43,945 nt of DNA, from positions 1-43,945 of the IMG/VR virus record IMGVR_UViG_3300037189_030748, one strand, 5' to 3'. The notes under the pieces were generated by a model that saw nothing but the letters and a program-made list of their open reading frames with translations, made no database searches and had not been told where the DNA came from. This document shows, piece after piece, positions 1 through 43,945 of the stretch. The position numbers and the translations under genes were made by a program. Numbering within the stretch: the stretch's first letter is position 1; each line of letters opens with the position of its first letter. Origin of the DNA: a virus.

Positions 1-98
1 GTGTCGCTCGGCTTGTATTCTCTTACTCTTCGTTTAACGACTGGGCCGCTCCTAAACAGGGTCGTCAATCGAGTGAAGATATTTTCATTTTTTGCCAT
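1..98 (-). CDS. Portal vertex protein, N-terminal fragment (cut by window edge)
   Basis: An open frame starts with ATG at 98 and runs off the left edge after about 32 codons. It begins MAKNENIFTRLTTLFRSGPV and continues with a basic stretch (VKRRVREYKPSD). The phrase LFRSGPVV near the N-terminus is one I associate with portal proteins of large T4-related phages. The ATG lies one base after the terminase TAA stop, and an AGGGG Shine-Dalgarno sequence sits within the last terminase codons. Terminase followed by portal is a normal phage order. A portal forms the dodecameric ring at one capsid vertex through which DNA is pumped and to which the neck attaches. Only the start is visible, so the assignment rests on a short motif plus position. 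Confidence 0.65.
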   Translation of the reverse strand, partial: MAKNENIFTRLTTLFRSGPVVKRRVREYKPSD

Positions 99-99
99 C

Positions 100-1707
100 T
101 TATCCCCTGTAGATCCACGCTAGTTCAGGCGGGATCATTCCTTGTTGCTGTCGTCGACCGCCCGTAACAAGATCTCTCTTTGCCTGGACGTTTCTAATGT
201 GCTCGTTCTGACTAATACTATTCGAAACTCCGTTAAAGTGTTTAGTATTGACTGACATTGCTGCTAACATTGCCTTATTAATTTCGCTGGATCCCTTTGA
301 ATGATCAGCAGAAGCATCATACAACCAAGTTCCGATTGCTAACGACATCACAAGATCATCATTCTCACCTTTCATAGCAGAAACTTTATTATCCTGCCAG
401 ACGAAAGTTTTTAGTTCATCATAAAAACGTGATGAGTATGTGATGATCTGTTTATTTCGTATTAACTCCTCGAGTTTTGTCAGAATTAAACCACGTGTCT
501 TACCACTCGTGCTAAACCCCGCAAGATCTGTATTACCCGCCGGGATGTAATCACCGATATAAACCGCCGTGCTCTTCTGATAGTACATCTTGGGATAATG
601 AAGATCCCTTAGACGGATGATCGTGGCGTACCCGTACGTGTTGTTCTCTGGACAGAGTAGTGCCTTATTGTAAAGTAACCCGAATTCATTCAGAAGGTCA
701 CCGAACCTATCTGGAGCCACTTTCCCACGGTACTCTGCGACTACTTCGCCAGTTTCAAGATCAATCACATGAAAGGTTGAAAAATCTTTGCTGTCACCTC
801 GAGCGATGTCTGCAGAAATCACATACTTTCTTTCTGAAAGTGGATATTTCCACACCCATACATTTCTATCAAACCCTATCCGATCAACGGGCGCCTTGAT
901 ACAAGAGTAAACCCACTTAATGTCATCGTCACCCAAGAATGTTTCACCTGATGACGCGAAATCGCACAGATACTCCTGTGCGATCTGTCTTGCTGACATA
1001 TTGCGTGTTTCTTTATCGAACCATTCTTGATCTCGCTCTGGATGCACATCCCATGTCAGCTTAATTGATTTAAACTCATTGATACCTGCTTCAGCATCCT
1101 TGAATAGCTTGTAATACTGACCGCCAACACCGTTAGGCGTTGAAAGTAGAATGGCGCGTCCACCTGTCGAGATAGTAGGGTAAAGACCCGTCCAAAGCTC
1201 ATCAAAGTTCTTAACGAATGCCGCCTCATCGACGATTAGTAATGAAAGAGACTCTGAACGACCTGCATCATCTGACGTTGGAATAGCTTTGATTGAGCTA
1301 CCGTGACTAAATTCCACTACCTGTTTATTGTCAGAGACGATCTTAGGAAGAATTAACCACGGTGGTAGATTCCTAAGGATGGTTTTTGTCTTCTTGATGA
1401 AGTTCTGTGCGACCTGGAGTTTCGTAGCGATGATTAGAATGTTCTTATCTTTCTGAAAAAGCGCTAACCAAACTGCATAAGCAGCAACCAAGGTTGAAAG
1501 GCCGAGCTGCCTTCCTTTAACAACGACTGTGAATCGATTCTCAATAAAATCTTTGACACAGTCATCCTGGAATGGGAATGTTTTAAAAGGCAACAAACCC
1601 CTGGTCGGATGTTGGATCTTAACGTAGGTATTGAAGAAATAAGATGGATCTTTACCACACCTTATTATTTCTTGGACCTGCTTATTCTTATGTGGAATAG
1701 ACGTCAC
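100..1707 (-). CDS. terL: Terminase large subunit (gp17-like ATPase-nuclease)
   Basis: This is the DNA-packaging motor: an N-terminal ATPase drives DNA into the prohead and a C-terminal RNase H-fold nuclease cuts the concatemer. The Walker A-like motif is KGRQLGLST at residues 64-72, Walker B with catalytic Glu is LLIVDEAAF at 156-164, and the coupling motif LLSTPNG is at 187-193. The nuclease acidic residues sit in SADIARGD (298-305), CPENN (352-356) and GENDD (447-451). Length (535 aa) fits the T4 gp17 class (about 600). The start is GTG at 1705-1707, sharing its first G with the TAG stop of the upstream gene, so translation is probably coupled. There is no nearby ATG that would keep the N-terminal region. 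The portal gene follows immediately. Confidence 0.96.
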   Translation of the reverse strand: MTSIPHKNKQVQEIIRCGKDPSYFFNTYVKIQHPTRGLLPFKTFPFQDDCVKDFIENRFTVVVKGRQLGLSTLVAAYAVWLALFQKDKNILIIATKLQVAQNFIKKTKTILRNLPPWLILPKIVSDNKQVVEFSHGSSIKAIPTSDDAGRSESLSLLIVDEAAFVKNFDELWTGLYPTISTGGRAILLSTPNGVGGQYYKLFKDAEAGINEFKSIKLTWDVHPERDQEWFDKETRNMSARQIAQEYLCDFASSGETFLGDDDIKWVYSCIKAPVDRIGFDRNVWVWKYPLSERKYVISADIARGDSKDFSTFHVIDLETGEVVAEYRGKVAPDRFGDLLNEFGLLYNKALLCPENNTYGYATIIRLRDLHYPKMYYQKSTAVYIGDYIPAGNTDLAGFSTSGKTRGLILTKLEELIRNKQIITYSSRFYDELKTFVWQDNKVSAMKGENDDLVMSLAIGTWLYDASADHSKGSSEINKAMLAAMSVNTKHFNGVSNSISQNEHIRNVQAKRDLVTGGRRQQQGMIPPELAWIYRG

Positions 1708-2093
1708 TAGACACCGATCTGATAGACTGACTTTCTCCGATAATACGCGGTTCTTTTTGGATTATGTGGAGACATAGAAATCATTTCAACAGAGTCATCT
1801 GATCCGATTTCTTTTAGATTTAGCTTCTTGCCTGTTGACTCTTTAAACGCTTTCTCGATATTTTTGACATGGTCCTTGAGCATCTGAACTGATTCACGCT
1901 CTTGCTCACGAACCTGATCACGCGGGTTAAGCCCCATGACGATATTAGTGATAGTGGTGTAAGTGAAAACAATAACATCACCCTGCATAACGCACTTAAT
2001 TGAGCACGTTGGTGACTTTACGGTTGATGTTGCACCCCATGTGTCATTTAGGATCTGACCTAACGCGTTCACTTCTTGCATACTAAGCATCAT
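1707..2093 (-). CDS. Conserved-looking hypothetical protein upstream of terminase
   Basis: A 128-residue protein of unknown function. It has a mixed N-terminal half with beta-like segments (CVMQGDVIVFTYTTI, about 34-48), a charged, probably helical middle (about 58-90) and a C-terminal tail rich in Arg and Tyr (NPKRTAYYRRKSVYQIG). No catalytic motif is visible. Two adjacent ATG codons (2093 and 2090) can serve as start; AGAGG lies 2 and 5 bases upstream of them, which favours 2090. The start overlaps the TAG of the zinc-ribbon gene and the stop overlaps the GTG of terL, so it is translationally linked to packaging. A small-terminase role is conceivable from position only; I see no helix-turn-helix to support it. 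Confidence 0.8.
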   Translation of the reverse strand: MMLSMQEVNALGQILNDTWGATSTVKSPTCSIKCVMQGDVIVFTYTTITNIVMGLNPRDQVREQERESVQMLKDHVKNIEKAFKESTGKKLNLKEIGSDDSVEMISMSPHNPKRTAYYRRKSVYQIGV

Positions 2094-2301
2094 AACCTCT
2101 TGAGTGTCTAATCAGACACATTCGACTATCAATATACATATCTATCTGTTCTTGGGTAGGCCTCCATCCTGCACGCCATTCTTCTTGGCGTGCTTCGACG
2201 AGGGTCATTGAACATTCCTGACACATTTCAAACTTCTGATAATACTGCCAATCTCTGCTTAGGTCGTGTGGAAATTCACAGATCTTGCAAAAGAAGGGCA
2301 T
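2083..2301 (-). CDS. Small zinc-ribbon protein
   Basis: A 72-residue protein beginning MPFFCKICEFPHDL. It carries two CxxC pairs, CKIC at residues 5-8 and CQEC near 27-30, spaced as in a zinc ribbon, then an acidic, tryptophan-containing helix (EARQEEWRAGWRPTQEQID). The open frame extends upstream to 2391, but that part overlaps the 3' end of the SbcD-SbcC gene and lacks any recognisable content; the ATG at 2301 lies seven bases after that gene's stop and directly before the zinc-binding region, so I use it. Small zinc-ribbon proteins are common near packaging and late genes of large phages, usually without known function; DNA or protein binding is an inference. Confidence 0.75.
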   Translation of the reverse strand: MPFFCKICEFPHDLSRDWQYYQKFEMCQECSMTLVEARQEEWRAGWRPTQEQIDMYIDSRMCLIRHSRGYDA

Positions 2302-2308
2302 ATCAACG

Positions 2309-5300
2309 CTATTCGCATGTGACTTTTGCAAATCCGTCCTCCCAGCTGATATCGATAACATTGTCGACGATGTCCTTGATTGCATCAACATGTGAAATAA
2401 TAAGAATATTTTTGAAATAGTTCTTCAGATTTGTCAAAAGACGCGCACATGCTTCAAGGTTATTGTCGTCAAGTGCACCAAATCCTTCATCAATGATCAA
2501 CATGCTAGATTTTGGAAGAGACGAGATATTCGTAAGCGCAACGCGAATCGCGATTGATGAAATCATCTTTTCCATACCCGAACCTAATTCAATGAGTCGT
2601 CGACTGTCACCGTAATTGAGGTAAATTTCAACAGAGTTTGTGTCATCACACTCCACTTCAACCGTGAAGCCTGCGATGCCATCAAGAATCTCAGCAATTT
2701 CAGCATTCAGCCTAGGAAGCGCACGCATGATGACATCCTGCGGGACTCCCTTCTTGGAGAAAGCTGCCTCCAGTATCTCAAGAACACGAACTGTTTCCTG
2801 AGCGGATGACAACTCTGACATCTGGGTCTTAATCTGGTTTATCTTTTCCGAATTAATTCCGATATCTGTGGCGCACGTGATAGATTTCTGCTCAAATTTC
2901 TTTAGATCTGCTTGAAGTTTATCAATACGTGAATCGTCAGTGTCGTCTAATCCCACAAGCTTTTCGGAGAGATCGTCAATTTTCTTAGAAAGTAAAGTGT
3001 GTTCTTCTTGCTTACTGCGCAACCTCTCAGACGCAATAACGATCTTCGACTCATGCTTGCTCAGTTCAATATTGAGATCTTTCTTCAGATCTTTGATTTT
3101 ATTGGCTTTTTGCAGACCACCTGCGGGATTATTTGCCGTTAAAGAAGCAGATCGATTTTTTAGAATCGTGATAGAACGGTCTTTATTGTCGATCTGCTGG
3201 TCTATAGTAGGAAGCTTTTCCTTGTTCTTGTGTGAATCACAGATAAACTGACAAGTGGGGAATTGACCCATGCAAGGAACTTTATCTAATAGCTCAACCG
3301 ACTTGGCGAGCATCTCTCGCTCGCGCTTTTTTGACTTCAAATCACGTTCATCAGCATCAATCTGATGCGTGATGACACGTTGATCATCCGCTGACTTTTC
3401 TAGTTCATCGAAATTTATACCCGCAAGAACAGATTCGGCTTTTTCAAGCTTTTCTTTAATCCCTCTTGACTTTTCTTCTTCGTCATTTAGCTGATTCTTT
3501 AGTCGCTCAATCTCTTGTTCAAGATTACTCTTATCATTCTTGTGCTTGTTTAAATCTCGACGATTCTTAACAATATCTTGAGGAATCTTGCTGGCAATTG
3601 CAGCGATATCATTCCTGAGACGATCGGCTTCATTAAGGCAGTACTCTTTTTCTGCCTGGAGTTCTTCAATCTTTTTCTCAAAGTTTTCAATTAAAGATTG
3701 ACACTCTTGCTCTGACTTTGCATTCTTGAGCTTTGCCTTAAATGGTGAAATATCAGATTTGACACGATTTTGCAGTTCTTCAAGATAATCAATATCAAGA
3801 AAACGTGTCAGCATCTGCTTTCTTGCAGTCGATTTCTCATCAATGAAAAGATTCATATTGCCTTGCGGCGCCAAACACGTATAGAAAAAATCTTCAGAAG
3901 TTCCAATCATTTTTCGAAGAATTTTCTCTGTTTCACGTCGCTGTTCATCATTAAGATCGATGCTTTCAGCAATTTCAGTACCCATCTTTGTGACTGACAG
4001 GGTTGTCGATGCCCACACGTCTGCTTTCTTTGGGAAGTTCTTGGTCGTCTCTCGAAAAACCTCGTAGCTGTTTGATGCAATTGACAGATTGACTCGAGAA
4101 CGACAGGAATTCTTTTTTGCATTGATGACGTGCAAATTTTTAAGACTACCCCTATCTGTCGTATTAAAGAGAGAATAGACGATTGTCCCGATGATTGATG
4201 ACTTACCTGACCTGTTCTTACCAAAAATTCCCGTGATTCCTGGGAGAGATCGAAAATCTATGTAATTGTTCTCGCCATAAGCAAACAGATTGTCGAAATC
4301 AATACGATTTAGATCCCACTTGATATTTCTAATTGATTCATCACTTCCCTCACGTGAAGAGAGATAATAGTCAAGCCTGGAAAGAGCTGCTTCTGTCACA
4401 GGGCCGGCAGGAACTCTATTGACAATGTAATCAACGAGTGCCTGTTTGACATCGATTGTTGAGTTAGCTTCAATTATCTTATTTTCTGTCGTTTCAAGCT
4501 CTGAATTTGTCTTGTAAGTGATTTCAATCGGCGATAGATCAGTTTCAATCTGATGACAAAATTTCTTTAATTTGTCTGTGTTTTTTGAACGAACATCGAG
4601 CCTAATTCTTGAAAACTTAGGTAGGCTTTTGATAACTTCTTGCGCATCGGTTAAATCTGACCATTCAATGGTATAAAAAGGATGAACATTTTTAACAGGA
4701 TGAAAATTGACATCAAAATCATCACGCGATCTGATGTCCCACATCAGAAAGCCTTTGACAAGTTCTTCTGAATAGTTCTGCTGAATAGTTGAACCACAAT
4801 AAGCAATTGTTCTCTGCTTGTTTAGAAACTGCCTCCTGTGAATATCACCCAAAAGTGAAAAATCAAATTTTTCAAAGAATGAGAGCGTTGTCTCACCCTC
4901 AAGCTCATAATCGGTATCTGAAAGGGCACCTTGAACGGATCCGTGATATAACGCTATGTTGATGGTGCCCCTTTCAGGCTTAACATCTTTCCAGCCATCT
5001 CTATCAAAAAGTGAAAAAACATAGAATTTGACGCTTGCATCAATTGTATCATAGATTCCTGACTGCTTTAATAATCTAATTCGTGGGTCATTAAGTGCAG
5101 CAATAATTGGAGAGACAGCATCCTGTCGACCCTTGTTCATAATAAGGCCGTCATGATTGCCAAGGAGGACATCAACGGGCGCAATCTCAGCTAATGATTT
5201 AAACCACCAGCTAAGAATATCAATCAACTCAGGTGTGATGCCCTGTGTCTTTGAATGGACAATATCACCCCCGATATAGATTAAATCGGGCTTGAGATTG

Positions 5301-5395
5301 CGAAGTGTCTTAAAAGCATCTTCGAAAGCTTCACGGTATTCAGCGTGTCTAGCGAGCCCACGAAAATGAACATCTGCAAAATGTGCTATCTTCAT
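2309..5395 (-). CDS. Mre11-Rad50 (SbcD-SbcC, gp47-gp46) fusion protein
   Basis: One uninterrupted 1028-residue frame contains both halves of the recombination nuclease that phages and bacteria normally encode as two genes. Residues 1 to about 360 are a calcineurin-like nuclease: DVH at 8-10, GGDIVHS at 42-48, GNHD at 79-82, H151, and GDIH at 183-186. Residues about 365-1028 are an SMC-type ATPase: Walker A GKNRSGKSS at 392-400, coiled coils about 540-700 and 730-860 with an apex at 705-725, signature LGSGMEK at 937-943, Walker B MLIIDEGF at 965-972, D-loop ALDD at 974-977 and the switch His at 1002. The complex processes DNA ends for recombination-dependent replication. All key residues look intact. 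The apex lacks the usual CxxC zinc hook. No good Shine-Dalgarno sequence is visible before the ATG. Confidence 0.94.
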   Translation of the reverse strand: MKIAHFADVHFRGLARHAEYREAFEDAFKTLRNLKPDLIYIGGDIVHSKTQGITPELIDILSWWFKSLAEIAPVDVLLGNHDGLIMNKGRQDAVSPIIAALNDPRIRLLKQSGIYDTIDASVKFYVFSLFDRDGWKDVKPERGTINIALYHGSVQGALSDTDYELEGETTLSFFEKFDFSLLGDIHRRQFLNKQRTIAYCGSTIQQNYSEELVKGFLMWDIRSRDDFDVNFHPVKNVHPFYTIEWSDLTDAQEVIKSLPKFSRIRLDVRSKNTDKLKKFCHQIETDLSPIEITYKTNSELETTENKIIEANSTIDVKQALVDYIVNRVPAGPVTEAALSRLDYYLSSREGSDESIRNIKWDLNRIDFDNLFAYGENNYIDFRSLPGITGIFGKNRSGKSSIIGTIVYSLFNTTDRGSLKNLHVINAKKNSCRSRVNLSIASNSYEVFRETTKNFPKKADVWASTTLSVTKMGTEIAESIDLNDEQRRETEKILRKMIGTSEDFFYTCLAPQGNMNLFIDEKSTARKQMLTRFLDIDYLEELQNRVKSDISPFKAKLKNAKSEQECQSLIENFEKKIEELQAEKEYCLNEADRLRNDIAAIASKIPQDIVKNRRDLNKHKNDKSNLEQEIERLKNQLNDEEEKSRGIKEKLEKAESVLAGINFDELEKSADDQRVITHQIDADERDLKSKKREREMLAKSVELLDKVPCMGQFPTCQFICDSHKNKEKLPTIDQQIDNKDRSITILKNRSASLTANNPAGGLQKANKIKDLKKDLNIELSKHESKIVIASERLRSKQEEHTLLSKKIDDLSEKLVGLDDTDDSRIDKLQADLKKFEQKSITCATDIGINSEKINQIKTQMSELSSAQETVRVLEILEAAFSKKGVPQDVIMRALPRLNAEIAEILDGIAGFTVEVECDDTNSVEIYLNYGDSRRLIELGSGMEKMISSIAIRVALTNISSLPKSSMLIIDEGFGALDDNNLEACARLLTNLKNYFKNILIISHVDAIKDIVDNVIDISWEDGFAKVTCE

Positions 5396-5422
5396 AAAGC
5401 AATTTTAATGCGTGTTTTAGAA

Positions 5423-5731
5423 CTATTCAACTTTCATTCGATGAATAATTTCGGCAATCTTAAAAATCTTCTGATTCATCATATCATCTTCAAAAGATTC
5501 ATCTTCCATTCTATCGTAAATGTCAATTGCGCTCTCAATCATTGAGTAAAGCGCGTATTTTGGAGTGACGTAATCTTCTTTACCCGAGCAATCGTCACAA
5601 TCGCAATCACTGTCACATTCTTCACCTGCGACAGGATCATCAAGATCACCGGGCAAATCACGTCGCTTGTACAACGCATCATCTTGAATGACTGATCTGA
5701 TTATGTTTCTCAATTCTTTTATGTTTGTCAT
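5423..5731 (-). CDS. Acidic hypothetical protein with a Cys-Asp cluster
   Basis: A 102-residue, strongly acidic protein. Its centre holds ECDSDCDCDDC (about residues 38-48), four cysteines interleaved with aspartates, flanked by helical segments: an N-terminal one (NIKELRNIIRSVIQ) and a C-terminal one rich in Met, Glu and Asp. I do not recognise the family. The cysteine spacing could bind a metal, but it is not a standard zinc finger. It lies between the primase and the SbcD-SbcC fusion in the replication island, so an accessory role in DNA metabolism is plausible from position only. The ATG is 11 bases after the primase stop. Confidence 0.75.
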   Translation of the reverse strand: MTNIKELRNIIRSVIQDDALYKRRDLPGDLDDPVAGEECDSDCDCDDCSGKEDYVTPKYALYSMIESAIDIYDRMEDESFEDDMMNQKIFKIAEIIHRMKVE

Positions 5732-5736
5732 ATTAC

Positions 5737-5743
5737 TAAATAT
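5737..5743. promoter_or_regulatory. ATATTTA motif at the primase/acidic-protein border
   Basis: Third copy of the heptamer, minus-strand context GATATTTAGTAATATG, overlapping the primase stop and 11 bases before the ATG of the 102-aa gene. It is very close to the start codon for a promoter of that gene, so it weakens as much as it supports the promoter idea. Confidence 0.12.
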
Positions 5744-6711
5744 CAGAACAATGTCCCACTTCTTATCATGCTGATCTTTGATAACAAACTTGTCTTACTG
5801 GACCAAGGAACAAGCTCATTCATCGATTTCTCAATCTGTTCTTTTGTCATTGATCCCACATCTTTCTCACCCAGGAGAGGAAAAATTTTGACATCACAGC
5901 CATAACTGATCAAGATGTCAGCGATCTTGTTTGATTTTGTAATAACATCGCTGTCAAGCGCAAGGATTACGCTTGCTTCATTTGCAACGAGTTTCTTAAA
6001 AAGGTAGCTAGATTCAGGCAAGCTTGACCCTAAAAGACAAACACTGTTTCTTCCAAGACGAATTTGATCAAAAACACCTTCAACTAAGACGATCGGCTCA
6101 TCCCAGTCAATGTCACACTCATTAAAAATGATCTTCATTTTATCGACATTCGAATTGACATATCTTTGCCGTGAGTGATCATCTATACTACGAGATACGA
6201 AATAGTTTTCTTCACCCTCATCATCAAGCGAGATAAAATAAGCACGTCGAGGATCGCGTCCATCAGGAGTGACACCCACACGAAACTTGTAAAAGTCTGC
6301 TTCTGTCAATGACCGAGAACGAAGATAAGAGATGACTGATCGAATGTTAGGGTTTTTAGAATCTAAGACACTGACAAGTGGAACAAACTCATCAGGGTAC
6401 TCAAACTTCTGCTCTTCAAGCACATCATTGGTGTCATCTTTGTCAAATTTCTGATTTAAGAAAGATTGTCTGTAAAAATTTATTACATCTTTACTTGCAA
6501 ACTTCCTAAGGACGGGGAGGAGCGTCTTTCCCTTTGTCCCGCAAACCCAACAGTGGAAATTCCACGTGGATAAAGAAACTGAAAGTTTCTTCTTTTTTGT
6601 GTCCTTGCAGATAGGACAAGAGACAGCGATATCATTGCCGTCTCTTGAGATTGAGCCCTTTCCGAAGGTTTTTTCGACAAAGATAATTTTTTCTGTGTAA
6701 GTTGGCTGCAC
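5743..6711 (-). CDS. DNA primase (zinc finger plus TOPRIM)
   Basis: A 322-residue DnaG/gp61-type primase that would make RNA primers for lagging-strand synthesis. The N-terminal zinc-binding region has CPIC at 32-35 and CWVC at 54-57, with the aromatic-rich strand STWNFHC between. The TOPRIM fold has the catalytic glutamate in LVEGVFD (209-215) and the second acidic motif ILALDSD (249-255). It is shorter than bacterial DnaG (about 580) and lacks the C-terminal helicase-binding domain, as phage primases often do. The start is GTG at 6711, which places the zinc domain at the normal distance from the N-terminus. The gene sits between the RuvC-like nuclease and the acidic Cys protein. Confidence 0.9.
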   Translation of the reverse strand: MQPTYTEKIIFVEKTFGKGSISRDGNDIAVSCPICKDTKKKKLSVSLSTWNFHCWVCGTKGKTLLPVLRKFASKDVINFYRQSFLNQKFDKDDTNDVLEEQKFEYPDEFVPLVSVLDSKNPNIRSVISYLRSRSLTEADFYKFRVGVTPDGRDPRRAYFISLDDEGEENYFVSRSIDDHSRQRYVNSNVDKMKIIFNECDIDWDEPIVLVEGVFDQIRLGRNSVCLLGSSLPESSYLFKKLVANEASVILALDSDVITKSNKIADILISYGCDVKIFPLLGEKDVGSMTKEQIEKSMNELVPWSSKTSLLSKISMIRSGTLF

Positions 6712-6733
6712 TCTTAATTTGTCTGCGACGCGG

Positions 6734-7267
6734 CTATTCTTTACAACCCTTTAAACCTGCTAGCGCGATGACATAGGCATCTGCCATGTCGAAGCAGATC
6801 TCCTTGATTTCGCCCGTCTTTTTCAGGGGCCAATCAACCTCAGTGACACAGCTAACCCAGTTAAAAACTTTCTGTTTTGTTGTTATTGATTTGTCTTTAT
6901 GATCAATTTTAATCTTAAGATGATTTCTGGCATTCACAACACCTAACGACACGGGTACAACACCAAACACCTGATAGGTTATGAAATCGCAAGCACCGTT
7001 AAATCTTGCAAGTGTATTGATAGTATGCGCAGATGATAAACCTCTACGAAAAGATGAGAGATTCTGCTCAATATAGATCTCATCAATTTTATGAGATTTT
7101 GAAATCTCTTCAAGAGATGTCCTCACAAAATTGCATTTTTCAATAAATGTTTTGTGCTTTGTAAGAACAATGGGATGAATTAACTGGATCTTTCCGCTAT
7201 CATCAAGACAGCAGACGCCCGTGCAAGAAGTTGAAATGTCAAGTCCTAAAATCTTCTTAGAAGTCAT
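6734..7267 (-). CDS. RuvC-like Holliday junction resolvase
   Basis: A 177-residue RNase H-fold endonuclease of the RuvC type. It starts with the strand carrying the first catalytic aspartate, ILGLDISTSCTGV (D10), has the second acid in DEIYIEQNLSSFRRG (E67), and the last pair in CFDMADAYVIALAG (D160 and D163). The length matches bacterial RuvC (about 170). It would resolve branched DNA made by recombination-dependent replication and clear it before packaging. The ATG overlaps the end of the upstream tail gene by 11 bases, so a DNA-repair gene is fused in expression to the virion operon. Primase and SbcD-SbcC follow. The exact substrate preference cannot be read from the sequence. Confidence 0.88.
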   Translation of the reverse strand: MTSKKILGLDISTSCTGVCCLDDSGKIQLIHPIVLTKHKTFIEKCNFVRTSLEEISKSHKIDEIYIEQNLSSFRRGLSSAHTINTLARFNGACDFITYQVFGVVPVSLGVVNARNHLKIKIDHKDKSITTKQKVFNWVSCVTEVDWPLKKTGEIKEICFDMADAYVIALAGLKGCKE

Positions 7268-9608
7268 ATCTTAGACGGAACACAATCTCGTCACCTTCAC
7301 GTTTTTGAACTGCTTGGGCGAGCTTGGCACGCATAATAACATTAAGATTTTCGTCGTGCAAGTTAATGCCTGTAATATAAACGAAATCATCAGCTTGCTC
7401 AGAACGAAGCTGGGTGGGTGGAAATTGCTTATACGTGGGATTGTAAGAGGTATTCACTGAACCTGCTGTGGCAGGAACTGTGTAATTAGCAACTGATTTT
7501 CTGACCTCTCCTCTAAATGTCATCTCAAATGCATTCTTTCCAAAATAGGGAAGATGTGGAGACAAAATCGATACGATACCCTGGGGATAGAAGATGGCAC
7601 CCACGCGATTCCATTTTGCGTGCCCCGTTTTGGCGTCAGCGCGATAGAGATTCCCTCTGCCATCGTCCTTTAATGTGAAAGATAGACCGCCAGAACCTGA
7701 AACGTTAGGATCTGTTATCACAAATGAACCGGGAACGATGCGATTCAAAAAGTAGGCATTTGGAATCGAAAAGATAGTGACTCGATTCGAGCTATTATCA
7801 ACTCTAGTGGTTGTTCTAGAAAGATAATTTTTATCTTGGTAAAGTGGCAAATACGGCCAATCAGTCCCGTCATATGAGAAATCTGAAAATTCGGCACCTG
7901 GAATATAAGTTCCTGATGGTACAAGCGATTCAAGTGACAAAAACATTGAATCTTTTCGACCTGCTACAATCTGGAATCTTGTATCATCCTTGATGACGCT
8001 AAAGTCAGGAGAAAAATTACCATCATCACAGGGCAAAATGGAAAAATTTCTTCGTCTATTGATCGATTGACTCATTAAAAGGTTGTCAACTGAGTCGTAT
8101 CTTGAATCAAATGGTGTAGTGATTGTGCTACCCTCACTCATACCATTTAGACGAGGTTGTTTCTTCTTTGAAAAGTCTATTGTAAAATTTTGAAGATTTA
8201 AATAGTAGGCATTGTAGCCTGCTGATAACTGGTATGAAAATGGGCTGTCAGTTGTCCGTAATGATCGTATTGTAGGCGTATCATACGTCTTATAAAGATC
8301 TACGGATGATGTAAAAAAGGGTGCAACAAAAAAGCTGGGGCCCCTCGTGTCCGATGACGAAGGATAAAGATCATTAATTTTTAATAATTCTTGATCACCA
8401 AGATATCTCTTGAAAAGAGATAGATGATGAAGCTCTGCGTTGAGTTGATGTGCAAATTTATAGTTATTGGGATCTGCGGTCCCGAATATGGGATCTTGTT
8501 CGGTGCCATATTCAACGCTTGCAAGACTATTAAAAAATTTTGCTATTCTATCACCAGAATCATAATAGTTGCCAATAACAAGCGCGTCATTTGAAACTTT
8601 TGTTGAGATGCTAGCATAGTTCGCGCTAAATGAGTATGAAGCGTCATCTACCTTAATTGAGCCTGATCCATAGCTTCTAGTAGATGATCCCCACCTAATA
8701 GTGACTCTATGCCATGAATCTCTTTTAAGAATATCATCAGATGTAAAGATTAAATCATTAGGTGCTGAAAGCGGGAGTAGTGTTGGATTGATCAACGAAG
8801 GAGCAATATCGGCACTCCGACTTAACTGCAAAAGTATCCTAAAAGATTCTGGTTTTTGATCAATTCCCAGTTCAGAACCGCTAATCAATGAAACGCAAAT
8901 AGAAGACGATAAATGGAAAATAGTCCCTGGATTATAGATTCCGCTTGTTTCTAGTTGTGCTTTAGGCTTAATAAAGAAATCAATCGTAAAGTCATTATCA
9001 GGCGTGTAATCTCGATTGCCCAAAGCATTGGGAAAATTGGGATAAATTATCCCCGATCCTGTTGAGAAATTGTTTGATGAAAGAAAATTTAGGCTATGAT
9101 AATTGACATAACCATATGAAGATAGCGGATTTTCGACAATTTGAGATGGAATTAAGACGCTTCTAAGCGTTCTTCTCTGCAAATTTGTCCATTCGTTATA
9201 ATCTACTGGAACCTTTGCTTCACCAGTTGTGATATTAAAAGAAGGTTCAAGTACAAAATTAGATGAAGTAAATCTTGTTGGAGACGTCGTAAGAAATTGC
9301 GTCCGCTCAACAGCAGAGTCACTTACTTGTGTCAGATAAGACGAAATTAATCCGCTAATATCTTGAACACCAGCAATGTACGCCTGGGATGCAGAGTAAA
9401 GCAGATCACTATCAGATGTGACCCCTGAAGTTTCGACGAAGATAGAACCCGATTTATAAGGATCAAGTGCCAATATCGACTGGGTTGGCTTCGAAGCTAG
9501 ACGGATACTTCCTGTTAGCCCAGATGATGATGACGAGAAAGACTGACTTGGCTGCAAGAGCAGCGTCGTCACCTCGATTAAATCGGGACTAACAGGAATG
9601 ACTGACAT
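7257..9608 (-). CDS. Virion protein with LamG/concanavalin-like domain
   Basis: A 783-residue, Ser/Thr-rich beta protein, most likely a tail or tail-fibre component. Residues about 205-410 look like a LamG/concanavalin-type jelly roll: a start strand NDFTIDFFIKP, a central DSWHRVTIRWGS strand, and an ending strand ELHHLSLFKRYLGDQEL that resembles the usual closing phrase of LamG domains. The final about 30 residues (RAKLAQAVQKREGDEIVFRLRYDF region) match the end of the next gene's product. LamG folds often bind carbohydrate, so host-glycan recognition is an inference. A GAGGGA ribosome site precedes the next gene; this one begins ATG six bases past... the preceding stop lies upstream at 9615, with GAGGGATT directly before this ATG. 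No signal peptide or membrane segment is seen. Confidence 0.85.
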   Translation of the reverse strand: MSVIPVSPDLIEVTTLLLQPSQSFSSSSSGLTGSIRLASKPTQSILALDPYKSGSIFVETSGVTSDSDLLYSASQAYIAGVQDISGLISSYLTQVSDSAVERTQFLTTSPTRFTSSNFVLEPSFNITTGEAKVPVDYNEWTNLQRRTLRSVLIPSQIVENPLSSYGYVNYHSLNFLSSNNFSTGSGIIYPNFPNALGNRDYTPDNDFTIDFFIKPKAQLETSGIYNPGTIFHLSSSICVSLISGSELGIDQKPESFRILLQLSRSADIAPSLINPTLLPLSAPNDLIFTSDDILKRDSWHRVTIRWGSSTRSYGSGSIKVDDASYSFSANYASISTKVSNDALVIGNYYDSGDRIAKFFNSLASVEYGTEQDPIFGTADPNNYKFAHQLNAELHHLSLFKRYLGDQELLKINDLYPSSSDTRGPSFFVAPFFTSSVDLYKTYDTPTIRSLRTTDSPFSYQLSAGYNAYYLNLQNFTIDFSKKKQPRLNGMSEGSTITTPFDSRYDSVDNLLMSQSINRRRNFSILPCDDGNFSPDFSVIKDDTRFQIVAGRKDSMFLSLESLVPSGTYIPGAEFSDFSYDGTDWPYLPLYQDKNYLSRTTTRVDNSSNRVTIFSIPNAYFLNRIVPGSFVITDPNVSGSGGLSFTLKDDGRGNLYRADAKTGHAKWNRVGAIFYPQGIVSILSPHLPYFGKNAFEMTFRGEVRKSVANYTVPATAGSVNTSYNPTYKQFPPTQLRSEQADDFVYITGINLHDENLNVIMRAKLAQAVQKREGDEIVFRLRYDF

Positions 9609-9614
9609 AATCCC

Positions 9615-10901
9615 TCAGTAATCTAATCTAACTCTGAACGAAAGCTTCTTCTGAGAATTCTTTTCAACAGGACGTGAAAGTTTGGCGACAGCAAGCAAGT
9701 TGTCTGCAGCATCATACAATCCGATTGTTGTGATGAATGTGAAGGAGTCTTGCGTTGTCTCTGCACCCTCATCAATCACAACAATACGACCATCATTGTC
9801 CGTGAATGAAGGATTTGCTGAGTAGTTGAATTCATCAGCAGCCGCCTCACAGAAGACAAGCGTTGAGTTGATTGTCGTGATATTCTGGAAAGTGATTGAT
9901 GTATCGGCTGTATTTGCTGAATTGCCAAATCGAACTGATGCGATGTGATTGACGATATCGTCCATCGATGCTGAAACGACAAAGTCGGGAATGAACTTGG
10001 CAGAAGAGTTTGCCGATGTCCAAGTTCTACCAATAAAAGTTGAACCTGCCGTAGTTGTGATGCCAGCAACAGTATCAGCACCCGTTGCTGCACTAATGAG
10101 GCCGCTCATATGTTGATTTGAGAAAAACACCTTATTCGCGTCAAGAACAACGATTCCTTGGTCGTAGAAGATGATGCCAAGTTCCTGAGTCGTATCTGAT
10201 GAATTGACGAGATTGCCTACTGTCCCACCGTACGTGTATGCTGGTGTTACACCAGTTCCGGCATCTGTAATAATAATAGAACCCGATGCGGCTGGATAAT
10301 CGATATTAGTTCCCGTGTAGACATTCACAATTGTTGCTTCATATGCTGAGGCCTCGGGCGTGTTTGCTCCATCAAGCGCAGCAGATTGGAACATCTTCAT
10401 AGCGAAAGTCTGTGGCTTAATACCATCACGAGAGAAAAGTCGCTTGATAGGAAGGAAAACAGCAGCGTCAATGTAATCGCTTGTTGAGGCGCCTGTGAAA
10501 GGTGACGTAAACTGGGAATCACTGCTTCCTAAGAGTGTCTGTGCAAACTGCTTATAGATTTGCACTTTCTCTCTCATCATTGCTGTATTAGATGCAAATA
10601 ATAGCTTGCCTGCTGTATCAACGCTATAACCAGGAGAACCTGTCACTATACTGCTTGATGCATAAAGGCCAAATGAGACGTCAAGAATCTCGTTTGCTGT
10701 CGCAAGTGTGAAATCCTGATCAAAGACTGTCTGAAAGAGCGACGATGTTATCGAAGCTGCTCCCGATCCCGAAACGAATACTTCGTAACTCTTTCTAGTA
10801 GCTGAGCCGCTGACATTCTCTTGAACGACATCGACAAGCTGATTTAAGAAAGAACGGGCTGTCTTGATATCTTTAGGGCCTAATCCCTTATAAACTGGCA
10901 T
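9615..10901 (-). CDS. Virion structural protein sharing its C-terminus with the 783-aa protein
   Basis: A 428-residue protein rich in Ser, Thr, Ala and Asp, typical of phage structural proteins. The N-terminus (MPVYKGLGPKDIKTARSFLN) and a helical stretch near 105-130 (AMMREKVQIYKQFAQTLLG) differ from the neighbouring proteins, but the last about 30 residues, ending LSFRVRLDY, match the end of the product of 7257-9608 (IVFRLRYDF), including the preceding AKL..PVEK phrase. I cannot name the family. It lies in the middle of the tail block, and AAGGA precedes its neighbour, consistent with strong late expression. A role in tail or fibre assembly is inferred from the shared tail and position. Confidence 0.85.
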   Translation of the reverse strand: MPVYKGLGPKDIKTARSFLNQLVDVVQENVSGSATRKSYEVFVSGSGAASITSSLFQTVFDQDFTLATANEILDVSFGLYASSSIVTGSPGYSVDTAGKLLFASNTAMMREKVQIYKQFAQTLLGSSDSQFTSPFTGASTSDYIDAAVFLPIKRLFSRDGIKPQTFAMKMFQSAALDGANTPEASAYEATIVNVYTGTNIDYPAASGSIIITDAGTGVTPAYTYGGTVGNLVNSSDTTQELGIIFYDQGIVVLDANKVFFSNQHMSGLISAATGADTVAGITTTAGSTFIGRTWTSANSSAKFIPDFVVSASMDDIVNHIASVRFGNSANTADTSITFQNITTINSTLVFCEAAADEFNYSANPSFTDNDGRIVVIDEGAETTQDSFTFITTIGLYDAADNLLAVAKLSRPVEKNSQKKLSFRVRLDY

Positions 10902-10913
10902 TTTCTATCCTTA

Positions 10914-11615
10914 TCAGGCGGTTGTGATATTGACCCGAATGTCTGTGCGATTCCCTGAATTTCTACCCGTAACACTGACGTAGGTAGAAATATAAGTCGT
11001 TCCAGGAATCTGATATGCCTGCTGTGTTGCAAGGGGAACAGACTGTGGCGTCAATGTGAAAGAGAGACGTGAAAGTGGATTCGTAGAAGAAGTTGCATCT
11101 GCTGGGAATGTATAAGATGCAACATTCATCGATGAAATTGATGTAGGGGTAGAGACGGTTGCTGTTGATGAACGCAAGAATCGATTATCAACCATGACAA
11201 TGAAGTCATCATCAATTAATTCGGGGGGACAAGAGAAACCATCTTCAATTGAAAGCTCAACATTCACCGTCTGTGATGCCTTGCTGGCAAAATTTAGTGA
11301 AAGTGTGCCCACTGGTGAAATGGCGATTGTTGGAAGATACGTGATGACGTTAGAGACAGTTGAGACGCTCACAAGGCTGCTCTTTAGAGCAACGCTTGGA
11401 TTTGTCACAGCTTCAAAAATAGGCGTATTTTTCTCGATCTTTTCCTTTCCGACCGTACGCCCATATTGTTCAATGACACCATAGTCAACTTCATCATCAC
11501 CAAAAGCAAATTTTGTGATGACGAATCGTCCCTGCGAAGCTAAAAGTCGTCGTCCAGCATCTGTTAAAACAGCATCAAGTATGATGTTGTTCGTGCTTTG
11601 ATCAAGAAAGCCCAT
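10914..11615 (-). CDS. Virion structural protein with MGFLD-type N-terminal domain
   Basis: A 233-residue protein whose first about 50 residues, MGFLDQSTNNIILDAVLTDA followed by GRRLLA and FAFGDDEVDY, form a motif shared with the product of 19015-19959 (MGILDPKTRILDVTLTPNGR and so on). The remainder is beta-rich, with many Ser/Thr/Val residues. I know this N-terminal pattern from structural proteins of other large phages, but not its precise role. A 52-base gap precedes the ATG, with GAGG ten bases upstream; this is one of only three sizeable gaps in the window, so a promoter may lie there. Tail or baseplate location is an inference. Confidence 0.85.
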   Translation of the reverse strand: MGFLDQSTNNIILDAVLTDAGRRLLASQGRFVITKFAFGDDEVDYGVIEQYGRTVGKEKIEKNTPIFEAVTNPSVALKSSLVSVSTVSNVITYLPTIAISPVGTLSLNFASKASQTVNVELSIEDGFSCPPELIDDDFIVMVDNRFLRSSTATVSTPTSISSMNVASYTFPADATSSTNPLSRLSFTLTPQSVPLATQQAYQIPGTTYISTYVSVTGRNSGNRTDIRVNITTA

Positions 11616-11635
11616 TTTCTAGAAACCTCGCTATC

Positions 11636-11642
11636 TAAATAT
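11636..11642. promoter_or_regulatory. Intergenic ATATTTA motif, candidate promoter element
   Basis: On the minus strand the gap before the 233-aa gene contains AAGATATTTAGATAGCG. The heptamer ATATTTA was seen by eye only three times in the window (also 5737-5743 and 23403-23409), always at gene borders. Read on the plus strand it contains TAAATA, part of the T4 late promoter TATAAATA, but pointing against the genes. Function is unproven. Confidence 0.2.
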
Positions 11643-11667
11643 CTTTCTCCAGGATGCACTGTTAAAA

Positions 11668-13473
11668 TCAATCTGCTGTGTAAAATCTCGCAATGCTCAC
11701 AGGAATCCCATTTGCGGTAACCTTTTCATCACCAATGACAATATTAATTGTTTGACTTTGACCCAGATTAATCTCAGTCATATTAAGTTTGTAAGTAACT
11801 TGACCAGTTGTTGTTGTCGATATCAGATTAAGATTGGATCCATCAAGTGTAACGTTTCGATACTCAGGATCAAAATAAATTCTAACCCGACTATGACCGC
11901 TATCTTTTATAATATCACTGAAGAAATCGGCCTGTATATTGACATTGGGATAAGGTTTTGGTGCACCCTCGGGTGATATTCTTGAAATAAGAATCTTCCC
12001 TGTTAGCTTATCGAATCTGACACGAAATTGTTCAGAATAAGCTGATGAATACCCATGTGCGTCAATGGCACATAAAGCATAAATGTAATCACTGTCAATA
12101 TTTTTAAACTCATCGTCAATGTAGTGTTTAACAGGGCCTTTTGATCGAATGATTTTTTCAACAGGGACATTTTCACCTGATGTGTATGGAAGAATTGTTC
12201 GATCAAAATTTATCTCTTTAACAAGAGAAAATGCCTGCTGGATGTTGGGTCTTCTAAAGATCTGGAAGCGCTTAATATCCTTCTGTGTGTTTATAGGGAA
12301 ATTCCAGCGAATGTAAAGACCTTCGAGGGTTTGCTGAAATGAAATATTGTTGGGTGGGAGAGGCGGGATTCTTTCTTCACAATTGACTGTCGTAAAGACC
12401 CCTGTGGATGCAACAAGAACAGAGCTAATCTTGAATCCTTCAAAGGAATCACGACCCGATTCATTTGCCGTTGTAATGACTGTTTTATAAACAGTTCTAA
12501 TTTTGTATTTGTAAATTCCGCCGTATCTTACAGCGTAATCCGTATACGACGTCGCACTTGCGTCTTCAAGGACAATGTCAGGATAGCGCAAAGTTGTGCC
12601 GTCTACTTGCTCGCCATACTTCTCTATGATATAACCAACTTTTGTTGTCTGTGTTGGATAAACCAAATTGATGCCAAATGATGAAACACGAGACGTATCA
12701 GCTCTAACAAATGTCGAAGAGATGCTCTTTAACTCAATATCGACTTCATTTTCAGTGATTCTAAATAAACCACTAGCTGTCTTGGTCCTTTCTTCATCTT
12801 GCTCATTTTTAGCATCAGGTAAAATAGATGCAAATTCATCGACAAATGCTGATGCTTGCCATATTTGCACCGTGTTAAGCAAGTCGTAAGAAAAGAGATT
12901 ATTTGTCGATATTCCTAAGTTGACAGATTTAATATCTGCGCTGTAAAGATTCTCAACTTGCTCTCTTGCATCAGCTTTTGAAAATCTATGGCCTGCTGAT
13001 TGCAATTTTGCCACATTTAAGATGTCATTTGATAATTTTGTTCTTTTGGGTGTTGATCCGGAAATTATGTTATAGATCTTTTCATCAATTGATGTGTCAT
13101 GTACTAAAACGCTAGAAAACCTTGTATCAAATGGCGCATCTTCAAAAATTATTTTTGAATCATTCGAAGCTGCTGCTATTGTTCCAACGGCAAGCGTCTC
13201 TTTCTTATATGCGTCTCTTGAGCCAAATTTGATCTCAATTTGTCGTGGATATGTTCCATTCTCCCAATTCTCAACAATAAAGTCATACTCATCTGTCTGT
13301 GCGTCGACAGCATCAAGTGACACTGTTTCCGAGATTCCCTCATCTCTTGTGTAGTAATTGTAGATGAAGCGACCTTTAATTTTTTCTGTCTTAGGTAGCG
13401 TTAATTGGTAAAACGGAATACTGACAGAAGAGGACGCTACGAACGTGTCTATGTCTGTTGTGTAAGCTGACAT
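11668..13473 (-). CDS. Virion protein with fibronectin type III-like repeats
   Basis: A 601-residue protein. Two fibronectin type III-like modules are visible, at about 275-370 (VGYIIEKYGEQ followed by GGIYKYKIRTVYKT) and 371-485 (PPLPPNNISFQQTLEGLYIR, then KRFQIFRR, then SDYIYALCAIDAHGYSS). The Pro-rich entry, the Trp-containing strand and the Tyr-x-Tyr strand near the end of each module are typical. The N-terminal 270 residues have no recognised fold. FN3 modules in phage tails are usually surface-exposed and may bind polysaccharides weakly; this is known of the fold, not shown here. Its ATG overlaps the TAA of the 1196-aa gene (TAATG). Confidence 0.85.
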   Translation of the reverse strand: MSAYTTDIDTFVASSSVSIPFYQLTLPKTEKIKGRFIYNYYTRDEGISETVSLDAVDAQTDEYDFIVENWENGTYPRQIEIKFGSRDAYKKETLAVGTIAAASNDSKIIFEDAPFDTRFSSVLVHDTSIDEKIYNIISGSTPKRTKLSNDILNVAKLQSAGHRFSKADAREQVENLYSADIKSVNLGISTNNLFSYDLLNTVQIWQASAFVDEFASILPDAKNEQDEERTKTASGLFRITENEVDIELKSISSTFVRADTSRVSSFGINLVYPTQTTKVGYIIEKYGEQVDGTTLRYPDIVLEDASATSYTDYAVRYGGIYKYKIRTVYKTVITTANESGRDSFEGFKISSVLVASTGVFTTVNCEERIPPLPPNNISFQQTLEGLYIRWNFPINTQKDIKRFQIFRRPNIQQAFSLVKEINFDRTILPYTSGENVPVEKIIRSKGPVKHYIDDEFKNIDSDYIYALCAIDAHGYSSAYSEQFRVRFDKLTGKILISRISPEGAPKPYPNVNIQADFFSDIIKDSGHSRVRIYFDPEYRNVTLDGSNLNLISTTTTGQVTYKLNMTEINLGQSQTINIVIGDEKVTANGIPVSIARFYTAD

Positions 13474-16400
13474 TATACATCCACCTTGGCATAGAATTCT
13501 GTGATGACATCTTTGAACTTACTTCCATCAACTAAGGAGTAATGTATTTTGTCAAACAGAGGCGATGCTTCTGCCTGGTCAATCATCCTTGTCGTCAAGA
13601 ATAAACGATGCATCATGATAGTCGATTTTAATCGAGAATAGAGTAATTTCTCTTCTGTTGTATCTTTCTTAATTCCGTTAAACATTAAAACATCATCAGC
13701 AATCTTTTCTTCTGGGTATGAACCGCCGATCTGCCCCTTAAATGACGCATATCTTGGATAAATTCCGTAAATGTCCTCTATGAATGACTGTAATGCTGCT
13801 TGAATAATTTCCGCAGGAAAATCAATTGACTGCTCTGACGTATTAACTTCACTTCTCTCAATGACGTCAAAATCTGAAATTGCCTCGTTGATCTTCATAA
13901 GAGAAATGCTACTATCTTGCATGCTTTCTACAATTCTTGATGAACTAAAATCATCGTAAAGATTTGTATAAAGAGATAAGAAAGGCCCCGCAGCGTTTGG
14001 TCGATTCGTTTTAGATGATCTAATATATGGAAAGTTAAAATCAATAGAATTCATACTTTCATCATAATTTTTGCTATTGTCGCCAAACAGTCGACAATTG
14101 TAATAAAAATTTCTCTCATTTTGTGAAAGACGAAGTCGTTCAAGATGTCCATAAGGTAAGCCGACAATAGCCAGTGATATATCGTCCGATTTTGGAAGAT
14201 AGTTCTTAAATGCCATCTTCACTATAGAACGATAATTTTCAGATCGTGTTGCGTTTGACGTGATCTCAGTACCAGGTATCAAAGTACGATTTCTTTCTGC
14301 CTGATAGAGGAGCTCTATGACAGACTCAAGTGTCCCATATCTTCTCAAGATCAAAGATACTTTTGCCTTGTCACCCGCATAGATGTTGATCAATTTTTCA
14401 AATAGGACGCTAATTGAAGAACATGCAGCAATTTGAGCCCTCAGAACTGTCATCTGGTAGGCAAGAAGAGATTTAATATCTTGCGAGATTTGCAGGACGT
14501 TCTTAATTGACGATCTAACAGTTCTAAAACAGGGAGCACTTGCAACTTTTAACTGCTCTGCTGACGGGGTTGAGCCTATCTTTTTCTTAAAATTTTCAAA
14601 TTTCAAATTTTCAGCTGAGATGTTGTTAAATGATTCAACAATGCAGTCAGACATGAAAAGAACGTCTGCTTCTTTCCACGTCATCGCTGTTTCAATCTCA
14701 ACTTTAGAATTATCCAGATTCTCTGCAACACTTGTCCCAAAACCCTGGTCGGACATGCTTGAGCCATTGCTTGCAGCCGCTTCATAAGCGTCAAAAGTAA
14801 TCTCTAATAAAGATTTGACTCTAATCTTTTTTAGATAGAAGAGCAACATTGTAAAAAAGCCCAATCTCAATTTAGTAACTAATTTTTTGTCATCCTTTAC
14901 AGCAGGATAACAATCTAAAACATTATTGACAGCTTGGATACAAATTGTCTGGAATTCGCTCTTTGTAGAGTACAGATTCTTTAAAAATGTATTAGTTTCT
15001 TCATTTTGTTTTTTAGAATATGTCGTCTTAGGAACGTCATATAGAATTTCTTTTCCGTATTTGATTGCTGAACTGCTATTCGAATCACTTGTTGCTAGCT
15101 TGGCGCCCGTAAAGAAGAGATTTTTAATAACATCTTTTTCTTTACCAGAGAAGCTAAGCGAACTGCCTCGAGCAATCATATTCGACGTTTCATTCTCATT
15201 GTCAAAGATGATTCTAAAAAGTTTGCCTGCTGAAAATTGGTCATTTGCAGCAATTATGAACATTAGTGTCCTAATCGCTGTATAGATGTCACCCTTTCCA
15301 GTACCCAGGATTGTTTTAGTAAAAAATTCATAAATCTTTTGATAAAAGATTGACAAAATTGTCATTGAACATTGATTTGAGATCTGTGTTTTTCTTGATG
15401 AAGAAAAACTTTCCAATGAAGAAACTAGATTATCAAGATCAGATCTCAATTTTTCTATTTCATCAATATCATACAGCATAATTGATGAGATTGGTGATGC
15501 ATCCTCGTTTTGATTGCTTAAAATTGCATTGTCAAAAAGATATAATTTTTGACCATCAGACTTTTCAGTAATGAATCTGATGTCGTCTCCAATTGTCGAC
15601 GTAACTGTTATCTGTTCTTGTGCGTATGGATCAATTGACTTAGGAATTTTTGGATAGGTATTAACCGCCTCAGTGATCTCTGCAGCAAGTACTGGAGCAA
15701 TTTGATCAATAAAACCCTGAGTATAAAGATCACTTTTAAGAGAAAGGACGGGTAAGATTCTGGGTGTCGTTCTGTTCTCAATAAGGCCCGTATTGTTTAA
15801 ATTGACAAAATTCCCTGCCGCATCGAGGCCATCCGGAATGTAAAATTTACCCGATGAGTCTTTGCTTACTTTCCCAGAATAAAATAATCCTGATTTGTTT
15901 AGACCATCTAAAAAAGAAGATCCTTTAGAATTTGAATATCTTGATGTAGGCAAATAGTCATTACTAATGACCTCAGCTGCATCATCAAGTGTCTTTTTAG
16001 CAAAGAGAAAACCTGGATACGCAGAAATCTTTTTTGATGTTACCTGGTAAATTGATGAAATTTCGAACGGAACAAGTTCTGCATATGGACTCTTATAAAA
16101 ATCATAATATTCTATGTTATTAAATCTTATGCCCTCAGTCACTTGAGAGATTGCAGCTTTTAAAAGCTGATATTGGCGCGTTGTCTTTTGTTGTACAGGA
16201 CGATTTTCTCCCAAAAGTCTTTCTGAGAGCTTTTCAAGGATGTCTGTTCCTGATTCGTATTTTTGAATGTCATCATCAACATACACAACAGAGATATTAC
16301 CACCTGTCCCGCTTGTGCTACTTGATGTGGCTACAGCACTAGTTGCTGTTGTCGTGGATCGGAAAGATGACGTAGACGATCCTATGCTAGGTGCTGTTGC

Positions 16401-17063
16401 AGTTGTGACCGATGATGACGTGGGGACAACTGATCTCGTTGACGTTAGACTGGGACCAGCTGCGTCGGCTGTAGTTGTCGATGTTAGGGTGTCTATCTTG
16501 TCATTCTGACTGTCAGATGGTGTCTTAATTTCTGTAGTTCGAACTAGATCTTCTTTGTAATTTAAAATTTGTGGAACACTTCTTGTGATGACTGTATATT
16601 TTGTATAGTTTTCACTGCTTGTTTTTTCTAAAGACGCTGAAACTGTTTGAGATGAATTCAAATAATTGGTAACTAACTGATTTGCCTTTATGATGGTGGC
16701 ATCTCTAAGTTCATTTTGTATTTCATAAAGACTTCCAAAATTTGATAGATCACCTGATTCATATAGATTTTTAAAAGGTAGTGTAGCAATGATAACAGGA
16801 TATGCACTTGTTACGCAACTTCCCGTAATTTCTAAATCATAGTATGTTGAATCAAATTCATAGACAGTATTCGTCGAGCCATATGTGACAGTTGATGATA
16901 CAGCTGTCGCACTAGTCAATCGACGGGATGATCTTTTTTTGGATGACCCTTTTTCTTTAATCGACTTAGGTGTCTTTTTTATCTCAGTTGAGATATCACC
17001 GATAGAACCTGCGCTCTCCGAGCTGACTACTAGACTTGAAAATGATGGTGTTTTTATCGGCAT
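13473..17063 (-). CDS. Giant virion protein of unknown fold with Ser/Thr-rich linker
   Basis: The largest product here, 1196 residues, unrecognised. The first 55 residues are basic (KKTPKSIKEKGSSKKRSSRR). Residues about 190-256 are almost only Ser, Thr, Ala, Val and Gly, a low-complexity linker that separates the N-terminal beta region from a long, more helical C-terminal part (about 430-1196) with many charged residues and few Gly. That helical content differs from the beta-rich neighbours and suggests an extended scaffold or baseplate-hub type component rather than a fibre. Position among tail proteins and TAATG overlaps at both ends tie it to the late operon. No enzymatic motif was seen. 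A tape-measure role is possible but unsupported. Confidence 0.85.
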   Translation of the reverse strand: MPIKTPSFSSLVVSSESAGSIGDISTEIKKTPKSIKEKGSSKKRSSRRLTSATAVSSTVTYGSTNTVYEFDSTYYDLEITGSCVTSAYPVIIATLPFKNLYESGDLSNFGSLYEIQNELRDATIIKANQLVTNYLNSSQTVSASLEKTSSENYTKYTVITRSVPQILNYKEDLVRTTEIKTPSDSQNDKIDTLTSTTTADAAGPSLTSTRSVVPTSSSVTTATAPSIGSSTSSFRSTTTATSAVATSSSTSGTGGNISVVYVDDDIQKYESGTDILEKLSERLLGENRPVQQKTTRQYQLLKAAISQVTEGIRFNNIEYYDFYKSPYAELVPFEISSIYQVTSKKISAYPGFLFAKKTLDDAAEVISNDYLPTSRYSNSKGSSFLDGLNKSGLFYSGKVSKDSSGKFYIPDGLDAAGNFVNLNNTGLIENRTTPRILPVLSLKSDLYTQGFIDQIAPVLAAEITEAVNTYPKIPKSIDPYAQEQITVTSTIGDDIRFITEKSDGQKLYLFDNAILSNQNEDASPISSIMLYDIDEIEKLRSDLDNLVSSLESFSSSRKTQISNQCSMTILSIFYQKIYEFFTKTILGTGKGDIYTAIRTLMFIIAANDQFSAGKLFRIIFDNENETSNMIARGSSLSFSGKEKDVIKNLFFTGAKLATSDSNSSSAIKYGKEILYDVPKTTYSKKQNEETNTFLKNLYSTKSEFQTICIQAVNNVLDCYPAVKDDKKLVTKLRLGFFTMLLFYLKKIRVKSLLEITFDAYEAAASNGSSMSDQGFGTSVAENLDNSKVEIETAMTWKEADVLFMSDCIVESFNNISAENLKFENFKKKIGSTPSAEQLKVASAPCFRTVRSSIKNVLQISQDIKSLLAYQMTVLRAQIAACSSISVLFEKLINIYAGDKAKVSLILRRYGTLESVIELLYQAERNRTLIPGTEITSNATRSENYRSIVKMAFKNYLPKSDDISLAIVGLPYGHLERLRLSQNERNFYYNCRLFGDNSKNYDESMNSIDFNFPYIRSSKTNRPNAAGPFLSLYTNLYDDFSSSRIVESMQDSSISLMKINEAISDFDVIERSEVNTSEQSIDFPAEIIQAALQSFIEDIYGIYPRYASFKGQIGGSYPEEKIADDVLMFNGIKKDTTEEKLLYSRLKSTIMMHRLFLTTRMIDQAEASPLFDKIHYSLVDGSKFKDVITEFYAKVDV

Positions 17064-19015
17064 TAACGAACCTCAACCTTTCCTGATGTGATTCTTTCAT
17101 CATCGATGATGGCAGTTACCTCTATTCTTTTAGGATTCAAATTTCCAAGATGAAATACTTGAACCGACTTACTTGTGGGATAACTGTAAAATATCGTTCC
17201 ATCTGCATTTATTTCAAATAAGTCAATTTCACGACTATTGCCAGAAATTGACCACATGACATAACTACCTTGTCTTAGAGGTAAGAAACTGACATTTGTG
17301 ATTTTTACATCGCTATTGCCAACTCCCCCAACGGCGACGTCATAAAATATTCCCGTCCTTCCTGCGTAAAAAGAGATATCGCTTAGATTTGATGCTGTTC
17401 CATAACGTAACAAAGAGTTTCTAATCGAGTTTTTAGTAAAAAATTTTGCACTATAGCTTGTCTGCCCTGATTTTACCTTGTTGCCAATAAGCTTAGATGA
17501 AAGATCAACATCGCTTTTAAGATCATAAGCGTTTGTTGAAATAAAATTCTGGGCTGCCGTAATATTCTCAAGTGCTTCAGGCACAGATCGTACAGCAACT
17601 TCAAATCTAAAAATCGAATTATTTGATTGAACATCCTTTGTGGAAATTTTGATGATACCTGGTTCAAAAATTCCGACAGATGTCTCTACCCCTGTAACCA
17701 AAGAAACCTGGGTGACGAGAACTCTTATAAGGGGCTTAAGATTGTTTGTCGTCTTCTCAAGTTCGCTTGAGAGAAGATTTTCAAGACCAAGCGTTTTTAG
17801 ATCTTTGACAATTTGATCAACTATTGAAGATGTCTTATATGAGACTCTAGCATCAAACACAATATTTTGATTTTGCTCATCATTTTCATCACTAATACGA
17901 CTAACAGCTATTGATGCAAGAGAATCAAGTTTTAAAGAAGGAACAAAAACTTCTGATGGGCTTGTGTACAAAACTCCATCTGTTCCAATGTAGTCAATAG
18001 AGTAGATAAAGTCGTATTGTGGATTTCGTTTTTTATCGGTAACAACGACGCTATTTCCTACGTTCGAAACCGATTCAACAATCTCACGATAACCGCTTGG
18101 AAGCAGTTGTCTATACAGGATGATTCGGGTAATAGACGAATCCATTCCTCGTGCTCTAAAAGAGACTTCTTTATCGGAAATTGTTGACATATAGAATGGA
18201 ATCTGCTTTACATTCTTTACGAATCCTGCCTCAATTTGACGAAAATTCCCAAGCTCTTGCTGGTAAAAACGTGACACAGGTTGAGCTAAGACAGTGTAAC
18301 ATTGGTCGTTATCAGGAACATCAAATACGGCAGTTGATTTGTTAGAGGTGTCAGTTGGAACTACCTGCAAATTTTCAAAATCTTTTCTAAGAAAATTTGT
18401 TGAGGCATCATTTTTCAGATAAAACTTAAAAGCACCTGTGACATTATCACTCGTTGAAGCGGCAGCAAAAATCTTCCTTCCATTCATTCTTGTGGTTGTA
18501 AAATAGAAATCCTGGTTAGGTAAATCATAATTTTTAAGAACTGTTTCATGATCAATTTCTATTGAATCAACAGAAAAAATACTTCCATCTGTTTTTATAT
18601 TCACAATTTCAATTGTGAATATATTGTCAATGTCCTCCGATGGAATCTCGACCTGGAAATCAATGGTGGTCAGTGAAAAATCTGGCCTATCAATAAACTT
18701 TTTAACAAAAAACTTTTTATCAAACTTTCTATCTGCAAGTTGATTCATACGTTGTCTATTGACATTCTTGAAAATGTTTTCGCCAATAGCAACAGATTTT
18801 TTGACAACTATCTTCTCTTTTCGTTTTTGACCAAGAAATCCGCGAATTTGGAGGTCACCATCAATCTGGCCTATGACAGATTGATCTATCGTAATGGGAA
18901 TTGAATAAATAAATGATGTTTTTTGATCGACTGTCTTGTGATCAACTATTTGAATAGCTGACTTTGCAGGAAGAACTGCATACCGTGGAACAGCATTTTT
19001 TGACGTATAAAGCAT
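17063..19015 (-). CDS. Virion structural protein, partly fibronectin-like
   Basis: A 650-residue beta-rich protein. Segments such as ITRIILYRQLLPSGYREIVE followed by YDFIYSIDYIGTDG (about 310-355) resemble the strand pattern of fibronectin-like modules in the 601-aa protein, and the last about 80 residues (SYVMWSISGNSREIDLFEIN onward) look like another such module. A basic stretch near 60-105 contains many Lys residues. No catalytic motif is visible. The gene begins with ATG overlapping the TAA of the 314-aa gene and ends in the same way against the 1196-aa gene, so the three are probably made together. Role: tail or baseplate accessory protein, inferred. Confidence 0.82.
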   Translation of the reverse strand: MLYTSKNAVPRYAVLPAKSAIQIVDHKTVDQKTSFIYSIPITIDQSVIGQIDGDLQIRGFLGQKRKEKIVVKKSVAIGENIFKNVNRQRMNQLADRKFDKKFFVKKFIDRPDFSLTTIDFQVEIPSEDIDNIFTIEIVNIKTDGSIFSVDSIEIDHETVLKNYDLPNQDFYFTTTRMNGRKIFAAASTSDNVTGAFKFYLKNDASTNFLRKDFENLQVVPTDTSNKSTAVFDVPDNDQCYTVLAQPVSRFYQQELGNFRQIEAGFVKNVKQIPFYMSTISDKEVSFRARGMDSSITRIILYRQLLPSGYREIVESVSNVGNSVVVTDKKRNPQYDFIYSIDYIGTDGVLYTSPSEVFVPSLKLDSLASIAVSRISDENDEQNQNIVFDARVSYKTSSIVDQIVKDLKTLGLENLLSSELEKTTNNLKPLIRVLVTQVSLVTGVETSVGIFEPGIIKISTKDVQSNNSIFRFEVAVRSVPEALENITAAQNFISTNAYDLKSDVDLSSKLIGNKVKSGQTSYSAKFFTKNSIRNSLLRYGTASNLSDISFYAGRTGIFYDVAVGGVGNSDVKITNVSFLPLRQGSYVMWSISGNSREIDLFEINADGTIFYSYPTSKSVQVFHLGNLNPKRIEVTAIIDDERITSGKVEVR

Positions 19016-19959
19016 TAGTCGATTACCACGGTAAAAAGATTAATAAATGTCGCAGTTTCTGAATTATCAACAAAAACTTTGCCAAAGAATAGGATTCTCT
19101 TTTGCTGATGCTCTTTATCTGAATAATCTATTACTTCACCGTAATCGACAGCATCGAGCTTTGCGACACCATCATTTGTGATCTCATACATCTGCATGAC
19201 AATATCATTTGAAAGAGAAGATCTCTCAATATCAAAATCTCTTCTTTCTTTGATAGGATTTCTATCAGTTCCGAAGACATCACGTTTTAAATCTTCATAC
19301 GTGTACTGATTAAATCGTTTTATGTTTCTATATTTTCCAAGCAATCTTGAAGTGCCCCCAGATGAAACTGTGGGTGGCAAAAATTTAAATTGAGGAAGAT
19401 TAGCAAATCGTTTATCAAAAAACAAAGAATCAGCAGTATCAATTTCTGAAATTGGAAGATCACCAGCTACACCATCCATAGAAAACGTTCCTGAAATTGG
19501 AACAATCTCAAATGATGTATCCGAGTCAAGTGGCGGGCGAGTTCCAATTATTGAATTGTATTCAAATGATGTCTGGAACATATTGACAATGTTGTCGACC
19601 GCAGATGAAAATCCATTTCCTGTCGAATATCCTGTAACGGGATTTTTTCCTGAAATGGATGAAACATATAACGTTCCACGAGCGTCGATGTCTGTCCCAA
19701 ACGCAGAAGCTGGTATTAGATCACCTGAATCATCAGTCACGAGTGCCAGTGTATCTTGCGGTAATGAAGAGGGAACTTCTAAAAATATTCGATCTGTGGC
19801 TGTGTCATACGAACCCGTGATACTAGCCGGATCGTAGAACGTCTGCCCATCGGTAAAAGATGCATATGCTACATTAAGGCCGCCGCGCGCAAGAGCTGCT
19901 CTCCCATTCGGCGTCAATGTAACATCTAGAATTCTGGTCTTTGGATCAAGGATGCCCAT
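19015..19959 (-). CDS. Virion structural protein, paralogue of the MGFLD-domain protein
   Basis: A 314-residue protein starting MGILDPKTRILDVTLTPNGR, clearly related over its first about 45 residues to the 233-aa product of 10914-11615. The rest differs: it is richer in Asp and Phe and contains a long region about 200-280 with charged loops (KRFNQYTYEDLKRDVFGTDR). The final segment DNSETATFINLFTVVID is hydrophobic. Two copies of this N-terminal domain in one tail operon point to duplication and divergence, probably as two distinct subunits that use the same docking site. The specific place in the virion is not known. Confidence 0.84.
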   Translation of the reverse strand: MGILDPKTRILDVTLTPNGRAALARGGLNVAYASFTDGQTFYDPASITGSYDTATDRIFLEVPSSLPQDTLALVTDDSGDLIPASAFGTDIDARGTLYVSSISGKNPVTGYSTGNGFSSAVDNIVNMFQTSFEYNSIIGTRPPLDSDTSFEIVPISGTFSMDGVAGDLPISEIDTADSLFFDKRFANLPQFKFLPPTVSSGGTSRLLGKYRNIKRFNQYTYEDLKRDVFGTDRNPIKERRDFDIERSSLSNDIVMQMYEITNDGVAKLDAVDYGEVIDYSDKEHQQKRILFFGKVFVDNSETATFINLFTVVID

Positions 19960-19976
19960 CAGGTCCTCAATAGTAA

Positions 19977-22706
19977 TTATTGATACCCAAAGCTCCCAGT
20001 AACCCCGAAGATCAGATTATTCGGTCCAAATGCAACAGCATAGAGAGGTAGTGCTCCTCTATTATGAACAGTGTTGTCATCAATAAAAGGAATTGATGAT
20101 GTGCACTCAAAACTAAGATTACTACATTGTGTTGTCTCTGGCTCAACTGCTAAATCGGATGAAGCGCTAACAAACGTCGCATAAACAATCGATCTATTAA
20201 CTGTGTCTTTTCCATCAATTGTGACAAGAGTCTTTGAATCTCTTGATTGCTCAATCATGTCACGAACTTGGCCGAATCTATCACGTCTAAAGACACAGGA
20301 AGGGTTAGCGACACGGGGACTCAACAGACCGTAGCGAAGTGATGCCGCACCTGTGTAATTTTTAGTTTTAAATGACTTGGAATTAAAGTTACCGTTATAG
20401 TAGAGCGCAAATTTTGCATCATCGCCAGTCAGCGTTGTCGAAATCATTCCAGTAGAATTTACCAACCTTAAAGAAATATTTTTTAATCTTGCTGTTCCTG
20501 ACGTGCCTTCATAAGTGAAATTTCTCTTTAGCATCGTAGATGAAGATCTATTGTTGTCAAATGGAAATCCTTGACCAATTGTCTCAAAAATAGTCAGTAA
20601 AGATGGATTAATAACTTCTGAATAACTTGTTTGTGCTAACCCCCCAGAGATTTCTGTAATCTGGGGAATAAGTGAATCGTAAAATATCCGCTGACTATCG
20701 ACATGCTTCACATTTCTCTGAATCGATCCTGAATTGAGATCAGATGAAGATGTCTTTAAGAAGGCGCGTTTACGCGTCCCATCAAATATGCTTCCGGTAA
20801 AAAATCCATCAACATATGATGCTGAAAGAATCTCTTTTGCATAGACATCGAATTGATCATAAGGACCCGCTTCATGTATGTCTTCATGAACGGCATCAGA
20901 ACCAAGATACTGATTTAGTGATGGAAGAGACTCGACCTTATCACTAATCATCGATCCGTAAAGAATAACATAGCCTGTTCCGGCACGTATCTGGAGACGT
21001 GATCCTGTTACATTTAAAACATCATATTCCTGACCTCCCCTCCCAGAATCTCTTGGGTTAGGATTGATCATTACAGAATTGGCACCAGATTCAATGCCAA
21101 AAATTAATTCATCATCTGGAAAGAGAACAATCGGTGTTTCTCTTGAAGAATCAATCAAGGAAACGGTTGCAGTATCAACGCCAGGTGATCTGAATCCACT
21201 TCCTGAAACGAATGTGGATGGCGTTCCTTCCCAAAATGACGTGATAAGTGATCTTGGGCTTGGGTCAGAAAATTTTTCAACAGGTTTAAATGATTCAATT
21301 CTTGCATTTAGATTGTATGTACTGTCCATCAAATGCGGGATGGCAAGATTGCCCGATGCGTATTGACCTCCACGATAAAAGTGTCTTATATTCACACTTC
21401 CCGTAACATCAGGACCAAATGCGGGGTCTCCTCTTCCTGCAAGCTTTGATGTTGTTCCAAATTCTTGATTGAAAGTTTTTGGCCTAAAATTAAGATAGAC
21501 GTCAGTTCCAAGTGAGATTGATGCACCTACATAGCTTCCCATATTAATAAAGAAAGATTGTGAAACATCATGAATGGGTTTTAAATTAGGGATTGCTTCA
21601 TTTAGTGTCTGCTGATTGCTGAAACAGAAAGACTCTTTCCCAATGAGATATCTAATGCTACTTGAAACATCATGTGTTGAGTCTGTAGTTACATTTGTTC
21701 TATTTTGAACATAAATAAAAAAGACATAATTATCAATGTCTCTAGCAAATCCGCCTGCATATGGAGGGCCACCTGGAGGCGGCGTTTGAGTTCTCCTTGC
21801 TAAAACAGGAAATTTTGCTTCAATTCTGTCAACAACAAAGGGCGCTGTTATATAGTCACTCAATTTTATTGATTGATTTTCCTTTGCATGATAACGAGGA
21901 GAATGAGGCGCACCAAAGAAACTCGTGGGTTCTCCGATTTTATGATATCCTCGAGATTTTAAAGCATCAATAGTATGAGGCTGATAGAATGTTTCTGTTA
22001 CAAGCGCATATGGGCTACTTGTAAATTGTCCCATAAATGAATTTTCATTGCCATTTATTAAGTTCTCAGCACTAGCAAGTGAGGTTGAATCCAAGTTAAA
22101 AATGGGATCATAATCAATTGCTGCTGAGGACGCACGATCTTCTATTCCTACGTCATTCCAAGTTTTATTAGCATGATTATAGTACGCAAATCCAGATGCA
22201 CGCTGGTTATAGAGCGGCCCTGTTGGATCTCTTAACGAATCACTTAATTTAAGTTTTGTAAGGTTAAAATCATTAGGTGACGACATATCAAAGACAAGAG
22301 CGGCTTTATCAGATGGTGGAGATGAAAATCCAGGATACTCATTTTGAGGAAAGCCTACATCAAAAGAAGTTTCCGATATTGTCTTAAATCTCTCTTTGAA
22401 CGGAAAAATAGGATCATTATCGACAGCTTTGTCAAAATAAGATGCACGATCCGTGATTGGTCCTGTTAAAGACAAGCTGCCCGTAAAAAAACCAGAAAGG
22501 GCAGCAGATCCCGATGGGATCATATAGGGAGCTAAAACTGTCTGATTGTCTTCGAAGATGACAGTTTCACCATCATCAAACTTGTTAGTTTCATCTCCCA
22601 ATTCATTCTGGTATCCTGTCCTTAGAATTCTTGGAAGAATATTGACAGAGTCACGCTGACGGATATAGACTCGAGGGGAGACGTTTAAGAATTTGCTCTT
22701 GCTCAT
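19977..22706 (-). CDS. Large virion structural protein, unknown fold
   Basis: A 909-residue protein rich in Ser, Asn, Pro and Tyr with few Lys-rich helices, typical of exposed phage tail proteins. Notable parts are a start MSKSKFLNVSPRVYIRQRDS, a Pro-Gly loop PPPGGPPYAGG near 310, and repeated short SGS/TGS turns. I do not recognise a domain. Its ATG overlaps the TGA of the 216-aa gene (ATGA), suggesting coupled synthesis of the two, perhaps as partners in one substructure. It could be a tail-fibre or baseplate periphery protein; that rests on composition and position alone. Confidence 0.82.
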   Translation of the reverse strand: MSKSKFLNVSPRVYIRQRDSVNILPRILRTGYQNELGDETNKFDDGETVIFEDNQTVLAPYMIPSGSAALSGFFTGSLSLTGPITDRASYFDKAVDNDPIFPFKERFKTISETSFDVGFPQNEYPGFSSPPSDKAALVFDMSSPNDFNLTKLKLSDSLRDPTGPLYNQRASGFAYYNHANKTWNDVGIEDRASSAAIDYDPIFNLDSTSLASAENLINGNENSFMGQFTSSPYALVTETFYQPHTIDALKSRGYHKIGEPTSFFGAPHSPRYHAKENQSIKLSDYITAPFVVDRIEAKFPVLARRTQTPPPGGPPYAGGFARDIDNYVFFIYVQNRTNVTTDSTHDVSSSIRYLIGKESFCFSNQQTLNEAIPNLKPIHDVSQSFFINMGSYVGASISLGTDVYLNFRPKTFNQEFGTTSKLAGRGDPAFGPDVTGSVNIRHFYRGGQYASGNLAIPHLMDSTYNLNARIESFKPVEKFSDPSPRSLITSFWEGTPSTFVSGSGFRSPGVDTATVSLIDSSRETPIVLFPDDELIFGIESGANSVMINPNPRDSGRGGQEYDVLNVTGSRLQIRAGTGYVILYGSMISDKVESLPSLNQYLGSDAVHEDIHEAGPYDQFDVYAKEILSASYVDGFFTGSIFDGTRKRAFLKTSSSDLNSGSIQRNVKHVDSQRIFYDSLIPQITEISGGLAQTSYSEVINPSLLTIFETIGQGFPFDNNRSSSTMLKRNFTYEGTSGTARLKNISLRLVNSTGMISTTLTGDDAKFALYYNGNFNSKSFKTKNYTGAASLRYGLLSPRVANPSCVFRRDRFGQVRDMIEQSRDSKTLVTIDGKDTVNRSIVYATFVSASSDLAVEPETTQCSNLSFECTSSIPFIDDNTVHNRGALPLYAVAFGPNNLIFGVTGSFGYQ

Positions 22707-23353
22707 TTCGTCATTCCAGCATAGGCAATTGAATCTGTTCCAAATTCTGATGAGTAGAGAGGTGTTCCAAATGCACCTGTCTGGTAATCCGAATCGAAAT
22801 CATCATTGTCTATGACAAATCCGAGACCATCAGTTAAATCTCTATCTATAAAAGTCATTTTAACTTGGGCCTCAGAACCATAATATCCCTCTTTCGTAAT
22901 TCCTAAACTTGAACCCCCACCATCAAAAAATGGATCAAAAATTATTCCAGTGCTATAACCCAGAACTGTTTCATTTTCTGCTTTAAACCCGCGAGATTGA
23001 AATGGAATTTCCTCTTGCGCAACATAGCTTCTAGCAGATGGGAAAAATACGGTTATTCTTCCATCTTTGTTTGCATCTTCTTGATAATCAATTGTTGTGG
23101 ATATAGACAGAACATCAGAATTTAAAATCTCTGCAGGTGTTAAAATACCATTTTGTTCATTATAGGGCTCATAATCAAGCGGATCAATAAGCTCACCAAT
23201 CACTAAAGGAGCCACTTCTTGATCAATTAATCCATCGGCACCCATCTCGGCCCATTGGCCCGATGATATAAAGACGAGATTATTTCTCTTCTTTATGTCG
23301 CGCCCATACCGTATTTCAACGCCGTAGCCTGATTTGTTTGGAACGAATGACAA
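22703..23353 (-). CDS. Virion-associated hypothetical protein
   Basis: A 216-residue acidic protein rich in Asp, Gly and Phe (for example FDPFFDGGGSSLG, VIDNDDFDSDY). No family is recognised. The start is TTG at 23353: an in-frame stop lies a short way upstream and no ATG is near, and GAG stands six bases before the TTG, so initiation is probably weak or unusual. It is preceded by the 98-base gap 23354-23451, the largest gap in the virion block, which holds a small GC hairpin and an ATATTTA motif. It overlaps the next gene by ATGA. Likely a minor tail component. Confidence 0.75.
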   Translation of the reverse strand: MSFVPNKSGYGVEIRYGRDIKKRNNLVFISSGQWAEMGADGLIDQEVAPLVIGELIDPLDYEPYNEQNGILTPAEILNSDVLSISTTIDYQEDANKDGRITVFFPSARSYVAQEEIPFQSRGFKAENETVLGYSTGIIFDPFFDGGGSSLGITKEGYYGSEAQVKMTFIDRDLTDGLGFVIDNDDFDSDYQTGAFGTPLYSSEFGTDSIAYAGMTK

Positions 23354-23402
23354 GTTATTCTCAGCTCTTTCTAAGGTGAAATTTTATCAATGCCACCCTT
23401 AG

Positions 23403-23409
23403 TAAATAT
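23403..23409. promoter_or_regulatory. Intergenic ATATTTA motif, candidate promoter element
   Basis: Second clear copy of the heptamer, minus-strand context CACATATTTACTAAGGG, about 50 bases upstream of the TTG start at 23353 and just after the hairpin at 23414-23434. If it is a -10 element for the gp55-like sigma factor, the leader would be roughly 40 bases. Direction and function are unproven. Confidence 0.22.
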
Positions 23410-23413
23410 GTGA

Positions 23414-23434
23414 GATAGCGGCTCACCGCAGATC
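23414..23434 (-). terminator. Small GC hairpin after the 1159-aa gene (attenuator or processing site)
   Basis: Directly downstream of the TAA at 23452 the minus strand reads GATCTGCGGTGAGCCGCTAT with C following: a perfect GCGG/CCGC stem with TGAG loop, extended by GAT/ATC pairing across a small internal loop. No T-run follows, so it is not a standard Rho-independent terminator. It could be an mRNA-stabilising or processing structure that isolates the downstream message. Confidence 0.3.
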
Positions 23435-23451
23435 ACCAGAATTTAAAGTGA

Positions 23452-26400
23452 TTATGATTTCACTGATATTAAGAACGATGTCACCGTTGAAGAAGCACGT
23501 GCTACAGCAGAAGGCGTTTCACCTGCCGCTTCAAATGATCCCGGTGTTGTTAACATAAATGACTCACTTCCACGATATCTCATCTTTCCACGTTCGAGAA
23601 TATGTGACTCAATTACATAATTGATACCCATAAATTTCGTACGTTTTGGAAGAATTGATTCAACGAGATTAGTCAGTGCGATGTCGACCCATCTAAACAC
23701 ATCGTACGTTCTCATAAAATCCATCTTGCCTGTTAGTCTATTGAAATAGACTTGATTTAGATGATCAAAATTAGAATAAGAATCATTGAAAAGATCTACG
23801 GGTTGGCCCAATGAGTTGTCGATGTATTGTGAATCACCGACAGTTGTCATAATGTCTTCATTCAATGCCTTGACAATAGAATGCTCAATACCAAATCTAA
23901 CATCGTCAATGATCTCATCTGTGTCATAAATTTCATAAACAGGACCGGAAATTACATAGTCAGGATCTGTCTCAGACGGGTTATCAAGACCTCTAACTCT
24001 AACTTTATTGTTGACTTGAAGTAGGTCGAATCTTGGTGAAACACGGTTAATCGATGTCAAATAAGGCTTAATGACTTCTTTATTTGTCTCAAAACCAGAT
24101 CCGCTAAAGTGAAGATCGTTCTGGCTAAAATCAAATATTCTAATATTACCTGAACCGTCTGATGAGGTTGTTGCCTGATCGCAGGATGCGTCAATTCGAA
24201 GACGATTAAATGCACCCGTCTGAACAAGATCAAATCCCAATCCTAACTCAGGATTGTTTGTCCCCATGTTGGCAAAGTTTTTGCTATGCTCGATGAAAGG
24301 TGTGTCACCTGAACGGGCCGAGAAAAATCGGATGTGTGAGACTTTTCCGGTGAAGTTAGATGATGTACATCCTGTCTCAGAATTCAAAAATTGAGTTGAT
24401 GTGCCCAAGCTTTGTGAACCGATAACTACAAATGAACCCGAGGCGCTATAGGTGGGCGACACATTGGCGAGAACATTGTCACTTTCTGAGGAAGCAATTA
24501 CCGAGTAAAAAGATGATGTTTTAAAGAAGCTAACCTGATCGCCAACTTGACGTGAGCATCTTAGCGTATAGCTTGAGGTGAGATTTCCAATCCTGTCATC
24601 TCTATCCCGCTCAATTCCGACCGTCCAACGTTCTCCATCAAAAAGATTGACGCCACTTAACACTAATCTTAATGGATCAGGCGCGTTAGTAGGAATCTCA
24701 GATGAGGCACCTAAAACAAACGTAAGGCTCCCTGATACGTCATCCTGCTGATCATACATCATATTACCAATTAGATGGTAATATGGCGCTGTGCTACCAG
24801 TAGTCAGAAGTCTAAAGAGGCTCTGATTGGGTGGATGTGAATATTTCTTATCAAACACATAGGACGCTTCAATTGAGAATGAACCTGATGTGAAGAGGCC
24901 ATCACTGGCATTGTCCGATATTCCGTGGGGAGGATACGAAGTAACATCGACAAATGTGCCCTTAATAAAGGGATAGCCAATTTCTGTTCTTGAACCGCTT
25001 AGATAAGAACTGACGACATTTGGAGAATCACTTCTAATTCCCAAGCTATTAAGCGGTCCTACAGGTGACGTGAAACTTCCAGAAAAATCTAACATCGAAG
25101 TAACTTCATATGTTAGGTCTCTCATGTCAGAGATTCTTGACTCTCCTGCCATGCCGTATTCACGGATGATAAAAAAGTTATCTGGTATAATACCTGATGA
25201 CAACATTGCTGCACGAACTGCATTTTTTGTTCCCTTAGCAGCATTAATGTAAGTCATATTGGCAAGAATTCTTCTCCAAAGATCGTTTCTCAAACCCTTC
25301 AGAGTATAATCTGTGATTCCACTATCAGAGATGTCTTCACCGAATGACATCTGTTCCGATGTTGATTTGGTAAAAAAGTTAGGAAGATCAATGCCAAAAT
25401 AGTCAGCAGCGTATCGAATCATCTGGCTGCTAACTTGTTCTTCATCACCCAATTCAATTGCCATCAAAGAAGACAAACTATCAACAAACTGCTTTATTTC
25501 ATCAAGTGAGATAGACATCAGGATGAGGAGGCGAATTAAAGCTGATGTTAACGGGAGTTCTCCCGTGCCTGGAACTGATTCGAGTGTTGGTACTTCTCCC
25601 ACACCGCTATCGAAATTGGGTAAACCTACTGCTCGAGCACTTTCTAAAAGATAGTGTCTTGGGACCAGATTTGTGACAACATTAGGATTTTCTTCATCAT
25701 ACGATGACGCTCTGACATAAAGATCTGTGATTAGATTAGAAAATCTGGTCTGGTCAGGATAAAGGATAGGGCTGTAATATGGATTTTGAAAAGCAAGAGG
25801 AACATCAAGTGAGCTGGTCTGTCTAAGCGATGAATTATAGTTGACAATCGTTGAATGTAGGCACTTTCCAGAATAGTCAAGAACAACGTGATTCATGTCA
25901 TATGAACCACTTGGTTCATCAAATCTGAAGTAGAGTTCTAATCCTCCCGATGCATACATCTGGGTGTCTTTGTATTTCTCGACTTCGGCATCGCTTCTTT
26001 GTCCAACAAAGAAGCGAACCTCGTCAAGGGCGCCGCTAAGTGTCTGAATAGGAAGAAAATCATAGTCAAGAATGGTGTGACGACTTCCACTGCCTATGAT
26101 GAAACTTGAAGTTAGAAAATCAAGTGAACCAAAATCTTGTGTGTCTGATGATGACCCGATAAGGTCGTCATTGACATAGATTAGTGCCTGTTTCCCATCA
26201 TCATTATTGAAAAGACAGGCACGAACGTGTGAGAATTGTCCTTTCAAAATTGAACCAGAAGCAACAACATATGAATCTGATGCTGACGACACCAGGAACA
26301 AAATCTGACAATCAGCTGTCGATGCTGATTGTGAGAGTGCTAACGTGTAACCTGCCGTTGTGGCAAGTCGCTGGAAAACAACTTGATTATCATTTGCTTG

Positions 26401-26931
26401 TGCTGGGACAAACAGATGTGATTCAAGCTCAAATGGACTCTGATTCACTATAAGACGTGCTTCACCTGTTGCACCCGGTGCACCATCAAAATTTTTACCA
26501 GCAATAGGCGACACTGATATATGTGTGCCACCCAAGGTCTCAGATGGCTGGGTTCCCGAAAAAAATAAAAATCCCATATTTTTCGGGATCTGGTCGAACA
26601 CATAGCGTTCAAAACCCGTCAGTGTGACCAAAAAATTATCGATATCCGCTCTTGAACCTGTATAGGGATATTGATTTATAGCTTTAAAGAGTGCAACGTC
26701 TACTTTGGCCCTTGCAGGTGCAAAAAATGTATGACGAGTAAAATCAGAAAAATCTAACTCAAGTTGCTGTGTAGATTTAAAACCAGCAAGGTAAGAGTCA
26801 AATAAGAAATTCTCATCTCCTGTGTTATGACCGCTAAGAGATGAGTTGCTAATATTTTTTCTGACTGCGTTTGTGGTTGATTGTTGCTTCTTGGCTCTAA
26901 AAAGCTGAGGGCGTGTTCTAAGGCGTGCCAT
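23452..26931 (-). CDS. Large baseplate/tail protein: two LamG-like domains around a tail-protein core
   Basis: A 1159-residue protein. Residues about 155-320 form a LamG-like jelly roll (GQFSHVRACLFNNDDGKQAL then LSGALDEVRFFVGQRSDAEV). Residues about 460-595 are helical and contain YINAAKGTKNAVRAAMLSSG then FFIIREYG, a KGT...YG...REYG pattern I associate with baseplate-periphery proteins of other phages. A second LamG-like region is at about 670-900 (DGERWTVGIERDRDDRIG, then FTGKVSHIRFFSARSGD). In the order tip, gp25, gp6, DNRLRE protein, this gene occupies the place of gp7/gp8 in T4, so a wedge or periphery protein with host-binding decorations is likely. The family assignment of the core is from memory of the motif. 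Confidence 0.85.
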   Translation of the reverse strand: MARLRTRPQLFRAKKQQSTTNAVRKNISNSSLSGHNTGDENFLFDSYLAGFKSTQQLELDFSDFTRHTFFAPARAKVDVALFKAINQYPYTGSRADIDNFLVTLTGFERYVFDQIPKNMGFLFFSGTQPSETLGGTHISVSPIAGKNFDGAPGATGEARLIVNQSPFELESHLFVPAQANDNQVVFQRLATTAGYTLALSQSASTADCQILFLVSSASDSYVVASGSILKGQFSHVRACLFNNDDGKQALIYVNDDLIGSSSDTQDFGSLDFLTSSFIIGSGSRHTILDYDFLPIQTLSGALDEVRFFVGQRSDAEVEKYKDTQMYASGGLELYFRFDEPSGSYDMNHVVLDYSGKCLHSTIVNYNSSLRQTSSLDVPLAFQNPYYSPILYPDQTRFSNLITDLYVRASSYDEENPNVVTNLVPRHYLLESARAVGLPNFDSGVGEVPTLESVPGTGELPLTSALIRLLILMSISLDEIKQFVDSLSSLMAIELGDEEQVSSQMIRYAADYFGIDLPNFFTKSTSEQMSFGEDISDSGITDYTLKGLRNDLWRRILANMTYINAAKGTKNAVRAAMLSSGIIPDNFFIIREYGMAGESRISDMRDLTYEVTSMLDFSGSFTSPVGPLNSLGIRSDSPNVVSSYLSGSRTEIGYPFIKGTFVDVTSYPPHGISDNASDGLFTSGSFSIEASYVFDKKYSHPPNQSLFRLLTTGSTAPYYHLIGNMMYDQQDDVSGSLTFVLGASSEIPTNAPDPLRLVLSGVNLFDGERWTVGIERDRDDRIGNLTSSYTLRCSRQVGDQVSFFKTSSFYSVIASSESDNVLANVSPTYSASGSFVVIGSQSLGTSTQFLNSETGCTSSNFTGKVSHIRFFSARSGDTPFIEHSKNFANMGTNNPELGLGFDLVQTGAFNRLRIDASCDQATTSSDGSGNIRIFDFSQNDLHFSGSGFETNKEVIKPYLTSINRVSPRFDLLQVNNKVRVRGLDNPSETDPDYVISGPVYEIYDTDEIIDDVRFGIEHSIVKALNEDIMTTVGDSQYIDNSLGQPVDLFNDSYSNFDHLNQVYFNRLTGKMDFMRTYDVFRWVDIALTNLVESILPKRTKFMGINYVIESHILERGKMRYRGSESFMLTTPGSFEAAGETPSAVARASSTVTSFLISVKS

Positions 26932-28439
26932 TATTCAACCCTAAACTTTGCTGCAACATCGTTTATGACTATTTCTTGACCCTTGTGCAAAATCTTAAAA
27001 TCGAATGTGTATGTTCTTCCTTTTGGAAGCGCAGACATGAAAAGGTCAAAATAATGAGTCGTTGCGTCGTTTGACGTTCTTGTTCCTGGGTCGTGAAAGG
27101 GTATGACAATGTCATTGCTTTCAAAGTCTCTAACACGATAGAAACACTTGTCCACAATGACACCCGTATTTTCAAGGGGTGTCTTGACAGTAACAATTGG
27201 TTTATTGAAATTCTCAATAAACATCATAAAGCGAATTTTTTCATCATTCTTATAAGACGCTTTCATGTTGGTGATATTGATGAAATAACGCTCTGGTGTC
27301 TGCTCAAAATATGTTGTTTCTCTAGCATTGATGTTCAGTGTACCCGTGGCATAGAAAACTGTCTGATCTGCAGAAAGCCACTTGACCCCGAATGTTAAAC
27401 CTGTCGCCCCCGAACCCGTGATGTACGAGTAGATGTCAGGATCGAACATATTGACAAGAAAAGATGATTTGTACAATCCCGTAATAGGAACATTACTCAC
27501 TTTGTACTGTGATCCGCTAAATACTCTTGTGATACTTCCGGACTGAAGTTTGACAACTACACAATTGTCGCCAGTTAGCGGTGTGAGTGCTGATCCGGAA
27601 AGAAGATTGGCTGAAACACCTCGTGCATATGAGTTTAAGAAAATAGAACCTGATGTGTTAAATTCAAAGATTTGTGTCTCATCTGAAATGCTATCGTCAT
27701 ATGTGACGATTAACTGGGGACGTTTAGAAGTGTTTGTGGTATTCCTTGATGCAAATCTTTTGACAAATCTTGTCTTTGTGTCTGTTTCCTGGCTAGATGT
27801 AAAAGAGAGACGGAAACCTGAATTTGGAACTAATCCTGCAATAGCACCTGAGATGAACTTTGTGACGTTGACATTAAGATCTTCCTCACCTGTCTCAAAG
27901 ACCTGCTTTGTCTCAAATGAGATGACGCCAAAGCCTAAATCACCCTGTGTAAAGTAATCGACGCCCGGTGTAGATAAGTCACCACCAAGTTCCGCTCCTG
28001 TCATTGACCAAGTGACTGGTGTTCCTGATGTCGAAGCAGTGATAAAGTTGACAACATCAATGTCTTCAAAGTAGACGACATCACGGCCACCACCCTCATC
28101 AAAGCTTTTTGCGAGAGGGTAAACTGAAAGCGTGAAGTTGGAAGGGGTTGTCTGTCCGCCATAGACATCGTGAAGGTAGAGGCTGCAAGTAAAAGTTGGA
28201 CTATTGATATCAAAATCACCTGCGGCATAAGATGCACTAATTTCTGATAAATCAAAGTGAATTAGGCCACGGCTTAACTCAATCGAGATCGCTTCACCAG
28301 AGAAAGTATTCTCATCATAAAGCTTAAAGATATCAATTGTCCCCGCCTGACCCGTATTCGAATCAGTTGCGCGAAGAGTATTTGAGATAATCTTGTTTGT
28401 GATGTAAGCGTCTTTATCAGCTTGGATAATACGATACAT
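26931..28439 (-). CDS. DNRLRE-domain virion protein
   Basis: A 502-residue protein. The N-terminal about 255 residues fit the DNRLRE (disaggregatase-related) beta-sandwich seen in secreted adhesins: an opening segment with LIHFDLS, the strand TFTCSLYLHDVYGGQTTPSN, the TWSMTGAELGGDL stretch, VNVTKFISG, a run GFRLSFTSSQETDTKTRF, and the closing FASRNTTNTSKRPQLIVTYD. The C-terminal half is beta-rich and unassigned. It lies directly after the gp6-like gene and overlaps the next by TAATG, so it should sit on the baseplate. Adhesion to host or to other virion subunits is inferred from the fold. Confidence 0.87.
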   Translation of the reverse strand: MYRIIQADKDAYITNKIISNTLRATDSNTGQAGTIDIFKLYDENTFSGEAISIELSRGLIHFDLSEISASYAAGDFDINSPTFTCSLYLHDVYGGQTTPSNFTLSVYPLAKSFDEGGGRDVVYFEDIDVVNFITASTSGTPVTWSMTGAELGGDLSTPGVDYFTQGDLGFGVISFETKQVFETGEEDLNVNVTKFISGAIAGLVPNSGFRLSFTSSQETDTKTRFVKRFASRNTTNTSKRPQLIVTYDDSISDETQIFEFNTSGSIFLNSYARGVSANLLSGSALTPLTGDNCVVVKLQSGSITRVFSGSQYKVSNVPITGLYKSSFLVNMFDPDIYSYITGSGATGLTFGVKWLSADQTVFYATGTLNINARETTYFEQTPERYFINITNMKASYKNDEKIRFMMFIENFNKPIVTVKTPLENTGVIVDKCFYRVRDFESNDIVIPFHDPGTRTSNDATTHYFDLFMSALPKGRTYTFDFKILHKGQEIVINDVAAKFRVE

Positions 28440-28447
28440 TTTTTCTC

Positions 28448-30298
28448 CTAAATCGAATTCCCGATGATATCAACATCGGGATATTTGACCTCAAATATTC
28501 CACCAAGGGGCGGGTTAAAGACGCCCCGAACAATTGATCTTTTGGGACTAATTGAAATAGATGAATAATCTCTATCATCAATTTCCCCTGTTAGACTTGT
28601 AAATTTATAGCTATCTAAACTTAACACACCATCTTGATTGATGATGAGATTGACAAGATCGGCAACACGAATTCCGCCGTCGATGTGCATGTTCGTGGTA
28701 GCAAGATATTCAATAAGCGCATTGTTGATTCTTGTGATAACACCTGACTTATCTTCTTTATCATCAATGACAACGTTATAAGTGAATCCAATATTCACAA
28801 TTTTTGCGTCAAGTATGTCGAATGAATCAGATACAACTCTGAATTCATTGATGTAAGTTGAGATATTTCTTTTTAATGTGTCAGGTGACTTTTCAAGATA
28901 ACCAATTGAATTTCTGCTAACAAGGAACAAGAGCGAAGAGAGAGGATTAACTGGATTGGGCTGAATTCCCACTCGGAAAGCACGACCAAAATTTGTTGGC
29001 ATCAAGAAGATTCTTGCAATTAGATCTTCTTTTGAAACAACGCGGTTCTGTGAGTTTCTGACGCTCAGGGCGACAGATCGCAAATCTTCCAATGTGGGGG
29101 CATTTTCACCACCCTGGGCAGCCGATGGATTATTGATCTGGATGGTGGCTCTAATTGCGGAAGATTTCGCAGGAAGTACGCTTGGGCTAAATTTGGTATC
29201 AAGATTTGCAATTGTTCTTATTGTATTAGGTGAAACGTTGTGTGAGATTCCACCACCAAATCGATATCTAACCCTCACAGTTGTATTAACAGGAGTGATA
29301 CCTAAGCTTTTTGACCCAAGAAGAGAATTTGGATCAATTGATACCCTCGAGAATACCTTCTTGTCGCCAAAAAGAGGTAGCGAAACTTCACTAGGATCAG
29401 GCAGAATATCGTTATCCAAAGTATCAGCTCGACCAGATCCAAACACGATTGTAACAGTGCCCGTGTCAGCATCAGCACGTGTAGTAAATCTATATGGTGC
29501 TGGAACGACTGCTAGCGCATTTTCAACAGATGCGGCATCATTATTAAAGTTTTCAATTGATTTAAAGACAGTGTCCTGAGAAAGTGACTCTACTTCATAG
29601 TACTCATTGCTGTCAGAGTCCTTGACAAGGAGAATTTCACTAACATTAGAATTGGATAATGTAATTGTTTTGAAAGGGGTTACATCACTTCCAAAATTAA
29701 ACTGTTCTTCTACAACACCTCCTGATGCACACGTTCCAGTTCTTGTGACAAAAAACGAAGAAGGATTACCATTTGAATCAGTTGATGCTACTGAGTATTT
29801 TGCAACAAGCCTTCCAAATCCATCTCTTTCAGAAAAATCTAATGCCCTCATGAGAGTAAAAGAGATTCCAGAATTAGAGAGAACTCTTGTTCCCGTTCTC
29901 AAAATGAGCATCTGGGCTGTTTTTGGCTGATAACCTGCTTGTGTTAATTCTGCATCAACTGTAAATGTAAAATCCACATCGCAGTAAGCAGGTGATGCTC
30001 CACGAATCTTGACACCTGAGAGTCTTATTAGTCTCTCAACATTTCTTCTTTCGACTGCCGTGTCAAGACCTAGTTCATTAAATTGATGATCTAAATAAAA
30101 AGCAGTTAAATCACCAACAAATGCCGTAAAGTCTAAAAGCATTCCGCCGACAGATGCTTCAGAAAAATCTTGAATCTTGTCAGGAAAATAAACTTTAGCA
30201 TATTCAATCAGATCTGATCTGATTGAATCAAAATCTTTTGACAGATAGTTTCTCTGTCTTTTTAATTTGAGATCCTTTTTGACATTTGTCAGCGACAT
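28448..30298 (-). CDS. Baseplate wedge protein, gp6/J-like
   Basis: A 616-residue homologue of the baseplate wedge subunit family (T4 gp6, 660 aa; P2 J). The N-terminus has the recognisable pattern KRQRNYLSKDFDSIRSDLIE, then DFSEASVGGMLLDFTAFVGD and FYLDHQFNELGLDTAVERRN, the helical part that dimerises to form the ring around the hub. The middle is beta-rich, and the end contains the strand-rich domain near GGIRVADLVNLIINQDGVLS that corresponds to the J-like C-terminal fold. It lies directly after the gp25-like gene, the same order as T4 25-6. In contraction the gp6 ring transmits the baseplate switch to the sheath. Confidence 0.93.
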   Translation of the reverse strand: MSLTNVKKDLKLKRQRNYLSKDFDSIRSDLIEYAKVYFPDKIQDFSEASVGGMLLDFTAFVGDLTAFYLDHQFNELGLDTAVERRNVERLIRLSGVKIRGASPAYCDVDFTFTVDAELTQAGYQPKTAQMLILRTGTRVLSNSGISFTLMRALDFSERDGFGRLVAKYSVASTDSNGNPSSFFVTRTGTCASGGVVEEQFNFGSDVTPFKTITLSNSNVSEILLVKDSDSNEYYEVESLSQDTVFKSIENFNNDAASVENALAVVPAPYRFTTRADADTGTVTIVFGSGRADTLDNDILPDPSEVSLPLFGDKKVFSRVSIDPNSLLGSKSLGITPVNTTVRVRYRFGGGISHNVSPNTIRTIANLDTKFSPSVLPAKSSAIRATIQINNPSAAQGGENAPTLEDLRSVALSVRNSQNRVVSKEDLIARIFLMPTNFGRAFRVGIQPNPVNPLSSLLFLVSRNSIGYLEKSPDTLKRNISTYINEFRVVSDSFDILDAKIVNIGFTYNVVIDDKEDKSGVITRINNALIEYLATTNMHIDGGIRVADLVNLIINQDGVLSLDSYKFTSLTGEIDDRDYSSISISPKRSIVRGVFNPPLGGIFEVKYPDVDIIGNSI

Positions 30299-30304
30299 CT
30301 TTGA

Positions 30305-30775
30305 TTACCCGATGTTTGTGAGAATGATCTCAACTGTCTTTGAAGAAGAAGAAGCCCTTGGTATAGAAAAAACCACTGTAATTTTTAATTTAGAAATGCC
30401 ATTTTGGTCTGTGGAGAGAATAGACGTCTCAAATGTATTCAGGCTCACGTAAGGCATGTACTTTTCAGTTGTTGCCTTCACAAGCATCATTGCCCGCTCA
30501 TCATAATCTGACTGTGCCAGTCTTTCTGTGAGAAGCACCCTAAGGTTTGCTCCAAAATCATACAGCGGAAGTCTTTCACCATGATTGGTTAAAAGCATAT
30601 TTCTAAAATTATCAATTATTTGATCTAAAGGAGCAGTTGACATCTCAACTGGTCCACCCACCTTACGTGAGTAAATGACAGGTGTAATAATACCGACAGG
30701 TTTGGGCTGAACAGTTTGAACTGAGCGCGGATTGTTTGTGACTTCTCCGACGCTTTTAAAGCTGATTGCTGCCAT
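30305..30775 (-). CDS. Baseplate wedge protein, gp25/W-like
   Basis: A 156-residue protein of the GPW/gp25 family (T4 gp25, 132 aa). The conserved core is visible: APLDQIIDNFRNMLLTNHGE, then RLPLYDFGANLRVLLTERL, and the strand KLKITVVFSIPR near the end. The N-terminal about 40 residues (KSVGEVTNNPRSVQTVQPKP) are an extension. In the virion this small protein binds gp6 and starts sheath polymerisation. It sits between the tip/hub gene and the gp6-like gene, as in related phages. The resemblance to lysozyme noted for this family is not catalytic. Confidence 0.93.
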   Translation of the reverse strand: MAAISFKSVGEVTNNPRSVQTVQPKPVGIITPVIYSRKVGGPVEMSTAPLDQIIDNFRNMLLTNHGERLPLYDFGANLRVLLTERLAQSDYDERAMMLVKATTEKYMPYVSLNTFETSILSTDQNGISKLKITVVFSIPRASSSSKTVEIILTNIG

Positions 30776-30794
30776 GTTAATATGTATGCGGCAG

Positions 30795-31949
30795 TTAAGA
30801 ACCCAAGATCTTTGTAGATCTGATTGAGCTCATGGCAGCTTCAACATTTCCTACTGCTTGACCAATCGATGTATTTGAAGGTGTAATTGCAACTGTTGCT
30901 GCACCTGATGCTAATCCATCTACAATTCCGGCAATTGCTGTTAATCCTGCTTGCAATCCCCCAGCAATGTCCTCGATTCCTGAGATTACTTTTCGAAATT
31001 CATCATATCGAAGATAAGGCTGATCATCAGAGTCACCTGACAGCTTTATCTGTTTTGCAGGTGTAATCACAATATTACCATCATTCTTAATGATGATTGT
31101 TGATCGATTATCTTCTGGTCCTGCAATGATTTTTAGATCATTTTGTGCAAAAATCCTAACAGCGCCTGTTTTCAGTGAGATTGTAGGGATTGCGTCGCTA
31201 CTTTCACCAGGAAGATTGTAATACTCATCTGCATTAAATTTTTGTGAAACTGTCAATCGAGATGAGTCATCAACACTAAGCTGTGCTGATTTTGCAGGCT
31301 TAACAACCTCGTAATACTTTTCTGAATTTTTAATATTTTCGGCTTGTGAAGTTCCTGAAATACCTGCGACAATATTGATCGTCGCAGAACCGCCTTCGCT
31401 CTCATTTGAGAGATTGATTAAAGTGCCATTTGATCCCTGGAGAGACAAATCTGTTGATTTGCACTTAACTGGAAGTGTCGGTTCACCAATGAATTCTTTT
31501 CTTGAAATTGCATTTTTTCTAACATCTTCAAGTGAAACGACAGACATCCTTGCATCATAAAAAGTGCTAGAAACCTTTTGCTTTCCTCCCGTGTCTTTTT
31601 CAAGAAGGGGAAAAAGTCTAGCTCGATCATCATGGGTGAAATTTAAGTCTTCTGCAGACGTATTTTGAACTTTTCTAGAAAGCCAGTAAGGAACTAGATG
31701 TGACTTTTGCTCAAAAGCCCACGCTCTTTCACCTGATTTTATGGGCATGCTGATGTGTGAAAGGGCGGGATAGTAGACCTTTTTTTGATTATTTCTTTCT
31801 CCATCAATTGGGATCCCAATAATAGTTCCATTGGGACAATTTTGAAGAAATTGTGAATTTATTAAATTAGAGTTTAATTTTATAATATCATCATTTGTGA
31901 GACTCTTGTAATCGGCAACATAATCAACAACAAGGATCTCATACAACAT
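30795..31949 (-). CDS. Baseplate tip/spike protein with OB-fold (gp5/gpV-like)
   Basis: A 384-residue protein. Its N-terminal about 120 residues resemble the OB-fold of baseplate tip proteins in large phages: GTIIGIPIDGERNNQKKVYY, the HISMPIKSGERAWAFEQK strand pair, PYWLSRKV and DLNFTHDDRARLF. Residues about 160-330 are made of short regular beta segments with turns (SLKTGAVRIFAQNDLKIIAG then STIIIKNDGNIVITPAKQIK), consistent with a trimeric beta-helix. The C-terminus is Ala/Gly-rich. T4 gp5 has a lysozyme domain between OB-fold and helix; no such domain is present here. It probably forms the membrane-piercing tip. Gene order tip, gp25, gp6 supports this. Confidence 0.8.
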   Translation of the reverse strand: MLYEILVVDYVADYKSLTNDDIIKLNSNLINSQFLQNCPNGTIIGIPIDGERNNQKKVYYPALSHISMPIKSGERAWAFEQKSHLVPYWLSRKVQNTSAEDLNFTHDDRARLFPLLEKDTGGKQKVSSTFYDARMSVVSLEDVRKNAISRKEFIGEPTLPVKCKSTDLSLQGSNGTLINLSNESEGGSATINIVAGISGTSQAENIKNSEKYYEVVKPAKSAQLSVDDSSRLTVSQKFNADEYYNLPGESSDAIPTISLKTGAVRIFAQNDLKIIAGPEDNRSTIIIKNDGNIVITPAKQIKLSGDSDDQPYLRYDEFRKVISGIEDIAGGLQAGLTAIAGIVDGLASGAATVAITPSNTSIGQAVGNVEAAMSSIRSTKILGS

Positions 31950-31951
31950 TT

Positions 31952-32335
31952 TTAATCATCCTCACTAATTTGATCAAATATTGAATTTGTATCAATGGGC
32001 TTATTGTCTTCTTTCATCAATAACTCAGCAAGCTTGATGAGCTGATCATTTGCACGTGACATTCTCTCAATGTATTTGACAACAACGGGTCCCATTATTG
32101 TATGATTAGCAGTATTCCCTTTTAGCTGCATAATCGTGTCTGTGTAAAGAATTGATGCGCTTTCTCTATCAGAAACTGCGTTCTTATAGATTTCTGACCA
32201 GAGAATACGCTTTTTATCATCAATTCCTTCAATCGAAGAGAGCATCTCATCAAATTGTTGAACTTTCTTCTCTTTTGTCTTGAGAATATCAAGTTGTGCG
32301 CTTACAACATCGACTTCTACAGGCTTTTTTGCCAC
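31952..32335 (-). CDS. Small conserved helical protein next to the sigma factor
   Basis: A 127-residue, mainly helical protein. It has a charged start (KTKEKKVQQFDEMLSSIEG), a central segment LWSEIYKNAVSDRESASILY and a conserved-looking phrase GPVVVKYIERMSRANDQLIK, followed by an acidic end (SIFDQISEDD). I do not recognise it with certainty. It stands 9 bases after the gp55-like sigma gene and 2 bases before the tip gene. A short acidic tail with a hydrophobic patch could suit a sigma-accessory factor such as T4 gp33, but no clear flap-binding motif is present, so this is a low-confidence idea. A tail chaperone is another option. Confidence 0.8.
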   Translation of the reverse strand: MAKKPVEVDVVSAQLDILKTKEKKVQQFDEMLSSIEGIDDKKRILWSEIYKNAVSDRESASILYTDTIMQLKGNTANHTIMGPVVVKYIERMSRANDQLIKLAELLMKEDNKPIDTNSIFDQISEDD

Positions 32336-32344
32336 GTGCGCTCC

Positions 32345-33061
32345 TTAAAAGATATCAAATTCACATTCTGTCATTGCTTCTCGATAGTGCTTTTTAATCG
32401 AGGACATCGCAGTTGATATTTGTTTTGTCGTAAGGTTGGTCATTTCACGAATATAGACAAAAACTGCACGTTTATTAAAGAAATCAATTTCATCTATATT
32501 TTGAAATAATTTTGTAATAGCTTCCATACAAATTCTTTCATGTTCTTGCTCGATTCTGTCATTAATCTCAAAGAACATCATATCAATTTGTTCAAGCTGA
32601 TTTGCCTTCTTTCCTGCAGATCCGTAAAGCTCAAATGATGGTTCAATAACATCAACAACTTCAATCTCAGGAACTATTGCTTTATCATCAATATTAATAT
32701 GCTTTTTTGAATGCTTTATTATCTGACGCATTCGTACAATAATCCAGTTCTTTGCTACAACATTAAAATATGAAAAAGCTTTAGAACCTCTATTCGCATC
32801 AAACTTATTCAATTTTTCATAAAGAAAACTGATGCAATCATTTTTAAAATCTTCAACAATCACATGTGCGTTAGCACCATGGATAAAGATAAGATTCTCA
32901 ACTAACTTAGAAAAAGCAGGAAGAATATCTTCAGAATAAATCTTTTCTCTTTCTCCGGGATTAGTTTCTGTTTGAAACTTTACAATAGCATCATGAGTTC
33001 CCGAATGAAAATAGAGCTTCAGATCATTCTTCTTTGTTGATTTCTTTCTGGTCTTTTTCAT
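32345..33061 (-). CDS. Late-transcription sigma factor (gp55-like)
   Basis: A 238-residue protein related to T4 gp55 (185 aa). Sigma region 2 is visible: EDILPAFSKLVENLIFIHG, then EDFKNDCISFLYEKLNKFDA and GSKAFSYFNVVAKNWIIVRM, which in sigma factors binds the beta' coiled coil and melts the promoter. A C-terminal helical part (about 180-238) includes TKQISTAMSSIKKHYREAM, a helix-turn-helix-like stretch. I take ATG at 33061 (MKKTRKKSTKK) over the TTG at 33100, because the latter only adds a hydrophobic leader. It would direct host RNA polymerase to late promoters of the virion operon that follows. It overlaps the preceding membrane-protein gene by 38 bases. Confidence 0.88.
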   Translation of the reverse strand: MKKTRKKSTKKNDLKLYFHSGTHDAIVKFQTETNPGEREKIYSEDILPAFSKLVENLIFIHGANAHVIVEDFKNDCISFLYEKLNKFDANRGSKAFSYFNVVAKNWIIVRMRQIIKHSKKHINIDDKAIVPEIEVVDVIEPSFELYGSAGKKANQLEQIDMMFFEINDRIEQEHERICMEAITKLFQNIDEIDFFNKRAVFVYIREMTNLTTKQISTAMSSIKKHYREAMTECEFDIF

Positions 33062-33347
33062 TTTGATTAGAATTCCCAAAATTTGAGAGGCTACTAGCAA
33101 TCTTTAGAATCAGTGCTTGACTCTCCCTAATCTCATGAATAACCTGTCGAACTTCGACAGAATCAAAAAACACGGGCTTCTCAAGAATCTTTCCAAAAAT
33201 AGCATATCTCTGGTCAAGTTCATCGAGACTGTCCTCGATGACGTCTTGAATTCTCAGGATAATTATCCCAAATCTAACATTGAAATATACTGAAATTCCT
33301 AATAAAGCTGAAAGTACTAGAAAACAGGTAATTTCAAGAATCATCAT
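33024..33347 (-). CDS. Small membrane protein with N-terminal anchor
   Basis: A 107-residue protein. Residues about 3-31 (ILEITCFLVLSALLGISVYF onward) form one transmembrane helix, followed by an amphipathic, acidic helix and a conserved-looking core LEKPVFFDSVEVRQVIHEIR. The tail is Lys/Glu/Asn-rich and disordered. The most likely topology is anchored with the core in the cytoplasm, as no signal-peptidase site is apparent. I do not know its function. The ATG overlaps the TGA of the upstream glycosyltransferase (ATGA), and its 3' end overlaps the sigma gene start in another frame, so its translation may modulate sigma synthesis. Two adjacent ATGs can start it. Confidence 0.82.
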   Translation of the reverse strand: MMILEITCFLVLSALLGISVYFNVRFGIIILRIQDVIEDSLDELDQRYAIFGKILEKPVFFDSVEVRQVIHEIRESQALILKIASSLSNFGNSNQNEKDQKEINKEE

Positions 33348-34498
33348 TTCAGAATCTCTTGGAAGACGTGTTCGTAGATGCTAAGAATTTTTTCCTTTGA
33401 ATAGAGAGCTTGACACTTTGGTTTTAGCTCATTTGCCCACTGCTTAGGCACTTCAGAAGACTCACGAAACTTTTTTATCTTCTTTTTAAAGTTTGTCTCG
33501 CTTGGCTGAGCCCAACGTGAACCCTTGACAAAGATTCTTCCATCAACCCTTTCATCAGCAATTGGAATAAGAGAATATTCAATCTTTCCCCACTTGCCAA
33601 CATTTAGAAACTCGGTATGTGCTGACCAGTCGGTAGCAATCACAGGTAATCCTGATGCAGCAGCCTCAAGTAAAGGGAGTCCGTATCCCTCACCACGAGT
33701 TAGGCTTACTAACGCCTTAATCTTTGGATGACGATACAGAGAAGAAATCTCTTCATTTGTCATATTTCCATGAATCAAATAAACAGGCATATTACTTGAT
33801 GCACGAACCTGCTTGATGACGTTCTGAAGTGTGACAGATGTTATCTGTTTGTCAATTGTTGTTCCTCGACCGCTATTGGTCTTAATAATAAGTCCAACAT
33901 CTTTATCATTCTCAAATGTCTCACAAATCCACTTAATCGTATCAATGATGTTCTTTCTATCAACTGCTGAACTAGCAGCTGTCATCTGGCTGACGATTAA
34001 GAAATTAAAGGGAGTTCGAAGTTCAAGATCGATCTCTGATGTTGTGTCAGTGATTTCGGGCATGAACCACTCAGGGACCACATAGATTGGTGGATTAACT
34101 TTGCCCGTCTTTTCAAGAACACCCTTAGTAAATTTTGATGGAACAATGATTGCTGACATTTTATTACAGCCATCAATCCAGCTGGGATTACAGATATCAG
34201 TCTCAACTGCAGCTGTTACACCTACGTTGATCTTTGCAAGCTGATCTGACCACTCATCTGGAAGCTGAACTTGGAATGATACATCAAAACCTGATTGCAG
34301 GTCTGATGACTTTCTCATTATTTCACCAACTAATCCATTCTCACTTTCAGTATTAATCAGCCACGATGTATTCCCCCACTGAACAATTTGAGTGAAAATC
34401 TCGACATTGGGAATCTGCTTGACAGCCTCAAAAACTTGTCGACTATGTTGCCCATATCCTGAAATGCTCAGGAGGGGTGCTCTAACAACGACCTTCAT
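33344..34498 (-). CDS. GT4-family glycosyltransferase
   Basis: A 384-residue GT-B fold enzyme. The start strand with glycine loop is MKVVVRAPLLSISGYGQHSR; the C-terminal nucleotide-sugar site has EGYGLPLLEA (270-279), the E-x7-E type motif of family GT4, followed by ASGLPVIATDWSAHTE. It would transfer a sugar from a nucleotide donor with retention; the donor and acceptor cannot be read. I choose ATG at 34498, which overlaps the upstream TGA (TGATG), over the TTG at 34540. It is paired with a second GT4 gene. Possible targets are a virion glycoprotein, phage DNA or a host-surface glycan. Confidence 0.88.
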   Translation of the reverse strand: MKVVVRAPLLSISGYGQHSRQVFEAVKQIPNVEIFTQIVQWGNTSWLINTESENGLVGEIMRKSSDLQSGFDVSFQVQLPDEWSDQLAKINVGVTAAVETDICNPSWIDGCNKMSAIIVPSKFTKGVLEKTGKVNPPIYVVPEWFMPEITDTTSEIDLELRTPFNFLIVSQMTAASSAVDRKNIIDTIKWICETFENDKDVGLIIKTNSGRGTTIDKQITSVTLQNVIKQVRASSNMPVYLIHGNMTNEEISSLYRHPKIKALVSLTRGEGYGLPLLEAAASGLPVIATDWSAHTEFLNVGKWGKIEYSLIPIADERVDGRIFVKGSRWAQPSETNFKKKIKKFRESSEVPKQWANELKPKCQALYSKEKILSIYEHVFQEILK

Positions 34499-35739
34499 CA
34501 AATCTCCTTCAGCGTGAATGTCTTGCGATTCTTCTTCCAATTAGTCACAAGATTAGAAGCTGTTGAATGCCAATCATCAATTGTTTTATCAAAGCTAAAT
34601 TCTGTTCTTGCGTACTCAAAAACCTTCTTGCTGAGATTTTTTCGTTCGGTGTCAGACAAGGAATACATCTTCATGATTGCACGTGCTGTATTCTCGCAGG
34701 TGACAAAATCTTCATAGATGTAGGGAACACCTTGTGAACCGACAAGTGTTTTAAAGTCGATGTCAAGAGCTGCACCATTGTGCGATCCATCTCGATAATC
34801 AACCACCTGTCTAGTCAGACCACCTGTCTTTGCTGCGACAATGGGAACACCAGCATTCATTGCCTCAAGTGTGGCTAGACCAAAGCCTTCAGCAAAAGAG
34901 ATATTGATGCAAAAATCGGAAACATTATACAAGATATTCATCTTGTCAAATCCGAGACGCTCTTTGGAAAATATGATATTTTCTTGAATTCCAAGATGCT
35001 CGGCAACCGCGTAAAGATTTGGCCCTTCCTGATCAAGGGGGTCGGTGTGCAGGATAAGGGTTGCTCGCTTGTGCCCTCGTGTCCTTTGAAGATCATCTAA
35101 GAATATCTTCCAAGACTCTAGAACATCACTTGGACGCTTCCGTCGTGCATTTCTATTAACCCAAATTCCCACAAAGTGATCTAGACGATTCTTGCCAAGA
35201 AGCTGGAGCTTATAGTTGCGCTTCTCTGAATCAGAAAGCGGATAAAAGAGATCCGCTGGAAGAGCGTGTGGAATGAAATTTGTCTTATCAGGGAAGCGAT
35301 CTTTGAGCTGGGTGTATGTCGCATGTGAGTGACAGTTGATTAAGTCAGTAGCCTCATACATGGGCGCATTGAAAGCAGGATAAGGTTCATTATCCCAAAC
35401 ATGCCACCATGCGATAGGACACACCTGATGAATCTCATCTTCCATCTCAAAGAGCCAGACAAAAAATCTTGGGTCTGTAAAAATGAGAATGAGATCGGGC
35501 TTTTCAGTTGCCAAAGTGACCCTTAAAAGGTCTCTATTACCAAAACCATCAATTGGTTTAATGATAAAGTCTTCATTGACAACGATGGTCCTGTAATCAG
35601 AATGCTTGACTGCGGCGCCAAACTGTCTGAATGTCCATCCGCCTCGGTTGAGGAGGCCATTCACAAGGTGACGTGTTTGTGTTCCGACACCTGATGTCGA
35701 GAGAGCGTGGTCAGATAGGATGAGAACTTTCTTTTTCAT
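34498..35739 (-). CDS. GT4-family glycosyltransferase
   Basis: A 413-residue GT-B glycosyltransferase. The N-terminal glycine-rich loop is DHALSTSGVGTQTRHLVNGL (10-29), the basic linker NRNARRKRPSDVLESW (195-210) is typical for binding donor phosphates, and the E-x7-E motif is EGFGLATLEA (284-293), followed by AGVPIVAAKTGG. A WWHVWDNEPYPAF stretch (111-123) is distinctive and may line the acceptor site. It is only weakly like its neighbour, so the two probably add different sugars in sequence. The gene starts with ATG 26 bases after the PD-(D/E)XK nuclease stop and ends in a TGATG overlap with the second transferase. Confidence 0.9.
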   Translation of the reverse strand: MKKKVLILSDHALSTSGVGTQTRHLVNGLLNRGGWTFRQFGAAVKHSDYRTIVVNEDFIIKPIDGFGNRDLLRVTLATEKPDLILIFTDPRFFVWLFEMEDEIHQVCPIAWWHVWDNEPYPAFNAPMYEATDLINCHSHATYTQLKDRFPDKTNFIPHALPADLFYPLSDSEKRNYKLQLLGKNRLDHFVGIWVNRNARRKRPSDVLESWKIFLDDLQRTRGHKRATLILHTDPLDQEGPNLYAVAEHLGIQENIIFSKERLGFDKMNILYNVSDFCINISFAEGFGLATLEAMNAGVPIVAAKTGGLTRQVVDYRDGSHNGAALDIDFKTLVGSQGVPYIYEDFVTCENTARAIMKMYSLSDTERKNLSKKVFEYARTEFSFDKTIDDWHSTASNLVTNWKKNRKTFTLKEI

Positions 35740-35765
35740 TTTTTAATCACACATAAACATAAACT

Positions 35766-36578
35766 TTAAGTGGAAGAAGTAAATGCAGGATATTCTATAG
35801 ATCCTGAACAATGCTCTGTTCCCTTAAAATCACAATATGTGCATGCCATCCTGTTTTTAAGAGATTTTCCAGAAGCGACTCCTTTGATCATTGAGTTCAC
35901 AAGCTTATTGGCGTTTTCCAGCGTTTTTGGGCCCACCGATACTTCAACCAGCTCGCATGCTTTTCCTTTTTTAGCGCCCCTCTTGAGCAGAACAAAGCCA
36001 CACTTTATTTCTTTTGGATCGATCTCAAATTTTTGACTGGTGAAATACTTGTACAATGCAAGCTGTGCCTGAACAAGGAAGTCTTGACGCTTGTCAAGTG
36101 ACCACCCACGAGCGCTTGTCGTCTTCCAGTCAATAATCCAGAGTCTATCTTGATTCTTCTTATTCTTGGCACGAATCATTCCGTCGATAAAGCCCTTGAA
36201 CTTTATATCGCTGCCTTCGATATTCTCGTAAAGAGCATGCTCTGCAGCAATGAATTCCCAGCTGGGGAATGTTTCATCAAGAAAAGTAGGAATTTCATCA
36301 ATGATCTGCTTGGCTTCATTGATCCAAGAATCAGGCTTTTCAAAACCCTTTTGAGACCAGCAGGTTTTAATGTTATTTTCAAGACGTTCTAGATTGAATG
36401 TCTTTTTCTGGAGATATTCTTCACATTCAGCGTGAACATATGTTCCAAAGTCAATATTAGGACTTGGTTTAAACATGTCAATCTTGTCAACATAGACAAG
36501 TTTATGACGCCAAGCGCATTCTTTCCACGTCTTTACTTCGGAATATGAGACGTGGGGCTTTCCAGTAGGAAAAATCAT
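35766..36578 (-). CDS. PD-(D/E)XK nuclease, Cas4/AddB-like with probable Fe-S cluster
   Basis: A 270-residue RecB-type nuclease. Catalytic motifs are visible: His in GTYVHAECEE (H49), first Asp in FKGFIDGMI (D132), IIDWKTTSARGW (D150, K152) and QAQLALYKY (Q170). One Cys near the N-terminus (C21, KECAWRHK) and three near the C-terminus (C246, C249, C257, ACTYCDFKGTEHC) match the arrangement that binds a 4Fe-4S cluster in Cas4 and AddB. Such enzymes act as DNA exonucleases with end-specificity. No CRISPR genes are near, so a recombination, repair or host-DNA degradation role is more likely. GAGG lies five bases before the ATG, within a possible hairpin. It is the first gene after the sugar block. 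Confidence 0.88.
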   Translation of the reverse strand: MIFPTGKPHVSYSEVKTWKECAWRHKLVYVDKIDMFKPSPNIDFGTYVHAECEEYLQKKTFNLERLENNIKTCWSQKGFEKPDSWINEAKQIIDEIPTFLDETFPSWEFIAAEHALYENIEGSDIKFKGFIDGMIRAKNKKNQDRLWIIDWKTTSARGWSLDKRQDFLVQAQLALYKYFTSQKFEIDPKEIKCGFVLLKRGAKKGKACELVEVSVGPKTLENANKLVNSMIKGVASGKSLKNRMACTYCDFKGTEHCSGSIEYPAFTSST

Positions 36579-36581
36579 TTA

Positions 36582-36606
36582 AACCTCGTAAGAATTATAT
36601 GAGGTT
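36582..36606 (-). promoter_or_regulatory. Hairpin overlapping the nuclease ribosome-binding site
   Basis: On the minus strand AACCTC (36606-36601) can pair with GAGGTT (36587-36582) across a 13-base loop. The right arm contains the GAGG Shine-Dalgarno sequence five bases before the nuclease ATG, so the stem would hide it. Six pairs is modest; a regulatory role is a guess. Confidence 0.3.
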
Positions 36607-36650
36607 ATTAATAATTTTATTAGTTGACCCTATTTAAATTTAGGATAACT

Positions 36651-36670
36651 AAAAATTTACTTTAAAGTAA
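36651..36670 (-). terminator. AT-rich palindrome plus T-run at the end of the sugar block
   Basis: Just after the epimerase stop the minus strand has the perfect palindrome TTACTTTAAAGTAA (36670-36657) followed by ATTTTT (36656-36651). It has the form of a weak intrinsic terminator, or an operator. It marks the border between the glycan genes and the nuclease/glycosyltransferase genes. The remaining gap bases to 36607 are AT-rich with nothing else recognised. Confidence 0.35.
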
Positions 36671-36674
36671 TCAA

Positions 36675-37661
36675 TTATTTTTGAATTAAAGAAAAAATCC
36701 ATTTATAAGTTGTAGTCATTCCAGCCCTTAAAGGCTGTGATACTTTCCAACCAATTTTTTCTTCATAAAGTTTATTATCAGAATTCCTTCCTCGAACACC
36801 CGTGGGACCATCAATATGCTTTACATTGATTTTTTTGCCCTCTATGTCAGATATCATAGAAACAAATTGATTAATGCTGACCATCTCCTCAGATCCAATA
36901 TTGACAGGACCAAGAAAATCTGAATTCATTAATCTCAATGTTGCCTCAACACACTCATCTACGTACAAGAAGCTTCGCGTCTGTTCGCCATCACCCCACA
37001 CTTCAATCTCACCTCCGTCCTGAACAGCAGCAATCTTTCGGCAAAGTGCGGCAGGTGCTTTTTCCTTTCCATTGTTCCATGAGCCAAAAGGACCAAAGAT
37101 ATTGTGATATCTTGCGATTCTCACATCTAATCCATAGTTTCTGTTATAAGCGAGATAAAGTCTTTCACTAAAGAGTTTTTCCCATCCATATTCACTGTCA
37201 GGTGCAGCAGGATAAGCACTGTCTTCCGAACATTTTGGATTTTCCGGATCTTCCTGATTATAGGCGGGATACATGCAAGCCGATGATGAATAAAAAATCT
37301 TGGGCTTATTTTTAAACTTAATAGCCGTGTCAGCAACATTCAGATTAATTGTTGCTGAGTTATGCATTACATTGGCATCATTTTCGCCCGTAAAAATATA
37401 GCCTGCCCCTCCCATATCGGCAGCCAACTGATAGACCTCTTGAAAACCTTCATCCCATGAATCGCTTGTCTTCATGACAGTCTGAACGACGGTAGGATTT
37501 CGAAGATCACCGATGACAAAATCATCTGCTATCTCACGAATGTTAGTAAATTCATGCTCCTTAATATCAACGCCGCGAACCCAATACCCAAGCTCCTTAA
37601 GACGTTTGACTAAATGGCCACCGATAAATCCGCCAGCCCCACATACTAATGCTTTCTTCAT
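36675..37661 (-). CDS. GDP-mannose 3,5-epimerase
   Basis: A 328-residue short-chain dehydrogenase/epimerase strongly resembling plant GDP-mannose 3,5-epimerase, which makes GDP-L-galactose and GDP-L-gulose from GDP-D-mannose. NAD is bound at the N-terminal CGAGGFIGGH. Family marks are YQLAADMGGAGYIF, the catalytic Cys in SSACMYP (C129), the Tyr/Lys pair in EYGWEKL (Y158, K162), NGKEKAPAALCRK with Lys (K201), WGDGEQTRSFLYVDECVEA, and NIGSEEMVSINQF. I choose ATG at 37661 with AAGGAA nine bases upstream, although an ATG at 37670 overlaps the upstream TGA. Last gene of the sugar block. Its product could feed the fucosyltransferase-like enzymes, because L-galactose differs from L-fucose only at C6. 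Confidence 0.9.
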   Translation of the reverse strand: MKKALVCGAGGFIGGHLVKRLKELGYWVRGVDIKEHEFTNIREIADDFVIGDLRNPTVVQTVMKTSDSWDEGFQEVYQLAADMGGAGYIFTGENDANVMHNSATINLNVADTAIKFKNKPKIFYSSSACMYPAYNQEDPENPKCSEDSAYPAAPDSEYGWEKLFSERLYLAYNRNYGLDVRIARYHNIFGPFGSWNNGKEKAPAALCRKIAAVQDGGEIEVWGDGEQTRSFLYVDECVEATLRLMNSDFLGPVNIGSEEMVSINQFVSMISDIEGKKINVKHIDGPTGVRGRNSDNKLYEEKIGWKVSQPLRAGMTTTYKWIFSLIQK

Positions 37662-37662
37662 A

Positions 37663-38310
37663 TCACTCATTTCCTTTTGTGAAAAGAAAATTTTCCCCAT
37701 CAAAAATCTTTTTAACTTGATAGTTTATTGATTTCATGAATTCTACAGCATGTTTAGGCTCATAGCCTCTTTTCGACAGAGCATGATTTAACTCTACCAT
37801 TACAATAGGATCATGTTTAATTAGAACTTCTTTGCAACCTTGCAAGACTTCAAAATCATATGAATCAACGTCGATTTTAATCAAATCTGGCTTGATTTCA
37901 TTATTCTTTGAAAAAGAATCAATTGTCATAAATTCAAATTCTTTTGTTTCTATCACATTTTGTGACCAAATTTTATAAATTGTATCTGTGTAAATTCCAT
38001 CTTTATTTGACAAAGCAACATTATGAACAAAAACATTTTTACAATTATTATAAATTAAATTTTCATTTAATAAATTGACAGTGTCAGTTGGTTCAAAAGC
38101 ATAAACAACACCACTTGCAGCAAGTTTACTAAATAACACAGTATACATGCCAATTTGAGCACCAGCATCAATTATTTTAAAATGAGGCTTTATGACATCA
38201 ATAAAATATTGTTTTGTATCTGATTCGGCCGACATATACCAACTTGCATCTTTGCTATAGTAATTTGGAAAAGAGTATGAAACACCTTTTCCATATGATA
38301 CATTCAGCAT
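37663..38310 (-). CDS. FkbM-family methyltransferase
   Basis: A 215-residue SAM-dependent methyltransferase. Motif I is IDAGAQIGMYT (47-57), the acidic ribose-binding end of strand 2 is YAFEPTD (70-76), and the FkbM-typical LIKIDVDSYDFEVLQG stands near 143-158, followed by MVELNH. FkbM-type enzymes usually O-methylate sugars or small hydroxyl groups. It is one of four small methyltransferases in a row, linked by TAATG overlap to its upstream neighbour, and it ends just inside the epimerase start. O-methylation of the glycan made by this block is the natural reading. The acceptor is unknown. Confidence 0.85.
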   Translation of the reverse strand: MLNVSYGKGVSYSFPNYYSKDASWYMSAESDTKQYFIDVIKPHFKIIDAGAQIGMYTVLFSKLAASGVVYAFEPTDTVNLLNENLIYNNCKNVFVHNVALSNKDGIYTDTIYKIWSQNVIETKEFEFMTIDSFSKNNEIKPDLIKIDVDSYDFEVLQGCKEVLIKHDPIVMVELNHALSKRGYEPKHAVEFMKSINYQVKKIFDGENFLFTKGNE

Positions 38311-38885
38311 TAAACGGTCCTTTTCATCTGGGGGACAAAAACACCAACTCCTGCACCAATTTCACTTTCTTCTACGCAATAGTGTCTATAATCATTTCCA
38401 TAAATCAAATCCATAGAGGGCTTCACGTAGAGAAAATCTAGATTTTGATTTCTATACCTGTCAAATCCAAATTTTGGTGCGCCATGTTCATCTGGAACAT
38501 AAAAATCATGAACGAGTATTACTGGTTTTAATCTTTTTTCTTTTATAATTCTAAGTTCATCTAAAATAGGCCAATATTCTCCCCAGTGTGCATCGAGAAA
38601 GAATAAGATATTAGTCTCATCCACAGGAATAATTTTTTCAATTACTTCTTGTGATGATCCTAAATAAAAATCTATATTAGAATGATGGTTATTAAAATTC
38701 TTGGCAATATTGTGTAAATTTGAATCTATTTCTATCGTGATTATCTTTTTACCAGTTTTAGCTAAAACATTTGTTGACCATCCCTTATAGGTTCCAGTTT
38801 CAACAATAGTTTTTATATCATATCCAGTAATTAGACGATCTAATTCGGATTGCAAATATTTGTCTTCAAATGCACCTTTTATCAT
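38310..38885 (-). CDS. Class I SAM methyltransferase
   Basis: A 191-residue Rossmann methyltransferase. SAM-binding motif I is VETGTYKGWSTNVLA (28-42), strand 2 ends in ITIEID, and ILFFLDAHWGEYWPILDELR (93-112) is the acidic, probably metal- or substrate-binding motif seen in sugar O-methyltransferases of the CmcI/TylF-like type; LVHDFYVPDEHG follows. It differs from the FkbM type of its neighbours in this LDAHW phrase. Both gene ends overlap neighbours by TAATG. Predicted role: O-methylation within the glycan pathway, acceptor unknown. Confidence 0.8.
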   Translation of the reverse strand: MIKGAFEDKYLQSELDRLITGYDIKTIVETGTYKGWSTNVLAKTGKKIITIEIDSNLHNIAKNFNNHHSNIDFYLGSSQEVIEKIIPVDETNILFFLDAHWGEYWPILDELRIIKEKRLKPVILVHDFYVPDEHGAPKFGFDRYRNQNLDFLYVKPSMDLIYGNDYRHYCVEESEIGAGVGVFVPQMKRTV

Positions 38886-39598
38886 TACATGTCTCCCGAT
38901 AAATTATTGTAATCCTTTGGGATGTCAATAATCTTATTAATAAATCTTAGGTTGTCACTGTATCGACTATAAAATTCAAAACCATTTTCTGTCATATATT
39001 CCATAATTTCTTTATGATTAGCAGCAGAATGATAATAAACTGTAGAATCATCTTCAATATCAAGATAACAAATATTTTTAAGGTGATTTCTTAAACTCTT
39101 GACAATATCTAAGTCTTTTCCTTGTGCATCAATTTTTATCAATTCAATTATATCATACTTTATCTGATTTAACATTAGATATAAAGGAAAGGTTTCTACT
39201 TTTATTACCTTATCAATTGCACAACCTTTAATGTTGTGAATTTTTGGTTCTAATAAACTTGAACAACCTACATTTCCACTTAATAGATAAAATGATTTTT
39301 CAACGATAGAATCTACATTGTCACATGCACCAATTACATGATAGTAATTGTCTCCTTGAGGATGACTTTCAAATTCATCCTTAATATTCCAAAAACGACC
39401 TTGCCAACTATTAGGCTGATCATAACAGCCAGGATTAGGTTCTATTCCAATAACGTATCTATCATTAAAATGATTAAACCAGTGTCTAGTGACAGGTGCA
39501 CTGATAGAAGTTCCGATGTCAAATCTTATTTTCTTTCCTTCCTGGATCTTCTGATTAACTATTTCATAAGAAAAATCACTAAATGATGAAACATTCAT
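38885..39598 (-). CDS. FkbM-like methyltransferase
   Basis: A 237-residue protein with an FkbM-like layout: motif I KIRFDIGTSISAPVTRHW near 23-40, strand 2 VIGIEPNPG (49-57), and IIELIKIDAQGKDLDIVKSL (about 150-169), the family's conserved strand. The glycine-poor motif I (DIGTSISAP) is a departure from the usual DxGxNxG and may mean altered SAM binding. It overlaps the next gene by ATGA and the previous by TAATG. Role in glycan methylation is inferred from the neighbours. Confidence 0.75.
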   Translation of the reverse strand: MNVSSFSDFSYEIVNQKIQEGKKIRFDIGTSISAPVTRHWFNHFNDRYVIGIEPNPGCYDQPNSWQGRFWNIKDEFESHPQGDNYYHVIGACDNVDSIVEKSFYLLSGNVGCSSLLEPKIHNIKGCAIDKVIKVETFPLYLMLNQIKYDIIELIKIDAQGKDLDIVKSLRNHLKNICYLDIEDDSTVYYHSAANHKEIMEYMTENGFEFYSRYSDNLRFINKIIDIPKDYNNLSGDM

Positions 39599-40248
39599 AC
39601 ATAAGGTCCTTTATGAATTCCACCAAAACCAATAAATTCTCTAATATCATGAACATTTCTATCATAGATCATATGGGTCGGAATTGATTTTAGTAAAGAA
39701 TAATAATCAGTATCAAGCAGTTCTGGGTAGACGTACCAATCTTCGGCTGCTGAAGTTATTACAATTTCATAACCCTGTCTTAAAAGAACATTTCTTTGTG
39801 CATCCTTATAGACATCTCCAAATCTATAGGCATCATGTTCAATTGTTATACATCGATACTTGCGAGTTTCTAGATTTATACGCTCAATAACATGTTGTGT
39901 TGGATAACCATCAACGTCAATATTTAGATAATCAACAATCGAAGGCATTTCTTCTATTTTTGAATTAACTGAATCCCATTGATCGACGACGTTGAAGCAG
40001 TGAGTTTGAATACCAGGATATTTTTGCCAAGCAACTGTAATATTCGGATTTAAATCGAATCCAAGACCTTTCCATCCGCTATTCAGGAGAAGTAAAACAT
40101 TTGAACAATGATTTGGAACAGAGCATCCAATATCAATGAAATTTCCATTAGACTTTAAACCGGCGACTAACAGAGCAAAAACATCTTGATAGTTTTGAGA
40201 AGTTGATTCTATATCTAGTGTTTTATTCTTGAGTTCTTCTCTGTTCAT
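39595..40248 (-). CDS. FkbM-like methyltransferase
   Basis: A 217-residue methyltransferase-fold protein. The start resembles FkbM proteins with SQNYQDVFALLVAG (17-30), motif I is GNFIDIGCSVPNHCSN (35-50), strand 2 is GLGFDLNPN, and VDYLNIDVDGYPTQHVIERI (109-128) is the conserved acidic strand. The C-terminal part (DWYVYPELLDTDYYSLL) is unassigned. It overlaps the fucosyltransferase-like gene by ATGA, suggesting that transfer and methylation are co-produced. Acceptor unknown. Confidence 0.75.
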   Translation of the reverse strand: MNREELKNKTLDIESTSQNYQDVFALLVAGLKSNGNFIDIGCSVPNHCSNVLLLLNSGWKGLGFDLNPNITVAWQKYPGIQTHCFNVVDQWDSVNSKIEEMPSIVDYLNIDVDGYPTQHVIERINLETRKYRCITIEHDAYRFGDVYKDAQRNVLLRQGYEIVITSAAEDWYVYPELLDTDYYSLLKSIPTHMIYDRNVHDIREFIGFGGIHKGPYV

Positions 40249-41093
40249 ATGATCTTTCCAGTAGGTGATATTAAATTCACATTTTGTCTATAAGTCTCAT
40301 GATAAAAATTAAATTTCTTGTATGTGCACTTGTCTCGATAGAGACTTGCAACATAGCTTAAACTACTATTTGCCATAACAAAAATATCGCTTTTAATCAT
40401 TGAATAAAGTGATATTAGAGGATATTCTTCGATGTGTAAATTGACATTTTTGAAATCATTCAGAAATTTAAAATCACTTTCATGGCCTTGAGAAAATATG
40501 TGAATTCTTGGTTGCCTATCAGCGTATAGACTTGTCAAATCATTGATTAAATTAATATAATATTGAGACTTTGAAACGTCATACAAGTCTCTGACTGAGG
40601 CAGGATCACAATCAGTTTGCGTGTATTTTCTAATATGAACGGCAATATTAAAATCACTTTCTTTATTTAACTCATCAGTCAAATTTGGATTGATGTATTT
40701 TTGAAGATCTTTGATCCACCTATTTTTTTCAATTTCTATAATATTTCCTTGGCCATACTGCATTAAAATATGAGGAGTTAGCTCTATAAGGACAGTTCTA
40801 TTAGACTTAATTAATTGAAAAAGATTTTGATCTATAGAATGAAAAGTTATTTTTTCAATATCATCAGGTAGTTTATTCTGACTTGATGGTATATTAAAAA
40901 AATTATTGACATCATCAATGAATTTATTCTGTTCTATACCATAATATTGCCAATGATTTAGATTTTTAAATCCGGAAAATGTATATTCAACATTTAAATG
41001 TCTTGCTAGGCAATAGCAAAACAATTGATATTGCACCATAGCACCGATACCCTCAGTGCTGTTACCGTCTGAATTTGTAGATAAATAAATCAT
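40245..41093 (-). CDS. Fucosyltransferase-like glycosyltransferase (GT11-like)
   Basis: A 282-residue protein with features of alpha-1,2-fucosyltransferases (GT11): an early Gly/Gln motif EGIGAMVQYQLFCYCLARHL (14-33), the GDP-sugar motif IAVHIRKYTQTD near 150 (HxRxxD-like), and VMANSSLSYVASLYRD near 240 (the NSSxSxxAA motif, here with Tyr-Val instead of Trp-Trp). It should use a GDP-sugar donor such as GDP-L-fucose or GDP-L-galactose. The product of 43731-43945 is a second member with the canonical motif. ATGA overlaps link it to neighbours on both sides. Donor and acceptor are inferred. Confidence 0.75.
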   Translation of the reverse strand: MIYLSTNSDGNSTEGIGAMVQYQLFCYCLARHLNVEYTFSGFKNLNHWQYYGIEQNKFIDDVNNFFNIPSSQNKLPDDIEKITFHSIDQNLFQLIKSNRTVLIELTPHILMQYGQGNIIEIEKNRWIKDLQKYINPNLTDELNKESDFNIAVHIRKYTQTDCDPASVRDLYDVSKSQYYINLINDLTSLYADRQPRIHIFSQGHESDFKFLNDFKNVNLHIEEYPLISLYSMIKSDIFVMANSSLSYVASLYRDKCTYKKFNFYHETYRQNVNLISPTGKII

Positions 41094-41866
41094 TTTAATT
41101 TATAGAAGGGTATTGACTCTATCTTGTGTTTATTTCTATTTCTAAATCCAAGGAATATATCAATTACAACTTTTTCCCTATCACTTAGGTCATAAGATTT
41201 CTTAGAATCGACATAATCCATTGCCCATTCAAGCTCTTCATATGAAGCACCTATCTGGATTTCATCAGTTCGGCTATCATCCCACAAACCGTCTGTGGGA
41301 GGTGCATTTATGATTTCAATAGGGATATCCAGCAAACGGGCACATTCTCTGACGTCTGTCTTGGTCAAATCTGCGATCGGAGAGAGATCAACACCACCAT
41401 CACCATACTTGGTAAAAAATCCAACTCCGTAATCTTCAATTTTATTTCCTGTACCAACGACAAGACCCTTTAAAGAAGTTGCATAATGATACAATAAAAC
41501 CATTCTCAATCTAGATTTCGTGTTAGCACATGCTAGATCATTTTTAGCGATGTCTTTAATTGATTTGACAAAATCATCATAAACACTAGAAAGATCGACG
41601 TTGTGAACAATAACATTGTCATATCTAGTAGCCAGCCAATCACATTGAAGCTTTGATAAAGAAGTATTTTTTTCCGATGATTTTATTGGAATATTAAAGA
41701 CATGTGTAGTGATGCCTGTTGACGCACATAAAGTTGAAACAAGTGCAGAGTCGATTCCACCTGAGACGCCTACTATGAAATTTTCTAATCCGCAATTCTT
41801 GCTATAGTCAAGAAGCCAATTAGATATATTTTTTGATACTAAATTATAGTTAGTTTCTTTCTTCAT
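41090..41866 (-). CDS. nadE: NAD synthetase-family (NadE-like) enzyme
   Basis: A 258-residue N-type ATP pyrophosphatase of the ammonia-dependent NAD synthetase type (deamido-NAD to NAD). The PP-loop is SGGIDSA (35-41); GTGNKIEDYGVGFFTKYGDG is the family's substrate-binding strand, followed by VDLSPIADLTKTDVR and the closing APPTDGLWDD then DEIQIGASYEELEWAM. No glutaminase domain is present, so ammonia would be the nitrogen source. I prefer ATG at 41866, which has GGAG about ten bases upstream; ATGs at 41884 and 41890 are also possible. It overlaps the dehydrogenase gene. In a glycan block it may support NAD-consuming enzymes or do an unknown amidation. Confidence 0.85.
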   Translation of the reverse strand: MKKETNYNLVSKNISNWLLDYSKNCGLENFIVGVSGGIDSALVSTLCASTGITTHVFNIPIKSSEKNTSLSKLQCDWLATRYDNVIVHNVDLSSVYDDFVKSIKDIAKNDLACANTKSRLRMVLLYHYATSLKGLVVGTGNKIEDYGVGFFTKYGDGGVDLSPIADLTKTDVRECARLLDIPIEIINAPPTDGLWDDSRTDEIQIGASYEELEWAMDYVDSKKSYDLSDREKVVIDIFLGFRNRNKHKIESIPFYKLK

Positions 41867-42953
41867 ACGTAAAAAGTTCTCCATATTCATTCTTTAGTTC
41901 TTCAATTACAGATGATCTTTCTTTTATTGTCACTTTAACGCCATTTTGTGCCAACAAAACAGCGAATTTAAGCTGTTGTGATTCAATCAATAGAGCCGAT
42001 TCAGGCTTATAGGTAATAGATTCAAAAATCACATCTTCATTTGATTGATTGGACTTTAAAAAACTTTCAACTTGATACATCAAATGAAGATTGTTTGATT
42101 CATCAGTTGCTTGACTAATTTTTGCTGGGAGATTGATGTCTTCTGCATAGATGGCTAAGGCTCTATTGTCTCTTGGAAAACAGGGGCCACCATATCCATA
42201 ACCATAACGCAAATATTTTCCACCGATTCTGCTATCTGATCCAATTGCTGATAAAACAACATTAGGACGACCACCAGACTTGTGGACAATATCGCCAATC
42301 ATGTTGGTGTATGCTATTTTTGTAGTTAAAAAACAGTTTAAAGAGAGCTTTGTTATTTCAGCTTCAAGGGGTGTCATTCTGCATATCCTTGGCTGATTTT
42401 GTGTATGCTTATTATAAATTTCTTCAATCATCTGACCAACGGTGGGATCTGATTCTCCAATAAGAATCATGTCAGGATATGCTTGATCTCTTAAAATTGT
42501 TCCTTGAGCAATAAATTCTGGATTATAACTGACCGTGTAGTTTAGAGAATTTAGGCGGTCTTTAATCGAATCGCAATACCCAGGCATCGTAGTACAACAA
42601 ACAATAAAATTCTTTTGACTAGTTGACTTGTCAATTTTTTCAATCTTTTCAATAAGACTATCTACTTGGGAATGATCATACCTCCCATTAGAAAGAGAGG
42701 GCGTCGCAACAATGACAAAAAGAATGTCAGAAAAATCAATGACTTCTTTTAAATCCGTTGACGCCCTAAAATTTTTAGAATTCTTCAGATAAGTCTCAAC
42801 ATCAGGTTCGGAACTTTTTAGAGACTTATTATTGATTTTTTCAATATAGCTTGGACTTAAATCAAGCCCTAAGACATGATAACCTGCCTTTTCAAGTGTA
42901 AGTGAAAAGCAAAGTCCTAACTTTCCAATACCGATTACAGATATGTTTTTCAT
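41850..42953 (-). CDS. UDP-glucose/UDP-ManNAc 6-dehydrogenase family enzyme
   Basis: A 367-residue NAD-dependent nucleotide-sugar dehydrogenase that oxidises the C6 alcohol to a carboxylate in two steps. The N-terminal Rossmann motif is VIGIGKLGLCFSLTLEKAGY (6-25). Catalytic residues are visible: E147 in YNPEF, K202 and N206 in EITKLSLNCFLTTK, and the nucleophilic Cys in YGGPCFPRDN (C258). It is a little short of the usual 390-450 residues, with a trimmed C-terminal NAD-linked domain. The product would be a UDP-uronic acid such as UDP-glucuronate; the exact substrate is not decidable. Two NAD molecules are used per turnover, which may explain the adjoining NadE-like gene. Confidence 0.9.
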   Translation of the reverse strand: MKNISVIGIGKLGLCFSLTLEKAGYHVLGLDLSPSYIEKINNKSLKSSEPDVETYLKNSKNFRASTDLKEVIDFSDILFVIVATPSLSNGRYDHSQVDSLIEKIEKIDKSTSQKNFIVCCTTMPGYCDSIKDRLNSLNYTVSYNPEFIAQGTILRDQAYPDMILIGESDPTVGQMIEEIYNKHTQNQPRICRMTPLEAEITKLSLNCFLTTKIAYTNMIGDIVHKSGGRPNVVLSAIGSDSRIGGKYLRYGYGYGGPCFPRDNRALAIYAEDINLPAKISQATDESNNLHLMYQVESFLKSNQSNEDVIFESITYKPESALLIESQQLKFAVLLAQNGVKVTIKERSSVIEELKNEYGELFTYEERN

Positions 42954-42963
42954 ATCGTCATTC

Positions 42964-43734
42964 CTACGATAGTTTCGCCGTAATAAGCATGTGCCATCCT
43001 AAACGCTTTTCAAGAGCCTTAAACATGTCATCAGGCATATTATCAAACCAAGGAACCTTAATATATTCACCGCTGCGATAAGGTTCAATTTGATATGGGA
43101 ATATATGATCTTGTTTCATGTCTAAGATTTTAAATCCTTCAAACAAGTCAACTATTTCTGCTTCTGAATATGTGAAAGCAATTGGGCAACCAAATTGTGC
43201 TTCTGGTTGATCAAATCCACTTTCAATCATTATATCCTTCCATGAATTTTTTGAATATACCATTACTTTAAGTAATGAATTTTCATTCATGAATGAACGA
43301 GCACTTTCTAGGATCTTCTTAGGATTTGGACTGTGATGAATTACACCAAAAGAATAAATTAGATCATATGTTCTTTTTGGTAAAAATGTCTCTAATTGTT
43401 CAGCATTACCTAGATAGAAAGAACCTGTTTGATTATAAACATCAAATCTTTTCTTTGCCAAATTCAAAGAATCATCAGATAGTTCGACGCCTGTGTAGTC
43501 TGCGCCATTACGTGCAAAATTGATTGCCACTGTGCCAATACCACAACCAATTTCTAAAACAGACTTTCCTTTCCATGATGAAAAATCAGAAAATGGAACA
43601 ATGTGAGGCTCAACAAAGAATTTCTTTTTTTCAACTTCTTCAAAGTATTCAAGGCTTCCCTTTTCCTTTGAAGAATGTCGAACATTGCAAGGTCGTGAAT
43701 TCCAAAAATTTCTCACATCATCGATGTTTTTCAT
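42964..43734 (-). CDS. SAM-dependent methyltransferase
   Basis: A class I methyltransferase of about 256 residues. It begins with a motif common in sugar-cluster methyltransferases, DVRNFWNSRPCNVRHS, then SAM motif I VLEIGCGIGTVAINFARNG, strand 2 TGVELSDDSL, and DLIYSFGVIHHSPNPKKILE. It could methylate a sugar or lipid-linked intermediate. The ATG at 43734 overlaps the TGA of the upstream truncated gene (ATGA), which favours it over the ATG at 43746. A C-terminal cap of about 80 residues (from about 175) is unassigned. Confidence 0.85.
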   Translation of the reverse strand: MKNIDDVRNFWNSRPCNVRHSSKEKGSLEYFEEVEKKKFFVEPHIVPFSDFSSWKGKSVLEIGCGIGTVAINFARNGADYTGVELSDDSLNLAKKRFDVYNQTGSFYLGNAEQLETFLPKRTYDLIYSFGVIHHSPNPKKILESARSFMNENSLLKVMVYSKNSWKDIMIESGFDQPEAQFGCPIAFTYSEAEIVDLFEGFKILDMKQDHIFPYQIEPYRSGEYIKVPWFDNMPDDMFKALEKRLGWHMLITAKLS

Positions 43735-43945
43735 AATATTTTCCATCCTTTAGGAAAGAATCCGTCTCTGTTAGGATTATTATACTGCTCATCCATGTGA
43801 TAGTCTTGAGGTGCTATGACAATTTTATTAGGATTTGGATTTGTATAAGCAGCCCACCACGAATAAGTCGAATAATAAGAAATAATTGAATGATCACAAT
43901 TTTGCATTAAAGCAAAATCTTTAATTGCATTTTTTGTATTTGAAA
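43731..43945 (-). CDS. C-terminal fragment of a GT11 fucosyltransferase-like protein
   Basis: An open minus-strand frame enters from the right edge and ends at the TGA 43733-43731, giving about 70 residues. It reads DFALMQNCDHSIISYYSTYS followed by WWAAYTNPNPNKIVIAPQDY. The phrase CDHSIIS..STYSWWAAY is the C-terminal GDP-sugar-binding motif of alpha-1,2-fucosyltransferases (GT11), and KIVIAP is the usual following strand. It overlaps the methyltransferase start by ATGA. The N-terminus lies outside the window. Confidence 0.82.
   Translation of the reverse strand, partial: SNTKNAIKDFALMQNCDHSIISYYSTYSWWAAYTNPNPNKIVIAPQDYHMDEQYNNPNRDGFFPKGWKIL

What the first reader, a model, noticed from the sequence alone, without database searches (positions are those of the whole stretch)
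2309..5395. Mre11 nuclease and Rad50 ATPase fused into one phage protein
Seen: a single frame has all SbcD/gp47 metal-binding motifs (residues 8-186) and then all SbcC/gp46 ATPase motifs (392-1002) with no stop between. Known: in T4 and in bacteria these are separate genes. Inferred: a fixed 1:1 ratio and a tethered nuclease, perhaps altering the hinge by which ATP binding controls nuclease access. The linker around 310-365 replaces the usual Mre11 C-terminal helices that bind the Rad50 coiled coil.
Basis: partly seen in the sequence, partly recalled or inferred. Interest (0 to 1): 0.62.

Follow-up and report, generated by a model that had tools for sequence, protein, structure and literature searches.

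The report
Known phage Mre11–Rad50 fusion protein
A tailed-phage genome fragment encodes the DNA-break-processing nuclease Mre11 and its ATPase Rad50 as one protein; the fusion is real, but it was described in 2011 and is common among aquatic phages, so this is an ordinary member of a known kind.

Summary
On the minus strand, 5395..2309 is one uninterrupted 1028-codon frame with every Mre11/SbcD metal-site motif (D8–H186) and every Rad50/SbcC ATPase motif (G392–H1002). It is not an assembly artefact: an independent IMG/VR contig carries it at 100% protein identity, and 99 of 112 related loci checked hold the full-length fused frame.

The novelty does not hold. Yoshida, Claverie and Ogata (2011, PMC3175470) described Mre11/Rad50 fusions in Mimivirus, a Bacillus phage, plasmids, bacteria and eukaryotes. 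They argued that abundant aquatic viral homologues belong partly to phages and noted primase genes beside them, as here. Two isolated phages (Microcystis Mel-JY01, Tenacibaculum pT24) carry unremarked copies.

Residues 316–346 are predicted to form the usual Mre11 C-terminal helix–loop–helix and align with the same region of E. coli SbcD; a linker of about 12 residues then leads to Rad50.

Most likely it works as an ordinary Mre11–Rad50 complex in a homodimer, in phage recombination and replication. Modest details: a metal-ligand His is replaced by Asp, and the zinc hook is usually Cx6C rather than CxxC.

The parts
2309..5395 (-). Fused Mre11(SbcD)-Rad50(SbcC) gene, 1028 aa
   Evidence: Open frame; Pfam and PHROG hits on both halves; at least 99 intact homologous fused frames
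4751..5395 (-). Mre11 nuclease domain, residues 1-215: DVH 8-10, GDIVH 43-47, GNHD 79-82, H151, GDIH 183-186
   Evidence: Motifs invariant or nearly so in 48 fused proteins; Pfam Metallophos; model
4502..4750 (-). Mre11 capping domain, residues about 216-298
   Evidence: Alternating strands and helices 214-296 in the model; Foldseek match of the model to S. aureus SbcD nuclease plus capping domain 7dog
4358..4450 (-). Helix-loop-helix, residues 316-346 (predicted Rad50-binding domain of Mre11)
   Evidence: Predicted helices 316-327 and 332-346, pLDDT block means 74-87; profile alignment through E. coli SbcD 214-399 and T. maritima Mre11 203-375
4322..4357 (-). Linker, residues 347-358, joining the Mre11 half to the Rad50 half
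   Evidence: No secondary structure between helix 332-346 and strand 359-368
3770..4321 (-). Rad50 ATPase lobe I, residues 359-542, Walker A GKNRSGKS 392-399, Q511
2744..3769 (-). Antiparallel coiled coil with apical hook, residues about 543-884; hook C708-x6-C715, with C719 and H722
   Evidence: Helices 537-705 and 716-879 with the turn between them; C708 in 40 of 48 and C715 in 48 of 48
2309..2743 (-). Rad50 ATPase lobe II, residues about 885-1028 and stop: signature SG 939-940, Walker B DE 969-970, D976, H1002
   Evidence: phmmer to archaeal and Thermotoga Rad50 structures
5743..6711 (-). DNA primase (DnaG-like), upstream neighbour
   Evidence: phrog_47 E 3e-37; primase upstream in 85 of 90 related loci with enough flank
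6734..7267 (-). RuvC-like Holliday junction resolvase
   Evidence: phrog_159 E 7e-11; present in 75 of 90 related loci
100..1707 (-). Terminase large subunit (T4-like), downstream
   Evidence: Pfam Terminase_6N, phrog_2; downstream in 87 of 96 related loci

Best explanation
This is a phage Mre11-Rad50 (SbcD-SbcC) fusion, a member of a widespread family of fused phage proteins. Two copies most likely form a homodimer equivalent to the usual M2R2 complex. The Mre11 halves dimerise, and each helix-loop-helix packs on a Rad50 coiled-coil base. ATP-driven engagement of the Rad50 lobes controls nuclease access, and the coiled-coil apices may join through a metal hook. By analogy with T4 gp46/gp47 it processes DNA ends, giving 3' overhangs for recombination-dependent replication and contributing to break repair and possibly host-DNA degradation. 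The fusion, the motifs, the gene neighbourhood and the absence of a separate Rad50 in 11 large relatives are shown here. Domain folds are predicted. The dimer, the catalytic activity and the role in replication are inferred.
For: Intact frame with both motif sets. Model with nuclease, capping domain, helix-loop-helix, short linker, ATPase lobes and long coiled coil, mean pLDDT 85. Foldseek matches to Mre11-Rad50 structures 7zr1, 7yzp, 5dny, and to full-length fused giant-virus and phage proteins from Tupanvirus, Harvfovirus and Tenacibaculum phages pT24 and PTm1. Profile alignment through the C-terminal region of SbcD. Conserved neighbourhood of RuvC, primase, fusion, terminase. Only one SbcC-like match above trace level in each of 11 large records of 133-320 kb. 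Published precedent including the linker-length argument (PMC3175470). In the T4 system, ATP supports processive exonuclease activity of Mre11 (PMC13402864).
Against: No biochemical data exist for any phage fusion that I could find. The overall pTM of the model is 0.49, so the relative placement of the two halves and the hook (block pLDDT 66-68) is uncertain. The profile of split phage Mre11 proteins aligned only to about residue 270, so the helix-loop-helix assignment rests on SbcD and T. maritima profiles plus the model. One metal ligand differs from canonical Mre11 (GDIH for GHxH).
Confidence: 0.88

Rival explanations
1. Assembly or sequencing error: two separate genes joined by an indel that removed a stop and start pair.
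For: This can happen: Listeria phage LMTA-57 has a 1009-aa fused frame in a group whose relative WIL-1 has two genes, which may be such an error or a recent fusion.
Against: An independent contig has the gene at 100% protein identity; 99 of 112 checked loci keep an intact fused frame, with identities to the window protein down to 20-28%; the linker region is aligned throughout the family.
Confidence: 0.01
2. The fused frame is real but the product is split, by protease cleavage in the disordered stretch 298-311 or by internal initiation, so it works as two subunits.
For: Residues 298-311 have pLDDT below 50; a GTG at codon 333 lies near the junction.
Against: The codon-333 GTG would cut the second helix of the helix-loop-helix and has no evident ribosome site. 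No other start codon occurs between codons 331 and 390. The fused frame is retained through great sequence divergence.
Confidence: 0.05
3. The fusion changes the mechanism: the linker replaces the helix-loop-helix and tethers the nuclease differently, altering ATP control.
For: Only that the two halves are covalently joined.
Against: Predicted helices 316-327 and 332-346, alignment through SbcD 214-399, and a linker close to the 9-12 residues calculated for the native geometry in PMC3175470.
Confidence: 0.06
4. A defence or counter-defence ATPase-nuclease (Lamassu-like) rather than a replication and recombination protein.
For: PADLOC LmuB matches the Rad50 half, E 1e-27.
Against: LmuB is itself Rad50/SMC-like, so the match is expected. 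The protein carries a complete Mre11 nuclease half and sits in a conserved replication and packaging cluster.
Confidence: 0.03

Closest known systems
Mre11/Rad50 fusion proteins (Mimivirus R555, Bacillus phage 0305phi8-36 and others; Yoshida, Claverie and Ogata 2011, PMC3175470)
   Same: N-terminal Mre11, short linker, C-terminal Rad50. R555 has the same two substitutions in the metal motifs (GDxxH and Asp for the first His of GHxH) as described in that paper. Aquatic metagenome homologues lie beside primase genes.
   Different: Shorter than R555 (1028 against 1351 aa). Unlike phage 0305phi8-36 as described, it keeps the capping and helix-loop-helix regions. Found on long contigs with clear tailed-phage genes. 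R555 itself could not be aligned here.
Fused proteins in isolated phages: Microcystis phage Mel-JY01 (PP395634, 1066 aa) and Tenacibaculum phage pT24 (NC_049383, 1310 aa)
   Same: Single frame with both halves; Mel-JY01 aligns over the full length at 28% and has the primase upstream.
   Different: Annotated only as 'AAA domain containing protein' and 'metallo-phosphoesterase'; Mel-JY01 has a CxxC hook; pT24 is very divergent.
T4 gp47/gp46 and Herelleviridae SbcD/SbcC-like pairs
   Same: Homologous domains, same gene order (nuclease gene first), same inferred role.
   Different: Two genes; GHxH in motif V; CxxC hook. The sampled split pairs fall on the other side of one branch from all sampled fusions (100/99).
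Cellular SbcCD / Mre11-Rad50
   Same: All catalytic and ATPase motifs, capping domain and helix-loop-helix.
   Different: Two genes, usually a longer coiled coil, CxxC hook.

Membership tests
Mre11/SbcD nuclease (calcineurin-like phosphoesterase) | Motifs DxH, GDxx(D/H), GNH(D/E), H, GHxH | tested here: met
   All five present, with one substitution: motif V is GDIH, with Asp in 47 of 48 relatives, as reported for Mimivirus R555
Mre11/SbcD nuclease (calcineurin-like phosphoesterase) | Capping domain and C-terminal helix-loop-helix that binds Rad50 | tested here: met
   Predicted structure and profile alignment to SbcD 214-399 and T. maritima Mre11 203-375; contact with the coiled coil itself was not measured
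Rad50/SbcC ATPase | Walker A, Q-loop, ABC signature, Walker B, D-loop, His switch in a split head | tested here: met
Rad50/SbcC ATPase | Long antiparallel coiled coil between the two lobes | tested here: met
   Helices 537-705 and 716-879
Rad50/SbcC ATPase | CxxC zinc hook | tested here: not met
   C708-x6-C715 instead; 40 of 48 fused proteins have Cys at the first position and all have the second. It is therefore filed as a Rad50-like ATPase with a variant hook; all catalytic features are met, and other fusions of the same family do have CxxC
Mre11/Rad50 fusion proteins | Both halves in one continuous frame, Mre11 first | tested here: met
Mre11/Rad50 fusion proteins | Nuclease and ATPase activity | not testable with these tools
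   Needs purified protein
Lamassu (LmuB) | LmuB with its LmuA effector and LmuC | tested here: not met
   LmuB model matches the Rad50 half, but the genes on either side are primase, RuvC, terminase and small phage proteins

The most novel reading that the evidence does not exclude
The phage fusions are one old lineage, fused once, with a remodelled metal site (Asp for His in motif V) and a new kind of hook (C-x6-C, often followed by a His), and the fused giant-virus proteins such as Mimivirus R555 derive from it. If so, this is a distinct Mre11-Rad50 subtype with its own metal chemistry at both the nuclease and the hook.
Probability: 0.25. Interest if true: 0.42.

Novelty: new member of a known kind. 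Interest (0 to 1): 0.18.

Why it matters
The fusion itself was published in 2011. What the long contigs add is a confirmation that paper could not make. It had only a few complete environmental fusions and asked for longer reads; here the fusion sits in clear tailed-phage genomes, in a conserved RuvC-primase-fusion-terminase block, as the only SbcC-like gene. It also shows an annotation gap: public libraries name such proteins by one half only. A single-chain Mre11-Rad50 of about 1030 aa could be a convenient, stoichiometry-locked model enzyme.

Tried and rejected
An assembly-error explanation was rejected by independent contigs. Plasmid search: only split or partial matches. GenBank accessions EF583821 and NC_009760, tried from memory for Bacillus phage 0305phi8-36, are not in the collection, so the published phage example was not re-examined. 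Profile comparison with split phage Mre11 proteins stopped at about residue 270 and did not settle the helix-loop-helix; the SbcD profile search did. No Rfam intron was found around the insertion in LR756508. Coordinates of the model are not given out, so contact between helix-loop-helix and coiled coil could not be measured. The tree has long branches and its sampling was seeded with the fused protein, so a single origin of the fusion is only suggested.

Full report
What is there. The gene lies on the minus strand, 5395 to 2309, one frame of 1028 codons without a stop. Pfam assigns residues 1-187 to Metallophos and gives weaker matches of the C-terminal part to SMC_N and SbcC_Walker_B; PHROG_77, the phage SbcC family, matches 278-1025 at E 4e-54. 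PDB sequence searches hit Rad50 with the C-terminal part and Mre11/SbcD with the N-terminal part.

It is not an artefact. The window is an IMG/VR virus record of 43,945 bases. Another IMG/VR contig (L005) carries the gene at 100% protein identity, with one mismatch over 13 kb. A single-sequence scan returned 33 loci, most with full-length matches at 22-100% identity. Of 112 loci in which I found a fused frame, 99 are complete at both ends by my criteria; several others run off a contig end or miss a pattern.

It is already known. Yoshida, Claverie and Ogata (Virol J 2011, PMC3175470) described Mre11/Rad50 fusions in Mimivirus R555, Bacillus phage 0305phi8-36, plasmids, bacteria and eukaryotes. 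They showed that R555 homologues are abundant in aquatic viral fractions, suggested that some belong to phages, and listed primases among the neighbouring genes. The window protein has the same two departures from the metal motifs that the paper reports for R555: His for the third Asp (GDxxH) and Asp for the first His of GHxH. T4 has GDxxD and GHxH, and Twort and Eldridge have GDxxH and GHxH, so only the second is specific to the fusions in this sample. Public records also hold unremarked fusions in Microcystis phage Mel-JY01 and Tenacibaculum phage pT24. Foldseek against viral models puts fused giant-virus proteins (Tupanvirus, Harvfovirus, Yasminevirus) and pT24 near the top over the whole length.

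Structure and the linker. The AlphaFold2 model (48 sequences, mean pLDDT 85, pTM 0.49) shows nuclease, capping domain to about 296, a disordered stretch 298-311, helices 316-327 and 332-346, and a linker 347-358. The Rad50 lobe starts at strand 359, and a coiled coil runs 537-705 and 716-879. A profile of residues 170-357 aligns with E. coli SbcD 214-399 and T. maritima Mre11 203-375, through the C-terminal helices. The linker length agrees with the 9-12 residues calculated in PMC3175470 for joining the native partners. The low pTM means the placement of the halves relative to one another is not established, and I could not measure contacts.

Surroundings and role. Order in transcription: RuvC-like resolvase, primase, small ORF, fusion, two small ORFs, terminase large subunit. 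In related loci with enough flank, a primase lies upstream in 85 of 90, RuvC in 75 of 90, and terminase downstream in 87 of 96. In 11 large records (133-320 kb) the fusion is the only SbcC-like protein, apart from two trace coiled-coil matches in Mel-JY01, and the Metallophos matches include the fused frame in each. This fits a T4-like recombination and replication role. In T4, ATP is required for processive exonuclease activity of Mre11 (PMC13402864). The role in this phage is inference.

Evolution. In a tree of 31 fused proteins and 8 concatenated split phage pairs, all fusions lie on one side of one branch (100/99). This is compatible with one fusion event, but the sample was found with a fused query and has long branches. 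Listeria phage LMTA-57 has a fused frame in a group with split genes, which may be a later fusion or a sequencing error.

Details that may be new. Most fusions have a hook C-x6-C followed by F-I-x-x-x-H rather than CxxC. T4, Twort, Eldridge and Ochrobactrum phage OC have CxxC, as do several fusions including Mel-JY01. I found no paper on this variant in two searches, which do not cover all journals.

Verdict. Real, correctly read, but an ordinary member of a described and abundant family, with one claim about its anatomy contradicted.

Noticed in passing
window 3230-3274 (residues 708-722): The hook is C-x6-C, with C719 and H722, instead of CxxC; first Cys in 40 of 48, second in 48 of 48, His in 32 of 48 fused relatives. 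L109 and L114 have CxxC although they fall among Cx6C members in the tree, which hints at hook exchange or reversion.
   Followed up: partly
L002 (LR756508.1) 4944-9169: In this 484-kb uncultured phage the fused gene is interrupted shortly after the GDIH motif by a separate 305-codon ORF that looks like a homing endonuclease; no Rfam intron was found.
   Followed up: partly
L040 3-180: The frame begins with an intein-like C-terminus (SGN, then Cys) placed directly at the GNHD active-site motif, suggesting an intein in this homologue.
   Followed up: no
L130 3417-6446 (Listeria phage LMTA-57): Fused 1009-aa frame in a Herelleviridae group with split genes (WIL-1, L126): recent fusion or sequencing error.
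   Followed up: partly
window 33344-43746: Sugar and methyl modification cluster: two glycosyltransferases, an epimerase, a UDP-glucose/GDP-mannose dehydrogenase, an NAD synthase-like protein and several methyltransferases.
   Followed up: partly
window 35766-36578: PD-(D/E)XK nuclease of the RecB/Cas4 kind (Pfam PDDEXK_1, E 4e-24) beside the glycosyltransferase cluster.
   Followed up: partly
L038, L039, L042, L043: Fused genes on contigs binned as Halobacteriovorax, an archaeon, Nitrosopelagicus and a gammaproteobacterium; L038 clearly, and the others probably, are phage contigs mis-binned into MAGs, so host cannot be read from them.
   Followed up: no
window 2309-5395: No NCBIfam or Pfam model describes the fusion; NCBIfam matches are all far below cut-off, so pipelines name it by one half.
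   Followed up: yes
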